Shown here: positions 1-64,000 of the stretch, in pieces | Layout of the letters: the number at the start of each line of letters is the position of its first letter | Numbering within the stretch: position 1 is the first letter of the stretch | Assembly (NCBI GenBank): GCA_034522055.1 | Contig: JAXHLS010000002.1 | Location: forward strand, 1,860,001-1,924,000 | Source of the DNA: Gammaproteobacteria bacterium | GTDB lineage: Bacteria > Pseudomonadota > Gammaproteobacteria > JAABTG01 | Length of the DNA: 64,000 nt | Direction of reading: 5' to 3' | Notes under the pieces: model-generated | Told to the model about the DNA's origin: nothing | Database searches by the model: none | The model's input: the letters and a program-made list of their open reading frames with translations, nothing else | Translations under genes and position numbers: made by a program

Positions 1-412
1 CCTGGTTCACGCCGTAGACGAACATGGGGGTGGTATCCTTGGAAGGGGCGCTCTGCACCACCTTCTTGGCCCCGGCGTCGATATGCTTCTGGCAGGTCTC
101 CTCGGTGAGGAAGAACCCGGTGCTCTCGATCACCAGTTCGGCGCCTACGTCGCCCCACGCCAGGTTGGCCGGGTCGCGCTCGGCGGTCAGGCGGATCTTC
201 TTGCCATTGACCACCATGTGGTTGCCGTCCACGGAGATATCGCCGTCGAAGTTGCCGTGCACCGAGTCGTACTTGAGCATGTAGGCCAGGTAATCGGCGT
301 CCAGCAGGTCGTTGATGCCCACCACTTCGAGATTCGGGAAGTCCTTGGCGATGGCGCGAAACGCCATGCGGCCGATACGGCCGAAGCCATTGATACCCAC
401 TTTGATTGTCAT
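1..412 (-). CDS. gap: Glyceraldehyde-3-phosphate dehydrogenase, type I (C-terminal part outside window)
   Basis: Reads on the minus strand from ATG at 412 and runs off the window start, so only about 137 N-terminal residues are present. The start [20 protein letters not shown] carries the GxGxxG NAD-binding motif, followed by [21 protein letters not shown] and [21 protein letters not shown], all typical of bacterial GAPDH. It interconverts glyceraldehyde-3-phosphate and 1,3-bisphosphoglycerate in the cytoplasm, in glycolysis/gluconeogenesis or the Calvin cycle. It lies 83 bp downstream of tkt on the same strand; tkt-gap is a common order in autotrophic proteobacteria, so co-transcription is likely. 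The catalytic Cys lies outside the window. Confidence 0.96.
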
Positions 413-495
413 CGCTTGCTCCTGAGTCTAACGGGTTGAAGGCCAGGACGCGGGTCGCACGGGCGCCGCTCCGGCGCCGTGCCCCCGCGCGTCGG

Positions 496-2511
496 TTAAA
501 TGATCTCTTGCACCGTTGCGGCCACGTTGTCCGCGGTGAAGCCGAACTCCTTGAAGAGGTCGCCGGCGGGGGCGGATTCGCCGAAGCGATCGAGGCCGAT
601 CACCTTGCCGTCCAGACCCACATACTTGTACCAGAAGCCGGTGATGCCGGCCTCCACCGCCACGCGGCGGGTGACGGCGGACGGGAGCACGGACTCTCGA
701 TAGGCGGCGTCCTGGGCGTCGAAGCGGTCACAGCTCGGCATGGACACCACCCGCACCTTGCCGCCGGCGCCGTTGAGCTGGTTGGCCGCTTCCACGGCGA
801 TGCCGACCTCCGAGCCGGTGGCGATGATGATGGCCTCCGGGCTGCCGCCGTCGGGGTCCACCAGCACGTAGCCGCCGCGGGCGATGTCCGCCAGTTGCTG
901 GTCACTCCGGTTCTGGTGAGCCAGGGCCTGACGCGAGAAGATGAGGGCCGTGGGGCCGTCGGTGCGCTCGATGGCCGCCTTCCACGCCACCGCCGATTCC
1001 ACCGCGTCGCCGGGCCGCCAGGTGGACATGTTGGGGGTGATGCGCAGGGTGGAGACCTGCTCCACCGGCTGGTGAGTGGGGCCGTCTTCCCCGAGGCCGA
1101 TGGAGTCATGGGTGTAGACGAAGATGGTGCGCAGCTTCATGAGGGAGGCCATGCGCACGGCGTTGCGGGCGTACTCCATGAACATCAGGAAGGTGGCGCC
1201 GTAGGGGATGAAGCCGCCGTGGAGGGCGATGCCGTTCATGATGGCGGACATGCCGAATTCCCGCACGCCGTAATACATGTAGTTGCCGCCGGCATCGTTC
1301 TTGGAGATGCCCTTGCTGCCGGACCAGATGGTGAGGTTGGAGCCCGCCAGGTCGGCGGAGCCGCCCAGGAACTCCGGCAGCGCAGGACCGAAGCCGTTCA
1401 AGGTGTTCTGGGAGGCCTTGCGTGAGGCGATGGTCTCGGCCTTCTCGTTGACCTGCCTGATGAAGGCGGCGGCGGTCTCCTCCCAGTCGGCGGGCAGGTC
1501 GCCGGCCATGCGGCGCTCGAACTCGGCGGCCTCGGCCGGGAACTCGGCGCGATAGGCCTCGAAGCGTTTCTGCCAGGCCGCCTCGGCGCTGCTGCCCGAC
1601 TCCTTCGCCGACCAGCCGTCATAGATATCCTGGGGCACCTCGAAGGGCGGGTGGCTCCAGCCCAGCTCCTTGCGCGTGAGTTCCACCTCGTCCTCCCCCA
1701 GGGGGGCGCCGTGGCATTCCTCCTTGCCCGCCTTGTTGGGGGAGCCGAAACCGATGACCGTCTTGCAGCAGATGAGGGTGGGCTGGTCGGTGTTGGCGCG
1801 GGCCTGTTCGATGGCCGCCTTCACGGCGGCGGCATCGTGACCGTCCACATCGCGGATGACGTGCCAGTTGTAGGCCTCGAAGCGGGCCGGGGTATCGTCG
1901 AGGAACCAGGCCGGTGTTTCGGCACCGCCCCGCACCTCGCCATCGATGGAGATGTTGTTGTCGTCGTAGAAGGCGACGAGCTTGCCGAGGCCCAGGGTGC
2001 CGGCCAGGGAGCTGGCCTCGTGGGAGATCCCTTCCATCATGCAGCCGTCCCCCAGAAACACGTAGGTACGGTGGTCCACGATGTCGTGGCCGGGACGGTT
2101 GAACTGGGCGGCCAGCACCTTCTCGGCCAGTGCCATGCCGATGGCGTTGGAGATACCCTGGCCGAGGGGGCCGGTGGTGGTCTCGACACCGGGGGCGTAA
2201 CCGTATTCCGGGTGGCCGGGGGTCTTGGAGTGGAGCTGGCGGAAGTTCTTGAGTTCTTCGATGGGGAGCGCATAGCCCGTCAGATGGAGCAACGAGTAGA
2301 CCAGCATGGAGCCATGGCCGTTGGACAAGACGAAGCGGTCACGGTCGGCCCACGAGGGGTTGGCCGGGTTGTGCTTCAGGTAGTCGTTCCACAGGACTTC
2401 GGCGATGTCAGCCATGCCCATGGGAGCACCGGGATGGCCGGATTTGGCTTTCTGGACCGCATCCATACTGAGGGCGCGGATGGCGTTGGCTAGTTCTCGT
2501 CGCGAAGGCAT
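496..2511 (-). CDS. tkt: Transketolase
   Basis: 671 residues, full length for the family. The N-terminus ([20 protein letters not shown]) is the transketolase signature and residues near 155 contain the thiamine diphosphate motif [13 protein letters not shown] with its downstream N. The central pyrimidine-binding domain contains the segment [17 protein letters not shown]. It transfers two-carbon ketol units between sugar phosphates in the pentose phosphate and Calvin cycles, using Mg2+ and thiamine diphosphate. It is followed by gap on the same strand and faces divergently to metK across about 440 bp, so its promoter should lie in 2512-2700. Confidence 0.97.
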
Positions 2512-2837
2512 AGGGTTCTCCTCAACAGCGTTTCGATTATCGAAATGGCGTGGTGGGATGATCCAGGGGGTTCTACGGGACGTCTAGGCGGTGTAGGCCG
2601 CTATTCATCCCGGAGATGGACCATCCGTATAAACTCGGTACAGGACAGGACGTTGCCGAGGTCTTCCCTCTAAATCCTCATCTCCTTAGATTCGCGAAGG
2701 GGTACAAGCCCATCCTTTATCAGCAAACGCTGTATTCTCCATTAACAGTGGGGTTACAGCAATAGCAGTCTCTTATAGGGGCACAAATACCTTTTTATCT
2801 TCACGCCATAATTAATGCCGGCTGACTTAAGTCGTCC
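2512..2837. other. Divergent intergenic region between tkt and metK
   Basis: About 330 bp without a convincing gene. It turns AT-rich from about 2690, for example around the ATACCTTTTTATCTTC stretch near 2790, unlike the flanking coding DNA. It must hold the minus-strand promoter for tkt-gap and probably a plus-strand promoter for metK, but no -35/-10 pair stands out clearly enough to be called. Confidence 0.5.
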
Positions 2838-2912
2838 GGCAAAGGAGGTCCGGCTTGTGTTAGACTTGATTGCTTCTGACTCGAACTAATTTGGCTCGCG
2901 CCCTCCTTTGGC
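2838..2912 (+). promoter_or_regulatory. Possible structured 5' leader of metK
   Basis: CAAAGGAGG at 2840-2848 is exactly complementary to CCTCCTTTG at 2902-2910, giving a 9-bp stem closing a loop of about 53 nt, 46 nt upstream of the metK start. The left arm looks like a strong Shine-Dalgarno sequence and the right arm like an anti-Shine-Dalgarno sequence, but no good ORF follows the left arm. I do not recognise a known SAM riboswitch class here. The pairing is seen in the sequence; a regulatory role is inference. Confidence 0.3.
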
Positions 2913-2955
2913 GCATCAAGAGCCTATTAAATCATTGACTTAGGTGGATAAACAT

Positions 2956-4116
2956 ATGTCCAAATCATATCTCTTTACTTCTGAATCCGTGTCCGAGGGA
3001 CATCCCGACAAGGTGGCCGACCAGATTTCGGACGCCATCCTGGATGCCCTTCTGGAGCAGGATCCCAACAGCCGCGTGGCCGTGGAGACCATGATCAAGA
3101 CCGGCGCCGTCATCGTCGGCGGCGAGGTCACCACCGAGGCATGGGTCGATCTGGATGACCTGGTGCGCGGGGTGGTGTGCGACATCGGCTACACCAGCTC
3201 CGACGTGGGTTTCGACGGCAGCACCTGCGCCGTCATGTCCCTGGTGGGCAAGCAGTCCTCCGACATCGCCATGGGCGTGGACCGCTCCAAGCCCGAGGAG
3301 CAGGGCGCCGGCGACCAGGGCCTCATGTTCGGTTACGCCGACAACGAGACCGACGTGCTCATGCCGGCCCCCATCACCTTCGCCCACCGCCTGGTGCAGC
3401 GCCAGTCCGAGATGCGCAAATCCAAGGTGCTGCCGTGGCTGCGCCCGGATGCCAAGAGCCAGGTGACCTTCCGTTACGACAACGGCAAGGTGGCGGGCAT
3501 CGATGCGGTGGTTCTGTCCACCCAGCATGACCCGGACGTGGACCAGAAGCACCTGGTGGAGGCCGTGATGGAGACCATCATCGAGCCGGTGCTGCCCAAG
3601 GAGTGGCTGCACAAGGACACCAAGTACCACATCAACCCCACCGGCAGCTTCGTCATCGGTGGCCCCGTGGGCGACTGCGGACTCACCGGCCGCAAGATCA
3701 TCGTCGACACCTATGGCGGCGCCGCCCGTCATGGCGGTGGCGCCTTCTCCGGCAAGGACCCCAGCAAGGTGGACCGGTCCGCGGCCTACGCGGCGCGTTA
3801 TGTGGCCAAGAACATCGTCGCCGGCGGGCTGGCCGATCGTTGCGAGATCCAGGTGTCCTATGCCATCGGTGTCGCCGAGCCCACCTCCATCGCCGTGGAG
3901 ACCTTCGGTACCGGCCGCATCCCGGATGATCGCATCGTCGCCCTGGTGCGCGAGCACTTCGACCTGCGTCCCTACGGCATCCTCCAGATGCTGGACGCCA
4001 TCCGGCCCATCTACCGCAAGACCGCGGCCTATGGCCACTTCGGTCGCGAGGAGCCGGAATTCACCTGGGAAAAGACCGACAAGGCCGAGGCCCTGCGGTC
4101 AGCCGCGAAGCTGTAA
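2956..4116 (+). CDS. metK: S-adenosylmethionine synthetase
   Basis: 386 residues from ATG 2956. AGGTGG at 2942-2947 is a well-spaced ribosome-binding site; a GTG at 2944 in the same frame would overlap it and is less likely. Motifs: [15 protein letters not shown] at the N-terminus (ATP/methionine loop), [12 protein letters not shown] near residue 118 and [19 protein letters not shown] (P-loop-like phosphate binding) near residue 260. It makes SAM from ATP and methionine. It is followed by the SAH riboswitch, ahcY and metF, so the stretch covers most of the activated methyl cycle. Confidence 0.98.
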
Positions 4117-4271
4117 GCCGTAGGCTTACAGCCAATTTTCAACTTTGAATTGTGAATTTTGAATTCCCTGTTTTGAGGCTCGCTCCGCTCGCTGTCTTTT
4201 TAAATAAAAAAGATTGTGCGCGCAGCGCACGCCTCAATTAAAAATTAAAAATTCATAATTATTTCCACCTC
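4117..4271. other. AT-rich metK-ahcY spacer
   Basis: Strongly AT-rich, with repeated AATTTTGAATT / AATTAAAAATT-type words, in a GC-rich genome. TTGAGGC near 4175 and GCCTCAA near 4232 form an inverted repeat enclosing a TGCGCGCAGCGCA hairpin, which may act as a weak terminator after metK. No gene seen. Confidence 0.4.
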
Positions 4272-4358
4272 CCTCCCGAGGAGCGCTGCAACAGGAGCCA
4301 TTCCTGCCAGGCTCGGGTTAAAGGGGACATACCCATCAGTTTTGAACCGCGCTCTTCT
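4272..4358 (+). promoter_or_regulatory. SAH (S-adenosylhomocysteine) riboswitch
   Basis: Contains the conserved core CCCGAGGAGCGCTGCAAC (4275-4292) and GCCAGGCTCGGG (4306-4317). P1 pairs CCCGAG 4275-4280 with CTCGGG 4312-4317. An internal hairpin pairs CAGGA 4292-4296 with TCCTG 4302-4306. The pseudoknot pairs GAGCGC 4281-4286 with GCGCTC 4349-4354. This is the H-type pseudoknot architecture of the SAH riboswitch, whose family turns on SAH-recycling genes when SAH accumulates. It lies 25 nt before the ahcY start and just upstream of its AGAGGAGA ribosome-binding site, so control of ahcY expression is expected. Confidence 0.93.
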
Positions 4359-4382
4359 TACTACACGTTAAGAGGAGAACTC

Positions 4383-5801
4383 ATGAACGCTCCAGACACA
4401 GGATTTACAGATTTCAAGGTCGCCGATATCAGTCTCGCAGACTGGGGGCGCAAGGAAATGGCCATCGCCGAGACCGAGATGCCGGGCCTCATGGCCCTGC
4501 GCGAGAAGTACGGTGCCAGCAAGCCCCTGAAGGGCGCCAAGATCACCGGCTCCCTGCACATGACCATCCAGACCGCGGTCCTCATCGAGACCCTGGCTGA
4601 GCTCGGCGCCGAGATCCGCTGGGCCTCCTGCAACATCTTCTCCACCCAGGACCACGCCGCGGCTGCCGTTGCCGCCGCCGGCATCCCCGTCTACGCCTGG
4701 AAGGGCGAGACCCTGGAGGAGTACTGGTGGTGCACCGAGCAGGCCCTCACCTGGCCGGGTGACGATGGCCCCAACATGATCCTCGACGACGGTGGCGACG
4801 CCACCCTGCTGGTGCACAAGGGCACCGAGTTCGAGAAGGCGGGCGCCGTGCCCGACGCCGCCGCCGATGATCCCGAGGAATGGCGCGTCATCGTCCAGAC
4901 CCTCAAGGCCTCCGTGGCCGCCGATCCCCAGAAGTGGACCCGCATCGGCAAGCAGGTGATGGGCGTCACCGAGGAGACCACCACCGGCGTGCATCGTCTG
5001 TACGAGATGTTCAAGAACGGCGATCTGCTGTTCCCCGCCATGAACGTCAACGACTCGGTGACCAAGTCCAAGTTCGACAACCTCTACGGCTGTCGCGAGT
5101 CCCTGGTGGACGGCATCAAGCGGGCCACCGACGTCATGGTGGCGGGCAAGGTGGCCCTGGTGTGCGGCTACGGCGACGTGGGCAAGGGTTCCGCCCAGTC
5201 CCTGCGCGGCCTCGGCGCCAACGTGTGGATCACGGAGATCGACCCCATCTGCGCCCTCCAGGCGGCGATGGAAGGCTACCGCGTGGTCACCACCGAGGAG
5301 GCCCTGCCGGTGGCCGATATCTACGTCACCACCACGGGCAACAAGGACATCCTCACCTACGAGCACATGGCCAACATGAAGGACCAGGCCATCGTCTGCA
5401 ACATCGGCCACTTCGACAACGAGATCCAGGTGGAGAAGCTCAAGCAGCACGAGTGGATCAACATCAAGCCCCAGGTGGACCAGATCGTGTTCCCCGACGG
5501 CCATCGCATCACCCTGCTGGCCGAAGGCCGCCTGGTGAACCTGGGCTGCGCCACCGGCCACCCCAGCTTCGTGATGTCCAACTCCTTCACCAACCAGGTG
5601 CTGGCGCAGATCGAGTTCTTCACCAAGCCCGAGGAATATCCCATCGGCGTCTACATCCTGCCCAAGCACCTCGACGAGGAGGTGGCGCGCCTGCATCTGG
5701 AGAAGATCGGCGTCCATCTGACCCGGCTGACCCAGGACCAGGCCGACTATATCGGCGTGCCCGTGGACGGTCCCTACAAGTCCGACCACTACCGCTACTG
5801 A
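4383..5801 (+). CDS. ahcY: Adenosylhomocysteinase (S-adenosylhomocysteine hydrolase)
   Basis: 472 residues, the long bacterial form. ATG 4383 follows AGAGGAGA at 4371-4378. Recognisable segments: [20 protein letters not shown] at the N-terminus, the substrate region [16 protein letters not shown], the NAD-binding loop [13 protein letters not shown] near residue 260, and the C-terminal YKSDHYRY that completes a neighbouring active site in the tetramer. It splits SAH into adenosine and homocysteine, relieving product inhibition of methyltransferases. Expression is probably induced by SAH through the upstream riboswitch. Confidence 0.98.
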
Positions 5802-6085
5802 CGTTCATGGGGCGAGGCGCTCCGCACCCATACGATGAAAGGTCGCCGCGCCCCGGAACGTTCCCTCACCCGATCCCTCTCCCCGAGGGAGCGGGGGCCG
5901 GTAGTGTGCCTCCGGCACGTCTTTCACATTAATGAGGCCGCAGCGTAACGGCCGGCGACCCCGCTGGGCGAGGAGTGCCATGAGGCACCCCCCGCCCCGG
6001 CGGGGCCTCCGCGGCGCCTGTGTAAGCGCGGCGTCACGGGCGGTTATGGTCCCGCCGCCGGTCGTTGCCTCCTGCGAGATATCCT
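5802..6085. other. ahcY-metF spacer
   Basis: 284 bp without a gene. It contains small hairpins: a GTGCC/GGCAC stem near 5978-5991 and CCCCGCC/GGCGGGG near 5992-6007, plus CTCTCCCCGAGGGAG near 5877. A GCGAGGAGTGCC stretch superficially resembles an SAH riboswitch core, but the CCAGGCTCGG half is missing. No clear promoter or terminator. Confidence 0.4.
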
Positions 6086-6922
6086 ATGAAACAATTGAAT
6101 AATCTGAGCTTCGAACTCTTTCCGCCCAAGACGGAAGAGGGCATGGAGAACATGCAGGCGGCGGTGGCCGAACTCACCGCTGCCAAACCCGACTACTTCT
6201 CCGTCACCTTCGGTGCCGGCGGCTCCACCCGCGACCGCACCTTCGCCACCGTCGACTGGCTCATGGGCCAGGGCATAGACGCCGCGCCCCACATCTCCTG
6301 CATCGGCGCCAGCCGCGAGGAGATGGCCGCCCTGCTGGCCCGCTACCGGGAAAAGGGCGTCAAGCGCCTGGTGGCCCTGCGCGGCGACCTGCCCTCGGGC
6401 GCGGGCTCCAGTGCCCTGGGCGACCTCCACTACGCCAACGAACTGGTGTCCTTCATCCGCGAGGACAGCGGCGACCACTTCCAGGTGGAGGTGGCCGCCT
6501 ACCCCGAGGTGCACCCCCAGGCGAAGAACGCCAGGGCCGACCTGGAGAACTTCAAGCGCAAGGTGGATGCCGGGGCCGACGGTGCCATCACCCAGTACTT
6601 TTTCAATGCCGAGGCCTACTTCCGCTTCGTCGAGGAGTGCCAGGGGCTCGGCGTGGAGATAGCCATCATCCCCGGCATCATGCCCGTCACCAACTACTCC
6701 CAGCTCGCCCGCTTCTCGGATGCCTGTGGTGCCGACATCCCGCGCTGGATGCGCAAGCGCCTGGAGGGCTTCGGCGACGACCTGGAGTCCATCCGTGCCT
6801 TCGGCGAGGAGGTGGTGACGCGGTTGTGCCAGGAACTGGTGGACGGGGGCGCGCCGGGACTGCACTTCTATACCATGAATCGCTCCACGGCGACCCTGAA
6901 AGTGCTGAGCAATCTCACGTGA
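6086..6922 (+). CDS. metF: Methylenetetrahydrofolate reductase
   Basis: 278 residues from ATG 6086; the upstream in-frame TTG 6065 would add residues not typical of the family. MetF hallmarks: LSFELFPPKTEEGMENM at the N-terminus, DYFSVTFGAGGSTRD near residue 40, LVALRGDLP near 100 and ITQYFFNAEAYFRFV near 170. It is an FAD-containing TIM-barrel enzyme that reduces 5,10-methylene-THF to 5-methyl-THF, the methyl donor for methionine synthesis. Position after metK-ahcY makes it the third methyl-cycle gene of the cluster. Confidence 0.97.
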   Translation: MKQLNNLSFELFPPKTEEGMENMQAAVAELTAAKPDYFSVTFGAGGSTRDRTFATVDWLMGQGIDAAPHISCIGASREEMAALLARYREKGVKRLVALRGDLPSGAGSSALGDLHYANELVSFIREDSGDHFQVEVAAYPEVHPQAKNARADLENFKRKVDAGADGAITQYFFNAEAYFRFVEECQGLGVEIAIIPGIMPVTNYSQLARFSDACGADIPRWMRKRLEGFGDDLESIRAFGEEVVTRLCQELVDGGAPGLHFYTMNRSTATLKVLSNLT

Positions 6923-7089
6923 TAACAGTGGGTTGAGATAATTAGCTGACATAAATTCGAACAAATTGCTAGACTTGGATCGATGATGTGCACGGCAATC
7001 GATCCAGTGGGATGGGCGGGCCATGCCGGCGTTCGCGAGGCGCCGGCATGGCGGCATGGCGTCCCGGGCCCGTGAATGGATCCCCGACC

Positions 7090-8511
7090 ATGGACGGCGG
7101 CACCCCACCGGCCCTGTTGCTGGTGGACGACGACCCCCTCATCGCCGATGCCCTGGAGTTCGTCCTCGCCGAGGACTACACGGTGGCCACGGCCCGTTCG
7201 CGCCCCGAGGCCAGGGCCATCCTCCAGAGCGGACGGTCGGCGCCGCTGCTGGCCCTGGTGGACCTCGGCCTGCCGCCGGACACCCATGTGCCCGATGAGG
7301 GTTTCCAGCTCATCCAGGAACTCCTCGCCTTCAATCCGCGGGTGAAGATCCTGGTGCTGTCGGGGCAGAGCGGCCGTGCCAATATCCAGCACGCCCTGAC
7401 CCTCGGCGCGGTGGACTTCATCCCCAAGCCCACGGACACGGAACTCCTCAAGGCCCGGCTGGCCCATCAGCTGATGATCCTGGAGGCCGAGAGCGACGCC
7501 GCCGAGGCCCAGCCGGACGGCTGCAACATCCTCGGTGACAGCCCCCCCATACGCACCCTGCGGGAGCAGATAGACCAGTTCGCCGACACCCCGTTTCCCG
7601 TTCTGGTGGAGGGGGAATCGGGCGTCGGCAAGGAACTGGTGGCCGAGTGCCTGCACCGCCTCAGCCGTCGCGCCGGCGAGCCCTCACTCATCATCAACTG
7701 TGCCGCCATCGCCGCCGAGTTGCTGGAGGCCCAGCTCTTCGGTCACGCCAAGGGCGCCTACACCGGGGCCGCCACCGCAAAGGCCGGCTTCTTCGAGGAT
7801 GCCGGCCGCGGTACCCTGTTCCTGGACGAGATCGGCGATTTTCCCCTCGACCTCCAACCCAAGCTGCTGCGGGTGCTGGAGAATGGCGAGTACTACCGGG
7901 TGGGGGAGACGCGCCCGCGTACCGCCCAGGCCCGTATCGTCGCCGCCACCAACCGTGACCTGCGGGAAGAGGTGCGGGCCGGGCGTTTTCGTGAAGACCT
8001 CTACCACCGCCTGAGTGTGCTGACCATCCGTGTGCCGCCGCTGCGGGAGCGGGGCGACGACCGTATACTGCTGCTGGAGCGCTTCCGCCGTCTCTACAGC
8101 CGCGGTTCCGTCCCCTTCAGGCTCACGGAGCAGGCGGTGCAACGCCTCGCCGCCTATGGTTTCCCCGGCAACGTGCGCGAGCTGCGCAACATCGTCATCC
8201 GCCTGACCGCCAAGTACGCGGGACGGGAGGTCGACGAAGCGGCCCTGGCCCTGGAGCTGGAGACCGGCGTGGTCGCCCGGGTCGCGAGGGAGGAGGGCAG
8301 CGATGAGGCGGTGCAGTTGGAACTGGTGAAGCAGGGTTTCCGCCTGGACGAGGTGTTGGACCGCTGGGAACAGCGTTATATTCGCACCGCCCTGGAACTC
8401 ACGGGCGGCAACCTGAGCCAGGCCGCGCGCATGCTGGGGGTGAACCGCACCACCCTGTACAGCCGGCTCCAGCGGCTGGGCATGGATGCCGACGCGTCCT
8501 CCCGTCATTGA
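7090..8511 (+). CDS. Sigma54-dependent response regulator (PrsR/NtrC-like)
   Basis: 473 residues from ATG 7090; GTG 7075 and 6988 are in frame but poorly supported. Receiver domain 1-120: LLLVDDDP acidic patch, phospho-acceptor Asp58 in ALVDLGLPPD, Lys in PKPTD. AAA+ domain about 140-375: Walker A GESGVGKE, GAYTGA loop (the Tyr variant of GAFTGA that contacts sigma54), Walker B GTLFLDEIGD, arginine region NVRELRN. Fis-type HTH at the C-terminus (GGNLSQAARMLGVNRTTLYS). The receiver resembles PrsR, the regulator associated with PEP-CTERM/exosortase systems. It sits immediately upstream of the pilus operon; the histidine kinase at 24439-26187 at the far end of the cluster is a plausible partner (inference). 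Confidence 0.93.
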   Translation: MDGGTPPALLLVDDDPLIADALEFVLAEDYTVATARSRPEARAILQSGRSAPLLALVDLGLPPDTHVPDEGFQLIQELLAFNPRVKILVLSGQSGRANIQHALTLGAVDFIPKPTDTELLKARLAHQLMILEAESDAAEAQPDGCNILGDSPPIRTLREQIDQFADTPFPVLVEGESGVGKELVAECLHRLSRRAGEPSLIINCAAIAAELLEAQLFGHAKGAYTGAATAKAGFFEDAGRGTLFLDEIGDFPLDLQPKLLRVLENGEYYRVGETRPRTAQARIVAATNRDLREEVRAGRFREDLYHRLSVLTIRVPPLRERGDDRILLLERFRRLYSRGSVPFRLTEQAVQRLAAYGFPGNVRELRNIVIRLTAKYAGREVDEAALALELETGVVARVAREEGSDEAVQLELVKQGFRLDEVLDRWEQRYIRTALELTGGNLSQAARMLGVNRTTLYSRLQRLGMDADASSRH

Positions 8512-8536
8512 AACCGCAGCCCACGACTAAGCCTTC

Positions 8537-10543
8537 ATGTATTACGATCACTTCGGACTGACAGAGCCACCGTTTCGCATCACCCCGGATACCCGTTGGT
8601 TCTTCACCGGCGGCAACCGCGGTGCCATCCTCGACGCCCTGGCCTTCGCCATCACCAACGGCGAGGGCATCGTCAAGGTGGTGGGGGAGGTGGGCAGCGG
8701 CAAGACCATGCTGTGCCGCATGCTCGAGGTGCGCCTGCCCGCGGGGGTGGAGGTGGTGTACCTGGCCAACCCCAACCTGTCCCCCGACAACATCCTCCAC
8801 GCCATCGCCTTCGAGCTGGACCTCGGTCTCGCCGAGGACGCCTCGCGGCTCCAGGTCATGCAGGTGTTGCAGCGCTACCTGCTGGAGCGCCACGGTGCCG
8901 GCAGCCAGGTGGTGGTGTTCGTGGAAGAGGCCCAGAGCATGCCCATCGAGACCCTGGAGGAGATCCGGCTGCTCAGCAACCTCGAGACCCAGCGCCACAA
9001 GCTCCTGCAACTGGTGCTGTTCGGCCAGCCCGAACTCGAGCCCAATCTGTCCGCGCCCCACATCCGCCAACTGCGCGAGCGCATCACCCACAGCTTCGAG
9101 CTGCCGGCCTTCAGCCGCGACGAGATCGGCCAGTACCTGGATTTCCGCATGCGCGCCGCCGGCTACCGCGGTCCGGCGGTGTTCACCCCGGCGGCGGTGC
9201 GGGCCATCGCGCGGGCCTCCGAGGGCCTCATCCGGCGCATCAATATCCTGGCGGACAAATCCCTCCTCGCCGCCTATGCGGCGGGTACCCATCAGGTGAC
9301 GCCGCGGCTGGTGAAGGTGGCGGTGGCCGACAGCGAGTTCGGCCGTCGCGCGCGGTGGCGCCGGCCCCTGGCCTGGGTCAGCATCACCACCGGTCTGGCG
9401 GTGCTCGCCACCGCCGGTTACCTGTGGCTCACCCGCCCCCAGTGGCCCGACGCCCCGGCCGCCGCCGCGCCGGCGGCGCCGTCCGCGTCCCGGCAGGCCG
9501 CCCCCGCCGCCAACCGGGAAGCGCCCCCGCGGGAGGCCGCCGGCGCACCGCAACCGGCGCCGCCCCAGCCGCAGCCCGGCGGGGCGCCGGTGCGGGAGTA
9601 TTCGCCGCGCCAGGCAGAGAAGACACCCAGCGCGGCCCCGGAGCAGATACAGGGCCAGCAGATACAGGGCCAGCAGACACAGGGGCAGCAGACACAGGGG
9701 CAGCAGATACAGGGGCAGCAGACACAGGGGCAGCAGACACAGGGGCAGGCAAAGAAGGCCCCCGGCGGCGGCGTCAGACCCGGAATGGACATCGCCCCCG
9801 TACCGCCGCGGCAAGCGGCCCGGGAACCGGAACGGCCAGCGGCTACCCGCCCCGCGGCCGTGGCGGTCGCGCCCACCCCCCTTCCCCAGGTCGCCGACGC
9901 GCCGTCCGCCGTGGCCACGCCGCCGCGTGCCGCGGCAACCTCCGCCCCACGGGCGCAGGAAGCACCGGTACGACCCCACGCGTACACCGACGCCGCGACC
10001 TCCGCCCCACGGGCGCCGGAAACACCGGTACGACCCCACGCGTACACCGACGCCGCAACCTCCGCCCCACGGGCGCAGGACGCACCGCCTCCGCCCGCTG
10101 CACCGTCCGACCCGGCTGGTGAAGAGCCCCGGCCCGCCGCACCGCCGGCCCTCGTCCCCGGGGAGATGGTCACCACCCCGGCGGTGGCGGCCGGGGACCC
10201 CTATCTGGAGGCCCGGCTGGCGGCCACCCGCGACTGGCTCGAAGAGGCCGATCCCGCCCATTTCAGCATCCAGCTCATGCTCGTGAGTTCGCGCCGGGCC
10301 GCCGAACTCGACCGCCGCCTGCGGGACGCCGGGCTCGGCCATCGTCTCGAGGATATCTACGTCTATCGGGCGCTGGTGAACGGCGCCGACGTCGTGGGGG
10401 TGCTGCTCGGCGACTACGCCCGCTATGCCGCCGCCCGCGCGGATCTGGAGGACCTGCCCCGCTCCATGAAGACGGCCCAGCCCTTCATCCGCAACGTGCG
10501 AGACATCCGCGCCGGCCGGGTGCGCCGGATCGAGCCGGGATGA
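8537..10543 (+). CDS. mshM: MshM/ExeA-like AAA+ ATPase with C-terminal SPOR domain
   Basis: 668 residues. N-terminal ATPase: MYYDHFGLTEPPFRITPD is the ExeA/MshM opening, Walker A GEVGSGKT near residue 50, Walker B VVVFVEEAQ near 130. One membrane segment near 281-300 (SITTGLAVLATAGYLWL). Then a roughly 260-residue Pro/Ala/Gln-rich disordered linker with two tandem repeat tracts, and a C-terminal SPOR-like domain from about 555 (HFSIQLMLV ... DVVGVLLGDY) expected to bind peptidoglycan in the periplasm. Position right before mshL matches MSHA loci, where such ATPases assist secretin placement. Linker length is far above that of usual MshM, which lacks SPOR. Confidence 0.85.
   Translation: MYYDHFGLTEPPFRITPDTRWFFTGGNRGAILDALAFAITNGEGIVKVVGEVGSGKTMLCRMLEVRLPAGVEVVYLANPNLSPDNILHAIAFELDLGLAEDASRLQVMQVLQRYLLERHGAGSQVVVFVEEAQSMPIETLEEIRLLSNLETQRHKLLQLVLFGQPELEPNLSAPHIRQLRERITHSFELPAFSRDEIGQYLDFRMRAAGYRGPAVFTPAAVRAIARASEGLIRRINILADKSLLAAYAAGTHQVTPRLVKVAVADSEFGRRARWRRPLAWVSITTGLAVLATAGYLWLTRPQWPDAPAAAAPAAPSASRQAAPAANREAPPREAAGAPQPAPPQPQPGGAPVREYSPRQAEKTPSAAPEQIQGQQIQGQQTQGQQTQGQQIQGQQTQGQQTQGQAKKAPGGGVRPGMDIAPVPPRQAAREPERPAATRPAAVAVAPTPLPQVADAPSAVATPPRAAATSAPRAQEAPVRPHAYTDAATSAPRAPETPVRPHAYTDAATSAPRAQDAPPPPAAPSDPAGEEPRPAAPPALVPGEMVTTPAVAAGDPYLEARLAATRDWLEEADPAHFSIQLMLVSSRRAAELDRRLRDAGLGHRLEDIYVYRALVNGADVVGVLLGDYARYAAARADLEDLPRSMKTAQPFIRNVRDIRAGRVRRIEPG
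9644..9748 (+). repeat. Seven tandem 15-bp repeats inside the MshM-like gene
   Basis: Seven head-to-tail copies of CAGAYACAGGGSCAG encode seven units of Gln-(Ile/Thr)-Gln-Gly-Gln in the periplasmic linker. The units differ at only two positions, a sign of recent slippage expansion. The length keeps the reading frame. Confidence 0.95.
9935..10084 (+). repeat. 60-bp tandem repeats (2.5 copies) inside the MshM-like gene
   Basis: Copies at 9935-9994 and 9995-10054 and a half copy at 10055-10084 encode ATSAPRAxExPVRPHAYTDA, a 20-residue unit in the linker before the SPOR domain. Only a few positions differ between copies, so the duplication is recent or homogenised. Confidence 0.93.
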
Positions 10544-10550
10544 ACGCAGG

Positions 10551-10648
10551 CCGGGATTCATCCCGACATCCGCGGGCGGCATATCCGCGCCGCCCGCATG
10601 CGCCGGGTCGAGCCACGATGAATGTAGGTCGGGATTCATCCCGACATC
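10551..10648. repeat. Two REP-like hairpins
   Basis: CGGGATTCATCCCG near 10552-10565 and GTAGGTCGGGATTCATCCCG at 10624-10643 are two copies of the dispersed hairpin whose stem is GTCGGGAT/ATCCCGAC. They lie in the 250-bp gap between mshM and mshL, where they could affect transcript stability or termination. The rest of the gap holds an AT-rich stretch near 10710-10760 that may contain the mshL promoter. Confidence 0.85.
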
Positions 10649-10790
10649 CAAACGCTCCATTCGGGCAGGGGACCCGCTCGTGCCCGCGAGCGGCGGTGAC
10701 AGGATGGCGATTTATGTGTAGTGGCGGCGATTTACCGGCGAGAGTGGTTTAAAATTCCTCGGGTCGGGCCGACAAGAGGGTGAGGGGCAC

Positions 10791-12431
10791 ATGGGGGACA
10801 TCATGAAAAGACTGGTATTGCTATTGGCGAGCGGCGCCCTGCTGGCGGGCTGCTCCTCGGCCCTGCCGCCGCCCCAGGAGCCCTCCGCGGGCCATATCCG
10901 GCCCGATCCCACTCCGGCGGCCCCGGCGGACATCCCCGACCCGGTGAGCCAGGTGCCCATCCTGCCGGAGCCCTCGCCGGCGCCCAAGCTGGAGACCTAT
11001 ACCGTGGTGGTGTCCGACGTGCCGGTGCGCGAGCTGCTGTTCGCCCTGGCCCGGGACGCCAGTCTCAACGTGGACATCCACCAGGACATCGCCGGCAGCG
11101 TCACCCTCAACGCCGTGGACCAGACCCTGCCCCAGATCCTGGAGCGCCTGTCCCGCCAGGTGGACCTGCGCTACGAGATGTCCGACAACCAACTCGTGGT
11201 GATGCCGGACAGTCCCTATCTCAAGACCTACAAGGTGGACTACGTGAATCTTGCCCGCACGAGTTCCAGTGACGTCCAGCTGAGTACCGAGATCGCGTCG
11301 GTGGGTGATTCGGGAAGCGGAAGTGGCGGTGGGGGCGGCGGGGGCCGGAGCGGCTCTTCCACCCAAGTGGACAACGAGTCCAATCATACCTTCTGGGAGA
11401 CCCTGGAGACGAATATCCAATCCATGCTCGGAAAGGGCTCCGGCGACGAAGAGATCGTCATCAGCAACCGCGAGTCCGGCGTCCTGACCGTGAGGGCCAC
11501 AGAGGTGCAGCATCGCCAGATCCAGGAATACATCGATCGTGTGGTCGCCAGTGTGAGCCGCCAAGTGCTCATCGAGGCCACTATCGTGGAAGTCGAGTTG
11601 AACGACGAGTACCAGTCGGGAGTGGATTGGTCGAAAGTGGCCATCGGTGAAGGCCTCACCGTGCTGTCCGGCGCCGCCGGCATCGCTTCTCCGGTGGGCG
11701 GTGCCCTGGCCACCACGGCCTTCGGGGCCGCCAACAACATTCCCAGCTTCCTGCTGGATTTCCAGAGCAAGGATGACCGCAACGACGGTATCACCTTCAC
11801 CGTCAGTCTGCTTAAGGAGTTCGGCAACGCCAAGGTACTGTCCAGCCCCAAACTGATGGCGCTGAACAATCAGACCGCCGTGCTCAAGGTTGTGGAGAAC
11901 ATCGTTTATTTCGAGATCGACCGCGACACTTCGCAGTCCGAGGCCTCCACCGTGACCACGGAGGAGTCCAACATCCTGACGGTGCCCGTGGGACTCGTGA
12001 TGCACGTGACTCCCCAGATCAGCGAGTCCGACAATGTCATCCTCAACGTGCGTCCGACCATATCCCGGGTCACTCAGTTCGTCGCCGACCCCCTGAACGC
12101 CAATAATCTGGTGCCCCAGGTGGCGGTCAGGGAGATGGATTCGGTGCTCAAGGTGCCAAGCGGGCGCATTGCGGTGCTGGGTGGGCTCATGCAGGATGAG
12201 GATCGCCGTACCAGCAGTGGCCTACCTGGGCTACCGGACAACGGTGGGCTTGGCGAGGCCTTCAAGCATCGCCGTAATCAGGTGACCAAGTCGGAGTTGG
12301 TGATCTTCATGCGCCCCCTGGTAGTGCATGAAGCCGATATCGAAAAGGACCTCCGGGAGTTCCGTCCCTTCCTGGAGCAGGCCTACCGGCTGCCGAGCGT
12401 TTCCTCGGCCACCACCGGCTCGCGGCCATGA
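10791..12431 (+). CDS. mshL: MSHA-type pilus secretin lipoprotein MshL
   Basis: About 546 residues. The N-terminus MKRLVLLLASGALLAGC is a lipoprotein signal with lipobox LLAGC; ATG 10791 or the in-frame ATG 10803 could start translation, and both have purine-rich sequences upstream. Residues 60-140 form the secretin/TonB short N-terminal domain (VPVRELLFALARDASLNVDI), followed by a Gly/Ser-rich linker and the C-terminal secretin domain (ESGVLTVRATEVQH, VLSSPKLMALNNQTAVLKV, LKVPSGRIAVLGGLMQ). It forms the outer-membrane ring through which the pilus passes. The next gene overlaps it by 4 nt. Confidence 0.94.
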   Translation: MGDIMKRLVLLLASGALLAGCSSALPPPQEPSAGHIRPDPTPAAPADIPDPVSQVPILPEPSPAPKLETYTVVVSDVPVRELLFALARDASLNVDIHQDIAGSVTLNAVDQTLPQILERLSRQVDLRYEMSDNQLVVMPDSPYLKTYKVDYVNLARTSSSDVQLSTEIASVGDSGSGSGGGGGGGRSGSSTQVDNESNHTFWETLETNIQSMLGKGSGDEEIVISNRESGVLTVRATEVQHRQIQEYIDRVVASVSRQVLIEATIVEVELNDEYQSGVDWSKVAIGEGLTVLSGAAGIASPVGGALATTAFGAANNIPSFLLDFQSKDDRNDGITFTVSLLKEFGNAKVLSSPKLMALNNQTAVLKVVENIVYFEIDRDTSQSEASTVTTEESNILTVPVGLVMHVTPQISESDNVILNVRPTISRVTQFVADPLNANNLVPQVAVREMDSVLKVPSGRIAVLGGLMQDEDRRTSSGLPGLPDNGGLGEAFKHRRNQVTKSELVIFMRPLVVHEADIEKDLREFRPFLEQAYRLPSVSSATTGSRP

Positions 12432-14170
12432 GCCTCCTCCTCGACGCCCTCAAGCAGGCCGAGAAGGCGAAGCTGGAGCGTACCGGCGAGGGCGCCAGCC
12501 CGGAGCGGTTGGAGATGGAGCCTCCGCCGGAGCGGCAGATGCCTGGCCCGGAACCCCATGAGGAGCCCGGCGAGGGACTCAGTATCGAACCTCTGGAAGA
12601 GGCCCCCGCGGGGGGGTGGCGTATGGAACACGACGATGACTCGAAGGGCCCGCGTTCCGGAGGGGACGAATCCCTGCGGCTGGAACGGCGGGAGGGGGGC
12701 AAGGAGGACAGCGACCGCCTGAACCTCGAGGAGCTGGCATCCCGGTTGACGGACTCCTCGGGCCGTTTCGCCCGGCCGGCGGCGGACGAGGACCTGACCC
12801 CGCCCGGGGATACCGACGAGTTCGACCCCCAGGCCGCCACCATGCCCTCCATGAGAAACGTGCAGGAGTCCATGCGCGATTTCTACGACGGCACCGGCAG
12901 GATGACCGGGGACGAGGTGACGTCGGCCATGGCCTCCCAGCGCGGCGGCGCCGACGCGACGGGCGCCACCACCCGGGTGTCCCAGCACGATGCCCTGAAC
13001 GTGTTCAAGGCCAAGGTGAAGGGCGCCGGCAGGAAGGACACGCCGCGCCGTACCTGGGTGCTGCTGGGGGTGGCGGGGGTGCTGCTGCTGGCCGGGGTGG
13101 GGGGCTGGTTGTGGGTGTCCATGAGCGGCCTGACCTCCGTCGCGCGCCCGCCCGTGGCCCGCGTCCCGTTGCCCGCCCCGGTGGCGGAGGCGCCCGCCAC
13201 GGCGGCGCGCCCGCCGGCGGCCCCGGCCACCACGCCGGCTACCGCAGCGGCACCCGCCGCCACGGCGTCGAGTGCCGCTCCGTCCTCCCCCCCGCAACCC
13301 GCGCCGGCTACCCCCGCATCGCCCATGACGCCCGAGCAGGCCCTGGCGGCGGCCACCACGCCCCAGGCGCCGGCCGCCGAGCCCGAGCCGCCGCGCACCG
13401 CCGCGGCGGACGGCGCCGCCGCCACGACGGATAGGGGAACGGACCGGGCCGCCGCCGCACGGGAGACCCCATCACGCACCGCCGCGGCGACGGAACAGCC
13501 GCGAACGGTGGCGCGGGCCGGGCGGCCCGCCGCCGATGAAGGCTCCCTGCCCATCCGCATCGACCGCAGCCCCGCCCGCGACCCCGAGTTCCGTCAGACC
13601 CGCGGCGCCTACGACATGTACCGCAGCGGTGACCTGGCCGGTGCCGAGTCGGCCTACCGGCAGGTGTTGAAGAAGAGCCCCCAGAACCGCGATGCCCTGC
13701 TGGGGCTGGCGGCGGTGGCCCTCAAGACCGGGCGGCCGCAGGAGGCCCAGGGCTACTACCTGCGCCTGCTGGCCCTGAACCCTAAGGACCGCCTGGCCCT
13801 CGCCGCGCTGACCTCCCTGCAGGCGGTACAGGACCCGGTGCAGACCGTCAGCCGCCTCAAGGTGCTGCTGGACAGGAACCCCGACGAGGGCTATCTGCAC
13901 TTCGCCCTGGGCAACGTCTATGCGGCCCAGCGGCAATGGCCGGCGGCCCAGCAGGCCTTTTTCAATGCCTACCGCATGGACAAGACCAACGGCGACTACG
14001 CCTTCAACCTCGCCATCAGCCTCGACCAGATGGGGCAGCATGCCGCGGCCCTGGATTATTACCGCGAGGCCCTGGCGCGCGCCGGCGAGCGGTCCGTGAG
14101 CTTCGACCGGGCGCGGGTCGTGCAGCGCATCGACGCCCTCGCCCCACCCGCGGTGGCACCGGCTTCATGA
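12428..14170 (+). CDS. mshN: MshN-like TPR membrane protein of the pilus system
   Basis: 580 residues; ATG overlaps the mshL stop by 4 nt. Starts MSLLLDALKQAEKAKLER, the usual opening of MshN/GspB-like proteins. The cytoplasmic N-terminal 200 residues are charged and low-complexity. One membrane segment lies near residue 207 (WVLLGVAGVLLLAGVGGWLW), then an Ala/Pro-rich periplasmic linker and, from about 390, several TPR repeats (MYRSGDLAGAESAYRQVLKK; LGLAAVALKTGRPQEAQGYY). TPR proteins at this position help assemble or stabilise the secretin. Identification rests on gene order and architecture; the sequence itself is poorly conserved. Confidence 0.85.
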   Translation: MSLLLDALKQAEKAKLERTGEGASPERLEMEPPPERQMPGPEPHEEPGEGLSIEPLEEAPAGGWRMEHDDDSKGPRSGGDESLRLERREGGKEDSDRLNLEELASRLTDSSGRFARPAADEDLTPPGDTDEFDPQAATMPSMRNVQESMRDFYDGTGRMTGDEVTSAMASQRGGADATGATTRVSQHDALNVFKAKVKGAGRKDTPRRTWVLLGVAGVLLLAGVGGWLWVSMSGLTSVARPPVARVPLPAPVAEAPATAARPPAAPATTPATAAAPAATASSAAPSSPPQPAPATPASPMTPEQALAAATTPQAPAAEPEPPRTAAADGAAATTDRGTDRAAAARETPSRTAAATEQPRTVARAGRPAADEGSLPIRIDRSPARDPEFRQTRGAYDMYRSGDLAGAESAYRQVLKKSPQNRDALLGLAAVALKTGRPQEAQGYYLRLLALNPKDRLALAALTSLQAVQDPVQTVSRLKVLLDRNPDEGYLHFALGNVYAAQRQWPAAQQAFFNAYRMDKTNGDYAFNLAISLDQMGQHAAALDYYREALARAGERSVSFDRARVVQRIDALAPPAVAPAS

Positions 14171-14171
14171 C

Positions 14172-15878
14172 ATGACCGTAACCCCAAGCCCCAGACGCAT
14201 CGGTGAGGTCCTGGTCGCCAAGGGACTGGTGAGCAAGGACCAGGTGGAGATCGCCCTCACCGAGCAGAAGCGCAGCAACCAGCATCTGGGCAAGATCCTG
14301 GTGCGCCTCGGCTTCGTCACCGAGGGTGTCATCCGCGATGTCGTGGGCGGCTCCCTGGGCCAGGCCTCCATCGACATCAGCAGGGTGGTGGTGGACAGCG
14401 ACGTGGTGCGCCTCATTCCCCGCGACGTGGCGCGGCGCTTCAACGTCCTCGCGGTGTCCCTGGAGGAGGATAAGAAGCTCCTCACCGTGGCCATGGGGGA
14501 CACCTTCAACGTGGTGGCCCTGGACAAGATCCGTACCCAGATCGGCACCGAATACCACATCCGGCCCCTGCTCGCCGGCGAGGCCGAGATCGAGAAGGCC
14601 ATTGACCAGTTCTACGGCTTCGAGCTGTCCGTGGACGGCATTCTGCTGGAGATCGAGACCGGCGAGATCGACTACCAGAGCCTCGAGGCCGAGACCGACG
14701 AGTACAGCCAGCCGGTGGTGCGCCTGGTGAACGCCCTGCTGTCCGATGCGGTGAAACGGGAGGCCTCGGACATCCACTTCGAGCCCGAGCAGGAATTCCT
14801 GCGCATCCGCTACCGCATCGACGGCGTGCTGCGCCAGATCCGCAGCCTGCACAAGAACTACTGGTCCGCCATCGCGGTGCGCATCAAGGTGATGTCGGGC
14901 ATGGACATCGCCGAGATGCGGGCGCCCCAGGACGGGCGTTTCTCCCTGTCCCTGTACGGGCGCGCCATCGACTTCCGGGTCTCCACCCTGCCCACCACCC
15001 ATGGCGAGAATATCGTGCTGCGGGTGCTGGACCGCCAGAAGGGCATCGTGCCTCTGGACGGCCTCGGCCTGCACAAAGAGGAGCTGTCCCTGCTGCGCCT
15101 GATGATCGCCCGGCCCGAGGGCATCATCCTGGTCACCGGCCCCACCGGCAGCGGCAAGACCACCACCCTCTATTCCCTGCTCATGCATCTGAACGAGGAG
15201 GGCGTGAACATCATGACCCTGGAGGACCCGGTGGAGTACCCCATGGGGCTCATTCGCCAGACCTCCGTCAACGACACCGTGAAGCTCGATTTCGCCAACG
15301 GCATCCGCACCCTGATGCGCCAGGACCCGGATATCATCCTGGTGGGCGAGATCCGGGACGAGGACACCGCCGAGATGGCGTTCCGGGCCGCCATGACCGG
15401 CCATCAGGTCTTCTCCACCCTGCATACCAATTCGGCGGTGGGGGCCGTGTCCAGGCTGCGGGATATCGGCATCAGTTCCGAGATCATGGCGGGCAATATC
15501 ATCGGCGTGGTGGCGCAACGCCTCATCCGCACCCTGTGCCCCGACTGCAAGGAGCCCTACGAGCCCACCAAGGTGGAGCGCCAGTTGCTGGGCCTGCACG
15601 TCGGGGATGCCGCGCCCATCCTCTATGCCGCCAAGGGCTGCGCCAAGTGCGACCATCAGGGCTACAAGGGGCGCATCGCCCTCATGGAGATCCTGCGCGT
15701 GGATGCGGAGATCGACGCGCTGCTGGCCCAGGGGGCCACCACGCGCGATATCGCCAGGCAGGCCCAGGAACGGCACTTCCGCTCGCTGGCCGATGACGGC
15801 ATCCGCCGCGTGATGGAGGGCCTCACCACCATCGACGAGATCTCGCGGGTGGTGGACCTGACGGACAGGCTGACCTGA
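14172..15878 (+). CDS. mshE: MSHA pilus extension ATPase MshE (GspE/PilB family)
   Basis: 568 residues. The MshEN-type N-terminal domain (RIGEVLVAKGLVSKDQVEIA) belongs to the family known to bind cyclic-di-GMP. Walker A GPTGSGKTTTLY lies near residue 322, the Asp box TLEDPVEY near 350, Walker B DPDIILVGEIRD near 390 and the His box MTGHQVFSTLHTNSA near 410. A C-terminal tetracysteine zinc motif is formed by CPDC and CAKC. It is the cytoplasmic hexameric motor that drives pilin polymerisation with MshG. The gene starts 2 nt after mshN and overlaps mshG by 1 nt. Confidence 0.96.
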   Translation: MTVTPSPRRIGEVLVAKGLVSKDQVEIALTEQKRSNQHLGKILVRLGFVTEGVIRDVVGGSLGQASIDISRVVVDSDVVRLIPRDVARRFNVLAVSLEEDKKLLTVAMGDTFNVVALDKIRTQIGTEYHIRPLLAGEAEIEKAIDQFYGFELSVDGILLEIETGEIDYQSLEAETDEYSQPVVRLVNALLSDAVKREASDIHFEPEQEFLRIRYRIDGVLRQIRSLHKNYWSAIAVRIKVMSGMDIAEMRAPQDGRFSLSLYGRAIDFRVSTLPTTHGENIVLRVLDRQKGIVPLDGLGLHKEELSLLRLMIARPEGIILVTGPTGSGKTTTLYSLLMHLNEEGVNIMTLEDPVEYPMGLIRQTSVNDTVKLDFANGIRTLMRQDPDIILVGEIRDEDTAEMAFRAAMTGHQVFSTLHTNSAVGAVSRLRDIGISSEIMAGNIIGVVAQRLIRTLCPDCKEPYEPTKVERQLLGLHVGDAAPILYAAKGCAKCDHQGYKGRIALMEILRVDAEIDALLAQGATTRDIARQAQERHFRSLADDGIRRVMEGLTTIDEISRVVDLTDRLT

Positions 15879-17083
15879 TGGCACTGTTCCAGTACAAGGC
15901 CATGAATCCCGCCGGGCGCATGGCCGGGGGCCAGATGGAGGCGGTGAACCCGGCGGACCTGGAGCTGCGCCTGGCGCGCATGGGGCTGGACCTGATCCGC
16001 TCCAAGGAGGTCAAACGCCGCACCCGCAGCGTGGGCCACAAGCGCATCACCCGCCAGGACCTCATCGGCTTCCTGTTCCACATGGAGCAGCTGTCCCAGG
16101 CCGGCGTACCCATCCTCGAGGCCCTGTCGGACCTGCGGGACACCATCGAGCACCCGCGTTTTCGCGAGGTCATCGCCTCCCTCATCGAGAGCATCGAGGG
16201 CGGGTCGCCCCTGTCGGAGGCCCTGGCGCAGCATCCCTCGGTGTTCGACGAGGTGATGGTGAACCTCATCCGCGCCGGCGAGACCAGCGGCGAGTTGTCG
16301 GCGGTGCTCGCCAACCTCACCGAGACCCTGAAGTGGCAGGACGAGCAGATACGGCAGATCAAGACCCTGATGATCTACCCCGCCGTCATCGCCGTGGTGA
16401 TGACGGCGGTGATCCTGTTCGTCATGACCTACATCGTGCCCCAGCTGGTCAAGGTCATCGAGAACATGGGCCAGACCCTGCCCCTGCACACCCGCATCCT
16501 CATCGCCACCTCGGATTTCTTCGTCGACTACTGGTATGTGGTCCTCGCCCTGCCGGTGCTGCTGTTCGCGGGGCTCAAGTACGCCGTGCGCGTCAGTCCC
16601 GCCGCCCGCTACACCGTGGACGACCTCAAGCTGCGGGTGTGGATCATCGGGCCGCTGCTCAAGAAGACCATACTGGCGCGCTTCGCCCACTTCTTCGGGC
16701 TCATGTACGGCTCCGGCATCACGGTGCTGGAGTGCGTGCGGGTGAGCGAGGAGATCGTCGGCAATGCCGCCATCAAGGAGGCCATTCACCGCGCCGGCGG
16801 CCGTATCGCCGACGGTGCCAGCATCAGCCAGAGCCTGGAGTATGCGGGCCTGTTCCCGCCCCTGGTGCTGCGCATGGTGCGCGTGGGCGAGAATACCGGC
16901 GCCCTGGACCGCTCCCTGGCCAATGTCAGCTATTTCTATTCCCGTGATGTCGAGGATGCCATCACCCGCCTGCAGAAGGCCATCGAGCCCACCATCACCC
17001 TGGTGCTGGGCGGCATCCTGGGCTGGGTGATGATTTCCGTGCTTGGACCCCTCTATGATCTCGTCGCTTCCGTCCAGATTTAA
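15878..17083 (+). CDS. mshG: MSHA pilus inner-membrane platform protein MshG (GspF/PilC family)
   Basis: 401 residues, normal for GspF/PilC. The family opening FQYKAMNPAGRMAGGQMEA is followed by two T2SSF domains, each with the FxxxLxxLxxAGVPI-type start (FLFHMEQLSQAGVPILEAL near residue 62; FAHFFGLMYGSGITVLECV near 270). Membrane segments lie near 165-190, 215-235 and 370-390. It anchors the ATPase MshE and the pilin base in the inner membrane. Start overlaps the mshE stop by 1 nt, so the two are translationally coupled. Confidence 0.96.
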   Translation: MALFQYKAMNPAGRMAGGQMEAVNPADLELRLARMGLDLIRSKEVKRRTRSVGHKRITRQDLIGFLFHMEQLSQAGVPILEALSDLRDTIEHPRFREVIASLIESIEGGSPLSEALAQHPSVFDEVMVNLIRAGETSGELSAVLANLTETLKWQDEQIRQIKTLMIYPAVIAVVMTAVILFVMTYIVPQLVKVIENMGQTLPLHTRILIATSDFFVDYWYVVLALPVLLFAGLKYAVRVSPAARYTVDDLKLRVWIIGPLLKKTILARFAHFFGLMYGSGITVLECVRVSEEIVGNAAIKEAIHRAGGRIADGASISQSLEYAGLFPPLVLRMVRVGENTGALDRSLANVSYFYSRDVEDAITRLQKAIEPTITLVLGGILGWVMISVLGPLYDLVASVQI

Positions 17084-18647
17084 TCGCGGCCCCAAGCGCG
17101 CCCTCTACGTGGCGGGCCACCAGCTCACCGCCTACGAGTGGCGGCGGGGCGGCCTGACGGAGGCCTTCATGTTCCAGCTCGGCGAGGAGGGGCTGTCGGA
17201 ATTCTCCTCTTACCTCAACGAGGCGCCCTCCATTCCCGTCTACATGGTGGTGGACGTGGTGGAGGAGGAATACCGGCGGGATACCGTGCCCCACGTGTCG
17301 GCCCGGGACCGCCGCGGCATGGTGGAGGGCCGCATCGCCCGTTACTTCCGTGACACGTCCTATCACACCGCCCGCTTCCAGGGGCGCGAGACGGTTGGCC
17401 GCAAGGACGACCGGGTACTCTACAGCGCCCTCACCAACCCCGGGCTGCTGACCCCGTGGGTGGATCGTATCATCCAGGCCAAGGTGCCCCTGGCCGGCAT
17501 CTACTCCCTGCCCCTGCTGTGCGAGACCCTGGTGCCCTATGTCGCGGGTGAGGACGGCCAGTCCCTGATCATGACCCTCCAGGGCTCCGGCAACCTGCGC
17601 CAGTGCTTCTTCAGCGGCAAGTACCTGAAGATGAGCCGCCTGGCCCACGTGCCCAGCAAGGAGCCTGCGGCGGTGGCCGATGCCATGCTGGACGAGGCCG
17701 AGAAACTGCGCCGCTATCTCAACAGCCTGCGGCTCCTGCCCCGCGACCGGCCCCTCAATGTGTATATGCTGACCCAGGGCCGCATCGCCGAGATCCTCCA
17801 TGCGCGGGCCCAGGACACCGACACCATGCACTGTGTGCTGGTGGAGATGTCCCGTATCGCCGATGGCATGGGCATGAATCCGGCCTTCGTGTCCCCCTAC
17901 GCCGACGCACTCTTCGCCCACCTGCTGTTGCGCCGCCCCCCCGCCAACCACTACGCCACGCCCCGGGAGCGCCGCTACAATACCCTGCGCTACGCCCGCA
18001 ACGGCATGACGGCAGCGACCATCGTGCTGGGGCTGGGGGCCGTGGCCTGGACTGGCATGAACGTGGTGACCGGCATGATCCTCAGCCAGCGCAGCGCGGC
18101 CTCCCAGCTGCAGACGGCCTACTATCAGCAGCGCTACGACGCGGCCCGCACCGGCCTGCCCGAGCTGCCCGCCGAGGCGGAGGAACTCAAGCGGGCCGTG
18201 GAAGCCGTGGCGACCCTGGAACAACACCGCACCACGCCGCTGGAGGCCATGGAGCTCATCAGCCTGGCCCTGGATGCCTTTCCCCGGCTGCGGGTGGAAC
18301 AGGTGGCGTGGGGTCAGGGTCCCGGACAACCGCCGGCGGAAGAGGTTACCGACAAGCGCCAGAGACGGTACCAGAAGAAGGACCAGCGCCCGGGCGACGA
18401 GCACGCGGTGCTGGATGGGCGCATAGACCCCTTCGACGGCGACTACCGGGCCGCCCTCGACATGCTCGAGGCATTCGCCGCCAACCTGCGGGGGCTCCAG
18501 GGGGTGGTGGAGGTCAGGCTGACCAAACTGCCCCTCAACCTCAGCCCCAATCAGGCCCTTTCGGGCAATGCCGTCGGCGACCGCGCCCGGGACGAGGCGG
18601 GTTTTTCGCTCATCGTGGTACTCGGAGAGCAAGATGGACAGGCATGA
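17055..18647 (+). CDS. Pilus assembly protein, PilM/PilN-like (MshI position)
   Basis: 530 residues from ATG 17055, which overlaps the mshG end by 29 nt. A roughly 300-residue N-terminal part resembles the actin-like cytoplasmic PilM/GspL fold (YVAGHQLTAYEWRRGGLTEA; SLIMTLQGSGNLRQCFFSG), though clear ATP-binding motifs are not visible. One membrane segment follows near 320-340 (MTAATIVLGLGAVAWTGMNVV), then a roughly 190-residue periplasmic part like PilN. The arrangement looks like PilM and PilN fused in one chain, matching the MshI slot of MSHA loci. Function is inferred from position and topology, not from a sequence signature. Confidence 0.7.
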   Translation: MISSLPSRFNRGPKRALYVAGHQLTAYEWRRGGLTEAFMFQLGEEGLSEFSSYLNEAPSIPVYMVVDVVEEEYRRDTVPHVSARDRRGMVEGRIARYFRDTSYHTARFQGRETVGRKDDRVLYSALTNPGLLTPWVDRIIQAKVPLAGIYSLPLLCETLVPYVAGEDGQSLIMTLQGSGNLRQCFFSGKYLKMSRLAHVPSKEPAAVADAMLDEAEKLRRYLNSLRLLPRDRPLNVYMLTQGRIAEILHARAQDTDTMHCVLVEMSRIADGMGMNPAFVSPYADALFAHLLLRRPPANHYATPRERRYNTLRYARNGMTAATIVLGLGAVAWTGMNVVTGMILSQRSAASQLQTAYYQQRYDAARTGLPELPAEAEELKRAVEAVATLEQHRTTPLEAMELISLALDAFPRLRVEQVAWGQGPGQPPAEEVTDKRQRRYQKKDQRPGDEHAVLDGRIDPFDGDYRAALDMLEAFAANLRGLQGVVEVRLTKLPLNLSPNQALSGNAVGDRARDEAGFSLIVVLGEQDGQA

Positions 18648-19239
18648 TATCGACTGGTCCGTGCTGCGGGGTGCCATCGTCATCCTGGTCATCACCCTGG
18701 CGGTGGCCAGCGCCATGGTGGTGGCCAGCCGTTATTTCAAGGCCGAGCAGGAGCAGGCCTTTAGCACCGAGCAGCGCCGGTTCCTGAACGCCAGCCGTAA
18801 ATACCTGTCGGTGGACGAGGAGGAGCGTCTCATCCGCGAGTACCTGCCGCGCTTCGAGGCGTTGAAGGCGGCGGGCCTCATCGGTGAGGAGCAGCGCCTG
18901 CAATGGCTCGAGACCCTGCGCCGCGTCAAGGAGGAGTTGCGGCTGCCCACGCTGCAGTACAGCATCTCCCCGCGCGGCGAGTACGAGCCGCCCGCAAAGC
19001 TCCCCAGGAGCGACTATGAGCCCTACGCCAGCGCCATGGAACTGACCGCCGGACTGGTCCACGAGACCGACCTGTTCAGGCTCTTCGACCGCCTGGAGAG
19101 AGACGCCAGCGGCAGTTTCAGCGTCGACGGCTGCGCCCTCAGCCGGCGCGGCCGGGATACGGCGCCCCCCCAGCCAGACCAGCCCAACCTGATGGCCAGT
19201 TGCCGCCTGCTGTGGATTACCCTCCGGAACCCCTCGTGA
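18634..19239 (+). CDS. Pilus assembly protein, PilO/MshJ-like
   Basis: 201 residues from ATG 18634, preceded by GGAGA and overlapping the previous gene by 14 nt. One N-terminal membrane segment (GAIVILVITLAVASAMVVAS), a short coiled-coil stretch (residues 30-85, rich in Glu/Arg/Lys) and a C-terminal periplasmic domain ending SCRLLWITL. This is the layout of PilO/MshJ inner-membrane alignment proteins. A longer in-frame reading from 18568 is unlikely because it would lie inside the upstream gene. No strong sequence signature; the call rests on order and topology. Confidence 0.65.
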   Translation: MDRHDIDWSVLRGAIVILVITLAVASAMVVASRYFKAEQEQAFSTEQRRFLNASRKYLSVDEEERLIREYLPRFEALKAAGLIGEEQRLQWLETLRRVKEELRLPTLQYSISPRGEYEPPAKLPRSDYEPYASAMELTAGLVHETDLFRLFDRLERDASGSFSVDGCALSRRGRDTAPPQPDQPNLMASCRLLWITLRNPS

Positions 19240-19255
19240 GGTGCAGGTGATTACC

Positions 19256-19783
19256 ATGGCCGCAAGGCATCCCCCCTTCTCCTGGCCCGGCGCCCTGGTG
19301 CTCGGCGTGCTCTGGGTCGCGGTCCTGGTGCCGGGAATGGCCCATGGCGAGGCCCTGGGGCGGCTGTTCTTCACCCCCGAGCAGCGCGCGGCCCTGGACG
19401 AGGAACGCTTCGCCCCGCCCCCGGAGCAGGCCCCGGAGCCCGAGGTGGCGGAAGAGCAACCGCCACCGGAGCCGCCGCCGCCACTGCGCTCCTTGCGCAT
19501 GGAGGGGCTGGTGGTGCGCAGCCACGGTCCCAACACCGCGTGGGTGGACGGCCGCCCGGTGCTGCGCAAGGGCACGACCGACGAAGGCGTGACCGTGGAC
19601 CCCACCAGCACCCGCGATGGCGGCGTGGCCGTGCGGGTGCGGGGCTCGGACACCACCGTGGACCTCAAACCCGGCCAGCGCTTCGACCCCGCCAGCGCCC
19701 GCGTCTCCGAACTCACGCCCGGCCCCTCCGAGACCGCGCCCGGGCTGGCGCCCCAGGGCCGCGCCGGCGACGCCGGGCCATGA
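19256..19783 (+). CDS. Secreted PilP/MshK-like pilus assembly protein
   Basis: 175 residues from ATG 19256; GTG 19241 in frame is the alternative. Signal peptide (GALVLGVLWVAVLVPGMAHG), a Glu/Pro-rich linker (residues 55-80), then a small beta domain with LRMEGLVVRSHGPNTAWVDG and VAVRVRGSDTTVDLKPGQRF. This matches PilP/MshK proteins, where a short periplasmic beta domain links the inner-membrane PilN/O complex to the secretin. Position after the PilO-like gene supports this. Sequence similarity to named families is weak. Confidence 0.65.
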   Translation: MAARHPPFSWPGALVLGVLWVAVLVPGMAHGEALGRLFFTPEQRAALDEERFAPPPEQAPEPEVAEEQPPPEPPPPLRSLRMEGLVVRSHGPNTAWVDGRPVLRKGTTDEGVTVDPTSTRDGGVAVRVRGSDTTVDLKPGQRFDPASARVSELTPGPSETAPGLAPQGRAGDAGP

Positions 19784-19826
19784 CCACCAGTCGCTCCCGT
19801 TGACCACCCGGGGGTCCGTCACCGCC

Positions 19827-22547
19827 ATGCCGCAGCCCATATATTCCCGCTCCCCTTCACCGCCGGCCCCCCTGCCTCGCGGCCCCGCCGCGGCCCAGCG
19901 CGGCGCGGCCCTCATGGTGCTCCTGATCATCCTGGTGGTGGCCACCTCCGCCGTCATCCTCGCCCGGTTCGATCCTTCCATCCATCAACGGGCCCGGGAG
20001 ACGCAGACCTCCGAGGCCCTGGCGCGGGCGAAGGAGCTGCTGATGGGGTGGGCGGTTTCGAGTAACCGGAAGCCGGGAGAGTTGCCTTATCCAGATCGAG
20101 ACAACAATGATGGAAATTACGATGGAGAGGCGGACTGTTTTACTGGTGACGCAAATATTGGGCTGCTTATGGGCCGCTTCCCTTGGCGGGGGGAGGCGGG
20201 ATGTACCGGATCATTAATCATTCATGATGGCCAAGATATCACCGACGGCTACGGGGCACGGCTGTGGTACGCGGTGTCCCAGAACCTGGTCCGTAACCCC
20301 GGGCCGGGTGCAGCACCTCTGAATTCCAACCTGGTGGATCTCGATCCGCCACCCTTTCCCTGGCTCCAGGTGAGGGACGGCGAGGGCAACATCGTAAGCG
20401 ACCGCGTGGCCGCCGTCATCATCGCCCCCGGCCCCGCCCTGGAGGGTCAGGACCGCAGCGGCGCCACGCCGCCTATCGACGAATTTCTGGAGACCTTCGA
20501 TCAGGCCGGCGATACCGTGGGCAACATCGACAACGACGGCTGCCCCGATGTGGCGGCTGGCTGCGCTGATAGTCTCGGCGAGGACTTCTACATCCACCAG
20601 AGCGACGAGTTCAACGACCGCCTCATCTACATCACCATCGACGAGCTGATGCCCCGGGTGGAAAAGCGGGTGGCCGAACTGGTGGCGAGCGCACTCAGGA
20701 ACTATCAGAATGGTTATGGCCGATTTCCATGGCTGGCGGAGTTTCGGGAGCCACTGGCCCTGGAACCACGGATCCAGGGGACTGCGGGGAACACGAGCGC
20801 TGGTAACACCTTGAAGGATTCCTCCTACGACTTCGTGGCGGTAGGAGTCCAAGGGGGTGACTTGGTGCATAACGTCACCGATGGCTCCCTCGGCGTAGTG
20901 GATACCGTAGGGATCCCAGATAACCAGACGTTGACGGTGGGCGCGTTATCCGGAGGCGTAGGAAATACTTTCGCAGGTTCGGATTTCTATCAGATCCTGC
21001 TTCGTGGCCGTCCTGTTGCCGCCAATGCCACCATCGAGGGCACCGCCGACACGGGAACCGCCGGCGACGAGCTGAAGGAAACCGCGAGTAACCTGGTTGA
21101 ACTGGCGATACCACCGGGTAGCGTGTTGGAAAACCTGACAGGCGGCGGCGCGAGCTTGGCCAGCAGGGTCAGCTTCAGCGCCGGCACCAGCACCGTGGAA
21201 ATCGTTGGGGATATCGGTCTCACGGTGGGCAATAAGTACCGCTTCCGCGCGAGCTATGGCCGGGCCGACGCTGGCAGCGCGGGTGACACCCTAGTGGATG
21301 ACGAGGTGGATTTCGCGGACCTCCGTGTCCAGCAGGAGGATCCTATCATCAATCATTCAGATGGGTCGCTCGGTCTGGTGGCTACCGTAACCCTGCCGAA
21401 CCAGCTCATAGTCAGACACTTGTTGGGTGGCACCAGCGACGCTTTTGCGCCAGGTGATGGCTGGGAACTGGGGCGCCAGTTTTCCGTTGAGGGGACCCGT
21501 TTCGGGCTGTTGCCCGTGCATGCGGTGGGGCGGCCCTACATCAGTGCCTTCACCCTGGACTGGAACGTGACTGGTGGGATACTGGAACTCTGCTCGGGAG
21601 CAGCTACCCTCACGCTCGAGCGGCAGCACACCTTCCAGCTAAAGGATGCGGTGGAGTCCGGTTCGCGGTCGTTCCCCCCGGGGGCCTGCCAGTGGACCCA
21701 TCCCCGGGGGGTATACTGCGAAACGGTGGAGACCATCACCCCCTTCTCCCTGACCGTGACGGCCGATGAAGAGAGCCCGTCTGGATGCACGGTAGCCGGC
21801 ACCTTCACTGACGTCGGCGAGGTCACTGAGCGCACCTATCGTCTGTGGCTGCGTTTCAATGGCTCGGAGTTCGTCGTGGAGCCATCCGGTGACATCAGAA
21901 CGCGCAGCGTTTGCATCGGCTATGACCCCGTTTCTCCCTTTTGCGTGTCTGGCACCGAAGCCGATGTCACTCTCGATGGGCAGGTCGAGGGGCAATTAAC
22001 GGTGCAGGACTACGCCGGTGCATCGGAGGTGGGGAGGGGTGAGTGGACGATCAGCGGGACCTCCACCGGCTGGTCGGGGTGGATGCGCGTTTCCGGCCTG
22101 CGTCTGGATTTCATGCCCCAGACGGAGCTCGTCAACGAGGATATTGACGGTGACGGGGATGTGGACGAACAAGACGTCGTCGATCTTCCGCCATGGTTCT
22201 TCCAACAGGGCTGGGAACGGCTCGTGGCGGTGGCGATCTCCGATGACGAGGACCCCGACGGGGCCGGTAATTGCGCCGGCGCAGGAAACTGTTTGAATCT
22301 GGTTGATGAAAGCGGAACCGTGATACGGAATGATGTGGAGGCTTTAGTCTTGGTGGCCGGGCAGGCTCAAGCGAGTGTTGGTCCGGGCCCATTCCCTCAG
22401 GATCGAGCACAGGGAATCCAATGCAGTGCCGCTAACACCGTGGACTGCTACCTTGAAGGTGAAAATGCCGACACAGACGATGAATTCTTCTGGTTTGGAG
22501 TAGACCACGACGGTCTTAATGATGTGATGAGGATCGTAACGCCTTGA
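19827..22547 (+). CDS. Giant pilin-like (PilX-type) protein with internal repeats
   Basis: 906 residues from ATG 19827 (TTG 19800 is possible). The N-terminus has one membrane segment after RGAA (MVLLIILVVATSAVILARF), like PilX minor pilins, followed by a helix with ARAKELLMGWAVSSNRKPGE. Residues about 317-550 hold three diverged repeats of 73-87 residues, each opening G-x-A-x-x-x-x-A-G-(N/D)-x-L and the outer two sharing the word DGSLG. A Cys-rich beta region follows (about 590-720). NEDIDGDGDVDEQDV near 770 resembles a dockerin/EF-hand calcium loop. Base composition of the repeat section is less GC-rich than neighbours. Probably a surface-exposed tip or adhesive subunit of the pilus; no named family recognised. 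Confidence 0.75.
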   Translation: MPQPIYSRSPSPPAPLPRGPAAAQRGAALMVLLIILVVATSAVILARFDPSIHQRARETQTSEALARAKELLMGWAVSSNRKPGELPYPDRDNNDGNYDGEADCFTGDANIGLLMGRFPWRGEAGCTGSLIIHDGQDITDGYGARLWYAVSQNLVRNPGPGAAPLNSNLVDLDPPPFPWLQVRDGEGNIVSDRVAAVIIAPGPALEGQDRSGATPPIDEFLETFDQAGDTVGNIDNDGCPDVAAGCADSLGEDFYIHQSDEFNDRLIYITIDELMPRVEKRVAELVASALRNYQNGYGRFPWLAEFREPLALEPRIQGTAGNTSAGNTLKDSSYDFVAVGVQGGDLVHNVTDGSLGVVDTVGIPDNQTLTVGALSGGVGNTFAGSDFYQILLRGRPVAANATIEGTADTGTAGDELKETASNLVELAIPPGSVLENLTGGGASLASRVSFSAGTSTVEIVGDIGLTVGNKYRFRASYGRADAGSAGDTLVDDEVDFADLRVQQEDPIINHSDGSLGLVATVTLPNQLIVRHLLGGTSDAFAPGDGWELGRQFSVEGTRFGLLPVHAVGRPYISAFTLDWNVTGGILELCSGAATLTLERQHTFQLKDAVESGSRSFPPGACQWTHPRGVYCETVETITPFSLTVTADEESPSGCTVAGTFTDVGEVTERTYRLWLRFNGSEFVVEPSGDIRTRSVCIGYDPVSPFCVSGTEADVTLDGQVEGQLTVQDYAGASEVGRGEWTISGTSTGWSGWMRVSGLRLDFMPQTELVNEDIDGDGDVDEQDVVDLPPWFFQQGWERLVAVAISDDEDPDGAGNCAGAGNCLNLVDESGTVIRNDVEALVLVAGQAQASVGPGPFPQDRAQGIQCSAANTVDCYLEGENADTDDEFFWFGVDHDGLNDVMRIVTP
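20778..21480 (+). repeat. Three protein-level repeats in the giant pilin-like gene
   Basis: Units begin near 20778, 21039 and 21258. Shared words are TAGNTSAGNTLKD / TADTGTAGDELKE / RADAGSAGDTLVD at their starts and TDGSLGVVDTV / SDGSLGLVATV in units 1 and 3. They are clear in the protein but diverged in DNA, so the triplication is old. Confidence 0.75.
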
Positions 22548-23458
22548 AAGGTCTCTCATATAGCGGGCGAGCGGGCCGCCGTGGCTGTCATCGGGATCAG
22601 GGTAAGCAAACGGGCTTTACCCTCATCGAGCTGGCCGTGGTGGTGGTGGTCATCGGGCTGCTGCTGACGGGGATCCTGGTGCCCCTGTCGGTGCAAGTGG
22701 AGACTGCGAAGATCCAGGAGACCCAGCGCAAGCTGGCGGAGATCCGCAGCGCCCTCATCGGCTTTGCCCAGGTGAACGGCCGCCTGCCCTGTCCCGCGAC
22801 CCACGCCACCGATGGGGAGGAACTGGAGGCAGCGGGCGGGGCCGCAAGAACTTGCAACGATGGCGTGAAGTCCCTCCAGCACGGCTTCGTTCCCGCGGTG
22901 ACCCTTGGCGTCTCCGGCCCCTTCAACGGCGACAACCTGCTGGTGCTGGTGGATGCCTGGGGCAACCCCTATCGCTACAGCGTCACGAGATTCAATTTGG
23001 ATGCTGAGGAAGGGTGGGACTTCGTGGCCGATGGCGAGATGCGCCGGGTGGGCATGGAGAATCTGGAACCGGACCTGGAGGTGTGTTCAAGCGAGGGTCC
23101 GCCACCGGACGACGTTACGGGCACGGGCAGTGAGGTCACTCCCAATTGTAGTGACGGTGGCGCGCTTGCGCTGACCAGTCAGGCACCGGTGGTGTTCTAT
23201 TCCCTGGGGCCGGATGGCAGCAACATGCCCGGCTACGGCTTCTTCTCCACCTACCAGCTGGAAAACGCGGGAGAGTCGGCTGTCATCCCTTCCCTGCTGG
23301 GCGGTTACTGGATCGCGGAGGACGATATTTTCGTGGCCGGCCCGCGTCGCGGAGAGCCTGACACCGATGTGGCGCGGGCCTATTTCGATGACATCGTGGA
23401 ATGGATCTCGCCCGTGGTGCTCTACGAGCGCATGATCGCGGCCGGTCAGTTACCCTGA
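22544..23458 (+). CDS. Type IV prepilin-like protein
   Basis: 304 residues, TTG start at 22544 overlapping the previous stop by 4 nt; no ATG fits. The class III signal has a basic leader of about 24 residues (GRAGRRGCHRDQGKQTG), then cleavage before FTLIELAVVVVVIGLLLTGI with the conserved Glu5. The body contains GRLPCPATHATDG and DAWGNPYRYSVT, features of large MSHA/T2SS-associated pseudopilins, and a Cys-rich middle. It should be cut by a prepilin peptidase (not in this window) and enter the pilus or its tip. Translational coupling links it to the giant pilin-like gene. Confidence 0.88.
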   Translation: MKGLSYSGRAGRRGCHRDQGKQTGFTLIELAVVVVVIGLLLTGILVPLSVQVETAKIQETQRKLAEIRSALIGFAQVNGRLPCPATHATDGEELEAAGGAARTCNDGVKSLQHGFVPAVTLGVSGPFNGDNLLVLVDAWGNPYRYSVTRFNLDAEEGWDFVADGEMRRVGMENLEPDLEVCSSEGPPPDDVTGTGSEVTPNCSDGGALALTSQAPVVFYSLGPDGSNMPGYGFFSTYQLENAGESAVIPSLLGGYWIAEDDIFVAGPRRGEPDTDVARAYFDDIVEWISPVVLYERMIAAGQLP

Positions 23459-24171
23459 GGGGAGAGCGGCCTTCTGCGCCTGCGGGTAGCCGCCAGCAGC
23501 AGGGTGGCGGCCGAGCCTAGCAGCAGGAGTGCCGGTGGCAGGGGCACAGGTGTAAAGGCGAGGTTGTCCATCACGAAGCGTGGTGCGCTGCCGCCTTCGG
23601 CGGTGAACACCACCGAGTGCACCGGCCTGGTCCAGCCGGAGTTCTTGTTCAAGGACACCTGGATGGTCGAGAATGGCGCCTTGCCGGACGGGAACAGGTC
23701 GATGATGATGGGCCGGTTGACCGGTCGGCCTGCGGCATCGAAACCATCGATGGTTACGGTCAGCGCCGAGCTGAATATCTCCGGAATATCGATGGGTTCT
23801 CCGTCATCCGGGAAACTGTACAGTTCGAGGCCGTGTAAGAGAAATGGTGTTTTTGCTCCCTTAACCTCGACCTCGCTGTGTACCGTGTCGAATCTCTCGA
23901 GGTTGGTGAGATAGAACAGGTTGGCGGCGCCGTCAGCGGCAGGGCGCGCCTTGAAGAAGGAATTCACCTCGGCCAGAAACTCCGCGTACGGCTCCACGTA
24001 CCAGCCGTTGCTCCATTGGAGGCCGCCATGGGTTGGGGGCAGGGTAGCCCTCAGTTTGCCCTCAGGGATCTTGATGTCCTCGAAGCCCAGCACCGACGTC
24101 GCCGGGGCAAAGGCGGACCAGGCCATGAGGACGCAGAATGCTAGGGGCTTTACGTGGATGGTTGGTTGCAC
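23446..24171 (-). CDS. Secreted protein with PEP-CTERM-type (VPLP) sorting signal
   Basis: 241 residues. N-terminal signal peptide (PLAFCVLMAWSAFAPATS), then a beta-rich domain of unknown function (FEDIKIPEGKLRATLPPTHG; RFVMDNLAFTPV). The C-terminus VPLPPALLLLGSAATLLLAA followed by TRRRRR is the tripartite exosortase signal (VPLPA variant): short motif, membrane helix, Arg cluster. Exosortase should cleave it and release or anchor it at the surface; no exosortase is present here. It converges with the prepilin gene, overlapping 13 nt. A sigma54-like promoter lies 85 bp upstream. Confidence 0.85.
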   Translation of the reverse strand: MQPTIHVKPLAFCVLMAWSAFAPATSVLGFEDIKIPEGKLRATLPPTHGGLQWSNGWYVEPYAEFLAEVNSFFKARPAADGAANLFYLTNLERFDTVHSEVEVKGAKTPFLLHGLELYSFPDDGEPIDIPEIFSSALTVTIDGFDAAGRPVNRPIIIDLFPSGKAPFSTIQVSLNKNSGWTRPVHSVVFTAEGGSAPRFVMDNLAFTPVPLPPALLLLGSAATLLLAATRRRRRPLSPQGN

Positions 24172-24255
24172 GAGAGAATCCCGGTTGAGTTATCTGTCCT
24201 GGGTGCGGGCTTGGGTCTGTTTGTTTTGCGCCCGAATGTGATTCCCCGAACTTAA

Positions 24256-24271
24256 AGCAAAATCTACGCCA
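24256..24271 (-). promoter_or_regulatory. Sigma54 (-24/-12) promoter-like site of the PEP-CTERM gene
   Basis: On the minus strand this reads TGGCGTAGATTTTGCT, matching TGGCAC-N5-TTGCW with the exact spacing and both the -24 GG and -12 GC. It lies 85 bp upstream of the PEP-CTERM gene start, facing it. PEP-CTERM genes in other bacteria are known to be driven by RpoN with PrsK/PrsR regulators, and a PrsR-like activator starts this cluster. Confidence 0.65.
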
Positions 24272-24438
24272 AAAGCTATAACTATTTCTTTTACAGTGAC
24301 TTATGGGCGCGGTCCTGTGATGGATGTCTCATTCTGTAAAAAATCTCGACAAATCCACCCAACGGGCCTTACGTCTCTCCCCACACTACCCCAAGGATAG
24401 CCCATATGGACCGGCAAGGGGCCCGATCGGTCCAGAAT
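24272..24438. other. Spacer between PEP-CTERM gene and histidine kinase
   Basis: AT-rich start, then 24320-24438 without a clear gene. Short plus-strand readings here lack a ribosome-binding site and look like noise. It carries the upstream part of the sigma54-controlled promoter, where activator sites would be expected, but I see no clear inverted repeat. Confidence 0.4.
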
Positions 24439-26187
24439 TCATGCTCTCCGGCCGCTGGGGTCTCCGGTGCCCGGGTCGTTACTGTAAAGAATATCGACAT
24501 TGGGCCTGTCTGCGGGGCTCTTCAGGACGCCCATGCAGATCCGTCCCCGGGCATTGTGCAGGATGCGTAACTCGTAGCCTGCGGACTCCGCCAGGCGCGC
24601 GGTCTGGTAGAGCCCGATGCCAAGGCCGCTGGTGGAGTCGACGGGCTGGCGGAACAGGCGTTCGGCCACGGCGGGCGGTACGGGAGAGCCCGTGTCGCAT
24701 ACCGTCACGGTCAGCGGCGGGCCGGGGTCGAGGCTCACGGTGATGCGGATGTGGGGTTCGCTCTGGCGCTTGAAGCGGGCGTTCTCCAGCAGGTTCTCCA
24801 GGGCGGTGTCGAGGACATCCGCCCGTACCTCGGTAACGGGTATCTCGCCGGCGGCCTCGAAGCCCAGTCCCGCCTCCTCATGGCGCCGTTTCAGGCGCCG
24901 CCACCACTGGTCCAGGGCCAGGTGTTCGAGTGGTTCCTCGGTCTCGGGGGATTGCAGCTTGTCGAGGGCGCGGCCGAGGCGCTGCCCCAACTGGGGGAGC
25001 TGGCGGCGCACCAGGGCATAGGCCTGCTCGGCCCGCCGGCCCTCGGTGTGCTCCATGGCCATGGTCAGGGTCTGCAGGGACTGCAGCAGGTTCTTGATGT
25101 CATGGGTCACCCGGGCCCCCGTCTCGTATACCGCCTGCAGGTGGGCCCGGCTGCCCAGCTCCTGCTGGGAGCGCTTGGCGGTATAGAAGTAATCGATCAC
25201 CTGGATCAGCAGCCGGCTGTGGAGCAGCAGGGTGGCGCCGGGGGCGGCCAGGGTGTAGACGGTCACCTCCAGGGTGTCGCCCTGGACCCGGTTGGCGTGG
25301 GGGGTCTCCCGGCCCACCAGCCCGGATTGCTCGCGTGTCTCCCACCGGGTTCCCTCCACCCAGGGCAGGTCGCCGAACTGGGCCATGGCGTTCTTCAGGA
25401 AGGCATCCGGGGCGTCGTGCCTCTGGGCCAGTTGGGACAGTCCGGTGAGCCACTCCTCGAAGGGGGTGCCCATATTCAGTACATAACCGGACCACAGTTG
25501 GGACAGGCCGGAGAAGCCGGGGTGGGGGTCCAGCAGCCAGCTGATGGCGAGCAGGAACAGCGCGATGAAGATCAGGTTCTGGAACAGGGCCGTGGGGTAG
25601 GACAGCTCGGTGGAGTACATCACCAGCAAGCTGCCCAGGGCCAGCAGGGCGGTGAGGGAGGACAGGGTGATGGCGTGGAGGAAATCCACGCTGTGGAGCC
25701 GTGGGCGGGGGTCGTGGTGCACCGGCAGCACCAGCACCAGCAACGCCGGCACCATGAGGCCGTAGTAGAACAGTATCCCGGTAAAGTCGTCGGTGGGCAC
25801 ATCGAACGTGGGCACCACGCAGCCGATGAGGAATTCGCAAATCAGCACCACCAGGGTGGTGAGGTAGACGAAGCGTTCGCGGCGGTTGACGAACAGCACG
25901 CGGCCACCGATGAGGCCGATGAGCAGCAGCATCCAGATGAACACGAACCACCAGTTGAGCCAGACGACGAAGGCCACCGTCAGCAGCACGAAGACGGTCG
26001 AGGTGCCGCGGTCCAGGCGCCGGTCACTGCGCCACAGCGGTTGCCAGATGAGGAACAGCCCCAGGTGGGCCAGCATCATGGAGCGTGACAGGGCACTCCC
26101 GAAGTCCCCCCACAGGGCGGCATGGAGCAGCAACAGCATGAGCCCCAGCAGCAGGTTCTCGCGCATCTCCCGCGGCCTGGCGAACAT
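24439..26187 (-). CDS. Membrane sensor histidine kinase (PrsK/PilS-like)
   Basis: About 582 residues if started at ATG 26187; ATG 26166 is equally possible. The N-terminal 210 residues are a polytopic membrane domain of roughly 7-8 helices (LLLGLMLLLLHAALWG; VFVLLTVAFVVWLNWWFVFI). A roughly 120-residue linker precedes the H-box ARVTHDIKNLLQS with the phospho-accepting His near 362; HDIKN is the PrsK-style box. The catalytic domain has N box LENLLENARF, G1 VCDTGSPVP and G2 GLGIGLYQT. No response regulator is adjacent; the PrsR-like regulator at 7090-8511, also unpaired, is the obvious candidate (inference). Confidence 0.9.
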   Translation of the reverse strand: MFARPREMRENLLLGLMLLLLHAALWGDFGSALSRSMMLAHLGLFLIWQPLWRSDRRLDRGTSTVFVLLTVAFVVWLNWWFVFIWMLLLIGLIGGRVLFVNRRERFVYLTTLVVLICEFLIGCVVPTFDVPTDDFTGILFYYGLMVPALLVLVLPVHHDPRPRLHSVDFLHAITLSSLTALLALGSLLVMYSTELSYPTALFQNLIFIALFLLAISWLLDPHPGFSGLSQLWSGYVLNMGTPFEEWLTGLSQLAQRHDAPDAFLKNAMAQFGDLPWVEGTRWETREQSGLVGRETPHANRVQGDTLEVTVYTLAAPGATLLLHSRLLIQVIDYFYTAKRSQQELGSRAHLQAVYETGARVTHDIKNLLQSLQTLTMAMEHTEGRRAEQAYALVRRQLPQLGQRLGRALDKLQSPETEEPLEHLALDQWWRRLKRRHEEAGLGFEAAGEIPVTEVRADVLDTALENLLENARFKRQSEPHIRITVSLDPGPPLTVTVCDTGSPVPPAVAERLFRQPVDSTSGLGIGLYQTARLAESAGYELRILHNARGRICMGVLKSPADRPNVDILYSNDPGTGDPSGRRA

Positions 26188-26629
26188 GCCGCGACGGAAG
26201 TAGGAAAGGGAAATGGGGCTGTTCACGCCGAGTGGGTGGTCACTTTTCTCTCCCAGAGGCACGGAGGCACAAAGGAGAAGCAATACTAAGGATACAAGCT
26301 GCCCTGAGCGAACCCCTGGGGGTGAAGGGCATTTTGGCGATGCAATCGACGATCATCGCTTCTGCCTCATTCTCTTTCATCTCCGTGCCTCTGTGAGAAA
26401 ATATTTATTCTCTCACGGAGGTACAGAGGAATGGGTAGGTTGGGGTTCGTCCCTCATCCCAACCTACCGGCCCTGCCCCCATCACCAACGCGACAGGAAC
26501 CGGCGTCCTAAATTTCCGTTTGGAGCCAACAGGTCGGCGTATCCAGCTGTCGGATAAATTTACAGTCACGCGGGCATCATGCCCGAATACCGTAATTAAC
26601 CCATTGATTCATATACATATATATAAGTA
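26188..26629. repeat. Repeat-rich intergenic region with hairpins
   Basis: No convincing gene. TCTCCGTGCCTCTGTGAGA near 26381 and its inverted relative TCTCACGGAGGTACAGAGG near 26412 form a long imperfect hairpin; the same words recur at 28220-28245. GGTAGGTTGGG near 26434-26444 and CCCAACCTACC near 26458-26468 form a perfect 11-bp hairpin of a second repeat family, also seen at 28121-28203. Downstream of the repeats the sequence becomes AT-rich towards the 26630 promoter. Confidence 0.75.
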
Positions 26630-26645
26630 TGGCATGGTTGTTGCC
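26630..26645 (+). promoter_or_regulatory. Sigma54 (-24/-12) promoter-like site of the NIDO/PEP-CTERM gene
   Basis: TGGCATGGTTGTTGCC matches TGGCACG-N4-TTGCW at nearly every position, with correct -24/-12 spacing, 61 bp upstream of the gene start. The DNA just upstream is AT-rich (ATATACATATATATAAGT), as expected for a bendable activator region. Confidence 0.7.
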
Positions 26646-26705
26646 TAATTGCAGTATCGGTGGCTTCGCCGTAGCCCATTTAAACAAAGTCCGGAGATTC
26701 GACCC

Positions 26706-27539
26706 ATGACAACAAAACCATACCTTTTTGCCCTGGCATTGACCTTGACCTTTCCCGCCGGGGCGTACGCCACCGCTATTGAGAGCGGCTTCGACGGCAA
26801 TACGCTTGCCGCCAATGACGACGGGTCGACCGGGCTCGTTGGTATCGGGTTTGATGCCAATTTTTTTGGAGTGACATCCAATCAACTCTTCGTAAACAAT
26901 AACGGTAACGTCACTTTCGACGCTTCACTTGGGACGTTTACCCCCTTCGATCTGACCTTCACGAGCCGCCAGATCATCGCCCCGTTTTTCGCGGACGTCG
27001 ACACGCGGAGCGCAGGCGCCCCGGTCACCTACGGCACGGGGTCTTTCGGCGGGCGCAATGCCTTCGGCGTGAACTGGATCGATGTCGATTATTTTGCCAG
27101 TAGCACAACCCAAACGAATCGCAACAGCTTCCAGTTGATCCTGGTGGATCGCTCCGACATCGCCGCGGGGGATTTCGACTTCATCTTCAACTACGACCAG
27201 ATCCAGTGGGAGACGGGCGAGGCCAGTGGTGGGGATACAGATGGCCTCGGTGGCGATTCGGCCCGGGTCGGTTTCTCCAACGGCAGCGGTGATCCGGGTA
27301 CCTTCTTCGAACTGGCCGGCTCGGCGGTGAACGGGGCCTTTCTGGATGGCGGTCCCAACGCCCTCGTCTCCAACCGTTTGAACAGTGATGTCGATGGCCG
27401 CTATATCTTCAGCGCCCGCAGCGGTGCGGTGGTGGACCCGACGCCCGTCCCGACGCCCCCCACCGTCGCCCTGTTCGGCCTCGGCCTGGGGCTGGTCTCC
27501 CTGGTGGTCCAGCGCCGGCGCGCCGCCCGCCGGGCCTGA
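26706..27539 (+). CDS. Secreted nidogen-like (NIDO) domain protein with PEP-CTERM-type tail
   Basis: 277 residues from ATG 26706. Signal peptide (KPYLFALALTLTFPAGAYA). The domain from about residue 45 to 225 has NIDO features: FFGVTSNQLFVNNNGNVTFD, IIAPFFADVDTR, RNAFGVNWIDVDYF, FQLILVDR, DFDFIFNYDQIQWE. The tail PTPVPTPPTVALFGLGLGLV and then QRRRAARRA has the helix and Arg cluster of PEP-CTERM proteins. Such proteins are exported, processed by exosortase and associated with exopolysaccharide or flocs. A sigma54-like promoter precedes it and an intrinsic terminator follows, so it is a monocistronic unit. Confidence 0.88.
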   Translation: MTTKPYLFALALTLTFPAGAYATAIESGFDGNTLAANDDGSTGLVGIGFDANFFGVTSNQLFVNNNGNVTFDASLGTFTPFDLTFTSRQIIAPFFADVDTRSAGAPVTYGTGSFGGRNAFGVNWIDVDYFASSTTQTNRNSFQLILVDRSDIAAGDFDFIFNYDQIQWETGEASGGDTDGLGGDSARVGFSNGSGDPGTFFELAGSAVNGAFLDGGPNALVSNRLNSDVDGRYIFSARSGAVVDPTPVPTPPTVALFGLGLGLVSLVVQRRRAARRA

Positions 27540-27560
27540 GCCGCGCCTGGATGGTCCCGA

Positions 27561-27590
27561 AAGCCTCGCCTCCCGGCGAGGCTTTTTTTT
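27561..27590 (+). terminator. Intrinsic terminator after the NIDO/PEP-CTERM gene
   Basis: AAGCCTCGCC, loop TCCC, GGCGAGGCTT and then a run of Ts: a perfect GC stem with U-tract, 21 bp after the stop codon. Confidence 0.95.
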
Positions 27591-27603
27591 GTGCGCAGTG
27601 CTG

Positions 27604-28203
27604 GCGGGTGGTACCGAGCCGGCGCGGGGTGCGTGGGGCGGGGTTTAATGTCGGGATGAATCCCGACCTACATCCGTGCCGAAGGAATGGGCGGTGGGGA
27701 TGTTGTGTAGGTCGGGCTGTTGGGCTGTAGGTCGGGCTGTTGGGCTGTAGGTCGGGCCGTTGGGCTGTAGGTCGGGCTTCAGCCCGACAGCCTGCGGGTG
27801 GTACCGAGCCGGCGCGGGGTGCGTGGGGCGGGGTTTAATGTCGGGATGAATCCCGACCTACATCCGTGCCGAAGGAATGGGCGGTGGGGGTGTTGTGTAG
27901 GTCGGGCTGTTGGGCTGTAGGTCGGGCTTCAGCCCGACAGCCTGCGGGTGGTACCGACCCGGCGCGGGGTGCGTGTGGCGGGGTTTAATGTCGGGATGAA
28001 TCCCGACCTACATCCGTGCCCCGGGAACGTGCGGTGGCGGTGTTTCCGGCCGGGATGTCGGGATGAATCCCGACCTACATTCGTGCCGCAGGAATGGGCG
28101 GTGGGGGCGTTGTGTAATGCGTAGGTTGGGGTGAGGAACGAACCCCAACATGGCCATGGATCTGGGGAATGCCCGTTGGGGTTCGCAGGCTCACCCCAAC
28201 CTA
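27604..28203. repeat. Array of REP-like and long direct repeats
   Basis: Units starting GCGGGTGGTACCGA at 27604, 27794 and 27944 are near-identical direct repeats of 190 and 150 bp (third partial). Each contains the hairpin GTCGGGATGAATCCCGAC and a variable number of GGTCGGGCTGTTGGGCTGTA units ending GTCGGGCTTCAGCCCGAC. An extra hairpin lies near 28055-28080 and a GTAGGTTGGGGT/ACCCCAACCTAC pair at 28121-28203. No coding potential. Copies of the same unit occur at 44970-45111 and 47075-47175, and the hairpin alone at 10551-10648. Confidence 0.92.
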
Positions 28204-28257
28204 CAATACTTTCACCCCTGTGCCTCCGTGCCTCTGTGAGAGAAAATATTCTATGAT

Positions 28258-28273
28258 TGGCACGAATAGTGCC
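28258..28273 (+). promoter_or_regulatory. Weak sigma54-like site or palindromic operator before ABC permease
   Basis: TGGCACGAATAGTGCC has a perfect -24 element and the -12 GC, but GTGCC instead of TTGCW. It is also a palindrome, GGCAC-N5-GTGCC, so it could be an operator instead. It lies 33 bp before the TTG start of the permease gene. Confidence 0.35.
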
Positions 28274-28305
28274 CATCGCTCCTCGAGCCTGAAAGCGGAA
28301 TACCT

Positions 28306-29076
28306 TTGTCGGCACGACTGCTCCCCATCATCCGCCTGACCCTGCTGGAGGCCCGGCGCACGCGGCTGCTGTGGTTCGCCGTGCTGGTGGTGGCCGTGGG
28401 GGTGGGCGTGGCGTTGTTCCTGGACTCCATCGCCATCACCGAGGCCCGGGAGATCCGCGTGGGGGCGCTGGCGGCCGGCCTGCGCCTGGCCGCCATGTTG
28501 CTGGTGAGCCTGTTCGTCATCGGCAGCACCCTGCGGGAGTTCGACGACAAGGTGGTGGACCTGTTGTTGTCCCTGCCCCTGCCGCGGGCCGTCTATCTCC
28601 TGGGCAAGCTGGCGGGCTTCGTGGTGTTCGCCGCGCTCGTGAGCGGTCTGTTCATGGTGCCCCTGCTGTTCATGGCCGAGCCCTTCGGGGTGGTGCTGTG
28701 GGGGGGCGCCTTGGTGGCGGAGCTGGCCATCGTCGCGGCCCTGGCCCTGTTCTGCCTGCTCACCTTCCAGAACCTGTCGGTGGCCTTGAGCGTGGTGGTG
28801 GCGTTCTACCTCCTGGCCCGTTCCATGGGTGCCATCCAGCTCATGGCCCGCGGCACCTTCTACGATCCGGGCAGCCTGTTTCACGTCGCCTCGGCGTGGG
28901 CCGTGGATGGCGTGGCCTTCCTGCTGCCGGAGCTCTACCGCTTCGGTCCCGCTGAATGGCTGATGTACGGCACCGCGGATGCCGGCGCCCTGCTGCCGGT
29001 CGTGGGGCAGACCCTGATCTACGTCGCCCTGCTGGTGGCCGCGGCGCTCTTCGACCTCTACCGGCGCGAGTTCTGA
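28306..29076 (+). CDS. ABC-2 type transporter permease
   Basis: 256 residues; TTG start at 28306 gives MSARLLPIIRLTLLEARRTR, the usual amphipathic opening of ABC-2 permeases (a cytoplasmic helix reading xRxxLxEAxR). Six membrane segments follow (LLWFAVLVVAVGVGVALFL; LAAMLLVSLFVIGSTL; AGFVVFAALVSGLFMVPLLF; ELAIVAALALFCLLTF; LSVALSVVVAFYLLARSM; LIYVALLVAAALFDLY). FDDKVVDLLLSLPLPRAVYLLGKL is typical of the family. No ATPase is adjacent; the single ATP-binding protein at 32436-33182 is the likely partner. Overlaps the next gene by 1 nt. Confidence 0.85.
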   Translation: MSARLLPIIRLTLLEARRTRLLWFAVLVVAVGVGVALFLDSIAITEAREIRVGALAAGLRLAAMLLVSLFVIGSTLREFDDKVVDLLLSLPLPRAVYLLGKLAGFVVFAALVSGLFMVPLLFMAEPFGVVLWGGALVAELAIVAALALFCLLTFQNLSVALSVVVAFYLLARSMGAIQLMARGTFYDPGSLFHVASAWAVDGVAFLLPELYRFGPAEWLMYGTADAGALLPVVGQTLIYVALLVAAALFDLYRREF

Positions 29077-29780
29077 TGGCCGCCGTCAGGCCGTTGCGGG
29101 ATGTCCCCCGCCCCCTGTGGTGGCTGCTGGCCCTCACCCTGGCCGCCCAGCTGCTGTGGCACGGTGCCCGTCCCGGCCCGGGCGCCGCGGCCCGTGACCT
29201 GCCCCCGCCGCCGTCGGTAGCCGCGGTGCGGGTGGCGGCCCTGGGGGAGGAGGCGGTGGCCGCGAGGCTGCTGATGCTGTGGCTCCAGGCCTTCGATAAC
29301 CAGCCCGGCGTCAGCATCCCCTTCAGGCAATTGGATTACGAACGCGTGCAGGACTGGCTGGCGCTGGTGCTGGAGCTGGACCCCAGAGCCCGCTATCCCC
29401 TGCTGGCCGCCGCGCGGCTGTACGCCGAGGTGCCGGACGAAGGGCGCCAGCGTGCCATGCTGGAGTTCATCCACCGCGCCTTTCTGGAGGATCCCAACGG
29501 GCGCTGGCGCTGGCTGGCCCACGCCACCATCCTGGCCAAGCACCGCCTGGGGGACCTGCCGCTGGCCCTGCGCTACGCCCAGGCCCTCACCGACCACGCC
29601 ACCGGCCCGCAGGTGCCCTTCTGGGCCCGCGACATGAGCATCGCGGTGCTGGAGGACATGGGTGAGCTGGAGGCCGCCCGGGCCTTGGTGGGGGGGCTGC
29701 TGGCGAGCGGGACCATCGAAGACCCGCGGGAGCTGCATTTCCTGGAGCGCAAGCTGGAGGCCCTGGAGTCGCCGGAATGA
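29076..29780 (+). CDS. Membrane-anchored TPR-like protein, unknown function
   Basis: 234 residues from ATG 29076, overlapping the permease stop (TGATG). One N-terminal membrane segment (PLWWLLALTLAAQLLWHGA) then a helical domain of about 185 residues with TPR-like helix pairs (YERVQDWLALVLELDPRARY; RYAQALTDHATGPQVPFWAR; LEDMGELEAARALVGGLLAS). The overlap indicates co-translation with the permease, so it may assist the transporter or link it to the prepilin genes nearby. Family not recognised by name. Confidence 0.75.
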   Translation: MAAVRPLRDVPRPLWWLLALTLAAQLLWHGARPGPGAAARDLPPPPSVAAVRVAALGEEAVAARLLMLWLQAFDNQPGVSIPFRQLDYERVQDWLALVLELDPRARYPLLAAARLYAEVPDEGRQRAMLEFIHRAFLEDPNGRWRWLAHATILAKHRLGDLPLALRYAQALTDHATGPQVPFWARDMSIAVLEDMGELEAARALVGGLLASGTIEDPRELHFLERKLEALESPE

Positions 29781-29819
29781 CGATATCTCGACAACATGTT
29801 GACGATTCGACGGCGAGCG

Positions 29820-29851
29820 GCCCCGCCCAGGCGCCTGGTGGGGCGGGTTTT
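29820..29851. terminator. Bidirectional terminator hairpin between convergent genes
   Basis: GCCCC-GC-CCAGG / CG / CCTGG-T-GGGGC followed by GGGTTTT: a strong stem with a short T-run on the plus strand, 40 bp after the TPR-like gene and touching the stop codon of the convergent cyclase gene. Confidence 0.75.
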
Positions 29852-31263
29852 CAGTTTCTGGAGTCGGAATCGAACAGGGGTTCCAGCTTGAGATCCAGCT
29901 CGCCCTCCCAATCGAAGGGCCGCGGCCCCGCCGTGAAGCGGGAGATGTTCTGGAGGTAGATCTCGTAGATGCGGTTGTCCGGCGCCGACTCCTCCCACAG
30001 GCGGCCGAACAGGGGCACGGCGCGGTCCCACCGGCGGGCGTAGTAGCTGTCCAGGGCCTCCCGGTGGCGGGCCAGGAAGGTCTCCGTCCCCGCCGTCATT
30101 TGTGAGCGCTCACATACCGGCTCGTAGGCGCGGGTGATGTGCTTCTTGCCCTTGAGGCGCACCAGGGCCAGTTCTCGGAACACCATGTCCGGCACCGCCG
30201 TCTTGACCGCCTCGCCGACGATGATCTCGCAGCCCATGTCCCGCGTCAGGGCCTCGAGGCGGGCCGCCTCGTTCACCGCGTTGCCCACCACCGTGTAGGC
30301 CACCCGGTACTCGGAACCCATGTTGCCGACGTTGACCATGCCCGCGGACAGGCCGATGCCCATGTACAGCTCGGGGTAGCCGCGGGCCGCGAAATCCGCC
30401 CGCAGCCCCTCCAGGGCCTGCTGGATGGCGCGGGCGCAGGCCACCGCGTTGCGGGCGTGGTCCGGATCGTGGGCGGGTGCGCCCCAGAAGGCCATGATGC
30501 CGTCCCCCAGGTACTTGTCGATGGTCCCCCCGTGCTCGTGGATGATGCGCGACAGGGGCGTGAACAGGGTGTTCAACATCTCCACCACGCGCGTCGGTTC
30601 CAGGCGCTCCGCCACCGACGTGAAGTCCTTGATATCACAGAACATGATGGTCATCTCCCGGGCCTCTCCGGCGAGCGTGAAGCTGTTCGGGTCGTCCTGG
30701 ATCATGCGCGCCAGCTCCTTGGGGACGTACTGCCCGAACACCGCCATGAGGCGCTGCCTGGCGGTCGTCTCCTCGAAGTAGCTGGCCAGCACGTTGAAGG
30801 CGAACAGCACCAGGATGGTGAGGAGCGAGAACTCCATGGGCACCAGGGGTGCCGGCTTGGTGACGGCGTAGCCCAGGTAGCCCACCGGCAGCATGGCGGC
30901 GAGGGTGAGCAGGGAGGCCTGGATGGGGCTCATGATGGGCAGCAGCAGCACCAGCACCAGCCCCACCCCCACCAGCACCAGGAACTCGAGACTGGTGAGC
31001 ACGGCGCGGGAGGCGTGGAGGTCCACCTTGAGGGTGCGTGCCATGTCCGAGGCCACCGACCGTTGTTCCCCCGCCAGCAGGCTGAAGTCCACCAGCCCGA
31101 GGCCGATGGAGATGAAGGCCGCGAACACCAGCAGCAGGGCGAAGGAGCGCAGCAGATGCCTGCGGTCCAGTCCCTGGGGGAGGGCATCCTGGAGGGCGCA
31201 CAGGCGGGCCCACTGCTGGCGCCAGGGTGTCGGGGTCGACGGTGTATTCAATGGCGTATTCAT
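29851..31263 (-). CDS. Class III adenylate/guanylate cyclase, membrane-bound
   Basis: 470 residues from ATG 31263 (GTG 31275 possible). Membrane segments near residues 40-60, 92-115, 116-135 and 145-165 form the N-terminal part (SFALLLVFAAFISIGLGLVD; FLVLVGVGLVLVLLLPIM). The catalytic domain starts after ARQRLMAVFGQYVPKELARM. It has the first metal-binding motif IMFCDIKDFTSVAE, KYLGDGIMAFWGAP with the second metal Asp, and YTVVGNAVNEAARLE with the Asn/Arg transition-state pair. It should make cAMP (or cGMP) at the inner membrane. The CRP homologue at 35708-36364 and the pilin genes nearby fit a cAMP-controlled surface programme. Convergent with the TPR-like gene. Confidence 0.92.
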   Translation of the reverse strand: MNTPLNTPSTPTPWRQQWARLCALQDALPQGLDRRHLLRSFALLLVFAAFISIGLGLVDFSLLAGEQRSVASDMARTLKVDLHASRAVLTSLEFLVLVGVGLVLVLLLPIMSPIQASLLTLAAMLPVGYLGYAVTKPAPLVPMEFSLLTILVLFAFNVLASYFEETTARQRLMAVFGQYVPKELARMIQDDPNSFTLAGEAREMTIMFCDIKDFTSVAERLEPTRVVEMLNTLFTPLSRIIHEHGGTIDKYLGDGIMAFWGAPAHDPDHARNAVACARAIQQALEGLRADFAARGYPELYMGIGLSAGMVNVGNMGSEYRVAYTVVGNAVNEAARLEALTRDMGCEIIVGEAVKTAVPDMVFRELALVRLKGKKHITRAYEPVCERSQMTAGTETFLARHREALDSYYARRWDRAVPLFGRLWEESAPDNRIYEIYLQNISRFTAGPRPFDWEGELDLKLEPLFDSDSRN

Positions 31264-31614
31264 GGCGTGCACCAAAATCCCTGGTGGTCCGTCCCGGCCG
31301 CCCCTGCCTCGCGCCGGCGGCGGTATGAGATAAGGAACCTCAAGCCTGGCATGTTATTTGAATAACTATTAACGCGAAAGCCGCGAAGCCCGATCTCCCG
31401 GTCTCCCGCGGGGACAAATCCGTCGGGAACGGATCTGAACGCGCCTCGGCGCGGCCCGCAAGGCGAAGGGCAGGATGCCCGGACTTATAGGGACGGGGTG
31501 AGGGAACGAATAGGCCGATACGCGCTCCTCCTTCATCAACTCGGGCGGTGCGTATAGCTATGAGAGGCCATGAGAGTTAGAGCGGAAGTATTTTCCATAT
31601 CACGGAGTTTAGCC
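31264..31614. other. Divergent intergenic region cyclase / prepilin
   Basis: About 350 bp, no gene. A degenerate repeat arm AACGCGAAAGCCGCGAAG lies near 31371. TGGCATGTTATTTGAA at 31347-31362 resembles a sigma54 promoter but lacks the -12 GC. GGAG at 31602-31605 is the prepilin ribosome-binding site. Confidence 0.4.
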
Positions 31615-32361
31615 ATGAATCGCATCCAACATAAGCAGGGCGGCTTCACCCTGGTGGAGATCGCCATCGTCCTGGTGATCATCGGCCTGCTACTGGGCGG
31701 CATCCTCAAGGGCCAGGAACTCATCAACAGCGCGCGGGTGCGAAACCTCGCGGACATGAATGCCGGCATCCAGGCCGCCTATTTTGGTTTCATCGACCGC
31801 TACCGCCAGGTGCCGGGGGATGTCAACACCACCAACGCCAGCCAGGCCATCGGTACCACCATCAACGGTGGCGGTGACGACAATGGCCGCCTCGATGGTG
31901 GCTGGAGCGAGGCCGGGGCGGTGTGGGAGCACCTGTCCAAGGCCGGCTTCATCTCCGGCACCTACCAGAGCGCGGGTGCTGGTGTTGCCGTGGATGCAAC
32001 CAACTACCGTGATAATGCCCCCAGCAATGCCTTCAACGGCGCCCCCATCCTGTACCGTACCAGCGACTACTTCGACCCCAACTATGCTCTCGATGGCACA
32101 GGTACTGCACCCGCCGAGCGCCTGTCCCTGACCCTGGGTAACAACATCCCCGTCAACATCGCCCGCGAGCTGGATGTCAAGCAGGACGACGGCCTGCCCG
32201 CTACGGGCGTGGTGCGCATGACCCTAAACGCTGCGGGTCTAGTCGACTTTGACGTCCTCGACACCGGCTCGGATAATTGCGTAGAAGTGATTGCAGGCGA
32301 TTCGGACATCTGGGACATCGCCACCAACTCCCAGGACTGCAACGCCGTGTTCCTGTACTGA
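31615..32361 (+). CDS. Type IV prepilin / pseudopilin
   Basis: 248 residues from ATG 31615, with GGAG 10 nt upstream. Very short leader MNRIQHKQGG, cleavage before FTLVEIAIVLVIIGLLLGGI (Glu5 present), then the helix KGQELINSARVRNLADMNAG typical of MSHA/T2SS pseudopilins, and FIDRYRQVPGD. The Asn/Asp-rich body lacks the paired C-terminal cysteines of classical type IVa major pilins, though two Cys occur near the end (DNCVE, SQDCNA). It lies 8 kb from the pilus operon and may be the major or a minor subunit of that pilus (inference). Confidence 0.9.
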   Translation: MNRIQHKQGGFTLVEIAIVLVIIGLLLGGILKGQELINSARVRNLADMNAGIQAAYFGFIDRYRQVPGDVNTTNASQAIGTTINGGGDDNGRLDGGWSEAGAVWEHLSKAGFISGTYQSAGAGVAVDATNYRDNAPSNAFNGAPILYRTSDYFDPNYALDGTGTAPAERLSLTLGNNIPVNIARELDVKQDDGLPATGVVRMTLNAAGLVDFDVLDTGSDNCVEVIAGDSDIWDIATNSQDCNAVFLY

Positions 32362-32435
32362 GGCGGTCGGAGGCCTGAGCATCGGGGCCCGCCGCCGTGC
32401 GGGCCCTTGTGCATCGAGGCCCATCGAGGGCAGCC

Positions 32436-33182
32436 ATGGACCAACCCCCGCGACCGACTGCCGGCGGCATGGCCCTGTCTTTCACGGCGGTGGCCAAACG
32501 CCTGGCCGGCCAGGTGGTGCTGGCGGGCCTCGATCTGGCCGTCCGCGAGGGTGAGTGCTTCGCCCTGGTGGGCGTCAACGGCGCCGGCAAGACCACCGCC
32601 ATCAAGACCCTGCTGGACTTCTCCCGTCCCGATGCCGGCACCGTGGCGATCTGCGGCGAGCCCAGCCATCAACCCCGGGCGCGGCGCCATCTCGCCTACC
32701 TGCCGGAGCGCTTCACGCCGCCCCATTACCTCAGCGGGCGGGATTTCCTCCACACCATGTGCCGCCTCCACGGCGTGGCCTTCGACCCCGCGCGGGTGAG
32801 CGCCCTGTTCGAGGCCCTGGCCCTGGATGCCTCGGCCCTGGACAAGCCGGTGCGCAGCTTCTCCAAGGGCATGGCCCAGAAGCTGGGTCTCGCCATGTGT
32901 TTCTTGAGCGAGCGCCCCCTGCTGGTGCTGGACGAGCCCATGAGCGGCCTCGACCCCCAGGCCCGGGCGCTGGTGAAACGCCATCTCCAGGCCCTGCGGC
33001 AGCAGGGCCGCACCCTCTTCTTCTCCACCCACCTGCTGGCCGACGTGGAGGCTCTGTGCGACCGCCTGGCCATCCTCCACCACGGCCGCCTGCAGTTCCT
33101 CGGCACCCCCGCCGCCTGCCGCGACCGCTACCACGCCCCCGACCTGGAAGCCGCCTTCCTGTCCTGCATCGCGGACGGCTGA
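32436..33182 (+). CDS. ABC transporter ATP-binding protein
   Basis: 248 residues from ATG 32436, preceded by GAGGG. Walker A GVNGAGKTTAIK near residue 44, Q-loop region around LAYLPERFTPPHYL, signature motif region VRSFSKGMAQKLGLA (FSKGM replaces LSGGQ, as often in ABC-2 ATPases), Walker B LLVLDEPMSGLDPQ, H-loop TLFFSTHLL. It belongs to the CcmA/NatA-like exporter class. Its probable permease lies at 28306-29076, separated by the cyclase and prepilin genes, so the transporter genes seem split by rearrangement. Confidence 0.92.
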   Translation: MDQPPRPTAGGMALSFTAVAKRLAGQVVLAGLDLAVREGECFALVGVNGAGKTTAIKTLLDFSRPDAGTVAICGEPSHQPRARRHLAYLPERFTPPHYLSGRDFLHTMCRLHGVAFDPARVSALFEALALDASALDKPVRSFSKGMAQKLGLAMCFLSERPLLVLDEPMSGLDPQARALVKRHLQALRQQGRTLFFSTHLLADVEALCDRLAILHHGRLQFLGTPAACRDRYHAPDLEAAFLSCIADG

Positions 33183-33204
33183 GAAGAAAAAACAGGATAA
33201 CCAC

Positions 33205-33782
33205 GAAAAAGCAGATTAACTACGAAAGACGCGAAAGACGCGAAAAGGGAGCGGCTCGAGGGTTCTTTGGGCGTGTTTTCAAAACTTTCGCGCATTTCGC
33301 GTCTTTCGTAGTTCATAAGAAAAAATAATTATGAAACAGGCGCGAGACGCGAAAAATGCTGGTTGACGAATCTTTCATGCTCGATACGCGGATGGTGGCC
33401 GAAGTTGATCAGCAGCCCAAGTTGCCTACCAGTAACCTTGAGGTAGTTGATCATTTGGGCCCGGTGCTCGTCGCCCAATTGCCGGACTGCCTTGATCTCG
33501 ACGATGATGCGCTCGAAGCAGAGGAAGTCCGGCTGGTAGAACTGGTCGAGACGTTGGCCCTTGTAAGTGAGTGCGAGACGTGGCTGCTCGATAAAGGGGA
33601 TTTCCCGGTTGCGGAACTCGATTGCCAGACACGCTTGGTAGACGGCCTCGAGAAATCCGCTGCCCTGTTGTTTGTAGACCTCCAGACACGCTCCAACAAT
33701 GCGGTAGCTCTCTTCCCTGAAAACAATATGTTTTTGCATTTTTCGCGCCTTTCGCGTCTTTCGTAGTTAATCTGCTTTTTCT
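33205..33782. mobile_element. GxxExxY cassette bounded by 42-bp terminal inverted repeats
   Basis: Left end 33205-33246 and right end 33741-33782 are inverted copies with one mismatch in 42. The right end read inward starts GAAAAAGCAGATTAACTACG and continues with the ACGAAAGACGCGAAA pattern. The 578-bp unit encloses one gene (GxxExxY family, minus strand). A second inward arm at about 33285-33313 makes the first 110 bp a compact palindromic unit like the one at 53196-53344. No transposase inside. Cassette status is inferred from the repeat structure. Confidence 0.75.
33329..33739 (-). CDS. GxxExxY family protein (PD-(D/E)XK nuclease-like)
   Basis: 136 residues. The signature GSGFLEAVYQACLAIEFRNR contains the family motif G-x-x-E-x-x-Y. 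Further family words are PFIEQPRLALTYKGQRLDQF, YQPDFLCFERIIVEIKAVRQ (a D-x(n)-E-x-K nuclease-like core) and LGLLINFG. Its biochemical role is not established. The gene ends and starts just inside long inverted repeats of the ACGAAAG type, and its tail APVS comes from the repeat edge. Starts ATG 33739 within 2 nt of the right-hand inverted repeat. Confidence 0.9.
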   Translation of the reverse strand: MQKHIVFREESYRIVGACLEVYKQQGSGFLEAVYQACLAIEFRNREIPFIEQPRLALTYKGQRLDQFYQPDFLCFERIIVEIKAVRQLGDEHRAQMINYLKVTGRQLGLLINFGHHPRIEHERFVNQHFSRLAPVS

Positions 33783-34176
33783 TCACCGGGCCTACCGGCG
33801 TCTTACTACCGTATGGGGGGGGCTGGGCGATGAGGCGGGCCTCGGGGACGGCCTGGTGGATGGTGGCGGGGAGCTCCAGGCACAGGCCGGGGACCGGCCT
33901 CACGGAGACCCACAGCAGGTTGAGCCGCAGGTTGAGGTCGGCGAAAAGGATGTTATCGACGTGGTGCTCGAACACCTCTTCGATGCGGGCGACGACCCGC
34001 AGGACCTCGTCCCGGGGCTGGCGGTTGAGAAGGGGGATGAGCATGAGAAAGTCGCTCACCGCGCGGCCATCCTCGAGGTGGGTGGGCGCGCGCCGCCACA
34101 GGGGGCCGGTGGGTCGCCACTCGGGCGTGTCCACGGGTACCCGGGGCAGGCGCTGGGTTTTGTGTCCATCACGCAT
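33451..34176 (-). CDS. Hypothetical protein whose C-terminus runs into the GxxExxY cassette
   Basis: Reads 241 residues, but only about the first 130 look native: LPRVPVDTPEWRPTGPLWRR, HLEDGRAVSDFLMLIPLLNR, NILFADLNLRLNLLWVSVRP. After PPPYGSKTPVGP the chain reads VKKKQINYERRERREK, which is a translation of the 42-bp inverted repeat, and then continues antisense-like through the GxxExxY gene in another frame. The cassette therefore seems to have landed at the 3' end of this gene, replacing its stop codon. Family and function are unknown to me. Confidence 0.55.
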   Translation of the reverse strand: MRDGHKTQRLPRVPVDTPEWRPTGPLWRRAPTHLEDGRAVSDFLMLIPLLNRQPRDEVLRVVARIEEVFEHHVDNILFADLNLRLNLLWVSVRPVPGLCLELPATIHQAVPEARLIAQPPPYGSKTPVGPVKKKQINYERRERREKCKNILFSGKRATALLERVWRSTNNRAADFSRPSTKRVWQSSSATGKSPLSSSHVSHSLTRANVSTSSTSRTSSASSASSSRSRQSGNWATSTGPK

Positions 34177-34332
34177 GGGCTCTACCGCTTGTCCAGGGTG
34201 TTAAAGTTATGTTGAATTGCTTCGCTAAGAACACATAATGGGACCCGAGTCACAGTCAGTTGCGGAACGGGTACCCGCCGGCGGGCGGGCAGGCCGTGAA
34301 TATCAATATTAGTCCATCGACAAGCAGGCGAC

Positions 34333-35169
34333 ATGGAACCCATAACCGGTCTTTTGAGTGACAGCGGCTTGGCGGCCATCCTCGACCACCTGCCCCTCGG
34401 GGTATGCGTGACCGACGGGAGCGGCCGGATCCTGTGGGCGAACGCCGCCGCAAGCGGCCTGTTCGGGCGCTCGACGGGGGAACTGAGCGGGCTCGACGAG
34501 GCCGACCTGCCCCTGCAGAAGGCCCAGCACCAGACGGACGAGGGCCGGCTGATGGAGGTGGTGGGGGCTCCCGAGTTCGGCACCGAGTGGGTGATACGAC
34601 TGGCGGGGCCGGTGTTGCAGGAACAGGGCCGGGAGTTGCAGGTGACGTTCTACGTCGATGCCACCGAGATGGAGCACGCCCGCAACAAGGTGGACCGCCT
34701 GACCCAGGCCCTGCGTGGCCAGGTGGCGACGGACCACACCACCGGATTGTTGAATCACGCCAGCGTGTTGCACCAGCTGGAGATGCAGGTATCCCGCAGT
34801 CGTCGCTACCACAACCTGCTGTCGGTGGTGTTGCTGCGCCTGCACTGCAACGGCGGGGAAGGCGATGACCGGCTGACGGACAGCCAGGTGCTCGCGGTGG
34901 GCCGCATGCTGCGTGACCACACCCGTTGGCCGGACATCATCGGGCGCTGGAGCGAATTCGAGTTCCTGCTGGTGCTGCCGGAGACCTCGGTGGCCTCGGC
35001 CGGGATCCTGCGGGACAAGGTGGCGGAGCAGTTGGCCGTGCTGCCCGAGTTCGCCGCGGTGGACGTGGACTGTCAGGCGGCCTTCAGTACCGCCGAATGG
35101 CACAAGGGCGATACCGCCCTGGACCTGGTGGGGCGCGCCGAGGAAGCGGCGGCCGAACTGGTGTCCTGA
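34333..35169 (+). CDS. PAS domain protein with degenerate GGDEF domain
   Basis: 278 residues. PAS domain at about 8-110 (LAAILDHLPLGVCVTDGSGR, ILWANAAASGLFGRS). Short coiled linker, then a GGDEF-fold domain opening DHTTGLLNHASVLHQLEMQV. The catalytic signature is WSEFEFLLVLPET, so GGDEF is replaced by SEFEF, and the first metal-binding Asp region reads LLRLHCNG. Diguanylate cyclase activity is therefore unlikely; it probably acts as a sensor or scaffold. Preceded by about 115 bp without features. Confidence 0.85.
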   Translation: MEPITGLLSDSGLAAILDHLPLGVCVTDGSGRILWANAAASGLFGRSTGELSGLDEADLPLQKAQHQTDEGRLMEVVGAPEFGTEWVIRLAGPVLQEQGRELQVTFYVDATEMEHARNKVDRLTQALRGQVATDHTTGLLNHASVLHQLEMQVSRSRRYHNLLSVVLLRLHCNGGEGDDRLTDSQVLAVGRMLRDHTRWPDIIGRWSEFEFLLVLPETSVASAGILRDKVAEQLAVLPEFAAVDVDCQAAFSTAEWHKGDTALDLVGRAEEAAAELVS

Positions 35170-35196
35170 GGGGAGCGATGGATGGACGCGCAGATG

Positions 35197-35616
35197 TCAG
35201 GATACTTCGATGATCTCGAAATCGTGACTGATCTGCGCGGTCTTGCCGAGCATGATGGAGGCGGAGCAGTATTTCTCCGCCGACAACTCCACGGCCCGCC
35301 GCACCTGGCCTTCCTTGAGGCCGCGCCCGCTGATGCGATAGTGGGCGTGGATGCGGGTGAACACCTTGGGCACGGTCTCGGCCCGCTCGGCGGCGAGTTC
35401 CACCACGCAGTCGGTGACCTGCTGGCGTCCCTTGCGCAGGATATCGATGACATCCACGGCGGTGCAGCCACCCATGCCGAGCAGCAGCAGTTCCATGGGG
35501 CGCATGCCCCGGTTGCGGCCCCCGTGGTCCGGCGGTCCGTCGATGATGATGGCGTGGCCGCTGCCGGCCTCACCCATGAAGGTGATGTCCTCAACCCACT
35601 TGACGCTGGCTTTCAT
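35197..35616 (-). CDS. OsmC family protein (YhfA-like)
   Basis: 139 residues from ATG 35616, normal family length; an upstream ATG 35661 would add residues outside the family domain. Two conserved Cys in LLLGMGGCTAVDVIDILRKG and VELSAEKYCSASIMLGKTAQ are in OsmC/YhfA positions. The family includes organic hydroperoxide reductases that act through these thiols. Divergent from the crp-like gene, with which YhfA-type genes are often paired in gammaproteobacteria. Confidence 0.9.
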   Translation of the reverse strand: MKASVKWVEDITFMGEAGSGHAIIIDGPPDHGGRNRGMRPMELLLLGMGGCTAVDVIDILRKGRQQVTDCVVELAAERAETVPKVFTRIHAHYRISGRGLKEGQVRRAVELSAEKYCSASIMLGKTAQISHDFEIIEVS

Positions 35617-35661
35617 AGTTCTACTTACCGCACGTTGGAATTCAAGATCGACATTTTTCAA

Positions 35662-35673
35662 TTAGTTAACTAA
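35662..35673. promoter_or_regulatory. Palindrome between osmC-like and crp-like genes
   Basis: TTAGTTAACTAA is a perfect 12-bp palindrome in the 90-bp divergent promoter region. The half CTTAACTAA recurs at 37135-37143 upstream of the minus-strand gene at 36513-37109. The binding protein is unknown. Confidence 0.4.
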
Positions 35674-35707
35674 GCTGGCTTAATAGTCTACCTGAGGATT
35701 ACGTGAC

Positions 35708-36364
35708 GTGGTTAGAGTCGTAGGCGGTCCCATACTGCATCCCCACCTCCCGGCGGGGGGGGCCATAGAAAAGTTCCTGGAGCAGTCCCACCGGCGCACT
35801 TATCCGGCCAAGACCGTGATTATCAGCGCCGGCGACCACTCGGACGAGTTGTTCTATATCCTCAACGGCTCGGTCACCGTGCTCATGGAGGACGACAACG
35901 GCCACGAGATCGTGCTCGCCTACCTCAACGAAGGCGATTTCTTCGGCGAACTCGGCCTGTTTGATGAAGAGCAGAAACGCAGCGCCTGGGTGCGCGCCCG
36001 CACCAAGTGCGAGGTGGCCCAGATCAGCTACGACAAGCTCAAGAACATGTTCAACGACGAGTGCGAGGTCCTGTTCCGCATGGCATCGCAACTCGCCATT
36101 CGCCTCAAGAACACCAGCCGTAAGGTCGGCGACCTCGCCTTTCTCGACGTCTCCGGCCGCGTGGCCCGCGCCCTGCTGGACCTCTGCAAGCAGCCCGACG
36201 CCATGAGCCATCCCGACGGTATGCAGATCAAAGTGACCCGCCAGGAACTCGGCCGCATCGCCGGCTGCTCGCGGGAGATGGTGGGGCGGGTGCTGAAGGA
36301 ACTGGAGGAACGCCACCTCATCGAGGCCCACGGCAAGACCATCGTCGTCTACGGCACGCGTTAA
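35708..36364 (+). CDS. crp: cAMP receptor protein family regulator (CRP/Vfr-like)
   Basis: 218 residues, GTG start at 35708. The cyclic-nucleotide pocket FFGELGLFDEEQKRSAWVRA followed by TKCEVAQI has the GEL and RSA(x)VRA residues that bind cAMP in CRP and Vfr, unlike FNR (no N-terminal Cys cluster). The C-terminal helix-turn-helix is VTRQELGRIAGCSREMVGRV with the CRP recognition residues. It regulates transcription globally; in pseudomonads Vfr controls type IV pili. The class III cyclase at 29851-31263 can supply cAMP. Confidence 0.94.
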   Translation: MVRVVGGPILHPHLPAGGAIEKFLEQSHRRTYPAKTVIISAGDHSDELFYILNGSVTVLMEDDNGHEIVLAYLNEGDFFGELGLFDEEQKRSAWVRARTKCEVAQISYDKLKNMFNDECEVLFRMASQLAIRLKNTSRKVGDLAFLDVSGRVARALLDLCKQPDAMSHPDGMQIKVTRQELGRIAGCSREMVGRVLKELEERHLIEAHGKTIVVYGTR

Positions 36365-36506
36365 CTCCCATGGCGATACGCGCCGCCCCCTGTCCCGCCA
36401 TGTGGGCGGCGAGGTCACGATCATGGAACAGGAAGTCCTCCACCCGGTGGGGGATGTCGACATCGTAGGTGTGCTGCAGCGTCTGCTGCAGGCGGTTGAG
36501 CACCAC
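36318..36506 (-). pseudogene. Possible truncated remnant of a gene downstream of 36513-37109
   Basis: A GTG start 6 nt after the upstream stop gives VLNRLQQTLQHTYDVDIPHR, then VEDFLFHDRDLAAHMAGQ, which looks like genuine protein. After about 47 codons the frame runs antisense into the 3' end of the crp-like gene and stops. The plausible part is too short for a domain, so a 3' deletion joining it to crp is suspected. Evidence is only its coding appearance and operon-like spacing. Confidence 0.3.
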
Positions 36507-36512
36507 GGGGCC

Positions 36513-37109
36513 TCAGTGGCGAAGGGTGGGGGGCGTGGCGGTCAGCGGCGGCAGGGTGGTGGGCTCCCGGCCCCAGCGGGCCACCAGCCGTTCCAGCTCC
36601 GGCGATGCCTGGTCCGGGGCGCCGCGACCACCGAGGTCCGACAGCAGGTGCACGAAGGCCTGGAAGCTGGATGCGAGTTCGCTGAAGGGGCTGTGACCCG
36701 CCAGCCCCGCTCCGTGGGCGAGATCATGGTCGAGGAAATTGTAGGCGTTGCTGCCCATGGCGATGTAGTAGTCCACGCCCACCACCCGGCGCTCCAGGTA
36801 ACCCGGGAACAAGCCCGCCACGAACAGGGCCACGTCGCCGAGGCGCTGGAGAAAGGCCTTGCGCTCGCGGATGGAGTCGGTCTCCAGGGCCTGACGGTAG
36901 AGATCCGCCAGGGCCGGCAGGTGGGTGCGTTCGCCGTCGAAATCGAAGAGCCGGCGCGCATCGCCGTAGCTGGTGAGCAACTCGGCCACATAGCGCACCG
37001 TGACGGGTTGGGGCGTCAACCGCCGGTCCCGGGCGGCCACGGCGAGGGAACGGTAGAAATAGTTGGTGAGGGAGTGGCCGTCTCTGGTAACCCCGGTGGC
37101 ATCGATCAT
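36513..37109 (-). CDS. Conserved hypothetical protein
   Basis: 198 residues, ATG 37109. Helical, no signal peptide or membrane segment. Notable words: LTNYFYRSLAVAARDRRLTP, VRYVAELLTSYGDARRLFDF, LPALADLYRQALETDSIRER, LFVAGLFPGYLERRVVGVDY, YNFLDHD. It forms a small unit with the truncated reading at 36318-36506. Function unknown; I recognise the type from gammaproteobacterial genomes but no named domain. Confidence 0.75.
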   Translation of the reverse strand: MIDATGVTRDGHSLTNYFYRSLAVAARDRRLTPQPVTVRYVAELLTSYGDARRLFDFDGERTHLPALADLYRQALETDSIRERKAFLQRLGDVALFVAGLFPGYLERRVVGVDYYIAMGSNAYNFLDHDLAHGAGLAGHSPFSELASSFQAFVHLLSDLGGRGAPDQASPELERLVARWGREPTTLPPLTATPPTLRH

Positions 37110-37278
37110 GGAGAGTTCTCCGCGAGAGGTCTGACTTAACTAAATAGCCAGATCCTCCGCGGGCGTCAAGAAGTAACTGAAATCATTAGCACTTTTTTAG
37201 TGGTGCTGCTAATCCTCGAGTAGCACACGGGGCGGCCAAAACAACCTCGGAAGTGCCAACCCGCCCGCGTTTCCCGGG
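37110..37278. other. Intergenic region with inverted repeat
   Basis: Contains CTTAACTAA (37135-37143) near the start of the upstream-facing gene and TTAGCAC-T6-AGTGGTGCTGCTAA near 37186-37211, an imperfect hairpin with a T-run that may terminate transcription. No gene. Confidence 0.4.
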
Positions 37279-37740
37279 CTAGCGGATTCCGGCCACGCGG
37301 TGTTTGGCCTTCATGAACTCGCGATGGGGGACGTGAATGAGTTCCGCCACGTTGCGCACAAGATGTTCCTCGTACTTGTCGAGACGGCCGTCGGCATAGG
37401 CGACGCGCCACAGCAGCTCCACCACCTCCACCTTCTCGTGGGGCTCGAAATGCTCGTTGATGAGGGATGTGAACTGAAACAGGGACGTGGCCTCTTCGGC
37501 TTCCGCCTCGGCCAGGGCCAGCAGCTCCGCCGTCTCCCCGGCGCCGAGGTCGAAGGTATCCCGCACCAGCATCTCCACGTGTTGCCGTTCCTCCTCGCTG
37601 ACCTTGAAATCCGCCCGGCTCATCTCGAACAGCAGCGCAGCGGTGGCCAGCCGGCGGCCGTGGCGGGCTCGGTCCTCGTTCTTGTCGTGGCTCTCGGGGA
37701 GGATGCGCGATTCGAAGAGTTCTCTGATGGCGGACAGCAT
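37279..37740 (-). CDS. TerB family protein
   Basis: 153 residues from ATG 37740. TerB-type all-helical domain: RRLATAALLFEMSRADFKVS, EEERQHVEMLVRDTFDLGAG, EKVEVVELLWRVAYADGRLD, YEEHLVRNVAELIHVPHREF. The conserved acidic pairs (ADxxxxxEE and ADGxxxxYEE) are typical of the metal-binding TerB fold, linked to tellurite resistance and stress. It is 19 bp downstream of hspQ and likely co-transcribed. Confidence 0.92.
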   Translation of the reverse strand: MLSAIRELFESRILPESHDKNEDRARHGRRLATAALLFEMSRADFKVSEEERQHVEMLVRDTFDLGAGETAELLALAEAEAEEATSLFQFTSLINEHFEPHEKVEVVELLWRVAYADGRLDKYEEHLVRNVAELIHVPHREFMKAKHRVAGIR

Positions 37741-37759
37741 GGGCGGTACGGGTGAGTAA

Positions 37760-38077
37760 TCAGTTGAGGGCGTGGCGTGGCACGTAGACGCCGTCGCTGA
37801 TGCCCTGGAAATAACGGTCGATCTCCGGATGAACCACCGGTTCACCGGCCTCGTCGAGCTCCAGGTTACGCTCGGCCACATAGGTCTGGTGTTCGCCGCC
37901 GTGGACCAGCACGTGGTACCACGGGGCCTCCTTGGGGGGGCGGGAGCGAGCCACCTGTTCGTACCAGTCGTCGCTGCCGTTGAAGGTGGGGTCCACGTCG
38001 ATGATGACGCCGCGGTACTCGAACAGGCGATGCTGAACCACCTGGCCGACGCTGAATTGTGCCTTGGTCTGCATCAT
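37760..38077 (-). CDS. hspQ: Heat shock protein HspQ
   Basis: 105 residues. Family sequence: AQFSVGQVVQHRLFEYRGVI, DVDPTFNGSDDWYEQVARSR, PWYHVLVHGGEHQTYVAERN. HspQ (YccV) is a small beta protein that binds hemimethylated DNA in vitro and acts as a specificity enhancer of the Lon protease. Full length; first gene of the hspQ-terB pair. Confidence 0.95.
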   Translation of the reverse strand: MMQTKAQFSVGQVVQHRLFEYRGVIIDVDPTFNGSDDWYEQVARSRPPKEAPWYHVLVHGGEHQTYVAERNLELDEAGEPVVHPEIDRYFQGISDGVYVPRHALN

Positions 38078-38244
38078 GAAGCGTACTCTAAGGGATGATG
38101 GACATCATTTGTCCCCGAAGACGCCATGGTATCCATTTCCGGTGCCCATGCAATCATAGGTGAAACCATCCATCCCGGGCCCCGGGCGAGTTATCATCCG
38201 TTCCGCGGCCCCGCATCCAACGATTTTCCCATGATCCTCCGGCA

Positions 38245-39444
38245 GTGAAGTTCTACATCCGCACCATCGGCTGCAAGCTCAACCAGTTGGACTCCGCGCG
38301 GGTCACCGCGGCCCTGTGCGCGGCCGGTCACGAGCTGGCGGCGCGGGAGGAGGAGGCCGAGATGGTGGTGGTGAACTCCTGTACCGTCACCGCCAACTCC
38401 GACCGCAAGTCCCGCCAGGCCGCCAACGGCGCGGTACGGCGAGGCGTGGAGACGGTGGTGATGGGCTGCGGGCCGCGCGCGCGTCCCGGGCCTTGGGCCG
38501 CGGCCCTGCCCCACAGCCGGGTGTTCGAGGAAGAGGAGGACCTGCTGGCCCACTTCGGCGCCGACCCGGAGTCCGCCCCCTTTCCCGTGACCTCCCGCAC
38601 ACGCCTGCCGGTGGCCATCCAGAACGGCTGCGATGATCTGTGCAGCTTCTGCATCACCCGCATCGCCCGCCGGGCCCATCGCAGTGTGCCTGCCGCCACC
38701 GTGGTGGCCCATGTCCGCAGCGCCGTGGCGGCGGGGGTGGGCGAGGTGGTGCTCACGGGGGTCAATCTGGCCGCCTGGGGCGCCGGCCACACCCGCCGCC
38801 CCCGCGAGGCCCGGCTCCACGAACTGCTGGCCGCGATCCTCGAGGATACGGAGGTGCCACGGGTGCGGGTGTCCTCCTGCGGCCCCCAGTACCTGCACGA
38901 CGAATTCTTTGACGTCCTGGCCGACCCGCGCATCTGCGACCATCTGCATCTGTCGGTGCAGAGCGGTTCCCCCGCTGTGCTGGCCCGCATGGAGCGGGGC
39001 CACGATGCGGCGACCGTCCACCGGGTGGCCGCGGCGGCGCGCCGGGTGCGTCCCGATGTCGCCCTCACGGCGGATTTCATCGTCGGCTTCCCCGGCGAGA
39101 CCCAGGCGGAGTTCGAAGAGACCCTGGCCATGGTGCGGGACATCGGTTTCGCCAAGCTACACGTGTTCCCCTTCTCCCCCCGCGAGGGCACCACGGCGGC
39201 GTCCCTGGCCGATGACGTGCCACCCGCGGAGAAAAAGCGCCGCAGCGCCGCCCTGCGCGCCGCCGGCCAGGCCCTGCGCCGGGACTTCATCGCCGCGCAG
39301 CTGGGCAGGACCCGCCAGGTGCTGGTGGAGGAGGACGGCACGGGGTTCACCGGTAACTACGTGCGCCTGCGGGCACCCGGCGCTGCGGAGGGTGCCCTGC
39401 GGGACGTCCGGCTGACCGAGGACACCCTGGCGGACCGTTGGTGA
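38245..39444 (+). CDS. mtaB: tRNA (N6-threonylcarbamoyladenosine) methylthiotransferase MtaB
   Basis: 399 residues; GTG start at 38245 gives MKFYIRTIGCKLNQ. The N-terminal UPF0004 domain has three Cys (TIGCKLNQ, VNSCTVTANSDRKSRQ, VVMGCGPRA) for one 4Fe-4S cluster. The radical-SAM motif CDDLCSFCITRIARR gives C-x3-C-x2-C for the second. GEVVLTGVNLAAWG and VQSGSPAVLARMERGH match MtaB. The C-terminal TRAM region is short. It adds a methylthio group to t6A37 of tRNA. The third Cys region reads GCGPRARPG where most family members have GCYAQ, a minor oddity. Confidence 0.93.
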   Translation: MKFYIRTIGCKLNQLDSARVTAALCAAGHELAAREEEAEMVVVNSCTVTANSDRKSRQAANGAVRRGVETVVMGCGPRARPGPWAAALPHSRVFEEEEDLLAHFGADPESAPFPVTSRTRLPVAIQNGCDDLCSFCITRIARRAHRSVPAATVVAHVRSAVAAGVGEVVLTGVNLAAWGAGHTRRPREARLHELLAAILEDTEVPRVRVSSCGPQYLHDEFFDVLADPRICDHLHLSVQSGSPAVLARMERGHDAATVHRVAAAARRVRPDVALTADFIVGFPGETQAEFEETLAMVRDIGFAKLHVFPFSPREGTTAASLADDVPPAEKKRRSAALRAAGQALRRDFIAAQLGRTRQVLVEEDGTGFTGNYVRLRAPGAAEGALRDVRLTEDTLADRW

Positions 39445-39595
39445 ATCCGGTGAGGCACGCCGGGACCTTGACTTGACGGCCCTGGTAAAATAGTTGGTTT
39501 TTCTTTTCGACGAGCCGCCAAAGGCGTCTCGCGAAGGCCCGGGTGGGGCCCATCCACCCTCGATCACCGCCTCCCCGGAGGCCCAGGTAACAGCC

Positions 39596-42500
39596 ATGAC
39601 CCATGCCACCCAGCCGCGGATCCGCGAGATCCCGTACAACTACACGTCGTTCACGGACCGTGAGATCGTCATGCGTCTGCTGGGCGCGGACATGTGGGAC
39701 GCCCTCAACACCCTGCGCGGCCAGCGCCGCACCGGGCGCTCCGCCCGCATGCTGTTTGAGGTGCTGGGGGACATCTGGGTGGTGCAGCGCAACCCTTACC
39801 TGCAGGACGACCTGGTGGCCATGGCCAAGCGCCGGGCCTCGCTGATCCACGCCCTGCGCCACCGCCTCGACCAAGTGGAGGCGCGGGCCGACGGCAATAC
39901 CCTGGCCCTCGATCTGGTGCGCCGGGCCCGCCACGCCGTGACCCGGTTCGAGGCCTGGCTGAAGGAGCAGAAGGAGCAGCGCCGGCGGCTCGTCAAGCGC
40001 CTGGGCCGGGTGACCCGCCGTGACAACATCCAGTTCGATGGCTTCGCCCGGGTGTCCCACGTCACCGACGCCACCGACTGGCGCGTCGAGTTCCCCCTGG
40101 TGGTGTTGACCCCGGATACCGAGGACGAAGTCGCCCCGATGGTGCGGGAGTGCATCGCGCTGGGCCTCACCATCATCCCCCGCGGCGGCGGCACGGGTTA
40201 TACCGGTAGCGCCGTGCCTCTGTACGCCGACTCGGCGGTCATCAATACCGAGCGCCTGGAAGGCCTGGGTGAAGTGGAGATGCGGGAACTGCCGGGGGTG
40301 GAGGGCGCGGTGCCCACGGTACGGGCCGAGGCCGGGGTGGTGACCCGCCGGGTGACGGAGCGGGCCGGTGCCGCGGAGCTGGTGTTCGCCGTGGATCCCA
40401 CTTCCCAGGACGCCTCCACCATCGGCGGCAACGTCTCCATGAACGCCGGCGGCAAGAAGGCCGTGATGTGGGGCACCGCCCTGGACAACCTGGCGAGCTG
40501 GCGCATGGTGAGCCCCGATGGCGACTGGCTGGAGGTGGAGCGCCTCGAGCATAACCTGGGACGTATCCACGACGTGGCGGAGGCCCGCTTCCGGGTGAGC
40601 CGCTTTCAGGCCGACGGCCGTACCCCCAAGGGGGAGCCCGAGACTTTGGTGATCCCCGGTCCCGAGCTGCGCAAGGTGGGCCTCGGCAAGGACGTCACCA
40701 ACAAGTTCCTGGGGGGGCTGCCGGGCATCCAGAAGGAGGGTTGCGACGGTCTCATCACCTCGGCCGTGTTCGTGCTCCACCAGGCGCCGCGCTTCATCCG
40801 CACGGTGTGTCTCGAGTTCTTCGGCAACGTGCGCGATGCGGTGCCCGCCATCCTCGAGACCAAGCGCTACATCGACGGCCTGAAGCGGGTGGATCTCACG
40901 GGCATGGAGCACCTGGACGAGCGCTATGTGAAGGCGGTGGGCTACAGCACCAAGTCGCCCCGCCACGAACGGCCCAAGATGGTGCTGGTGCTGGACATCG
41001 GCGGCGACGAGGAGGACGCGGTGGCGCGCGCCGCCTCGGAGGTGGTGAAGCGCACCGCCGGGCGGGGCGCCGAGGGCTTCGTGGCCGTGAGCCCGGAGGC
41101 CCGCCACCGCTTCTGGGCCGACCGCGCCCGCACCGCGGCCATCGCCTCCCACACCAATGCCTTCAAGATCAACGAGGACGTGGTGATCCCCCTGGAGCGC
41201 CTCGGTGACTACAGCGACGGCATCGAGCGCATCAACATCGAGCACTCCACCCGCAACAAGCTGCGCATCATCGAGGCGGTGCAGGGGTACCTCGCGGGTG
41301 ACCTGCCCGAGCTGCGGGAGGCCCCGGGCTTCGAGGCCAGCGACGAGGCGGCGGCCATCCTCGAGGGCAAGCGCGCCGCCGCCGAGAGGATCCTGGCGGA
41401 TGTCCATGCCCTGTGGACGCGCTGGCTCGAGCACATGGATGACCCCGCCGCGGAGCACCACGAGAGCCTGCCGGAGAAGGTGCGGCCCCAGGCGGGCCGC
41501 GGCGACACCCTGTTCGACCTGTTGCAGCGCCGGGATCTGCGTATCTCCTACCGCAAGGCGGTGGAGAAGCCCCTCAAGGACATCTTCGGCGGCCAGGAAT
41601 TCGCCGGCGTGTGCCGTCGCCTGGATGCCATCCACGGCGAGCTGCGCCAGAGTCGCCTGTTCGTGGCCACCCACATGCATGCCGGCGACGGCAACGTGCA
41701 CACCAACATCCCCGTGTTCTCCAACGACCAGGACATGATGCGGGAGGCCGAGGCGGTGGTGTCGCGGGTCATGGGCCTGGCCACCGAACTCGGTGGCGTC
41801 ATCTCCGGCGAGCACGGCATCGGCATCACCAAGTTCCAGTACCTCGAGCCCGCCGCGGTGGAGGCCTTCGTGCGCTACAAGAAGCAGGTGGACCCCCACG
41901 ACCACTTCAACCGCGGCAAGCTGATGCCGGGCTCCGGCCTGGCGGGGGCCTATACCCCGTCCCTGCGCCTGCTGCAGCAGGAGGCCCTGTTGCTGGAGGC
42001 CAGCGAACTGGGGGAGCTGAACGACATGATTCGCCACTGCCTGCGCTGCGGCAAGTGTAAGCCCGACTGCACCACCCACGTGCCGGGCGCCAACCTGCTC
42101 TATTCGCCGCGCAACAAGATCCTCGCCACCGGCCTCATCATCGAGGCCTTCCTCTACGAGGAGCAGACCCGCCGCGGCGTCTCCCTGCGCCACTTCGAGG
42201 AGATGAACGACGTGGCGGATCACTGCACGGTGTGTCACCGCTGCCTCAACCCCTGCCCCGTCGACATCGACTTCGGTGATGTCACCGCGCGCATGCGCCA
42301 GATCCTGCGGGCCCAGGGCAAGAAACACTTCAGGCCCGGCACGTGGCTGTCCATGCAGTTCCTCAACGTCACCGATCCCACCACCATCAAGGTGATGCGC
42401 AAAGGCCTCATCCAGTGGGGCTACGGCTCCCAGCGCCTGGCCTACAAGGTGGCGGCGAGGCTCGGTCTGCTGGGGCGCAAGGAGCGTCCCAAGTCCACCA

Positions 42501-43435
42501 CCGGCGCCACCCCGGTGCGGGAGCAGGTGGTGCATTTCCTCAAGAAGCCCATGCCCGGCGACCTGCCTGCCCGGCCCATGCGCGCCCTCCTGGGGGCCGA
42601 GGACGACCGCTACGTGGCCATCATTCGCGACCCGGACAAGGTGAACGACGAATCCGATGCCGTGTTCTACTTCCCCGGCTGCGGATCCGAGCGCCTGTTC
42701 AGCCAGGTGGGCCTGGCCACCCTGGCCATGCTCTATCACGTCGGGGCCGAGACGGTGCTGCCCCCCGGCTACCTGTGCTGCGGCTATCCCCAGACCAGCG
42801 GCGGCGACGATGCCAAGGGCCACGCCATCTCGGTCAACAACCAGGTGCTGTTCCACCGCCTGGCCAACACCCTCAACTACCTGGATATCAAGACCGTGCT
42901 GGTGTCCTGCGGCACCTGCATGGATCAGCTGCTGACCTACCAGTTCCAGCAGATCTTCCCCGGCTGTCGCCTCATGGACATCCACGAGTACCTGCTGGAG
43001 AAAGGGGTGGCCCTGGAGCAGACGGACGAGAGGGTGCTCTACCACGACCCCTGTCACACCCCCATCAAGCACCACAATCCCCTCGCCGTGGTGTCGGGCC
43101 TCATGGGGGCCGAGGCGAAGCTGGCGGACCGCTGCTGCGGCGAGGCCGGCACCTTCGCGGTGGCCCGCCCGGACATCGCCACCCAGGTGCGCTACCGTAA
43201 GCAGCAGGAGCTCGAGGCCGACGTGGCCGCCGTCGGCGGCGGCGCCGGCCGCCCCGTGAAGCTCCTCACCACCTGCCCCGCCTGTCTCCAGGGCCTGTCC
43301 CGCTACGAGGACGAGGTGCCGGTGGAGGCCGACTACCCCGTCACCCACCTGGCAGGGGAGATCCTGGGGGCAGACTGGCAGCAGCGCTTCATCGACACCA
43401 CTCGCCAGGGCGGCATCGAGCGGGTACTGCTTTAA
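39596..43435 (+). CDS. Giant FAD-linked oxidase / Fe-S oxidoreductase (DUF3683 family)
   Basis: 1279 residues from ATG 39596. DUF3683-type N-terminus ([20 protein letters not shown]). FAD_binding_4 domain near 165-400 with [21 protein letters not shown]-terminal oxidase cap up to about 780 ([35 protein letters not shown]). Two 4Fe-4S motifs near 815-890 ([26 protein letters not shown]) and two CCG cysteine-rich domains ([11 protein letters not shown] ... [32 protein letters not shown]). It resembles fused GlcD/GlcF or D-lactate dehydrogenase and should oxidise a 2-hydroxyacid, passing electrons to quinone. Ends inside the first 36-bp direct repeat (2 nt). Confidence 0.93.
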
Positions 43436-43469
43436 AAACGGGAACCACGAAAGACGCGAAATACGCGAA
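43434..43469. repeat. 36-bp direct repeat, left copy
   Basis: A 36-bp sequence identical to 44795-44830, consisting of AAAAACGGGAACC followed by an ACGAAAGACGCGAAA-type arm. The two copies bracket the nucleotidyltransferase gene. Its first two bases overlap the stop codon of the FAD oxidase gene. Confidence 0.95.
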
Positions 43470-43691
43470 AGGAGAACGGAATCATCTTCGTTCTTCCTGC
43501 CGTAGTCGCGACCCGGCACGCCTTCCCGGCCTCCCTCCCTGCTGGACGATTTTGCGTCTTTCTGTCCAAAACAGGTTTCCGATGTCACGAGGACCGGCCA
43601 CCGGGGGCGGGGTGGGCAGGTTTGGCTGGGCAGCGGAATGATGGGAGGGCGCGTGGTTCCTCGTTGGGCGCCCGGGCCGATCTGTACTATG
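43470..43691. other. Upstream region of the nucleotidyltransferase cassette
   Basis: About 220 bp without a gene. A degraded inward repeat arm GATTTTGCGTCTTTCTG lies near 43550, suggesting that an inverted partner of the left repeat existed here. No other feature seen. Confidence 0.4.
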
Positions 43692-43725
43692 GTTATACGG
43701 AGTCTTTATTTTTTTTCCGTATAAC
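43692..43725. promoter_or_regulatory. Perfect inverted repeat operator of the nucleotidyltransferase gene
   Basis: GTTATACGGA (43692-43701) and TCCGTATAAC (43716-43725) are perfect inverted copies around a 14-nt T-rich spacer. The second half ends 4 nt before the ATG at 43730, leaving no Shine-Dalgarno sequence. It could be an operator, or a transcript hairpin that controls initiation on a leaderless or nearly leaderless mRNA. Confidence 0.7.
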
Positions 43726-43729
43726 GCTC

Positions 43730-44791
43730 ATGGATCTCCTCCCGCAAACGACCGCCCTCCTCTACAGCGAACTGCTCCAGCAGTCCCTCTCGGGACTGCC
43801 TGCCGAGCGGGGCGTGACCTATTACCAGAAACAGATCCGGGGGCGGGGCTATTGGTACGCGGAACTGCTGGTGGGATCGACGAAGCGCCAGGTGGCCCTG
43901 GGTCCCGATGCGGAGCGGCTGCGCGCGCGCATAGCGGCTCACCGTGACCGTGTGGCGGCCGACGAGCAGGATGCCCACGAGCGCGAGCGACTGGTGACCA
44001 TGCTGCGCCACGGTGGTGCAGTGACGCCGGACGGAGCGAGCGGACGGGTCCTCGAGGCCCTCGAACGGGCGGGCGTTTTCCGTGCAGGTGGTGTGCTCGT
44101 CGGATCCCATGCCTTCGGCGTCATTGGAAACATGCTGGGGATCCGCTGGCCACAAGCCACCCTGCGGACCCAGGATATGGACATCGCATCCGATCATATC
44201 GCGGTGGGCGTGGCCCCCCTGGCCCGCTCCGTAGGCGATCTCCTCGAAGACACAGGGCTCGGTTTCATCCCGGTTCCCGCTCTCGATCGCAAGTCGCCGT
44301 CAACCACGTTCAAGATCCGCGGGCGGCAGATCCACGTGGACCTCCTGACGCCCATGATGGGGCGGGAGGACCACGCACCCGTGTTCGTCCCGGTCCTGAA
44401 ATCCTATGCCACTCCACTGCGGTTTCTCGACTATCTAATCGAGGCTCCCACGCCCGCAGTGGTCATAGCCGGCCGCGGAATATTGGTGAATGTTCCCGAT
44501 CCGGCCCGCTTCGCCCTCCACAAGATCGTGACCGCCCAACGGCGCGCAGTCCACGAGCATGCCAAGACGCACAAGGATCGGGCACAGGCAAGCCAGATGC
44601 TCGAGTTCCTGCTGCAGGAGCGCCCGGGCGATCTGTCGATGGCGATCAAGGCCACAATGGAACGCCCCAGGTCCTTCCAGGTCCAGTTATCGAAAGGCAT
44701 CGGGCGTCTGGAGGTCGAGACAAGGGAAGCATTGCTCGCATTGGGCGCCCATGGTCTTGGAGGCACCACGCCGCGGGCGCCAGGATCTTGA
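43730..44791 (+). CDS. GSU2403-like nucleotidyltransferase-fold protein
   Basis: 353 residues from ATG 43730. The N-terminal part is helical (MDLLPQTTALLYSELLQQSL; GRGYWYAELLVGSTKRQVAL). The NTase core has GGVLVGSHAFGVIGNMLGIR and RTQDMDIASDHIAVGVAPLA, i.e. the G-S and D-x-D residues of minimal nucleotidyltransferases, and RGRQIHVDLLTPMMGRED with a third Asp. The C-terminal VNVPDPARFALHKIVTAQRR is typical of the family. Related NTases act as toxins (AbiEii) or modify tRNA or proteins, but this family is uncharacterised. The gene sits alone between 36-bp direct repeats and behind a perfect inverted repeat. Confidence 0.82.
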   Translation: MDLLPQTTALLYSELLQQSLSGLPAERGVTYYQKQIRGRGYWYAELLVGSTKRQVALGPDAERLRARIAAHRDRVAADEQDAHERERLVTMLRHGGAVTPDGASGRVLEALERAGVFRAGGVLVGSHAFGVIGNMLGIRWPQATLRTQDMDIASDHIAVGVAPLARSVGDLLEDTGLGFIPVPALDRKSPSTTFKIRGRQIHVDLLTPMMGREDHAPVFVPVLKSYATPLRFLDYLIEAPTPAVVIAGRGILVNVPDPARFALHKIVTAQRRAVHEHAKTHKDRAQASQMLEFLLQERPGDLSMAIKATMERPRSFQVQLSKGIGRLEVETREALLALGAHGLGGTTPRAPGS

Positions 44792-44794
44792 CAA

Positions 44795-44830
44795 AAAAAC
44801 GGGAACCACGAAAGACGCGAAATACGCGAA
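44795..44830. repeat. 36-bp direct repeat, right copy
   Basis: Identical over 36 bp to 43434-43469 and in the same orientation, 3 bp after the nucleotidyltransferase stop codon. Such exact flanking repeats would allow excision or duplication of the cassette by homologous recombination. Confidence 0.95.
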
Positions 44831-44969
44831 GGGACATCGGTCCGGGGCGGCAATGAGCCACCCAACTGCTCGGGTGCATCCAGTTCCCTTCCCCCGCTCG
44901 CGAGGGGGGGGGAAGACGGAGGGCGGTACCTGGCGGAAAAGCCTAGGAGCCATGCTTGCGGGCGAACAT

Positions 44970-45111
44970 CCGACCTACATCCGTGCCAAAGGAATGGGCG
45001 GTGGGGGTGTCGTGTAGGTCGGGCTGTTGGGCTGTAGGTCGGGCTTCAGCCCGACAGCCAACGCTGGCGGGTGGTACCGACCCGGCGCGAGGTATGCGCG
45101 GCGGGTTTAAT
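44970..45111. repeat. REP-like unit, left part, interrupted by IS1634-family element
   Basis: Carries CGACCTACATCCGTGCC, the GGTCGGGCTGTTGGGCTGTA motif, GTCGGGCTTCAGCCCGAC and GCGGGTGGTACCGA, in the order of the 27604-28100 array. It breaks off after GGCGGGTTTAAT, exactly where the insertion sequence begins. The 44832-44969 stretch before it contains a C-rich/G-rich hairpin (CCCCCGCTCGCGAGGGGGG) and no gene. Confidence 0.9.
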
Positions 45112-47074
45112 CTGAAGTTCCTACGCCAAAAAGGCGAGTTTTCCCGTTAATTCAATGAGATAGCATGGAATGGGAGTGCAGCGTTCTGTCTACACGGTGA
45201 TTTGTCGGGCGAGGTCCAGTGCGTGCTGTTGTTGGGCGGTGACCACGGTGGTCAGATCGAAAGTCGGCGCATCGGCGCCGGCATCGGGGGTACGCAAGGT
45301 GTTGCGCACGATGGTCGACAGTTCGGTGAGCAGCGTGTGGAAGCTGTGCACCGGCGTACCGTCGTCGAGCGTACGTCGGCTTACTTTGGTTTCGGCTGCT
45401 TGGGTGCGCTTCGCCGGCGCCACCGGATCGCGGGTCGCCTTCGCAGCCTGGTCTTCATCGGCGAACATCAGTTCACGCCAGGCCTCTCGCAGATGCCACT
45501 CGACGTAGTACGCGAGCATGCACAGGAAGATGTGCGCGCGTACGCGATCAGACAAGCGGTGATGGATGGGACGCACGTGTAGGTCGATGCTCTTCATCGA
45601 GCGAAAGGCGCGTTCGACCTGCGCCAGCAGCTTGTAGTAGCGCACGCACTGCGCATCATCGGCCTGGGCCGTGGTGAGGGAGGTGCGGATGATGTACAGC
45701 CCATCGAGGGCTGCCTCGGTAGCGATGCTCTGGGCGTTGCGTGAGAAGTAAAACCCATCGTCCGTGATGTCGAGTTCGAAGTGCTTGGCGACCTTGTATT
45801 GGTTGAGCACCTTGCCTACGCGCACGCCAATCTTGTCCTGACCGCGCAGCCGTCCTGCGGCGACGCTGGCGCGCGCCTTATCGAGGTTGCGCTCGGTGGC
45901 CTGCAGCAGGGACTCGCGTTTGTGCGCGCGCAGCTTGGCCAGCTCTGGATTGCGGCACGCCACCAGGCGCTCGTCCGGGTAGTCGGGGTGCGTGAACTCG
46001 AACAGGTTGCGCTCATCGAACAGGTCCAGCTGCATCGCACCCTGCTCGATGAGCGCGCGGATGGACACGCTTTTGAGCGCAGTGACCCAACCTATGCCAT
46101 CGTGCTCACGCAACTCATCGATGGCCTTGTGCGAGAGCATGCCGCGGTCGCCAACGATAACAAACTCCGCGATGCCGAATTGTTCGCGCACGTGTTGTAC
46201 CTGCGGCAGTATGGTCTTGGGATCGGCGGTGTTGCCCTCGTGCACCGAGACGGCAACCGGGCAGCCCCGCGGATCGGTGAGGAGACCATAGTTGACCTGC
46301 AGCTTGCCCTTCTTGCCATCGCGGTTGTAACCCATCTTGGCGAGGGGGCAGGTGCTGCCCTCGAAGTAACTCGAGGACAGGTCATAGAGCACCAGGCCGC
46401 CGCTTTGAAGATGACGCGCGGCGAGTTTTTTCTCGATGGCGCCCTGGCGTTCGAGCAGCCAGTCCATCGCCGCGTAGAGATCGTCTTCAGTCGCGTCGGC
46501 GACACCGAAGTCCTCGGCCAAGGTGGTGCTGTGCCACCAGCGTGTGGTCGCAAGCTTGGTGTGCGGGGCCAGAATACGCGCTGCCACCATCGCCAGCACC
46601 AGGTCGCGCTCGCGGCAAGGCCGGGCGACCAGCAGACGCGATAAGCCAAGTTTTGACAGGGCTATATCAACAGCCTCGACGTGGCCGTGGGCGCGTGATC
46701 GCATGATCTCAAAGCGCTGCGCGAGAGGGACGAAGGATTCTCCCTTGAGGGTGCGGCGGATGATGTCAATCAGCGTATCGGGCAGGTGGGACAGGTTGCC
46801 CAAGGTCTCGTTCTTGACCGTTTTGCCTTCGCGGTAGCTGCGCCGCAATAGATGGGTACGGTAGACCTTGCCCTTGTACTTGCGGGTAGTAGTAACGACA
46901 TGCGCGGTGCCAGAACGCTTCGCCATGTCTTGAAATATAGGCCAACGCCGACATATACGCAAGTGTTTTAGTGACTACATATTGACAGTAAAAAACGCCC
47001 TTATCTCTGAATAATCCTTAGGAAATACAGAGACCTGCGCTATGTTTGGTTACTACGGCGGCGGGGAACTTCAG
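45112..47074 (-). mobile_element. Complete IS1634-family insertion sequence (1963 bp)
   Basis: Terminal inverted repeats CTGAAGTTCC (45112-45121) and GGAACTTCAG (47065-47074) bracket one transposase gene. TTTAAT is duplicated directly outside at 45106-45111 and 47075-47080, a 6-bp AT-rich target duplication as expected for this family. Removing the element and one TTTAAT restores the REP-like unit GGGTTTAATGTCGGGATG found intact at 27650. The element looks intact and recently inserted. Confidence 0.95.
45190..46926 (-). CDS. IS1634 family transposase
   Basis: 578 residues from ATG 46926; a longer in-frame reading to 46962 is unnecessary. Start MAKRSGTAHVVTTTRKYKGK. DDE-type core: LVLYDLSSSYFEGSTCPLAK (first Asp), FVIVGDRGMLSHKAIDELRE (second Asp), QVERAFRSMKSIDLHVRPIH (Glu, in the Y-(x)-K/ER-FRxMK context of IS4-superfamily enzymes), with VNYGLLTDPRGCPVAVSVHE typical of IS1634. 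No stop or frameshift, so it is probably functional. Confidence 0.96.
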   Translation of the reverse strand: MAKRSGTAHVVTTTRKYKGKVYRTHLLRRSYREGKTVKNETLGNLSHLPDTLIDIIRRTLKGESFVPLAQRFEIMRSRAHGHVEAVDIALSKLGLSRLLVARPCRERDLVLAMVAARILAPHTKLATTRWWHSTTLAEDFGVADATEDDLYAAMDWLLERQGAIEKKLAARHLQSGGLVLYDLSSSYFEGSTCPLAKMGYNRDGKKGKLQVNYGLLTDPRGCPVAVSVHEGNTADPKTILPQVQHVREQFGIAEFVIVGDRGMLSHKAIDELREHDGIGWVTALKSVSIRALIEQGAMQLDLFDERNLFEFTHPDYPDERLVACRNPELAKLRAHKRESLLQATERNLDKARASVAAGRLRGQDKIGVRVGKVLNQYKVAKHFELDITDDGFYFSRNAQSIATEAALDGLYIIRTSLTTAQADDAQCVRYYKLLAQVERAFRSMKSIDLHVRPIHHRLSDRVRAHIFLCMLAYYVEWHLREAWRELMFADEDQAAKATRDPVAPAKRTQAAETKVSRRTLDDGTPVHSFHTLLTELSTIVRNTLRTPDAGADAPTFDLTTVVTAQQQHALDLARQITV

Positions 47075-47180
47075 TTTAATGTCGGGATGAATCCCGACCT
47101 ACATCCATGCCCCGGGAACGTGCGGTGGCGGTCTTTTCGGCCGGAATGTCGGGATGAATCCCGACCTACATTCGTGCCAA
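47075..47180. repeat. REP-like unit, right part
   Basis: Begins with the TTTAAT target duplicate and continues GTCGGGATGAATCCCGACCT, a spacer like that at 28010-28050, then a second GTCGGGATGAATCCCGACCT at about 47148. It ends just before the higA stop codon, so it may serve as the 3' end structure of the higBA transcript. Confidence 0.9.
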
Positions 47181-47206
47181 AGGAGCCGGAATTTTCCGCT
47201 CCAAGC

Positions 47207-47503
47207 TCATCCCGCAGCTACCCGGGGGATGTCATTGACTGCATCGCCGAGTCTGCGCTCGGCGTTTTCCAGGTCGTGGTCCGCCTGCAACCCCATCCAG
47301 AACTGCTCCGAGGTGCCGAAGGCGCGGGCCAGGCGGATGGCGGTATCGGCAGTGATGGCGCGTTTGTGGAGGACGATCTCGTTGATGCGCCGGGGCGGGA
47401 CGCCGATGGCACGGGCCAGTCGATTCTGACTGATCCCCATCGGCTTGAGAAATTCCTCGAGCAGAACTTCTCCTGGATGGATGTTGGGAAGTGTCTTCGT
47501 CAT
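47207..47503 (-). CDS. higA: HigA family antitoxin
   Basis: 98 residues. HigA/VapI-type helix-turn-helix: NIHPGEVLLEEFLKPMGISQ, NRLARAIGVPPRRINEIVLH, RAITADTAIRLARAFGTSEQ, FWMGLQADHDLE. It neutralises HigB and represses the operon. It starts 4 nt after the toxin gene, giving the toxin-first order typical of higBA. Confidence 0.95.
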   Translation of the reverse strand: MTKTLPNIHPGEVLLEEFLKPMGISQNRLARAIGVPPRRINEIVLHKRAITADTAIRLARAFGTSEQFWMGLQADHDLENAERRLGDAVNDIPRVAAG

Positions 47504-47507
47504 GGTC

Positions 47508-47789
47508 TCAGTGATAATCGACGATCTCGACCTCCAGGGCGTGGCTGCTCTGCCAGCGGAAGCAGATTCGCCACTGGGCGTTAATGCGGATGCTATACCG
47601 GCCTCTGCGGTTGCCGCGCAGTGCCTCCAAGCGGTTGGCCGGCGGAATGCGCAGGTCGTCGAGTGATTCGGCGTTATTCAGCATACGCAGTTTTCGCCTC
47701 GCCACGGACTGGATCTCCACAGGGAGTCTCCGGGATACGGCGCCTTGCCAGACTTTCCGTGTCTCCTTGTCCCTGAAGTCCTTGATCAC
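47508..47789 (-). CDS. higB: HigB family toxin (RelE-superfamily mRNA interferase)
   Basis: 93 residues from GTG 47789: VIKDFRDKETRKVWQGAVSR, then RKLRMLNNAESLDDLRIPPA, NRLEALRGNRRGRYSIRINA, QWRICFRW and VEIVDYH. These match HigB, which cleaves mRNA on the ribosome. The GTG start fits the family length exactly; longer upstream readings add no family sequence. Pairs with higA 4 nt downstream. Confidence 0.93.
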   Translation of the reverse strand: MIKDFRDKETRKVWQGAVSRRLPVEIQSVARRKLRMLNNAESLDDLRIPPANRLEALRGNRRGRYSIRINAQWRICFRWQSSHALEVEIVDYH

Positions 47790-47848
47790 GGCCCAACTAT
47801 AATGCGGTGCGTTATGTGCTGCAATGTGCCATGGGGCGCAGAGCAAGG

Positions 47849-48184
47849 TTACTGCCGGTGGTTTGGAGTGGCTCCATTTCCACCATCGCGAGAACCGGCC
47901 GCCGGTGAGTCGGGGCGGGGTGGCTGGGGGACCAGGCGATTGAAGTGCAGCACGCGCCTGAGCTGGGAAGGGCTCAGCCCGAGGCCGTAGTCGTCCAGCA
48001 GGCGCTGTCGTATCTCGTCCCCGCCGGTTGCCGGCGGTTCCATGTCGCGGATGAACTGGCCGACATCCTCCACCACGGCCCAGGGGTAGAGTATCCAGCG
48101 CCATTGGGTGAGTTCGGCCGCGCGGAAGTCGACCACCTCCTCAAGGCCCACCAGTTGCACCTGCATGATCGCCGGTTCAGGCAT
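47849..48184 (-). CDS. Hypothetical protein downstream of pncA
   Basis: 111 residues; ATG 48184 overlaps the pncA stop by 8 nt, with a second ATG at 48166. The first 85 residues look like real protein: MQVQLVGLEEVVDFRAAELT, QWRWILYPWAVVEDVGQFIR, EIRQRLLDDYGLGLSPSQLR. The tail is Pro/Gly-rich and may be of low importance. No signal peptide or membrane segment. Coupling to pncA suggests co-expression, but no function is recognised. Confidence 0.6.
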   Translation of the reverse strand: MPEPAIMQVQLVGLEEVVDFRAAELTQWRWILYPWAVVEDVGQFIRDMEPPATGGDEIRQRLLDDYGLGLSPSQLRRVLHFNRLVPQPPRPDSPAAGSRDGGNGATPNHRQ

Positions 48185-48752
48185 CGGCGGTCATGCGGAC
48201 ACCGGCGGCGGCCATGCGCCGGCGCGCGGCGTCGCCGCCGTCGGGGCTCACCGCACGGGTGGCGTCGTTGATCAGCCAAACCTCGAGGCCTTCGCGGCGG
48301 GCGTCGAGGGCCGTCGCCACCACGCACACATCCTCGGCCAGCCCGCCGATCCAGACGCGGTTGATGGCGCGCCTTCGCAGATCGTGAGCCAGGCCGGTCT
48401 GATCGAAGGCGGAGTTCTGGTCCTGATCGAAACGCACCCCCTTCGTCACCTTGATGGCGGTGTCGGGTAATGCCAGCCCGGGGTGGAAGCGGGCGCCCGG
48501 CGAGTCCTGCAGGCAGTGGGGCGGCCAGGGGCCGCCCTGGTCCTCGAAGCTCGGGTGGCCGGCCGGATGCCAGTCCCGGGAGGCGTACACGGGGATACCC
48601 GTCCTGCCCGCCGCCTCGAGCCAGCGGTTCAGCACCGGCACCACCTCGTCGCCACCGGCGATGGCCAGGGCGCCGCCGGGGCAGAAGTCGTTCTGCACGT
48701 CCACCACCAGCAACGCATCGCCCGACTGCAATCGCGTGAGATCTTCAGCCAT
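48177..48752 (-). CDS. pncA: Nicotinamidase (isochorismatase-like hydrolase)
   Basis: 191 residues. Catalytic Asp in LLVVDVQNDFCPGGALAIAG, metal-binding D-x-H and His in SRDWHPAGHPSFEDQGGPWP, Lys in IKVTKGVRFDQDQNSAFDQT, and the nucleophile Cys in WIGGLAEDVCVVATALDARR. It converts nicotinamide to nicotinate in NAD salvage. Upstream lies pncB on the same strand (41 bp), which uses the product. Confidence 0.95.
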   Translation of the reverse strand: MAEDLTRLQSGDALLVVDVQNDFCPGGALAIAGGDEVVPVLNRWLEAAGRTGIPVYASRDWHPAGHPSFEDQGGPWPPHCLQDSPGARFHPGLALPDTAIKVTKGVRFDQDQNSAFDQTGLAHDLRRRAINRVWIGGLAEDVCVVATALDARREGLEVWLINDATRAVSPDGGDAARRRMAAAGVRMTADA

Positions 48753-48793
48753 GCTTCATCTCCGTTGTCGCCATCATGGATGATCCGCGCCGG

Positions 48794-50182
48794 TCATTGG
48801 CCACCCGTGCCGGCGATGGCCGCCGTGACCGCGCGCTGGTGTTCGCGCAGCGCGGCGCTGACCTCCACGGGGTAGGGGGGATCGGCCGCGTCGATGGCGC
48901 GGATGCCGTCCGGCAGCCGCTGGAGCTGCGCCCGGCCGTGGTCACGCAGGGCGTCGAGGGAGGCGGGATGCGTGGCCGTGCGCCGGCCGTTCGCCATCAC
49001 CCGGGTGAGCAGCGGAGTGCCGGCGAGGTCCTCGTCCCAGCGGGCGATGACATCGCCCCTGAACAGCCCGTCTTCCTCGCGGCGGAACACCTGCTTGCGC
49101 CCGGGCAGGATGGGCTTGCCGCTGGAGAGCTTGAGCCGTCCCCGCCCGGCGTATTCCGCCAGCTTGTAGGCAATGTCGAGATCGGGGACGTCGCTGGAGA
49201 CCCCCATGCTGGTACCCACGCCGAAGCCGTCGATGGGGGCGCCGGCGGCCAGCAGGCCCGCTACGGCGTCCTCGTCGAGGCCGCCGCTGGCGATGATCTC
49301 CACCCCGTTGAGGCCGGCCCCGTCGAGGCGCGCCCGCGCCTCGCGGGCCAGGGTCGCGAGGTCGCCGGAGTCCAGCCGCACCGCCCGGACCTTGAAATCG
49401 TCGCCGAGCCGCCGGGCCAGGTCGATCACCCGCTGGATGCCCGTGAGGGTGTCGTAGGTGTCCACCAGCAGCACCGTGTCGGGGTAGAGGCGGGCGAAGG
49501 CGGCGAAGGCCGCCGCTTCGTCCTCATGGGCCTGGATATAGCTGTGGGCCATGGTGCCCAGTACCGGCACGCCATAGAGCCGCCCGGCGAGGACGTTGGA
49601 GGTGCCGGCCACCCCTGCCACATGGAAGGCCCGCGCCGCCTTGAGGGCGGCATCGAGACCATGCATGCGCCGCGCGCCGAAATCGATCACCGGGCGGCCG
49701 CGGGCGGCGCCCACCAGGCGCACCGCCTTGGAGGCGAGCACCGTCTGCAGGCTCATCTGGTTCATGACCAGGGTCTCGATCAGTTGGGCCTGGGGCAGGG
49801 GGGCCACTATCTCCAGCAGGGGTTCATTGGCGAATATCGGCGTGCCCTCCGCCACCGCGTAGACGTCTCCGGTGAAGCGAAAATCCGCCAGCCAGTCCAG
49901 AAAACGGGTGCTGAATTGGTCCAGGGAGGCCAGGTATTCCAGGTCCGCCTGCTCGAAGCGCAGTGTCTCCAGTTGCGCCAGCACGGTGTCCAGGCCGCAG
50001 GCCAGCAGGAAGTTGCGCCGTTGCGGCAAGCGGCGCACGAACAGGGAGAACACCGCCGGGGCGTCCAGACCCTCCTCGAAATAGGCCTGCAGCATGGTGA
50101 GTTCGTAGAGATCGGTGAACAGCGCCAGCTCGCCACCGTAGGCGAGATCGGGACGGGACTGATGGGGGTCGGGAATGGTCAT
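48794..50182 (-). CDS. pncB: Nicotinate phosphoribosyltransferase
   Basis: 462 residues, ATG 50182. Family words: LALFTDLYELTMLQAYFEEG, FSLFVRRLPQRRNFLLACGL, DFGARRMHGLDAALKAARAF, AGTSNVLAGRLYGVPVLGTM (AHSYIQ follows), VRLDSGDLATLAREARARLD, and ASGGLDEDAV. It makes nicotinate mononucleotide from nicotinate and PRPP, the step after pncA. Neighbours give the order macrodomain-pncB-pncA. Confidence 0.95.
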   Translation of the reverse strand: MTIPDPHQSRPDLAYGGELALFTDLYELTMLQAYFEEGLDAPAVFSLFVRRLPQRRNFLLACGLDTVLAQLETLRFEQADLEYLASLDQFSTRFLDWLADFRFTGDVYAVAEGTPIFANEPLLEIVAPLPQAQLIETLVMNQMSLQTVLASKAVRLVGAARGRPVIDFGARRMHGLDAALKAARAFHVAGVAGTSNVLAGRLYGVPVLGTMAHSYIQAHEDEAAAFAAFARLYPDTVLLVDTYDTLTGIQRVIDLARRLGDDFKVRAVRLDSGDLATLAREARARLDGAGLNGVEIIASGGLDEDAVAGLLAAGAPIDGFGVGTSMGVSSDVPDLDIAYKLAEYAGRGRLKLSSGKPILPGRKQVFRREEDGLFRGDVIARWDEDLAGTPLLTRVMANGRRTATHPASLDALRDHGRAQLQRLPDGIRAIDAADPPYPVEVSAALREHQRAVTAAIAGTGGQ

Positions 50183-50231
50183 GGGGCCTCTCGCGGGGTT
50201 CGGCGCGTCGGTCGCGAATCGAGTGTGGACA

Positions 50232-50771
50232 TCAGTCGCCGGTCAGTTCCCCGAGGAGCCGTGTATAGGTATCCAGTGCCGCCCCGTCGTGGAGGATGCA
50301 GCGTACATGCGCCACCGAGCGCAGGCGCGGGGCGGCCTCGACGAGGGTCTGGAGCGCGACCCGGGCCGCCTCCGTCAGGGGATAGCCGAAGGCGCCGGTG
50401 GAGATGGCGGGGAAGGCGATGCTGCGAAGCCCGGCCTCTTCGCCGCGCCGCAGGGCATTGCGGTAACAGGCGGCGAGCAACTCGGCGGCGGGCTCGTCGA
50501 GCCCGTAGACCGGGCCCAGACAATGGATCACATGGCGATTGGGCAGGGCATGGGCGCCGGTGATGACGGCCTCACCGGGGGCGATGGGGGCCAGCGGCGC
50601 GCATTCCTCCTCCAGTCCCGGGCCCGCGGCCCGATGGATGGCCCCGGCGACGCCGCCGCCGATGCGCAATTCGGCATTGGCGGCGTTGACGATGGCATCC
50701 ATGTCGGCCTGGGCGGTGATATCACCCTTGACGCACTCGATGGTGAGGCCGGCGACGGTTGCGGCTGTCAT
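50232..50771 (-). CDS. Macrodomain protein, O-acetyl-ADP-ribose deacetylase-like
   Basis: 179 residues from ATG 50771, chosen because AAAGGAG lies 9 nt upstream; ATG 50792 is in frame. Macrodomain motifs: IVNAANAELRIGGGVAGAIH (ADP-ribose pocket with catalytic Asn), ITGAHALPNRHVIHCLGPVY, FPAISTGAFGYPLTEAARVA (phosphate loop). It should bind or hydrolyse ADP-ribose derivatives. Lies 49 bp upstream of pncB on the same strand, so ADP-ribose handling is coupled to NAD salvage. Confidence 0.92.
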   Translation of the reverse strand: MTAATVAGLTIECVKGDITAQADMDAIVNAANAELRIGGGVAGAIHRAAGPGLEEECAPLAPIAPGEAVITGAHALPNRHVIHCLGPVYGLDEPAAELLAACYRNALRRGEEAGLRSIAFPAISTGAFGYPLTEAARVALQTLVEAAPRLRSVAHVRCILHDGAALDTYTRLLGELTGD

Positions 50772-50882
50772 GTCGGTGTACTCCTTTTCCATGCCTGTTA
50801 ATGAAAGGGTAGATCCTTCGCCGCATATGCAACAAGTTGAAGCCGCGCCCATCCGGTGAGGCCCTCGAGGGCGTCACCCCGT

Positions 50883-50975
50883 TCAAGGCACTAGTCCATG
50901 CTCCCGCGCCAAGGCCGTCACCCGGGCGACGTGGGCCGACGCCTCCCCGTGTTTCGCCCGGGCGTGTTGCCGCAT
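50883..50975 (-). other. Short coding-like remnant
   Basis: A 30-codon minus-strand reading, MRQHARAKHGEASAHVARVT then ALAREHGLVP and stop, has protein-like composition and may be the end of a lost gene. Immediately upstream, at about 51000-51030, a TTGGCGTTCTTGGTGGCTTA motif occurs that is similar to 53430-53452, another dispersed repeat. Apart from these, 50853-51140 holds nothing recognisable. Confidence 0.25.
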
Positions 50976-51140
50976 TAGAGTGATTGCTGACCCGGGCTGA
51001 CTTGGCGTTCTTGGTGGCTTAGCGAGAGGAAATTCGCCTCTTTCTGCACCCACGGATTGTGCTGGCGCGCCAATAAAACTATATGGGTGGACTCGTGTCA
51101 GAAGGATTTACGGGCCTTCGTTGTGCCAGAAGGGGGGGTT

Positions 51141-51419
51141 GTGCCGTTACAGCTTTCGCGTATCCATAAATGGCCGCGGGCCGCGCTGGACTGGTTGTGT
51201 GCCGGGCATGGGGCCTATTGGGAACACCGCGCGCGCCAGCGCGGGCGCCGTTACCAGGCCATGCGCCGGGTGTGTAAATCGGTGTGGCTCGGCGGCGGCA
51301 TGCTGGTGCTCGTCAACCCCGTAGTGGAGTTCCTGCTCTTGATCGCCCTGGTGGCCACCTTCCTCTGTCTCGCCCTCATGGACGAGAGTGATTTCATGCG
51401 GGACGGCAATCGTACCTGA
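51141..51419 (+). CDS. Small membrane protein, unknown function
   Basis: 92 residues from GTG 51141, placed by the strong purine run AGGGGGGG at 51131-51138; an in-frame start at 51057 is possible. Basic N-terminal half (WEHRARQRGRRYQAMRRVCK) followed by a hydrophobic stretch long enough for one or two helices (VWLGGGMLVLVNPVVEFLLL; IALVATFLCLALM). No named family recognised. Confidence 0.55.
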   Translation: MPLQLSRIHKWPRAALDWLCAGHGAYWEHRARQRGRRYQAMRRVCKSVWLGGGMLVLVNPVVEFLLLIALVATFLCLALMDESDFMRDGNRT

Positions 51420-51459
51420 ATCGCTGCTCCCGAATCCGCAGCATGCGCCATCGCCCCGC

Positions 51460-52212
51460 TCACACCGCGGGTGCGGGCAGGTGGCCGGCCACTAGGAAGC
51501 GTTCGAGGGGGAAGGTGATGACGCCGGTGCCGGTGCGCCCGGAGAACGCGGTGGCCTCGGCCGTGGTATGACCGAGCCACGGCTCCTGGAAGGTGGGGGC
51601 GGCTGCGGCGACGGCCGCGGGGGTGAAGAGGGCCACGTTGATGCCGGGGACCGGCGCGCGGGCGGAGGGATACTCCACGGCCTCGATACTGGCCTCCCGC
51701 AGGGCGGAGCCGAGGGCCTGGGGCGCGCGGTAGTCGCCGGGGTCGCTGATTTCCGCACGGAAGGTGTCGAAGGGGGGCGCCTGGAGTCGTAAGCCATGGG
51801 CGGCGGCGTAGGCGGCCCCGAAGAGGGTGTGCTGGGTGACCAGGGGACGGGGTGGCGGGTGACCCATGCCGTGCCAGAACACCTGGCGGAAGTACGCCGC
51901 CTCGGCGAGGGCGGTGTCCCGCTCCAGGGCGCCGTAGAGCAGGCTCGGCTCCGTAACCCGGCCGAAGCGGGAGCCGTGGCGCAGGGGCGGGTAGCGAAAG
52001 GGCGTGGCGAGGAGGTAGTGCAGGTGTGCGGTGCCGGTCCGCAGGGGCGGCTTGGTCCCCTCCAGCATGCGCTCCAGCAGCTCCTGTTCCGCCAGGTCGT
52101 CCACCAGGGCGTTGGTGGCCACCTGCTCCTGGCTCTCCACCAGCCGCAGCAACTGGCCGCTCATGGGGCTCGGGCGGGCGGCCTCTCGGCACGCCTCCCA
52201 GATGAGGGACAT
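51460..52212 (-). CDS. RES domain toxin (NAD+ phosphorylase family)
   Basis: 250 residues. RES features: ATPFRYPPLRHGSRFGRVTE (conserved Arg), SLLYGALERDTALAEAAYFR (Tyr and Glu), and SARAPVPGINVALFTPAAVA (the C-terminal Ser region). RES toxins deplete NAD+ by phosphorolysis and arrest growth. The gene starts at the last base of the upstream antitoxin stop (1-nt overlap), the usual Xre-RES order. Confidence 0.92.
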   Translation of the reverse strand: MSLIWEACREAARPSPMSGQLLRLVESQEQVATNALVDDLAEQELLERMLEGTKPPLRTGTAHLHYLLATPFRYPPLRHGSRFGRVTEPSLLYGALERDTALAEAAYFRQVFWHGMGHPPPRPLVTQHTLFGAAYAAAHGLRLQAPPFDTFRAEISDPGDYRAPQALGSALREASIEAVEYPSARAPVPGINVALFTPAAVAAAAPTFQEPWLGHTTAEATAFSGRTGTGVITFPLERFLVAGHLPAPAV

Positions 52213-52586
52213 CAGAGCTTGCCGCGTATGGCGTCCAGGTACTCCAGGACGCGGGTGAGGCCCTGGACGGTCCTGATCTGCTCGGCGGGGATGCCGCCGG
52301 TGTGGTGGTTCACGGTGTGCATCCAGTGACGCATCTGCTCCGGCTCCCCACCCACCAGGACATGGAGGGCGCGGTAGCAGCGCACCAGCAGCAGGGCCAG
52401 CTCGCCGGCCTTGCCGGCGGGGTCGATGCGGCCGCGGCTGATGGCGCTGCGATCCTTGCCGATGGCCGCTCCCAGATCGTTCTGGGTCAGCCCCAGATCC
52501 GCCCCGGCGGTCCGCAGGGCCTTGGCCAGTACCTCGGCCGCTGCGGGTGCGGGGGCGTGGGCGAGATTAGCGTTTGAATTGTGCAT
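52212..52586 (-). CDS. Xre/MbcA/ParS-type antitoxin of the RES toxin
   Basis: 124 residues. N-terminal Xre-like helix-turn-helix (LAKALRTAGADLGLTQNDLG; AAIGKDRSAISR) and C-terminal MbcA/ParS toxin-binding domain (ELALLLVRCYRALHVLVGGE; MRHWMHTVNHHTGGIPAEQI; VQGLTRVLEYLDAIRGKL). It binds and neutralises the RES toxin and represses the operon through the palindrome at its own start. Confidence 0.92.
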   Translation of the reverse strand: MHNSNANLAHAPAPAAAEVLAKALRTAGADLGLTQNDLGAAIGKDRSAISRGRIDPAGKAGELALLLVRCYRALHVLVGGEPEQMRHWMHTVNHHTGGIPAEQIRTVQGLTRVLEYLDAIRGKL

Positions 52587-52594
52587 AATGCACA
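52580..52594. promoter_or_regulatory. Palindromic operator of the Xre-RES operon
   Basis: TGTGCATAATGCACA is a 15-bp palindrome (7-bp arms, central A) overlapping the antitoxin start codon. Its position and the antitoxin's helix-turn-helix make it the likely autoregulation site. Confidence 0.7.
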
Positions 52595-52772
52595 GTATAG
52601 CGGAAAAAAGTTAAATATGCATGACCGCGTGGTGCGTAGCGGCGGGCCCGGCCTTGGCCTCGCCGCCGGGCCGTCTGCTGGCCGCCCGACGATCCTCTAT
52701 AATCCTCGTCCGAGGCAATGGTGTCGCGAGGGGCCCGTACTGGCCCATGCGTTTAAATTTCAGGAGCAATCC

Positions 52773-53123
52773 ATGACTCAGAAGCCCGTGGTCAGCGACG
52801 ATCCCATGTATCTCCTGTTGAGGGACGGCAAAGTCGAAGAGTTCAATCGCCGGCGCGCCGAAGGCGAGGAGCCCCACCTGGTGAGCTGCGATTTCAGCGC
52901 CATGGACCTGCGGGACCTGGTGGCGGACGGACTGGATATGCGGGACAGCGCCTTCCATGAGACGGATCTGCGCGGGGTGGACCTGCGTAATACCCACCTG
53001 GAGGGCGCCAGCCTCCACGGTGCCCGCCTCGCGGGGGTCTATTTCCCCGTGGCCCTGGAGGCCGCGGAGATCGAACTGTCCCTGGAGCACGGCACCCGCC
53101 TGCGCTACCGCGCCGGGGGATAA
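52773..53123 (+). CDS. Pentapeptide repeat protein
   Basis: 116 residues from ATG 52773 behind AGGAG. Region 40-95 shows A(D/N)LxG-like pentapeptides: DFSAMDLRDLVADGLDMRDS, AFHETDLRGVDLRNTHLEGA, SLHGARLAG, which fold as a right-handed beta helix. A short N-terminal helix (DPMYLLLRDGKVEEFNRRRA) precedes. Some pentapeptide proteins protect DNA gyrase, but many have no known role; no assignment here. Confidence 0.9.
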   Translation: MTQKPVVSDDPMYLLLRDGKVEEFNRRRAEGEEPHLVSCDFSAMDLRDLVADGLDMRDSAFHETDLRGVDLRNTHLEGASLHGARLAGVYFPVALEAAEIELSLEHGTRLRYRAGG

Positions 53124-53195
53124 ACTCCAGGGTGGGTTTCCATAACTCTCGCCACGACGCCAGGCGCGCCAAGACAAGGGCGTTTCTATCAGGTT

Positions 53196-53344
53196 TAACT
53201 ACGAAAGACGCGAAATACGCGAAAGAAGAAACAGATGACGGCGGAAGTGCCCCGGGCAGCCTCCAACGGTCTGGGGTTTCTTCGGGCGTGTCCCTTATCC
53301 ACCCGGCCAGGATCTTTTCGCGCCTTTCGCGCCTTTCGTAGTTA
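53196..53344. repeat. MITE-like palindromic element, 149 bp
   Basis: Left arm TAACTACGAAAGACGCGAAA (53196-53215, continuing to 53224) and right arm 53315-53344, which reads TAACTACGAAAGGCGCGAAA on the minus strand. The interior contains GGGTTTCTTCGGGCGTGTCC, matching the interior of the unit at 33217-33313. It looks like the GxxExxY cassette end without the gene. A TTGGCGGTCTTGGCGGCTTG motif follows at 53432-53451. 53345-53477 has no gene. Confidence 0.85.
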
Positions 53345-53477
53345 CCGCTTTTGCTTTTTCCTTTTTAAGCGCAGGTCCCTCACGCGTGCCGGCGTGCCGT
53401 GTGCGCGACCGGTTTACGGCATCACCTTGGCGGTCTTGGCGGCTTGGCGAGATCAACCTCTCACCGCCAATGGCCGC

Positions 53478-54992
53478 TCAGGTAAAGGCCTCCAGGCGGG
53501 CGCGGACGGCGGTGGCGAGGGCCTCCGGGGCGGGGGGGGAGGCGCCGTCGATGCCGAGGACCCGTGCGCCTTTCTCTTTTTCCAGCGGTGCGTAGTCCGC
53601 CAGCTGCCGTTCCAGCACTTCGACCCCTGCCTCCGAGGGGTCGTCGCCCCGGGCCGCGCGCTCTTCGACCCGGCGGCGCGCCGTGTCCGGGTCCAGGGTG
53701 ACGTCGAGCACCAGGCACGGCACGCCCTCGGCGGCGGCCAGCTCCAGGAAGGGCCGGCGGTGCGCGGTGGCGAGGAAGGTGGCATCGACGATGGCCGTCA
53801 GACCGGCGCGCAGCACACCGCGGGCCTGCACCCTCAGCTGCTCGAAGGTGCGGCGGCCGGCCTCCGGGGTGTAGATCCCGGCCCCCGGCAGCGCGCCGGA
53901 GTCGGCATCGCGGGCCAGGCCGAACAGGCGCTTGCGCTCCACGTCGGAGCGCAGGCGCACCGCCCCCAGATGCTCCACCAGACCCTGGCTCAGCCAGGAC
54001 TTGCCGCTGCCTGAGACGCCGCGGGTGAGTATCAATGTGGGCTCCGGGGCGGCGGTCACCCCCAGGGCCTGCGCCACGTAGCGCTCCACCTCCGCCTTGT
54101 CGGCCCGCCATTCCTCGCTGTCGGGAGAGAGCTGCTCCAGGCGGATGGCGGCCACCTTGGCGCGCACCATGATGCGGTAGACGCGGTAGAAGGCGAGGAC
54201 CGCGAGCCCGTCGTAGTCCGCCGTTTCCTCCAGGTAACGGTTGATGAAGCGCCAGCCGAAGTCAGCCCGCCCGCGGTGGTTGAGGTCGGTCATCACGAAG
54301 GCGGCCTCGCTCATGACGTCGATCCAGCGCAGTGCCGCACTGAACTCGATGCCGTCGAAGATCCGCAGCTCCCCGTCCACCTCGGCCATGTTGCCGAGGT
54401 GCATGTCGCCATGGCATTCGCGCACGAAGCCGCCGGCGCGGCGGGCCGCGAACACGCCCGCGAGGGCCGCGAAGGTGTCCCGGGTCCAGCGTTCCAGGGT
54501 CTCGAGGGCGGGTGCCAGATCGTCGGGGGTGTGGGCCCGCAGATGGCGGAAGTTCTCCAGGGCCGGTTCCAATATCCCTCCCGGGTTCCCTTTGCCTCCA
54601 TCGCCGTGCGCCGCGGGGATGTCTCGATGGAACGCCGCCACCACCGCCGCCATGTGGTCGATATCGGCGGCCCTCACCAGCCCCTGCTCAAGGCGCCGGT
54701 CCAGCAGTCCCTCCTGGGGGAACTGGCGCATCTTGACGGCATGGTCCACCACCGGCCCTTCACCCTGGATGGCGGGCGACTCGGGTGTCCCGGTAACGGG
54801 GACCACCTCCAGATAGATATCGGGCGCCAGGCGGCTGTTCAGGCGCAGCTCTTCTTCGCAGTAGAAACGGCGCTTGTCGGGGGTGCTGAAATCGAGAAAG
54901 CCGAGGTCCACCGGCTTCTTGATCTTGTAGGCGTAGTCACCGCTGAGGAGGACCCACGAGATGTGGGTCTCCACCAGCTGCGGCTCTCTCAC
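53478..54992 (-). CDS. Fused phosphotransferase-like / P-loop kinase protein (COG2187-COG0645 type)
   Basis: 504 residues from GTG 54992. N-terminal domain with an aminoglycoside-phosphotransferase-like fold: HISWVLLSGDYAYKIKKPVD (Lys), FVRECHGDMHLGNMAEVDGE (catalytic HGDxHxxN), RIFDGIEF (metal Asp). C-terminal P-loop kinase from about 320: LILTRGVSGSGKSWLSQGLV, ATAHRRPFLELAAAEGVPCL. Family-like residues continue upstream of the GTG (EHALAIERLLEPGRYPHP), yet no ATG, GTG or TTG is found before an in-frame TAG at 55074-55076, which is the stop of the upstream gene. A rare start codon, or readthrough, may be used. Confidence 0.88.
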   Translation of the reverse strand: MREPQLVETHISWVLLSGDYAYKIKKPVDLGFLDFSTPDKRRFYCEEELRLNSRLAPDIYLEVVPVTGTPESPAIQGEGPVVDHAVKMRQFPQEGLLDRRLEQGLVRAADIDHMAAVVAAFHRDIPAAHGDGGKGNPGGILEPALENFRHLRAHTPDDLAPALETLERWTRDTFAALAGVFAARRAGGFVRECHGDMHLGNMAEVDGELRIFDGIEFSAALRWIDVMSEAAFVMTDLNHRGRADFGWRFINRYLEETADYDGLAVLAFYRVYRIMVRAKVAAIRLEQLSPDSEEWRADKAEVERYVAQALGVTAAPEPTLILTRGVSGSGKSWLSQGLVEHLGAVRLRSDVERKRLFGLARDADSGALPGAGIYTPEAGRRTFEQLRVQARGVLRAGLTAIVDATFLATAHRRPFLELAAAEGVPCLVLDVTLDPDTARRRVEERAARGDDPSEAGVEVLERQLADYAPLEKEKGARVLGIDGASPPAPEALATAVRARLEAFT

Positions 54993-55073
54993 AGGGTGAG
55001 GGTAGCGTCCCGGCTCCAGCAGGCGCTCGATGGCCAGGGCGTGTTCCCGGGAGGTGGCGATATCCCTTCCCCG

Positions 55074-55520
55074 CTAGCGGGTGGCCTTGTCGGTCAGGGC
55101 CTTGAGCAGGCCCCCGATCTTGCCTGCCAGCTCATCACGATCGGTGATGAAGTGGCGCCGTGCGAGATAGGCGGGGTCGTTGTAGGTCAGCCACACATTG
55201 CCTTCGGCATCCTGCCACGCCAGGGCCTTCTGGGGCAGGTCGATGCCCACGCGCTGATCGCTCTGCATCAGGGGGGTGCCGGCCTTGGGGTTGCCGAAGA
55301 TCAGCAGCTCCGTGGGGCGCAGTTGCAGATCCACCTTGGCGGCCCCGGCGGTGTGGTTCACCCGCGCGAAGATGGTGAGGCCCTTCTCCTCCAGCGCCGC
55401 CTCGAGGCGATCGATGGTGGTGGCCACGTCGTGGGCGCTCTGTTTGGTGATGAGGCCGTTGCCGGCCCACGCGGGCACGCTGAAGAGCAGGCACAGGAGG
55501 GGTAGCAGGAATATGCGCAT
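55074..55520 (-). CDS. DUF302 domain protein, exported
   Basis: 148 residues from ATG 55520. Signal peptide MRIFLLPLLCLLFSVPAWAG, then a DUF302 domain: ATTIDRLEAALEEKGLTIFA, RVNHTAGAAKVDLQLRPTEL, LLIFGNPKAGTPLMQSDQRV, DLPQKALAWQDAEGNVWLTY. DUF302 proteins are small periplasmic or cytoplasmic proteins often found in sulfur and metal-stress contexts; function unproven. Its TAG stop is in frame with the downstream kinase. Confidence 0.93.
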   Translation of the reverse strand: MRIFLLPLLCLLFSVPAWAGNGLITKQSAHDVATTIDRLEAALEEKGLTIFARVNHTAGAAKVDLQLRPTELLIFGNPKAGTPLMQSDQRVGIDLPQKALAWQDAEGNVWLTYNDPAYLARRHFITDRDELAGKIGGLLKALTDKATR

Positions 55521-55702
55521 GAATGGTTCCTTACTTTTTGGTGGATTGGCCATACGATACCGCGAAACGCGGTAAGTACAGTAGACCGCCGGGGATGGAC
55601 TTTTATTCCGCCCGGTGCGCGCCCGGATGGCGGCGAGGGGGCGCCGTCCCGGGCAGGGTCAGAACAGGTTCATCTGGGGTCCGCCGGGAGGAACCCACGG
55701 GG

Positions 55703-56359
55703 CTATTCCATGACCTTGACACCGTCGTCGGTGCCGAGGATGAGCACATCCGCCGGGCGCCGGGCGAACAGGCCGTTGGTGACCACGCCGGTGATGTTGT
55801 TCAGCCGCTCCTCCATGCCGGCGGCCTCCATGATCTCCAGGTTGTGCACGTCCAGGATGAGGTTGCCGTTGTCGGTGACGAAGCCGTCGCGCCACATGGG
55901 GTTGCCGCCCAGGCCCACGATCTGCCGGGCCACGTAGCTGCGGGCCATGGGGACCACCTCCACCGGCAGGGGAAAGGCCCCCAGGACATCCACCAGCTTG
56001 GAGCCGTCGGCGATGCACACGAACTTGTCGGCCACCGCGGCCACGATCTTCTCCCGGGTCAGGGCACCGCCGCCGCCCTTGATGAGCTGCAGGTTGTGGT
56101 TCGACTCGTCGGCACCGTCCACGTAGAGGGGCAGATCGTCGACGCTGTTGAGGTCCAGTACCTGGATGCCGTGGCCCCGCAGGCGCTCGGCCGAGGCCTC
56201 GGAGCTGGCCACCGCGCCGTCGATCTTGTGCTTGATGCCCGCCAGCAGATCGATGAAATGATTGGCGGTGCTGCCGGTGCCGATACCGACGATGGATCCC
56301 GGTATGACGTGTTGCAGGGCGGCCTGGGCTGCGGCCTTCTTGTTGTCGTCTGATGACAT
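55703..56359 (-). CDS. rpiA: Ribose-5-phosphate isomerase A
   Basis: 218 residues. Motifs: [40 protein letters not shown] (catalytic Asp/Glu), [20 protein letters not shown] (Lys), [20 protein letters not shown]. It interconverts ribose- and ribulose-5-phosphate in the pentose phosphate and Calvin pathways. Divergent from ilvA across about 260 bp; 55521-55702 upstream of the DUF302 gene holds nothing recognisable. Confidence 0.97.
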
Positions 56360-56618
56360 GGATTTGCTCCTGATGGTTGATATTTACGCCCCCGGTGGCA
56401 TCCTGCGGGCGGGTGTGGGTGGGTCCCCATGGGAGCCGCCCATGGTCAACCCCGGCGCGAAGGACCAGAATGGTTCAAGCGCGGACCATGGGGGCCGCTG
56501 GTTGGGGCATCGTCGCCCTGCCGGCCCCGCCCGCCCCGCGATGAATCACCCGTTCGAGTCAGCCCCTGGTGCATAATGGAAAAACCCGATTATAGAATCA
56601 GTCCCCGTCCCGCCGACA

Positions 56619-58142
56619 GTGCCCGTTAATTACATCCAGAAGATCCTCAAGGCGCGGGTCTACGAAGTGGCGCGGGAGACCCCCCTGGATTTTGCGCCCC
56701 TGCTGTCCGCGCGTCACGGCAACCGCATTTACCTCAAGCGCGAGGATCTGCAGCCCGTGTTCTCGTTCAAGATCCGGGGGGCCTACAACAAGATCGTCCA
56801 GCTCAGCGAAGAGGAGCTGGCCCGCGGCGTCATCGCCGCCTCCGCCGGCAACCACGCCCAGGGGGTGGCCCTGGCCGGGGCGCGCCTCGGCATCCGGGCC
56901 GTGATCGTCATGCCCAAGACCACCCCCACCATCAAGGTGGAGGCGGTGCGCCGCCTCGGTGGCGAGATCGTGCTTGCGGGCAATGCCTACGATGAGGCCT
57001 TCGACCACGCCATGGAACTGGCGGAACGGGAGGGCCTGGTCATCATCCCGCCCTACGACGATGTGGACGTCATCGCCGGCCAGGGCACCGTGGGCATGGA
57101 GATCATGCGCCAGCACACCCGGCCCCTGCACGCCATCTTCGTGCCCGTGGGGGGGGGTGGGTTGCTGGCGGGTATCGCCGTGTATGTGAAGACCTTCTGG
57201 CCCGAGGTGAAGATCATCGGCGTGGAGCCGGATGATGCCCCTTCGATGCATCACGCCCTGGCGGCGGGGGAGCGGGTGCGCCTGGACTCCGTGGGGCTGT
57301 TCGCCGACGGCGTGGCGGTGCGCCAGGCGGGCTTCGAGCCCTTCCGGGTGTGCCGGGACACGGTGGACCAGGTAGTGCTGGTGTCCGGCGACGAGATCTG
57401 TGCCGCCATCAAGGACATCTTCGACGACACCCGCTCCATCGCCGAGCCCGCGGGGGCCATCGCCGTGGCGGGGCTCAAGAAGTACGTGGCCGAGCACCAC
57501 ATCGAGGGCCGGAACCTGGTGGCGGTGGACAGCGGTGCCAACATGAACTTCGATCGCCTGCGTTACGTGGCCGAACGTACCGCCACCGGCGACCAAAGCG
57601 AGGCCCTGTTGGCGGTTACCATCCCCGAGCAGCCGGGCAGCTTTCGGGCCTTCTGCCACGCCATCGGCCCCCGTGCCATCACCGAATTCAACTACCGCTA
57701 CGCCACCGATAGCGACGCCACGGTGTTCGTGGGGGTGGCGCTGCGGGAAGGAGTGGCGGACAAGGGGCGCCTCGTCGGCCATCTGCAGGAGAAGGGCTAC
57801 CGGGTGGATGACCTGTCGGACAACGAGCTGGCCAAGCTGCATGTGCGCTACATGGTGGGGGGGCGCTCGGAGCAGGTGACGGACGAGGTGGTGTATCGCT
57901 TCGAGTTCCCCGAACGCCCGGGGGCCCTGCTGCGTTTCCTCACCAACCTGGGCCAGCGCTGGAATATCAGCCTGTTCCACTACCGCAACCTGGGTGCCGA
58001 CTACGGCCGCGTGCTGGCGGGCCTGCAGATCCCCGCCGCCGCCAAGGCAGAGTTCCAGGCCTTTCTCGACGAATTGGGCTATGCCTATGCCGAGGAGACG
58101 GACAACCCGGCCTATCTCGCCTTCCTCAAGGCCCGCGGCTGA
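56619..58142 (+). CDS. ilvA: Threonine ammonia-lyase, biosynthetic (threonine deaminase)
   Basis: 507 residues, GTG start at 56619. PLP lysine in EDLQPVFSFKIRGAYNKIVQ, phosphate loop and glycine loops ASAGNHAQGVALAGARLGI and FVPVGGGGLLAGIAVYVKTF. Two ACT-like regulatory subdomains from about 330 (LAVTIPEQPGSFRAFCHAIG; YRFEFPERPGALLRFLTNLG), the sites of isoleucine feedback and valine activation in the family. It deaminates threonine to 2-oxobutanoate for isoleucine synthesis. Confidence 0.97.
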   Translation: MPVNYIQKILKARVYEVARETPLDFAPLLSARHGNRIYLKREDLQPVFSFKIRGAYNKIVQLSEEELARGVIAASAGNHAQGVALAGARLGIRAVIVMPKTTPTIKVEAVRRLGGEIVLAGNAYDEAFDHAMELAEREGLVIIPPYDDVDVIAGQGTVGMEIMRQHTRPLHAIFVPVGGGGLLAGIAVYVKTFWPEVKIIGVEPDDAPSMHHALAAGERVRLDSVGLFADGVAVRQAGFEPFRVCRDTVDQVVLVSGDEICAAIKDIFDDTRSIAEPAGAIAVAGLKKYVAEHHIEGRNLVAVDSGANMNFDRLRYVAERTATGDQSEALLAVTIPEQPGSFRAFCHAIGPRAITEFNYRYATDSDATVFVGVALREGVADKGRLVGHLQEKGYRVDDLSDNELAKLHVRYMVGGRSEQVTDEVVYRFEFPERPGALLRFLTNLGQRWNISLFHYRNLGADYGRVLAGLQIPAAAKAEFQAFLDELGYAYAEETDNPAYLAFLKARG

Positions 58143-58148
58143 AGGCAC

Positions 58149-58179
58149 AAAAAAGCCCCGGATGTCGCCATCCGGGGCT
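58149..58179 (-). terminator. Intrinsic terminator of sat
   Basis: On the minus strand, AGCCCCGGATG, loop GCGA, CATCCGGGGCT then a T-run (A-run at 58148-58153 on the plus strand). Perfect 11-bp stem, 21 bp after the sat stop. Plus-strand transcripts from ilvA may also be slowed by it but lack the U-tract. Confidence 0.93.
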
Positions 58180-58200
58180 CGCGCATCGGTGCCGGGCCGA

Positions 58201-59382
58201 TTACTTGCTCTGGTAGTAATCGATGAGGATCTTTGCCACCTCGGGGCGGGAGAACTCCGCCGGCGGGGCTTCGCCGTTGCCCAGCATCTCGCGCACCTTG
58301 GTGCCGGACAGGAGCACGAAGTCATCTTTAGTGTGGTCCGGCGCCTCACTCATCATCACCACCTTGTTGAGCTTCTTGGACCAGGCGGTGTGGTCGGCCT
58401 TGAAGATCTCGATCTCCAGGGTGCCGGCGGGGATGGTGTCGAAGATCTCCTGGGCCTCGAAGGCGCCGTAGTAGTCGCCGACGCCGGCGTGGTCGCGGCC
58501 GATGATGAAATGGGTGGCGCCCATGTTCTGGCGGAACACGGCGTGCAGCACCGCCTCGCGGGGGCCCGCGTAGAGCATGTCGAAGCCGTAGCCCGTGACC
58601 ATGGCGCTGTTGGGCGGAAAGTAGAGTTCCACCATCTTGCGGATGGCGGCGTCGCGCACGGGGGCGGGGATATCGCCGGACTTGAGCTTGCCCAGCAGCA
58701 TGTGGATCACGAGGCCGTCGGCGCCGGTGCGCGCCATCGCCATGTGACACAGCTCCTCGTGGGCCAGGTGCATGGGGTTGCGGGTCTGAAAGGCGACGAT
58801 CTTCTTCCAGCCACGCTCCGCGATCTCGTTCCTGATCTCCACCGCGGTGCGGAAGGTGTCGGGGAAGTCCTGCTGGAAGTAGGAGAAGCTCAGCACCCGG
58901 ATGGTACCCGAGACCACGTAGCGGCCCTGGGCCATGAAGGCGGCGACACCGGGATGCTCGCTGTCCAGGGTGCCGAAGGTCTTCTCGGCGATGAGGTTCA
59001 GCTCGTCGTCGGAGGCCTCTTCGATGTCCGCGACGTCCATCACCGCGAGGATGGGATGACCCTCGACGTTGGGGTCCTTGAGGGAGATGCGCCGGTGGCC
59101 CTGGATGGCGGTGACGTCATCCGTTAGGTTGAGCACGGGGGTGGGCCAGAACAGGCCGTCGGTGGTCTTCATGTTCTCCGCCACCGAGATGGCGTCGGCC
59201 AGGTTCATATAGCCCGTCAGGGGGTTGAAGTAGCCGCCGCCCAGCATCACCGCATTGGCCGCAGCCGCCGAGGTCAGCATCATGGAGGGCAGGTTCTCCG
59301 CCTCGTGGGTGAGTTCGTGGTGCTCCTTGGAGTCGTATACGAACAGCGGGTTCAGGGCCTCAGACCCGTGGGGTTTTATCAT
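58201..59382 (-). CDS. sat: Sulfate adenylyltransferase (ATP sulfurylase, dissimilatory type)
   Basis: 393 residues from ATG 59382, with AAGGAG upstream. Homo-oligomeric Sat type, not CysDN. Motifs: VAFQTRNPMHLAHEELCHMA (QTRNP and HxxH nucleotide-binding residues), HFIIGRDHAGVGDYYGAFEA (GRDHAG), LLSGTKVREMLGNGEAPPAE. The N-terminal HETHEAENLPSMMLTSAAAA-like region is of the sulfur-oxidiser form. In sulfur-oxidising Gammaproteobacteria this enzyme runs in reverse, making ATP and sulfate from APS and pyrophosphate. No aprAB nearby. Confidence 0.95.
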   Translation of the reverse strand: MIKPHGSEALNPLFVYDSKEHHELTHEAENLPSMMLTSAAAANAVMLGGGYFNPLTGYMNLADAISVAENMKTTDGLFWPTPVLNLTDDVTAIQGHRRISLKDPNVEGHPILAVMDVADIEEASDDELNLIAEKTFGTLDSEHPGVAAFMAQGRYVVSGTIRVLSFSYFQQDFPDTFRTAVEIRNEIAERGWKKIVAFQTRNPMHLAHEELCHMAMARTGADGLVIHMLLGKLKSGDIPAPVRDAAIRKMVELYFPPNSAMVTGYGFDMLYAGPREAVLHAVFRQNMGATHFIIGRDHAGVGDYYGAFEAQEIFDTIPAGTLEIEIFKADHTAWSKKLNKVVMMSEAPDHTKDDFVLLSGTKVREMLGNGEAPPAEFSRPEVAKILIDYYQSK

Positions 59383-59401
59383 GCGTTGTCTCCTTTTCTG
59401 G

Positions 59402-59416
59402 TTTGCGAATCGCAAA
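59402..59416. promoter_or_regulatory. Palindrome upstream of sat
   Basis: TTTGCGAATCGCAAA is a 15-bp palindrome with perfect 7-bp arms around a central A, 20 bp before the sat ATG and so overlapping its 5' untranslated region. It may be a repressor site or a transcript hairpin. Confidence 0.45.
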
Positions 59417-59491
59417 GATGCCCGATGGCGCCGCGCACGGCGGCCGTGAATGAAAAGCCGTTATCGCGGGGCCCCGGATCCGGCGGGGCCG

Positions 59492-60568
59492 TCAGCCTCG
59501 CGATGGAATCTTGTCCCGGCGGGCCCGCACGGCGCCGGCGAGTTCCTCCAGGAGGGCCTCGCTATCCTCCCAGCCGATGCAGGCATCGGTGATGCTCTGA
59601 CCGAACACCGGAGTCTGCCCGGGTACGATGTCCTGGCGTCCGGCCACCAGGTGGCTCTCCACCATGGTGCCGATGATGCGTTGCTCGCCGGCGGCCAGTT
59701 GGGCCGCCACGTCTCTGCCCACCTCCACCTGTCGCTGATACTCTTTGCGGCTGTTGGCGTGACTGAAGTCGATCATGATTCTGGGGGCCAGGGCAGCCTG
59801 CTCCAGAGAGTGGGCTGCCTGCTGCACGGCGGTGCTGTCGTAATTCGGTTCGCGCCCGCCGCGCAAAATGATGTGACAGTCGTCGTTGCCGCGGGTAGAG
59901 AAGATGGCAGACTTACCCGCTTTGGTGAGGGACAGAAAATGATGGGGGTTGGAGGCCGAGCGAATGGCGTCGATGGCGATGCGCAGGGTGCCGTCGGTGC
60001 CGTTCTTGAAGCCCACCGGGCACGACAGGCCGGATGCCAGCTCCCGGTGTACCTGGCTCTCCGTGGTGCGCGCCCCGATGGCGCCCCAACTGATGAGGTC
60101 CGAGAAATATTGGGGCGTGACGAGGTCGAGGTATTCCGTCGCCGCCGGTACGCCGGATTCGTTGAGGTCGAGCAACAGGCTGCGGGCGAGACGCAGGCCC
60201 TTGTTGATATGGAAGCTGCGGTCCAGGTCGGGATCGTTGATGAGGCCCTTCCAGCCCACCGTGGTGCGGGGTTTCTCGAAATACACCCGCATCACGACGA
60301 GGAGATCCGCGGCCAGGCGTTCCTTCACTGGCCGCAGGCGCGCCGCGTATTCCCGTGCCGCTACGGAGTCGTGAATCGAACAGGGGCCCACCACCACCAA
60401 CAGGCGGTCGTCGTGGCCGTGGATGAGGTTATGGATGGCTTGCCGTGTTTCCAATACCGTGCGCGCCGCAGTTTCCGTTATGGGAAAATCGGCGTGCACC
60501 TGGTCGGGAGGTATGACCTCCTTTATATCGGCGATGCGAACATCATCGGTGTGGTAGGTTGTGACCAC
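59492..60568 (-). CDS. aroG: 3-deoxy-7-phosphoheptulonate (DAHP) synthase, class I
   Basis: 358 residues, GTG start at 60568. Motifs: LLVVVGPCSIHDSVAAREYA, VYFEKPRTTVGWKGLINDPD (the KPRT substrate motif), RSFHINKGLRLARSLLLDLN, and MIDFSHANSRKEYQRQVEVG (metal His). It condenses erythrose-4-phosphate and PEP at the entry of the shikimate pathway. Which feedback type (Phe, Tyr or Trp) applies cannot be told by eye. Confidence 0.96.
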   Translation of the reverse strand: MVTTYHTDDVRIADIKEVIPPDQVHADFPITETAARTVLETRQAIHNLIHGHDDRLLVVVGPCSIHDSVAAREYAARLRPVKERLAADLLVVMRVYFEKPRTTVGWKGLINDPDLDRSFHINKGLRLARSLLLDLNESGVPAATEYLDLVTPQYFSDLISWGAIGARTTESQVHRELASGLSCPVGFKNGTDGTLRIAIDAIRSASNPHHFLSLTKAGKSAIFSTRGNDDCHIILRGGREPNYDSTAVQQAAHSLEQAALAPRIMIDFSHANSRKEYQRQVEVGRDVAAQLAAGEQRIIGTMVESHLVAGRQDIVPGQTPVFGQSITDACIGWEDSEALLEELAGAVRARRDKIPSRG

Positions 60569-60606
60569 GCTGGTGCCCCGGAAGCCTTTTGATTAAAGAA
60601 CCTTAT

Positions 60607-60635
60607 ATTATAATGCGAATTTGCACCCGCGCGAA
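60607..60635 (-). promoter_or_regulatory. Sigma70-like promoter of the DAHP synthase gene
   Basis: On the minus strand TATAAT (60612-60607) is a perfect -10, with TTCGCG (60635-60630) 17 bp upstream as a poor -35. It lies 39 bp before the GTG start, in an AT-rich patch. Confidence 0.5.
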
Positions 60636-60782
60636 TAGTGGCTCTGTATGGGGGGATAAGTGTAGCCCCTACATGCGGCGGTGGCGCGTTTCGGTGTCAA
60701 TCCAGCGCGCCAGGGATATTCATGCCTTCGAATATGGGCCCGGGATGCGTCTATGACCTCGGCGAGCACGGCTAAAGGGCCC

Positions 60783-61043
60783 ATGGCGCGCCTCATCAGG
60801 TTGCTGTTGCGCGGCTACCAGCTGGTGATTTCACCGCTAATCGGCCCCCATTGCCGGCATATTCCCACCTGTTCGAACTACGCTCTGGAAGCCGTGGAGC
60901 GCTTCGGCGCCTGGAAGGGGGGGCGTCTGGCCCTCGCGCGCCTGATGCGGTGCCATCCCTGGGGAACCAGCGGTTACGATCCGGTGCCGAAAGGGGAAGA
61001 TCACCAACACGCGTGCGGGAGCGATGGCCATGACCACCACTGA
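60783..61043 (+). CDS. yidD: Membrane protein insertion efficiency factor YidD
   Basis: 86 residues from ATG 60783, preceded by AAAGGG. Family sequence: [40 protein letters not shown] (conserved PTCSxYAxEA), [17 protein letters not shown]. YidD is usually encoded between rnpA and yidC near oriC. Here it is apart from those genes and overlaps sufE by 20 nt; the C-terminal His/Asp-rich tail is short. Confidence 0.92.
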
Positions 61044-61437
61044 GGAACTCCTGGAAAACTTCGAGCTGCTGGGGGACTGGGAGGAGCGCTACCGTTACCT
61101 CATCGATCTCGGCCGTCAACTGCCCGCCCTGGACCCGGCCGATCGCAATGAGGCCAATCGCGTGGAGGGCTGCATGAGCAACGTATGGCTCAAGGGGGGC
61201 TTCGACGACGGCTCGCCGTCCCGTCTCCATCTGGAGGCGGACAGCGATGCCCACATCACCAAGGGTATCGCCGCCCTGCTGCGGGAACTCTATCAGGGCC
61301 GGACCCGCAAGGAGGTGGAACAATTGGACATCCGGGACCTGTTCGAGCGCATCGGCCTGGTGGAGCACCTCTCCCCCACCCGCCAGAATGGCCTCCACAG
61401 CATGGTCGAGCGCATCAAGTCCCTGGCGGGGCAGTGA
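61024..61437 (+). CDS. sufE: SufE family cysteine desulfuration protein
   Basis: 137 residues; ATG 61024 (or 61030) lies inside the end of yidD. Motifs: [40 protein letters not shown] with the sulfur-accepting Cys in EGCxSx[22 protein letters not shown] and [20 protein letters not shown]. SufE takes persulfide sulfur from a desulfurase (SufS/CsdA) and delivers it for Fe-S cluster assembly. No sufS beside it. Confidence 0.94.
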
Positions 61438-62083
61438 AAGCGCTTTTTACAACCAATGGTTGAATACGAAGGACGCGAAAGGCGCGAAAACTTGGGACGC
61501 GTCGCCGTAGCCGCAGCACGAGGCACCAAGAACGCATAGGTCCGCTGCCCCCGGCAGCCGACGGGTGCCAGCATGAGGCACCGAGCCCGCGGCAGAGCAG
61601 ACGCCGCCTCAGGCAGGGTTGTACCAAGCGCCCCGGCCGGCCCCGTGACGAGAGATGATCGACCTCCCGGTCGCTCAACTTCGCCCCATCCGTTTCCCTC
61701 CGATTCAGCGTAGCCGCACGCCCCCGCATTAGTCCATCCATTATTCTCTGTTTAATCCGGTTACAACCCGCGAGAAGCCGCCAAGCGGCCAGCAAAGCGG
61801 CCACACGGATTTAGGAGACGGACCTATGCACCTGCTTTTGCATGGCAATCGGCGGGCCTGAAAACGGCCGTGCCAACGATCAGGAAGTGCGGAGAGGAAA
61901 CAGGACGGAGTTAAAGTTCGCGCAAGAAAGCAGCATTGCATTGCGAAGCGTAATAAGCATGAGTATCGTTACTGTTGCAGCTTGTTCATGTACCCCGGTG
62001 ACAACCCTTGACCACAATATCAGTAACAGCGATCATTCGCGTTAACTCACAAATAATATAATTATCATACTTCAGGGGGATAT
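61438..62083. other. Intergenic region with one ACGAAAG-type repeat arm
   Basis: Single arm ATACGAAGGACGCGAAAGGC near 61464-61483 without an inward partner. Short plus-strand readings around 61842-62045 lack ribosome-binding sites and family similarity. The 3' part (62045-62078) is AT-rich (AATAATATAATTATCATAC) and probably holds the promoter of the porin-like gene; CAGGGGG is its ribosome-binding site. Confidence 0.5.
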
Positions 62084-62374
62084 ATGGATGTAAAGACTCT
62101 GGCCATCGCCATGGCGGCCGTCTGTACCTGCGTGTGGGCCGGTCCCGGGTTGGCCGATATGACCATGGAGGAGCGCATGGAACGTCTGGAGCAGCGCCTG
62201 CGCTACCTGGAGAACCGCGTCAACGACCAGGACGAGACCATCCGCCAGAAGGATCGGACCATCGCCGAACTCAAGCGCCAGCAGGACAAGTTGGCACCGC
62301 GCTGGGAGCGGGTGGAGGAACGGCTCGACGCGGGCGACACGGATGGTGGCTGGTTCCAGGGCGTGGAGGTGTAG
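62084..62374 (+). pseudogene. Truncated porin-like gene (coiled-coil N-terminus only)
   Basis: 96 codons: signal peptide (TLAIAMAAVCTCVWAGPGLA), then a trimerising coiled coil (MEERMERLEQRLRYLENRVN; DQDETIRQKDRTIAELKRQQ), ending GGWFQGVEV and TAG. Proteins with this opening are outer-membrane porins of the LbtU/OprO-like type, where WFxxVEV is followed by a beta-barrel of several hundred residues. The barrel is missing; an IS21-family element follows, so insertion probably cut the gene here. Family placement is by eye. Confidence 0.6.
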
Positions 62375-62514
62375 ATGGCTGTAAAAACCCGCGCATATCT
62401 GGCGAAGGATTGATTGGTAGGCCAACCAGTCGCTGAACCGGCTGGCGGGCGGCCGCGAGCAACCGGTGACAGGAGTGCCGGAATCGGGTAGATGAAGAGG
62501 GGCCGTTGAGACAG

Positions 62515-62562
62515 GTGCGATACCGGGTGTAATTGACTTGGCCGTCGACCCCGGTATCGCAC
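62515..62562. repeat. 13-bp perfect inverted repeat near the IS21 left end
   Basis: GTGCGATACCGGG (62515-62527) and CCCGGTATCGCAC (62550-62562) are exact inverted copies around 22 nt. IS21 elements have repeated transposase-binding sites near their ends, which this could represent. Confidence 0.7.
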
Positions 62563-62643
62563 CCCGGGCCGTGCAGAGCACGAGCCCGCACACTATTTCT
62601 CGTTTTCCCCTGACAATCAAGTCCTCATCGGCCTGGGTCGCCG

Positions 62644-63105
62644 ATGGAGAACTCTGCACGCCTGTACAACTGCGCTCGCTGTCACCGGCAGGTGATGATC
62701 TGCAGCCGCTGTGACCGCGGCAACATCTATTGCCCTGAAGGGTGTGCGCAGGTGGCACGAAGCGCGTCTCTGCGGGCCGCCGGCTGGCGCTACCAGCAGA
62801 GCCGCAATGGCCGGCACAAGCATGCCGAGCGGCAACGCCGCTACCGGGCGAGAAGGCAGAAAGTGACGCATCAGGGTTCCCCGGCCCCGTCCCCTCATGA
62901 TCCACTATCCCCCGTTCCGGCGAGGCCGGCTGGCCGCCGCGGTACGGATGGCGCGCCGATGATGGCGTCCATTCGCTGCCACTTCTGCGGCCGTGAGTGC
63001 GGGCCCTTCCTGCGTACCGGCCCGCTTCATCGCACCACCGCCGCCGCTGCGCTCGGAACACTCACCCGACAGGGGCCGCCGGGCGCCCGGGCTCAGCCCC
63101 CTTGA
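62644..63105 (+). CDS. IS21-associated cysteine-rich accessory protein
   Basis: 153 residues, ATG 62644. Two zinc-finger-like segments: [40 protein letters not shown] at the N-terminus and [16 protein letters not shown] near residue 110. An Arg/His-rich stretch between them ([20 protein letters not shown]) suggests nucleic-acid binding. Genes of this type precede istA in some IS21-family elements as passenger or accessory genes; no activity is known to me. Confidence 0.8.
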
Positions 63106-63136
63106 GCCGCCCGGCCACGAGATGAGGAGAAACGCA

Positions 63137-64000
63137 TTGGCCATCAGCAAAGAACAAGAGGCGCAGATCCTGCGCTATCACTACGTCGAGAAGTGGCGGG
63201 TGGGCACCATTGCCAGTCAGTTGGGCGTGCACCACAACGTCGTCAATCGGGTGCTCTCCCAGGCCGGCATGCCGAAGGTCGAGCGGGCTGCGCAGCCGTC
63301 GATGATCGATCCTTATCTGCCGTTCATCACCGACACCCTGGCCCAGTTCCCCAGGCTCACCGCCAGCCGCCTCTACGGCATGGTGCGTGAACGGGGCTAC
63401 CCCGGTGGCCCCGACCACTTCCGCCACCAGCTCGCCTGTTACCGGCCACGCCCCCAGCCCGAGGCCTTTCTGCGCCTGAAGACCCTGCCCGGCGAACAGG
63501 GACAGATCGACTGGGGCCATTTCGGCAAGCTCACCATCGGCCGCGCAACCCATGCCCTGATGGCCTTTGTCATGGTGCTCAGCTACTCCCGGCGCATTTT
63601 TTGCGCTTCTTCCTCGGTGCCAAGATGGCCAACTTCCTGCGGGGCCACGAGGCGGCCTTCACTGCCTCGAACGGCCTGCCCAAGGTCCTGCTCTACGACA
63701 ACCTGAAAAGCGCCGTGCTGGAGCGCCAGGGTGAGGCCATCCGCTTCCATCCCACCTTGCTCGAGTTCGCCGCCCACTACCGCTTTGAGCCCCGTCCGGT
63801 GGCGGTGGCCCGGGGCAACGAGAAGGGGCGGGTGGAGCGCGCCATCCGCACGATACGCGATAATTTCTGGCCGGCCCGCCAATGGACCGACATCGATGAT
63901 CTCAACGCCCAGGCCGAGGCCTGGTGCAACGGCTGGGCCATGGACCGGCCCTGCCCGGAGGACCGTGCCCTCTCGGTGCGCCAGGCCTTCGAGCAGGAGC
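63137..64000 (+). pseudogene. istA: IS21-family transposase IstA, frameshifted, 3' end outside window
   Basis: Start TTG 63137 ([20 protein letters not shown]) follows GAGGAGA; ATG 63122 is the alternative. N-terminal helix-turn-helix [20 protein letters not shown]. Catalytic Asp in [17 protein letters not shown]. After [12 protein letters not shown] the frame breaks in a run of six Ts at 63597-63602. One more T, or a -1 shift, restores [20 protein letters not shown], with the second Asp in [10 protein letters not shown] and Glu in [15 protein letters not shown], open to the window end. As written, the protein stops after about 190 residues without a full DDE triad. Confidence 0.85.

Follow-up and report, generated by a model that had tools for sequence, protein, structure and literature searches.

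The 64,000-nucleotide stretch of gammaproteobacterial DNA analysed here (the window) encodes a 906-aa protein that is probably a modular tip pilin of an MSHA-type (T4eP-like) system, lacking Glu5 and displaying barrels of the phage-tail type that possibly bind glycans. Sequence comparison assigns this protein to a widespread, unnamed gammaproteobacterial family. A reading made from the sequence alone had proposed an adhesive, calcium-stabilised pilus tip; our results support that interpretation in part, and add three features that it had missed: an internal duplication, a widespread repeat-free family, and phage relatives of the repeat.

Gene and domain layout

The open reading frame at 19827-22547 (+) stays open upstream of the chosen start; the MPQ start and the leader are kept in the nearest relative, the frame L017 of a sister genome. 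Reading from the N-terminus, a type III-like leader (residues 1-26; 19827-19904) ends in Gly26, the predicted prepilin peptidase site, and is followed by the mature hydrophobic segment and alpha1 (residues 27-78; 19905-20060), with Val rather than Glu at position 5. Globular domain 1 (residues 79-311; 20061-20759) bears an LPxPDxDxDG loop and the motifs DGxGxRLWYAVS and AVIIAPGxxLxGQxR. Then come three barrel repeats: R1 (residues 318-390; 20778-20996), R2 (residues 405-474; 21039-21248), which is the most diverged of the three, and R3 (residues 478-548; 21258-21470). A Cys-containing beta-rich region (residues 556-770; 21492-22136), which longer repeat-free family members also have, precedes the EF-hand/dockerin-like loop DIDGDGDVDEQD (residues 772-783; 22140-22175). 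Globular domain 2 (residues 784-906; 22176-22544) completes the protein and is homologous to domain 1 (hhalign E 1.8e-16, probability 98.7). All of these features lie on the + strand. Six Cys (589, 621, 631, 654, 696 and 706) fall within the predicted beta region (559-760), as the earlier description of a Cys-rich beta region had it.

The TGA stop of this gene overlaps the likely TTG start of a large GFTLIEL prepilin (22544-23458, +) in the sequence CCTTGA. The identical overlap is kept in L017, which supports the translational coupling that had been suggested for the two genes.

Scans of the 906-aa protein against Pfam (checked to E 1), NCBIfam and PHROGs gave nothing above cut-off, NCBIfam offering only GspH at E 0.11; the sequence-only reading was right, as far as Pfam and NCBIfam go, in placing the protein in no named family.

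A pilin-like family without Glu5

The relatives search yielded homologues of both protein ends, with the middle absent. A contig search with the single 906-aa protein found nothing beyond the sister genome, which is a Thiotrichales MAG; a profile of 11 family sequences found members in 64 of the 274 genomes sampled from the class. Members lie in MSHA-type pilus clusters, adjoined by a large prepilin, and the basic form of the family consists of the two homologous globular domains with zero repeats, at about 400-650 aa. Literature searches found no paper describing the family or a domain common to pilins and phages.

The pilin-like N-terminus proposed from the sequence is borne out by the family: Gly26 is invariant and followed by a hydrophobic stretch in 30/30 aligned members. 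Homologues without the N-terminal pilin helix would have refuted the sequence-only reading; the homologues retain the pilin-type segment. Mature position 5 is V, A, L, I or T, and Glu in none of the 30. The Pfam N_methyl model (PF07963) does not match the 906-aa protein at E up to 1. Since the standard N_methyl motif includes Glu5, which is absent also from GspK/PilX-type pilins, this missing match is not decisive for pilin membership. It does mean that an InterPro survey of modular pilins, which required IPR012902, would have passed over the family (PMC8179133). This is a conserved, undescribed family of probable tip pilins, of a kind that motif-based pilin surveys miss.

According to a review of type 4 filaments, a subunit without Glu5 caps the tip complex (PMC10191384). 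The tip position is plausible for the 906-aa protein, as judged from its sequence and setting, given that every aligned member lacks Glu5 and that the gene belongs to a pilus cluster.

In some family members the N-terminus is joined to very different large C-terminal parts, in proteins of up to 2621 aa. The longest of these (L223:807-8669, -, in genome G112) joins the family N-terminal domain to a very long C-terminal part that has no match in Pfam. G112 also encodes an 865-aa relative, and another genome (G228) one of 1154 aa.

Barrel repeats and their placement

The repeats of the 906-aa protein were found by a profile that was seeded from other family proteins and built by iteration from homologues; it matches residues 318-390 (i-E 4e-23), 405-458 (1e-10, extended to about 474 for R2) and 478-547 (3e-22). 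In pairwise comparison, R1/R3 and R1/R2 beat 2000/2000 shuffles, while R2/R3 is marginal taken alone, one of 2000 shuffles reaching its score. The profile thereby confirms the three repeats of the sequence-only reading, but the 73-87 residues that it gave for them are the spacing of repeat starts (87 and 73); the units measure about 70 aa. Repetition among R1-R3 is not detectable at the DNA level, so these repeats are old. The 1291-aa frame of the sister genome carries seven units, of which r5 and r6 are nearly identical, so duplication of repeats is still ongoing. Further units occur in L054, L055, L056, L058, L061 and L067.

The main insertion sites are (i) after the YPWLxPF segment and before the GxLPxH segment, (ii) the Cys loop, and (iii) immediately ahead of the PxW motif in domain 2. 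Proteins from other families have repeats at the same site, and further members have none. Some are nested, a complete repeat lying inside another (L056 residues 600-829, L067 residues 635-792, L061 residues 608-760); in these cases the host repeat is interrupted at its hairpin turn (profile position ~38), as placed from the single-repeat model.

On the domain-1 tree the repeat carriers do not form one group, the best tree requiring 5 changes, at least 2 of them forced by well-supported branches; hence repeats have probably been gained, lost or exchanged on more than one occasion. A tree of the repeats resolves few groupings and gives no firm orthology for individual repeats. L056 and L067, which belong to the same GTDB family, have a common repeat layout including the nested copy, and their N-terminal domains stand apart on the domain-1 tree, a pattern that hints at exchange of N-terminal domains.

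The repeat was found in 8 genomes of the class sample, within this pilin family in 7/8 and within a phage-like 593-aa protein in the eighth; in the phylum sample it was found in its own genome only. A DUF473 hit to one repeat (E 0.003, below cut-off) was taken as chance.

Predicted structure of the repeat

AlphaFold modelled the full protein at mean pLDDT 75 and pTM 0.75. The model begins with a long helix at the N-terminus and has three beta modules besides two more beta-rich parts; helices are predicted at residues 22-47 and 50-78. A prediction without repeated domains would have refuted the sequence-only reading; the repeats are predicted to fold as domains. A single repeat, modelled with 36 sequences, is a predicted beta barrel at pLDDT 97. 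Among solved structures it comes closest to the tailspike depolymerase 24qj (Z 8.9 and rmsd 2.6 over 74 aligned residues), and then to residues 169-250 of the GTA chain 6tba_7A (Z 7.8, rmsd 2.4, 75 aligned), so that it fits a six-stranded barrel fold with Z 7.8-8.9 over 74-75 residues. From its matching residue range and length, 6tba chain 7A would be the GTA hub protein, whose residues 168-249 have been named an oligosaccharide-binding domain by similarity to the insertion domain of LKA1 gp49 (PMC7296036). Chains of the lambda tail tip and the JBD30 baseplate are the next solved neighbours. The resemblance is a modest one: barrels of F1/V1-ATPases score Z 6-7 too, so the fold alone is no proof of glycan binding. 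In a library of predicted viral structures, the best match to the repeat has TM 0.76 and 31% identity. Foldseek with the full-length model gave no match at E < 0.001, and structure-match lists for globular domain 1 against solved pilins were dominated by the barrel region.

The repeats thus resemble the barrels of phage tailspikes and hubs (LKA1 gp49, KP34gp57, the RcGTA hub) in size, in fold class and in their insertion into other domains. They differ in standing in tandem, in a bacterial pilus protein, and in having no significant sequence match to solved structures.

Phage relatives of the repeat

When viral contigs were scanned with the central motif of the repeat as a pattern, at least 80 loci were returned. 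Proteins of uncultivated phages are matched by the repeat profile beyond this motif, with a best i-E of 4e-19 among the matches listed. Two controls bear on the part played by the motif: once the searched motif was masked, matches as low as E ~1e-10 persisted, and decoys in which the motif was kept and the flanks shuffled never passed 25 bits (0/81), while at least 80 real proteins did. Among the matches listed, no more than about ten viral proteins stay secure once the motif is disregarded; the others lean on it. One viral carrier matches SU10_adaptor and has genes for a capsid and a laminin-G protein nearby, and another lies near portal and terminase genes. No relative came up when viral contigs were scanned with a single phage copy. 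In tblastn, cultured phages matched neither the module nor the carrier proteins, so the phage link rests on uncultivated viral contigs.

With a pilin part and a domain that is not pilus-specific, being common to virion-region proteins of phages, the 906-aa protein qualifies as a modular pilin as the survey cited above uses the term (PMC8179133). PilB and PilC of Streptococcus sanguinis are modular pilins as well, PilB with one C-terminal vWA domain (PMC8179133), and the likeness extends to extra domains that a pilin has acquired and probably displays at the pilus tip. Unlike PilB, the present family inserts from zero to about seven domains in internal loops of a duplicated scaffold. What is new is the unnamed scaffold, the insertion into loops as opposed to grafting at a terminus, and a module that phages share and that is undescribed. 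This small barrel domain, for which Pfam has no model, connects pilus tips and phage particles. Tentatively, and with somewhat less confidence than we give the tip function, we propose that a phage virion barrel was taken into, or is shared with, the tip pilin and spreads as a plug-in, returning to the same few loops, multiplying in tandem and inserting into itself at the hairpin turn, such that pilus tip and phage tails would use the same recognition module.

A possible function at the pilus tip

The tip function that we favour would operate as follows. Prepilin peptidase would cleave after Gly26, giving a mature protein without Glu5, the residue that docks onto the subunit above; such a protein could only cap the filament. 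Assembly would start at the tip, with the 906-aa protein and the coupled large prepilin together. The two homologous globular domains would be the conserved tip scaffold, into whose exposed loops some lineages have presumably inserted the six-stranded beta barrels of ~70 residues, otherwise a phage virion module. Three tandem barrels would then project from the tip, most likely as multivalent, low-affinity binders of a polysaccharide or other surface ligand. The adhesive role of the barrels is suggested by the resemblance of the predicted fold to phage barrels. If the barrels do bind glycans, many environmental Gammaproteobacteria would have a concrete candidate adhesin at the tip of their MSHA-type pili, and a change in copy number would be a simple means of tuning adhesion. 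The module, being small and predicted with high confidence, is testable alone.

A less likely alternative, to which we would give less than half as much credence, is that the barrels are passive and merely space or stiffen the tip, making it longer or more stable, with the binding site in domain 2 or in the Cys region. Their variable copy number, and the unchanged gene order of repeat-free members, would fit such a role. So would the acceptance of repeats within the hairpin turn of other repeats (L056, L067, L061), which suggests tolerance over a fixed binding site. The LKA1 paper grants its own barrel no more than a possible part in binding the substrate, and describes a similar barrel of phage P22 as structural; the P22 barrel stabilises the capsid (PMC5701251). 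Against passive barrels, several of the solved structural neighbours belong to receptor-binding or glycan-handling parts of phages.

The MSHA-type pilus cluster

The genes upstream of the 906-aa gene, all on the + strand, encode an MshM/ExeA-like ATPase (8537-10543), an MshL-type secretin (10791-12431), a TPR protein placed in the MshN position by Pfam and gene order (12428-14170), an extension ATPase with an MshEN domain (14172-15878; Pfam E 3.1e-130) and a platform protein (T2SSF; 15878-17083; Pfam E 1.2e-51). Conserved gene order identifies the next three as occupying the positions of MshI/GspL (17043-18647), MshJ/PilO (18568-19239) and MshK (19241-19783). The order mshM-L-N-E-G-I-J-K, 906-aa-type gene, large prepilin is conserved in several families of relatives. 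As for membership of the MSHA class, the MshE-type ATPase, the MshG platform and the TPR protein in the MshN position are present, in order; the secretin barely clears the MshL cut-off of 250.2, scoring 251.9 bits in the whole-genome search and 249.4 with another frame. As regards the MshA major pilin and the MshB/C/D/O/P/Q set, a single prepilin adjoins the 906-aa gene and another lies at 31570; N_methyl genes without an assignment occur elsewhere in the genome, which also encodes a prepilin peptidase (genome search). Compared with Vibrio cholerae MSHA, the cluster agrees in its secretin, over the curated MshL cut-off, and in the M-L-N-E-G-I-J-K positions; it differs in its pilin genes, namely the modular tip protein and, directly downstream, one large prepilin.

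That the machinery is instead a secretion-type pseudopilus, with the protein a GspK-like tip handling a secreted substrate, seems to us improbable. GspK, like the 906-aa protein, lacks Glu5. GspK is also modular (PMC8179133), and the present protein shares with it and other non-Glu5 tip (pseudo)pilins a large size, an insertion in the pilin body and an expected place as tip cap. The NCBIfam scores of the ATPase and platform protein come near GspE and GspF, yet remain below cut-off. The secretin score and the MSHA-like gene order, in which a TPR gene stands where MshN would be, speak against a pseudopilus, and the 906-aa protein has no sequence match to GspK models.

Candidate metal loops

The DxDGDGDVDxxD loop of the sequence-only reading is present as DIDGDGDVDEQD and fits the pattern DxDxDGxhxxxD/E; still, the least probable of the readings is the one that had it bind calcium and so stabilise an adhesive tip, as none of the other 29 aligned members was found to have a dockerin-like loop there (L054 and L055 have barrels at this site), confidence of the structure model is low at the loop, and Pfam gives neither a dockerin nor an EF-hand match. 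With the loop seen at its site in this protein only, calcium is not central to our account. Dockerin membership was rejected on a single loop and no Pfam Dockerin match. The LPxPDxDxDG loop of domain 1, which is common in the family, appears from sequence conservation to be a better candidate metal loop.

Neighbouring genes

The prepilin at 31570 (31570-32361, +) lies 8 kb downstream and is an N_methyl protein whose homologues are encoded close to the cluster in several relatives; it is a possible major pilin. The cluster is preceded by a gene for a sigma-54 response regulator (6988-8511, +) and followed by one for a PrsK-like histidine kinase (24439-26283, -). They may regulate the pilus cluster, since homologues of the kinase adjoin it in relatives. 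Directly after the large prepilin lies a gene for a PEP-CTERM protein (23446-24171, -), and a NIDO-domain protein (26649-27539, +) is also encoded near the cluster. Immediately upstream of the pilus cluster, genes for MetK, adenosylhomocysteinase and methylenetetrahydrofolate reductase stand in a row (2944-6922, +). Farther downstream, two very long open frames of 1413 and 1313 aa (39347-43588, - and 39494-43435, +) overlap on opposite strands.
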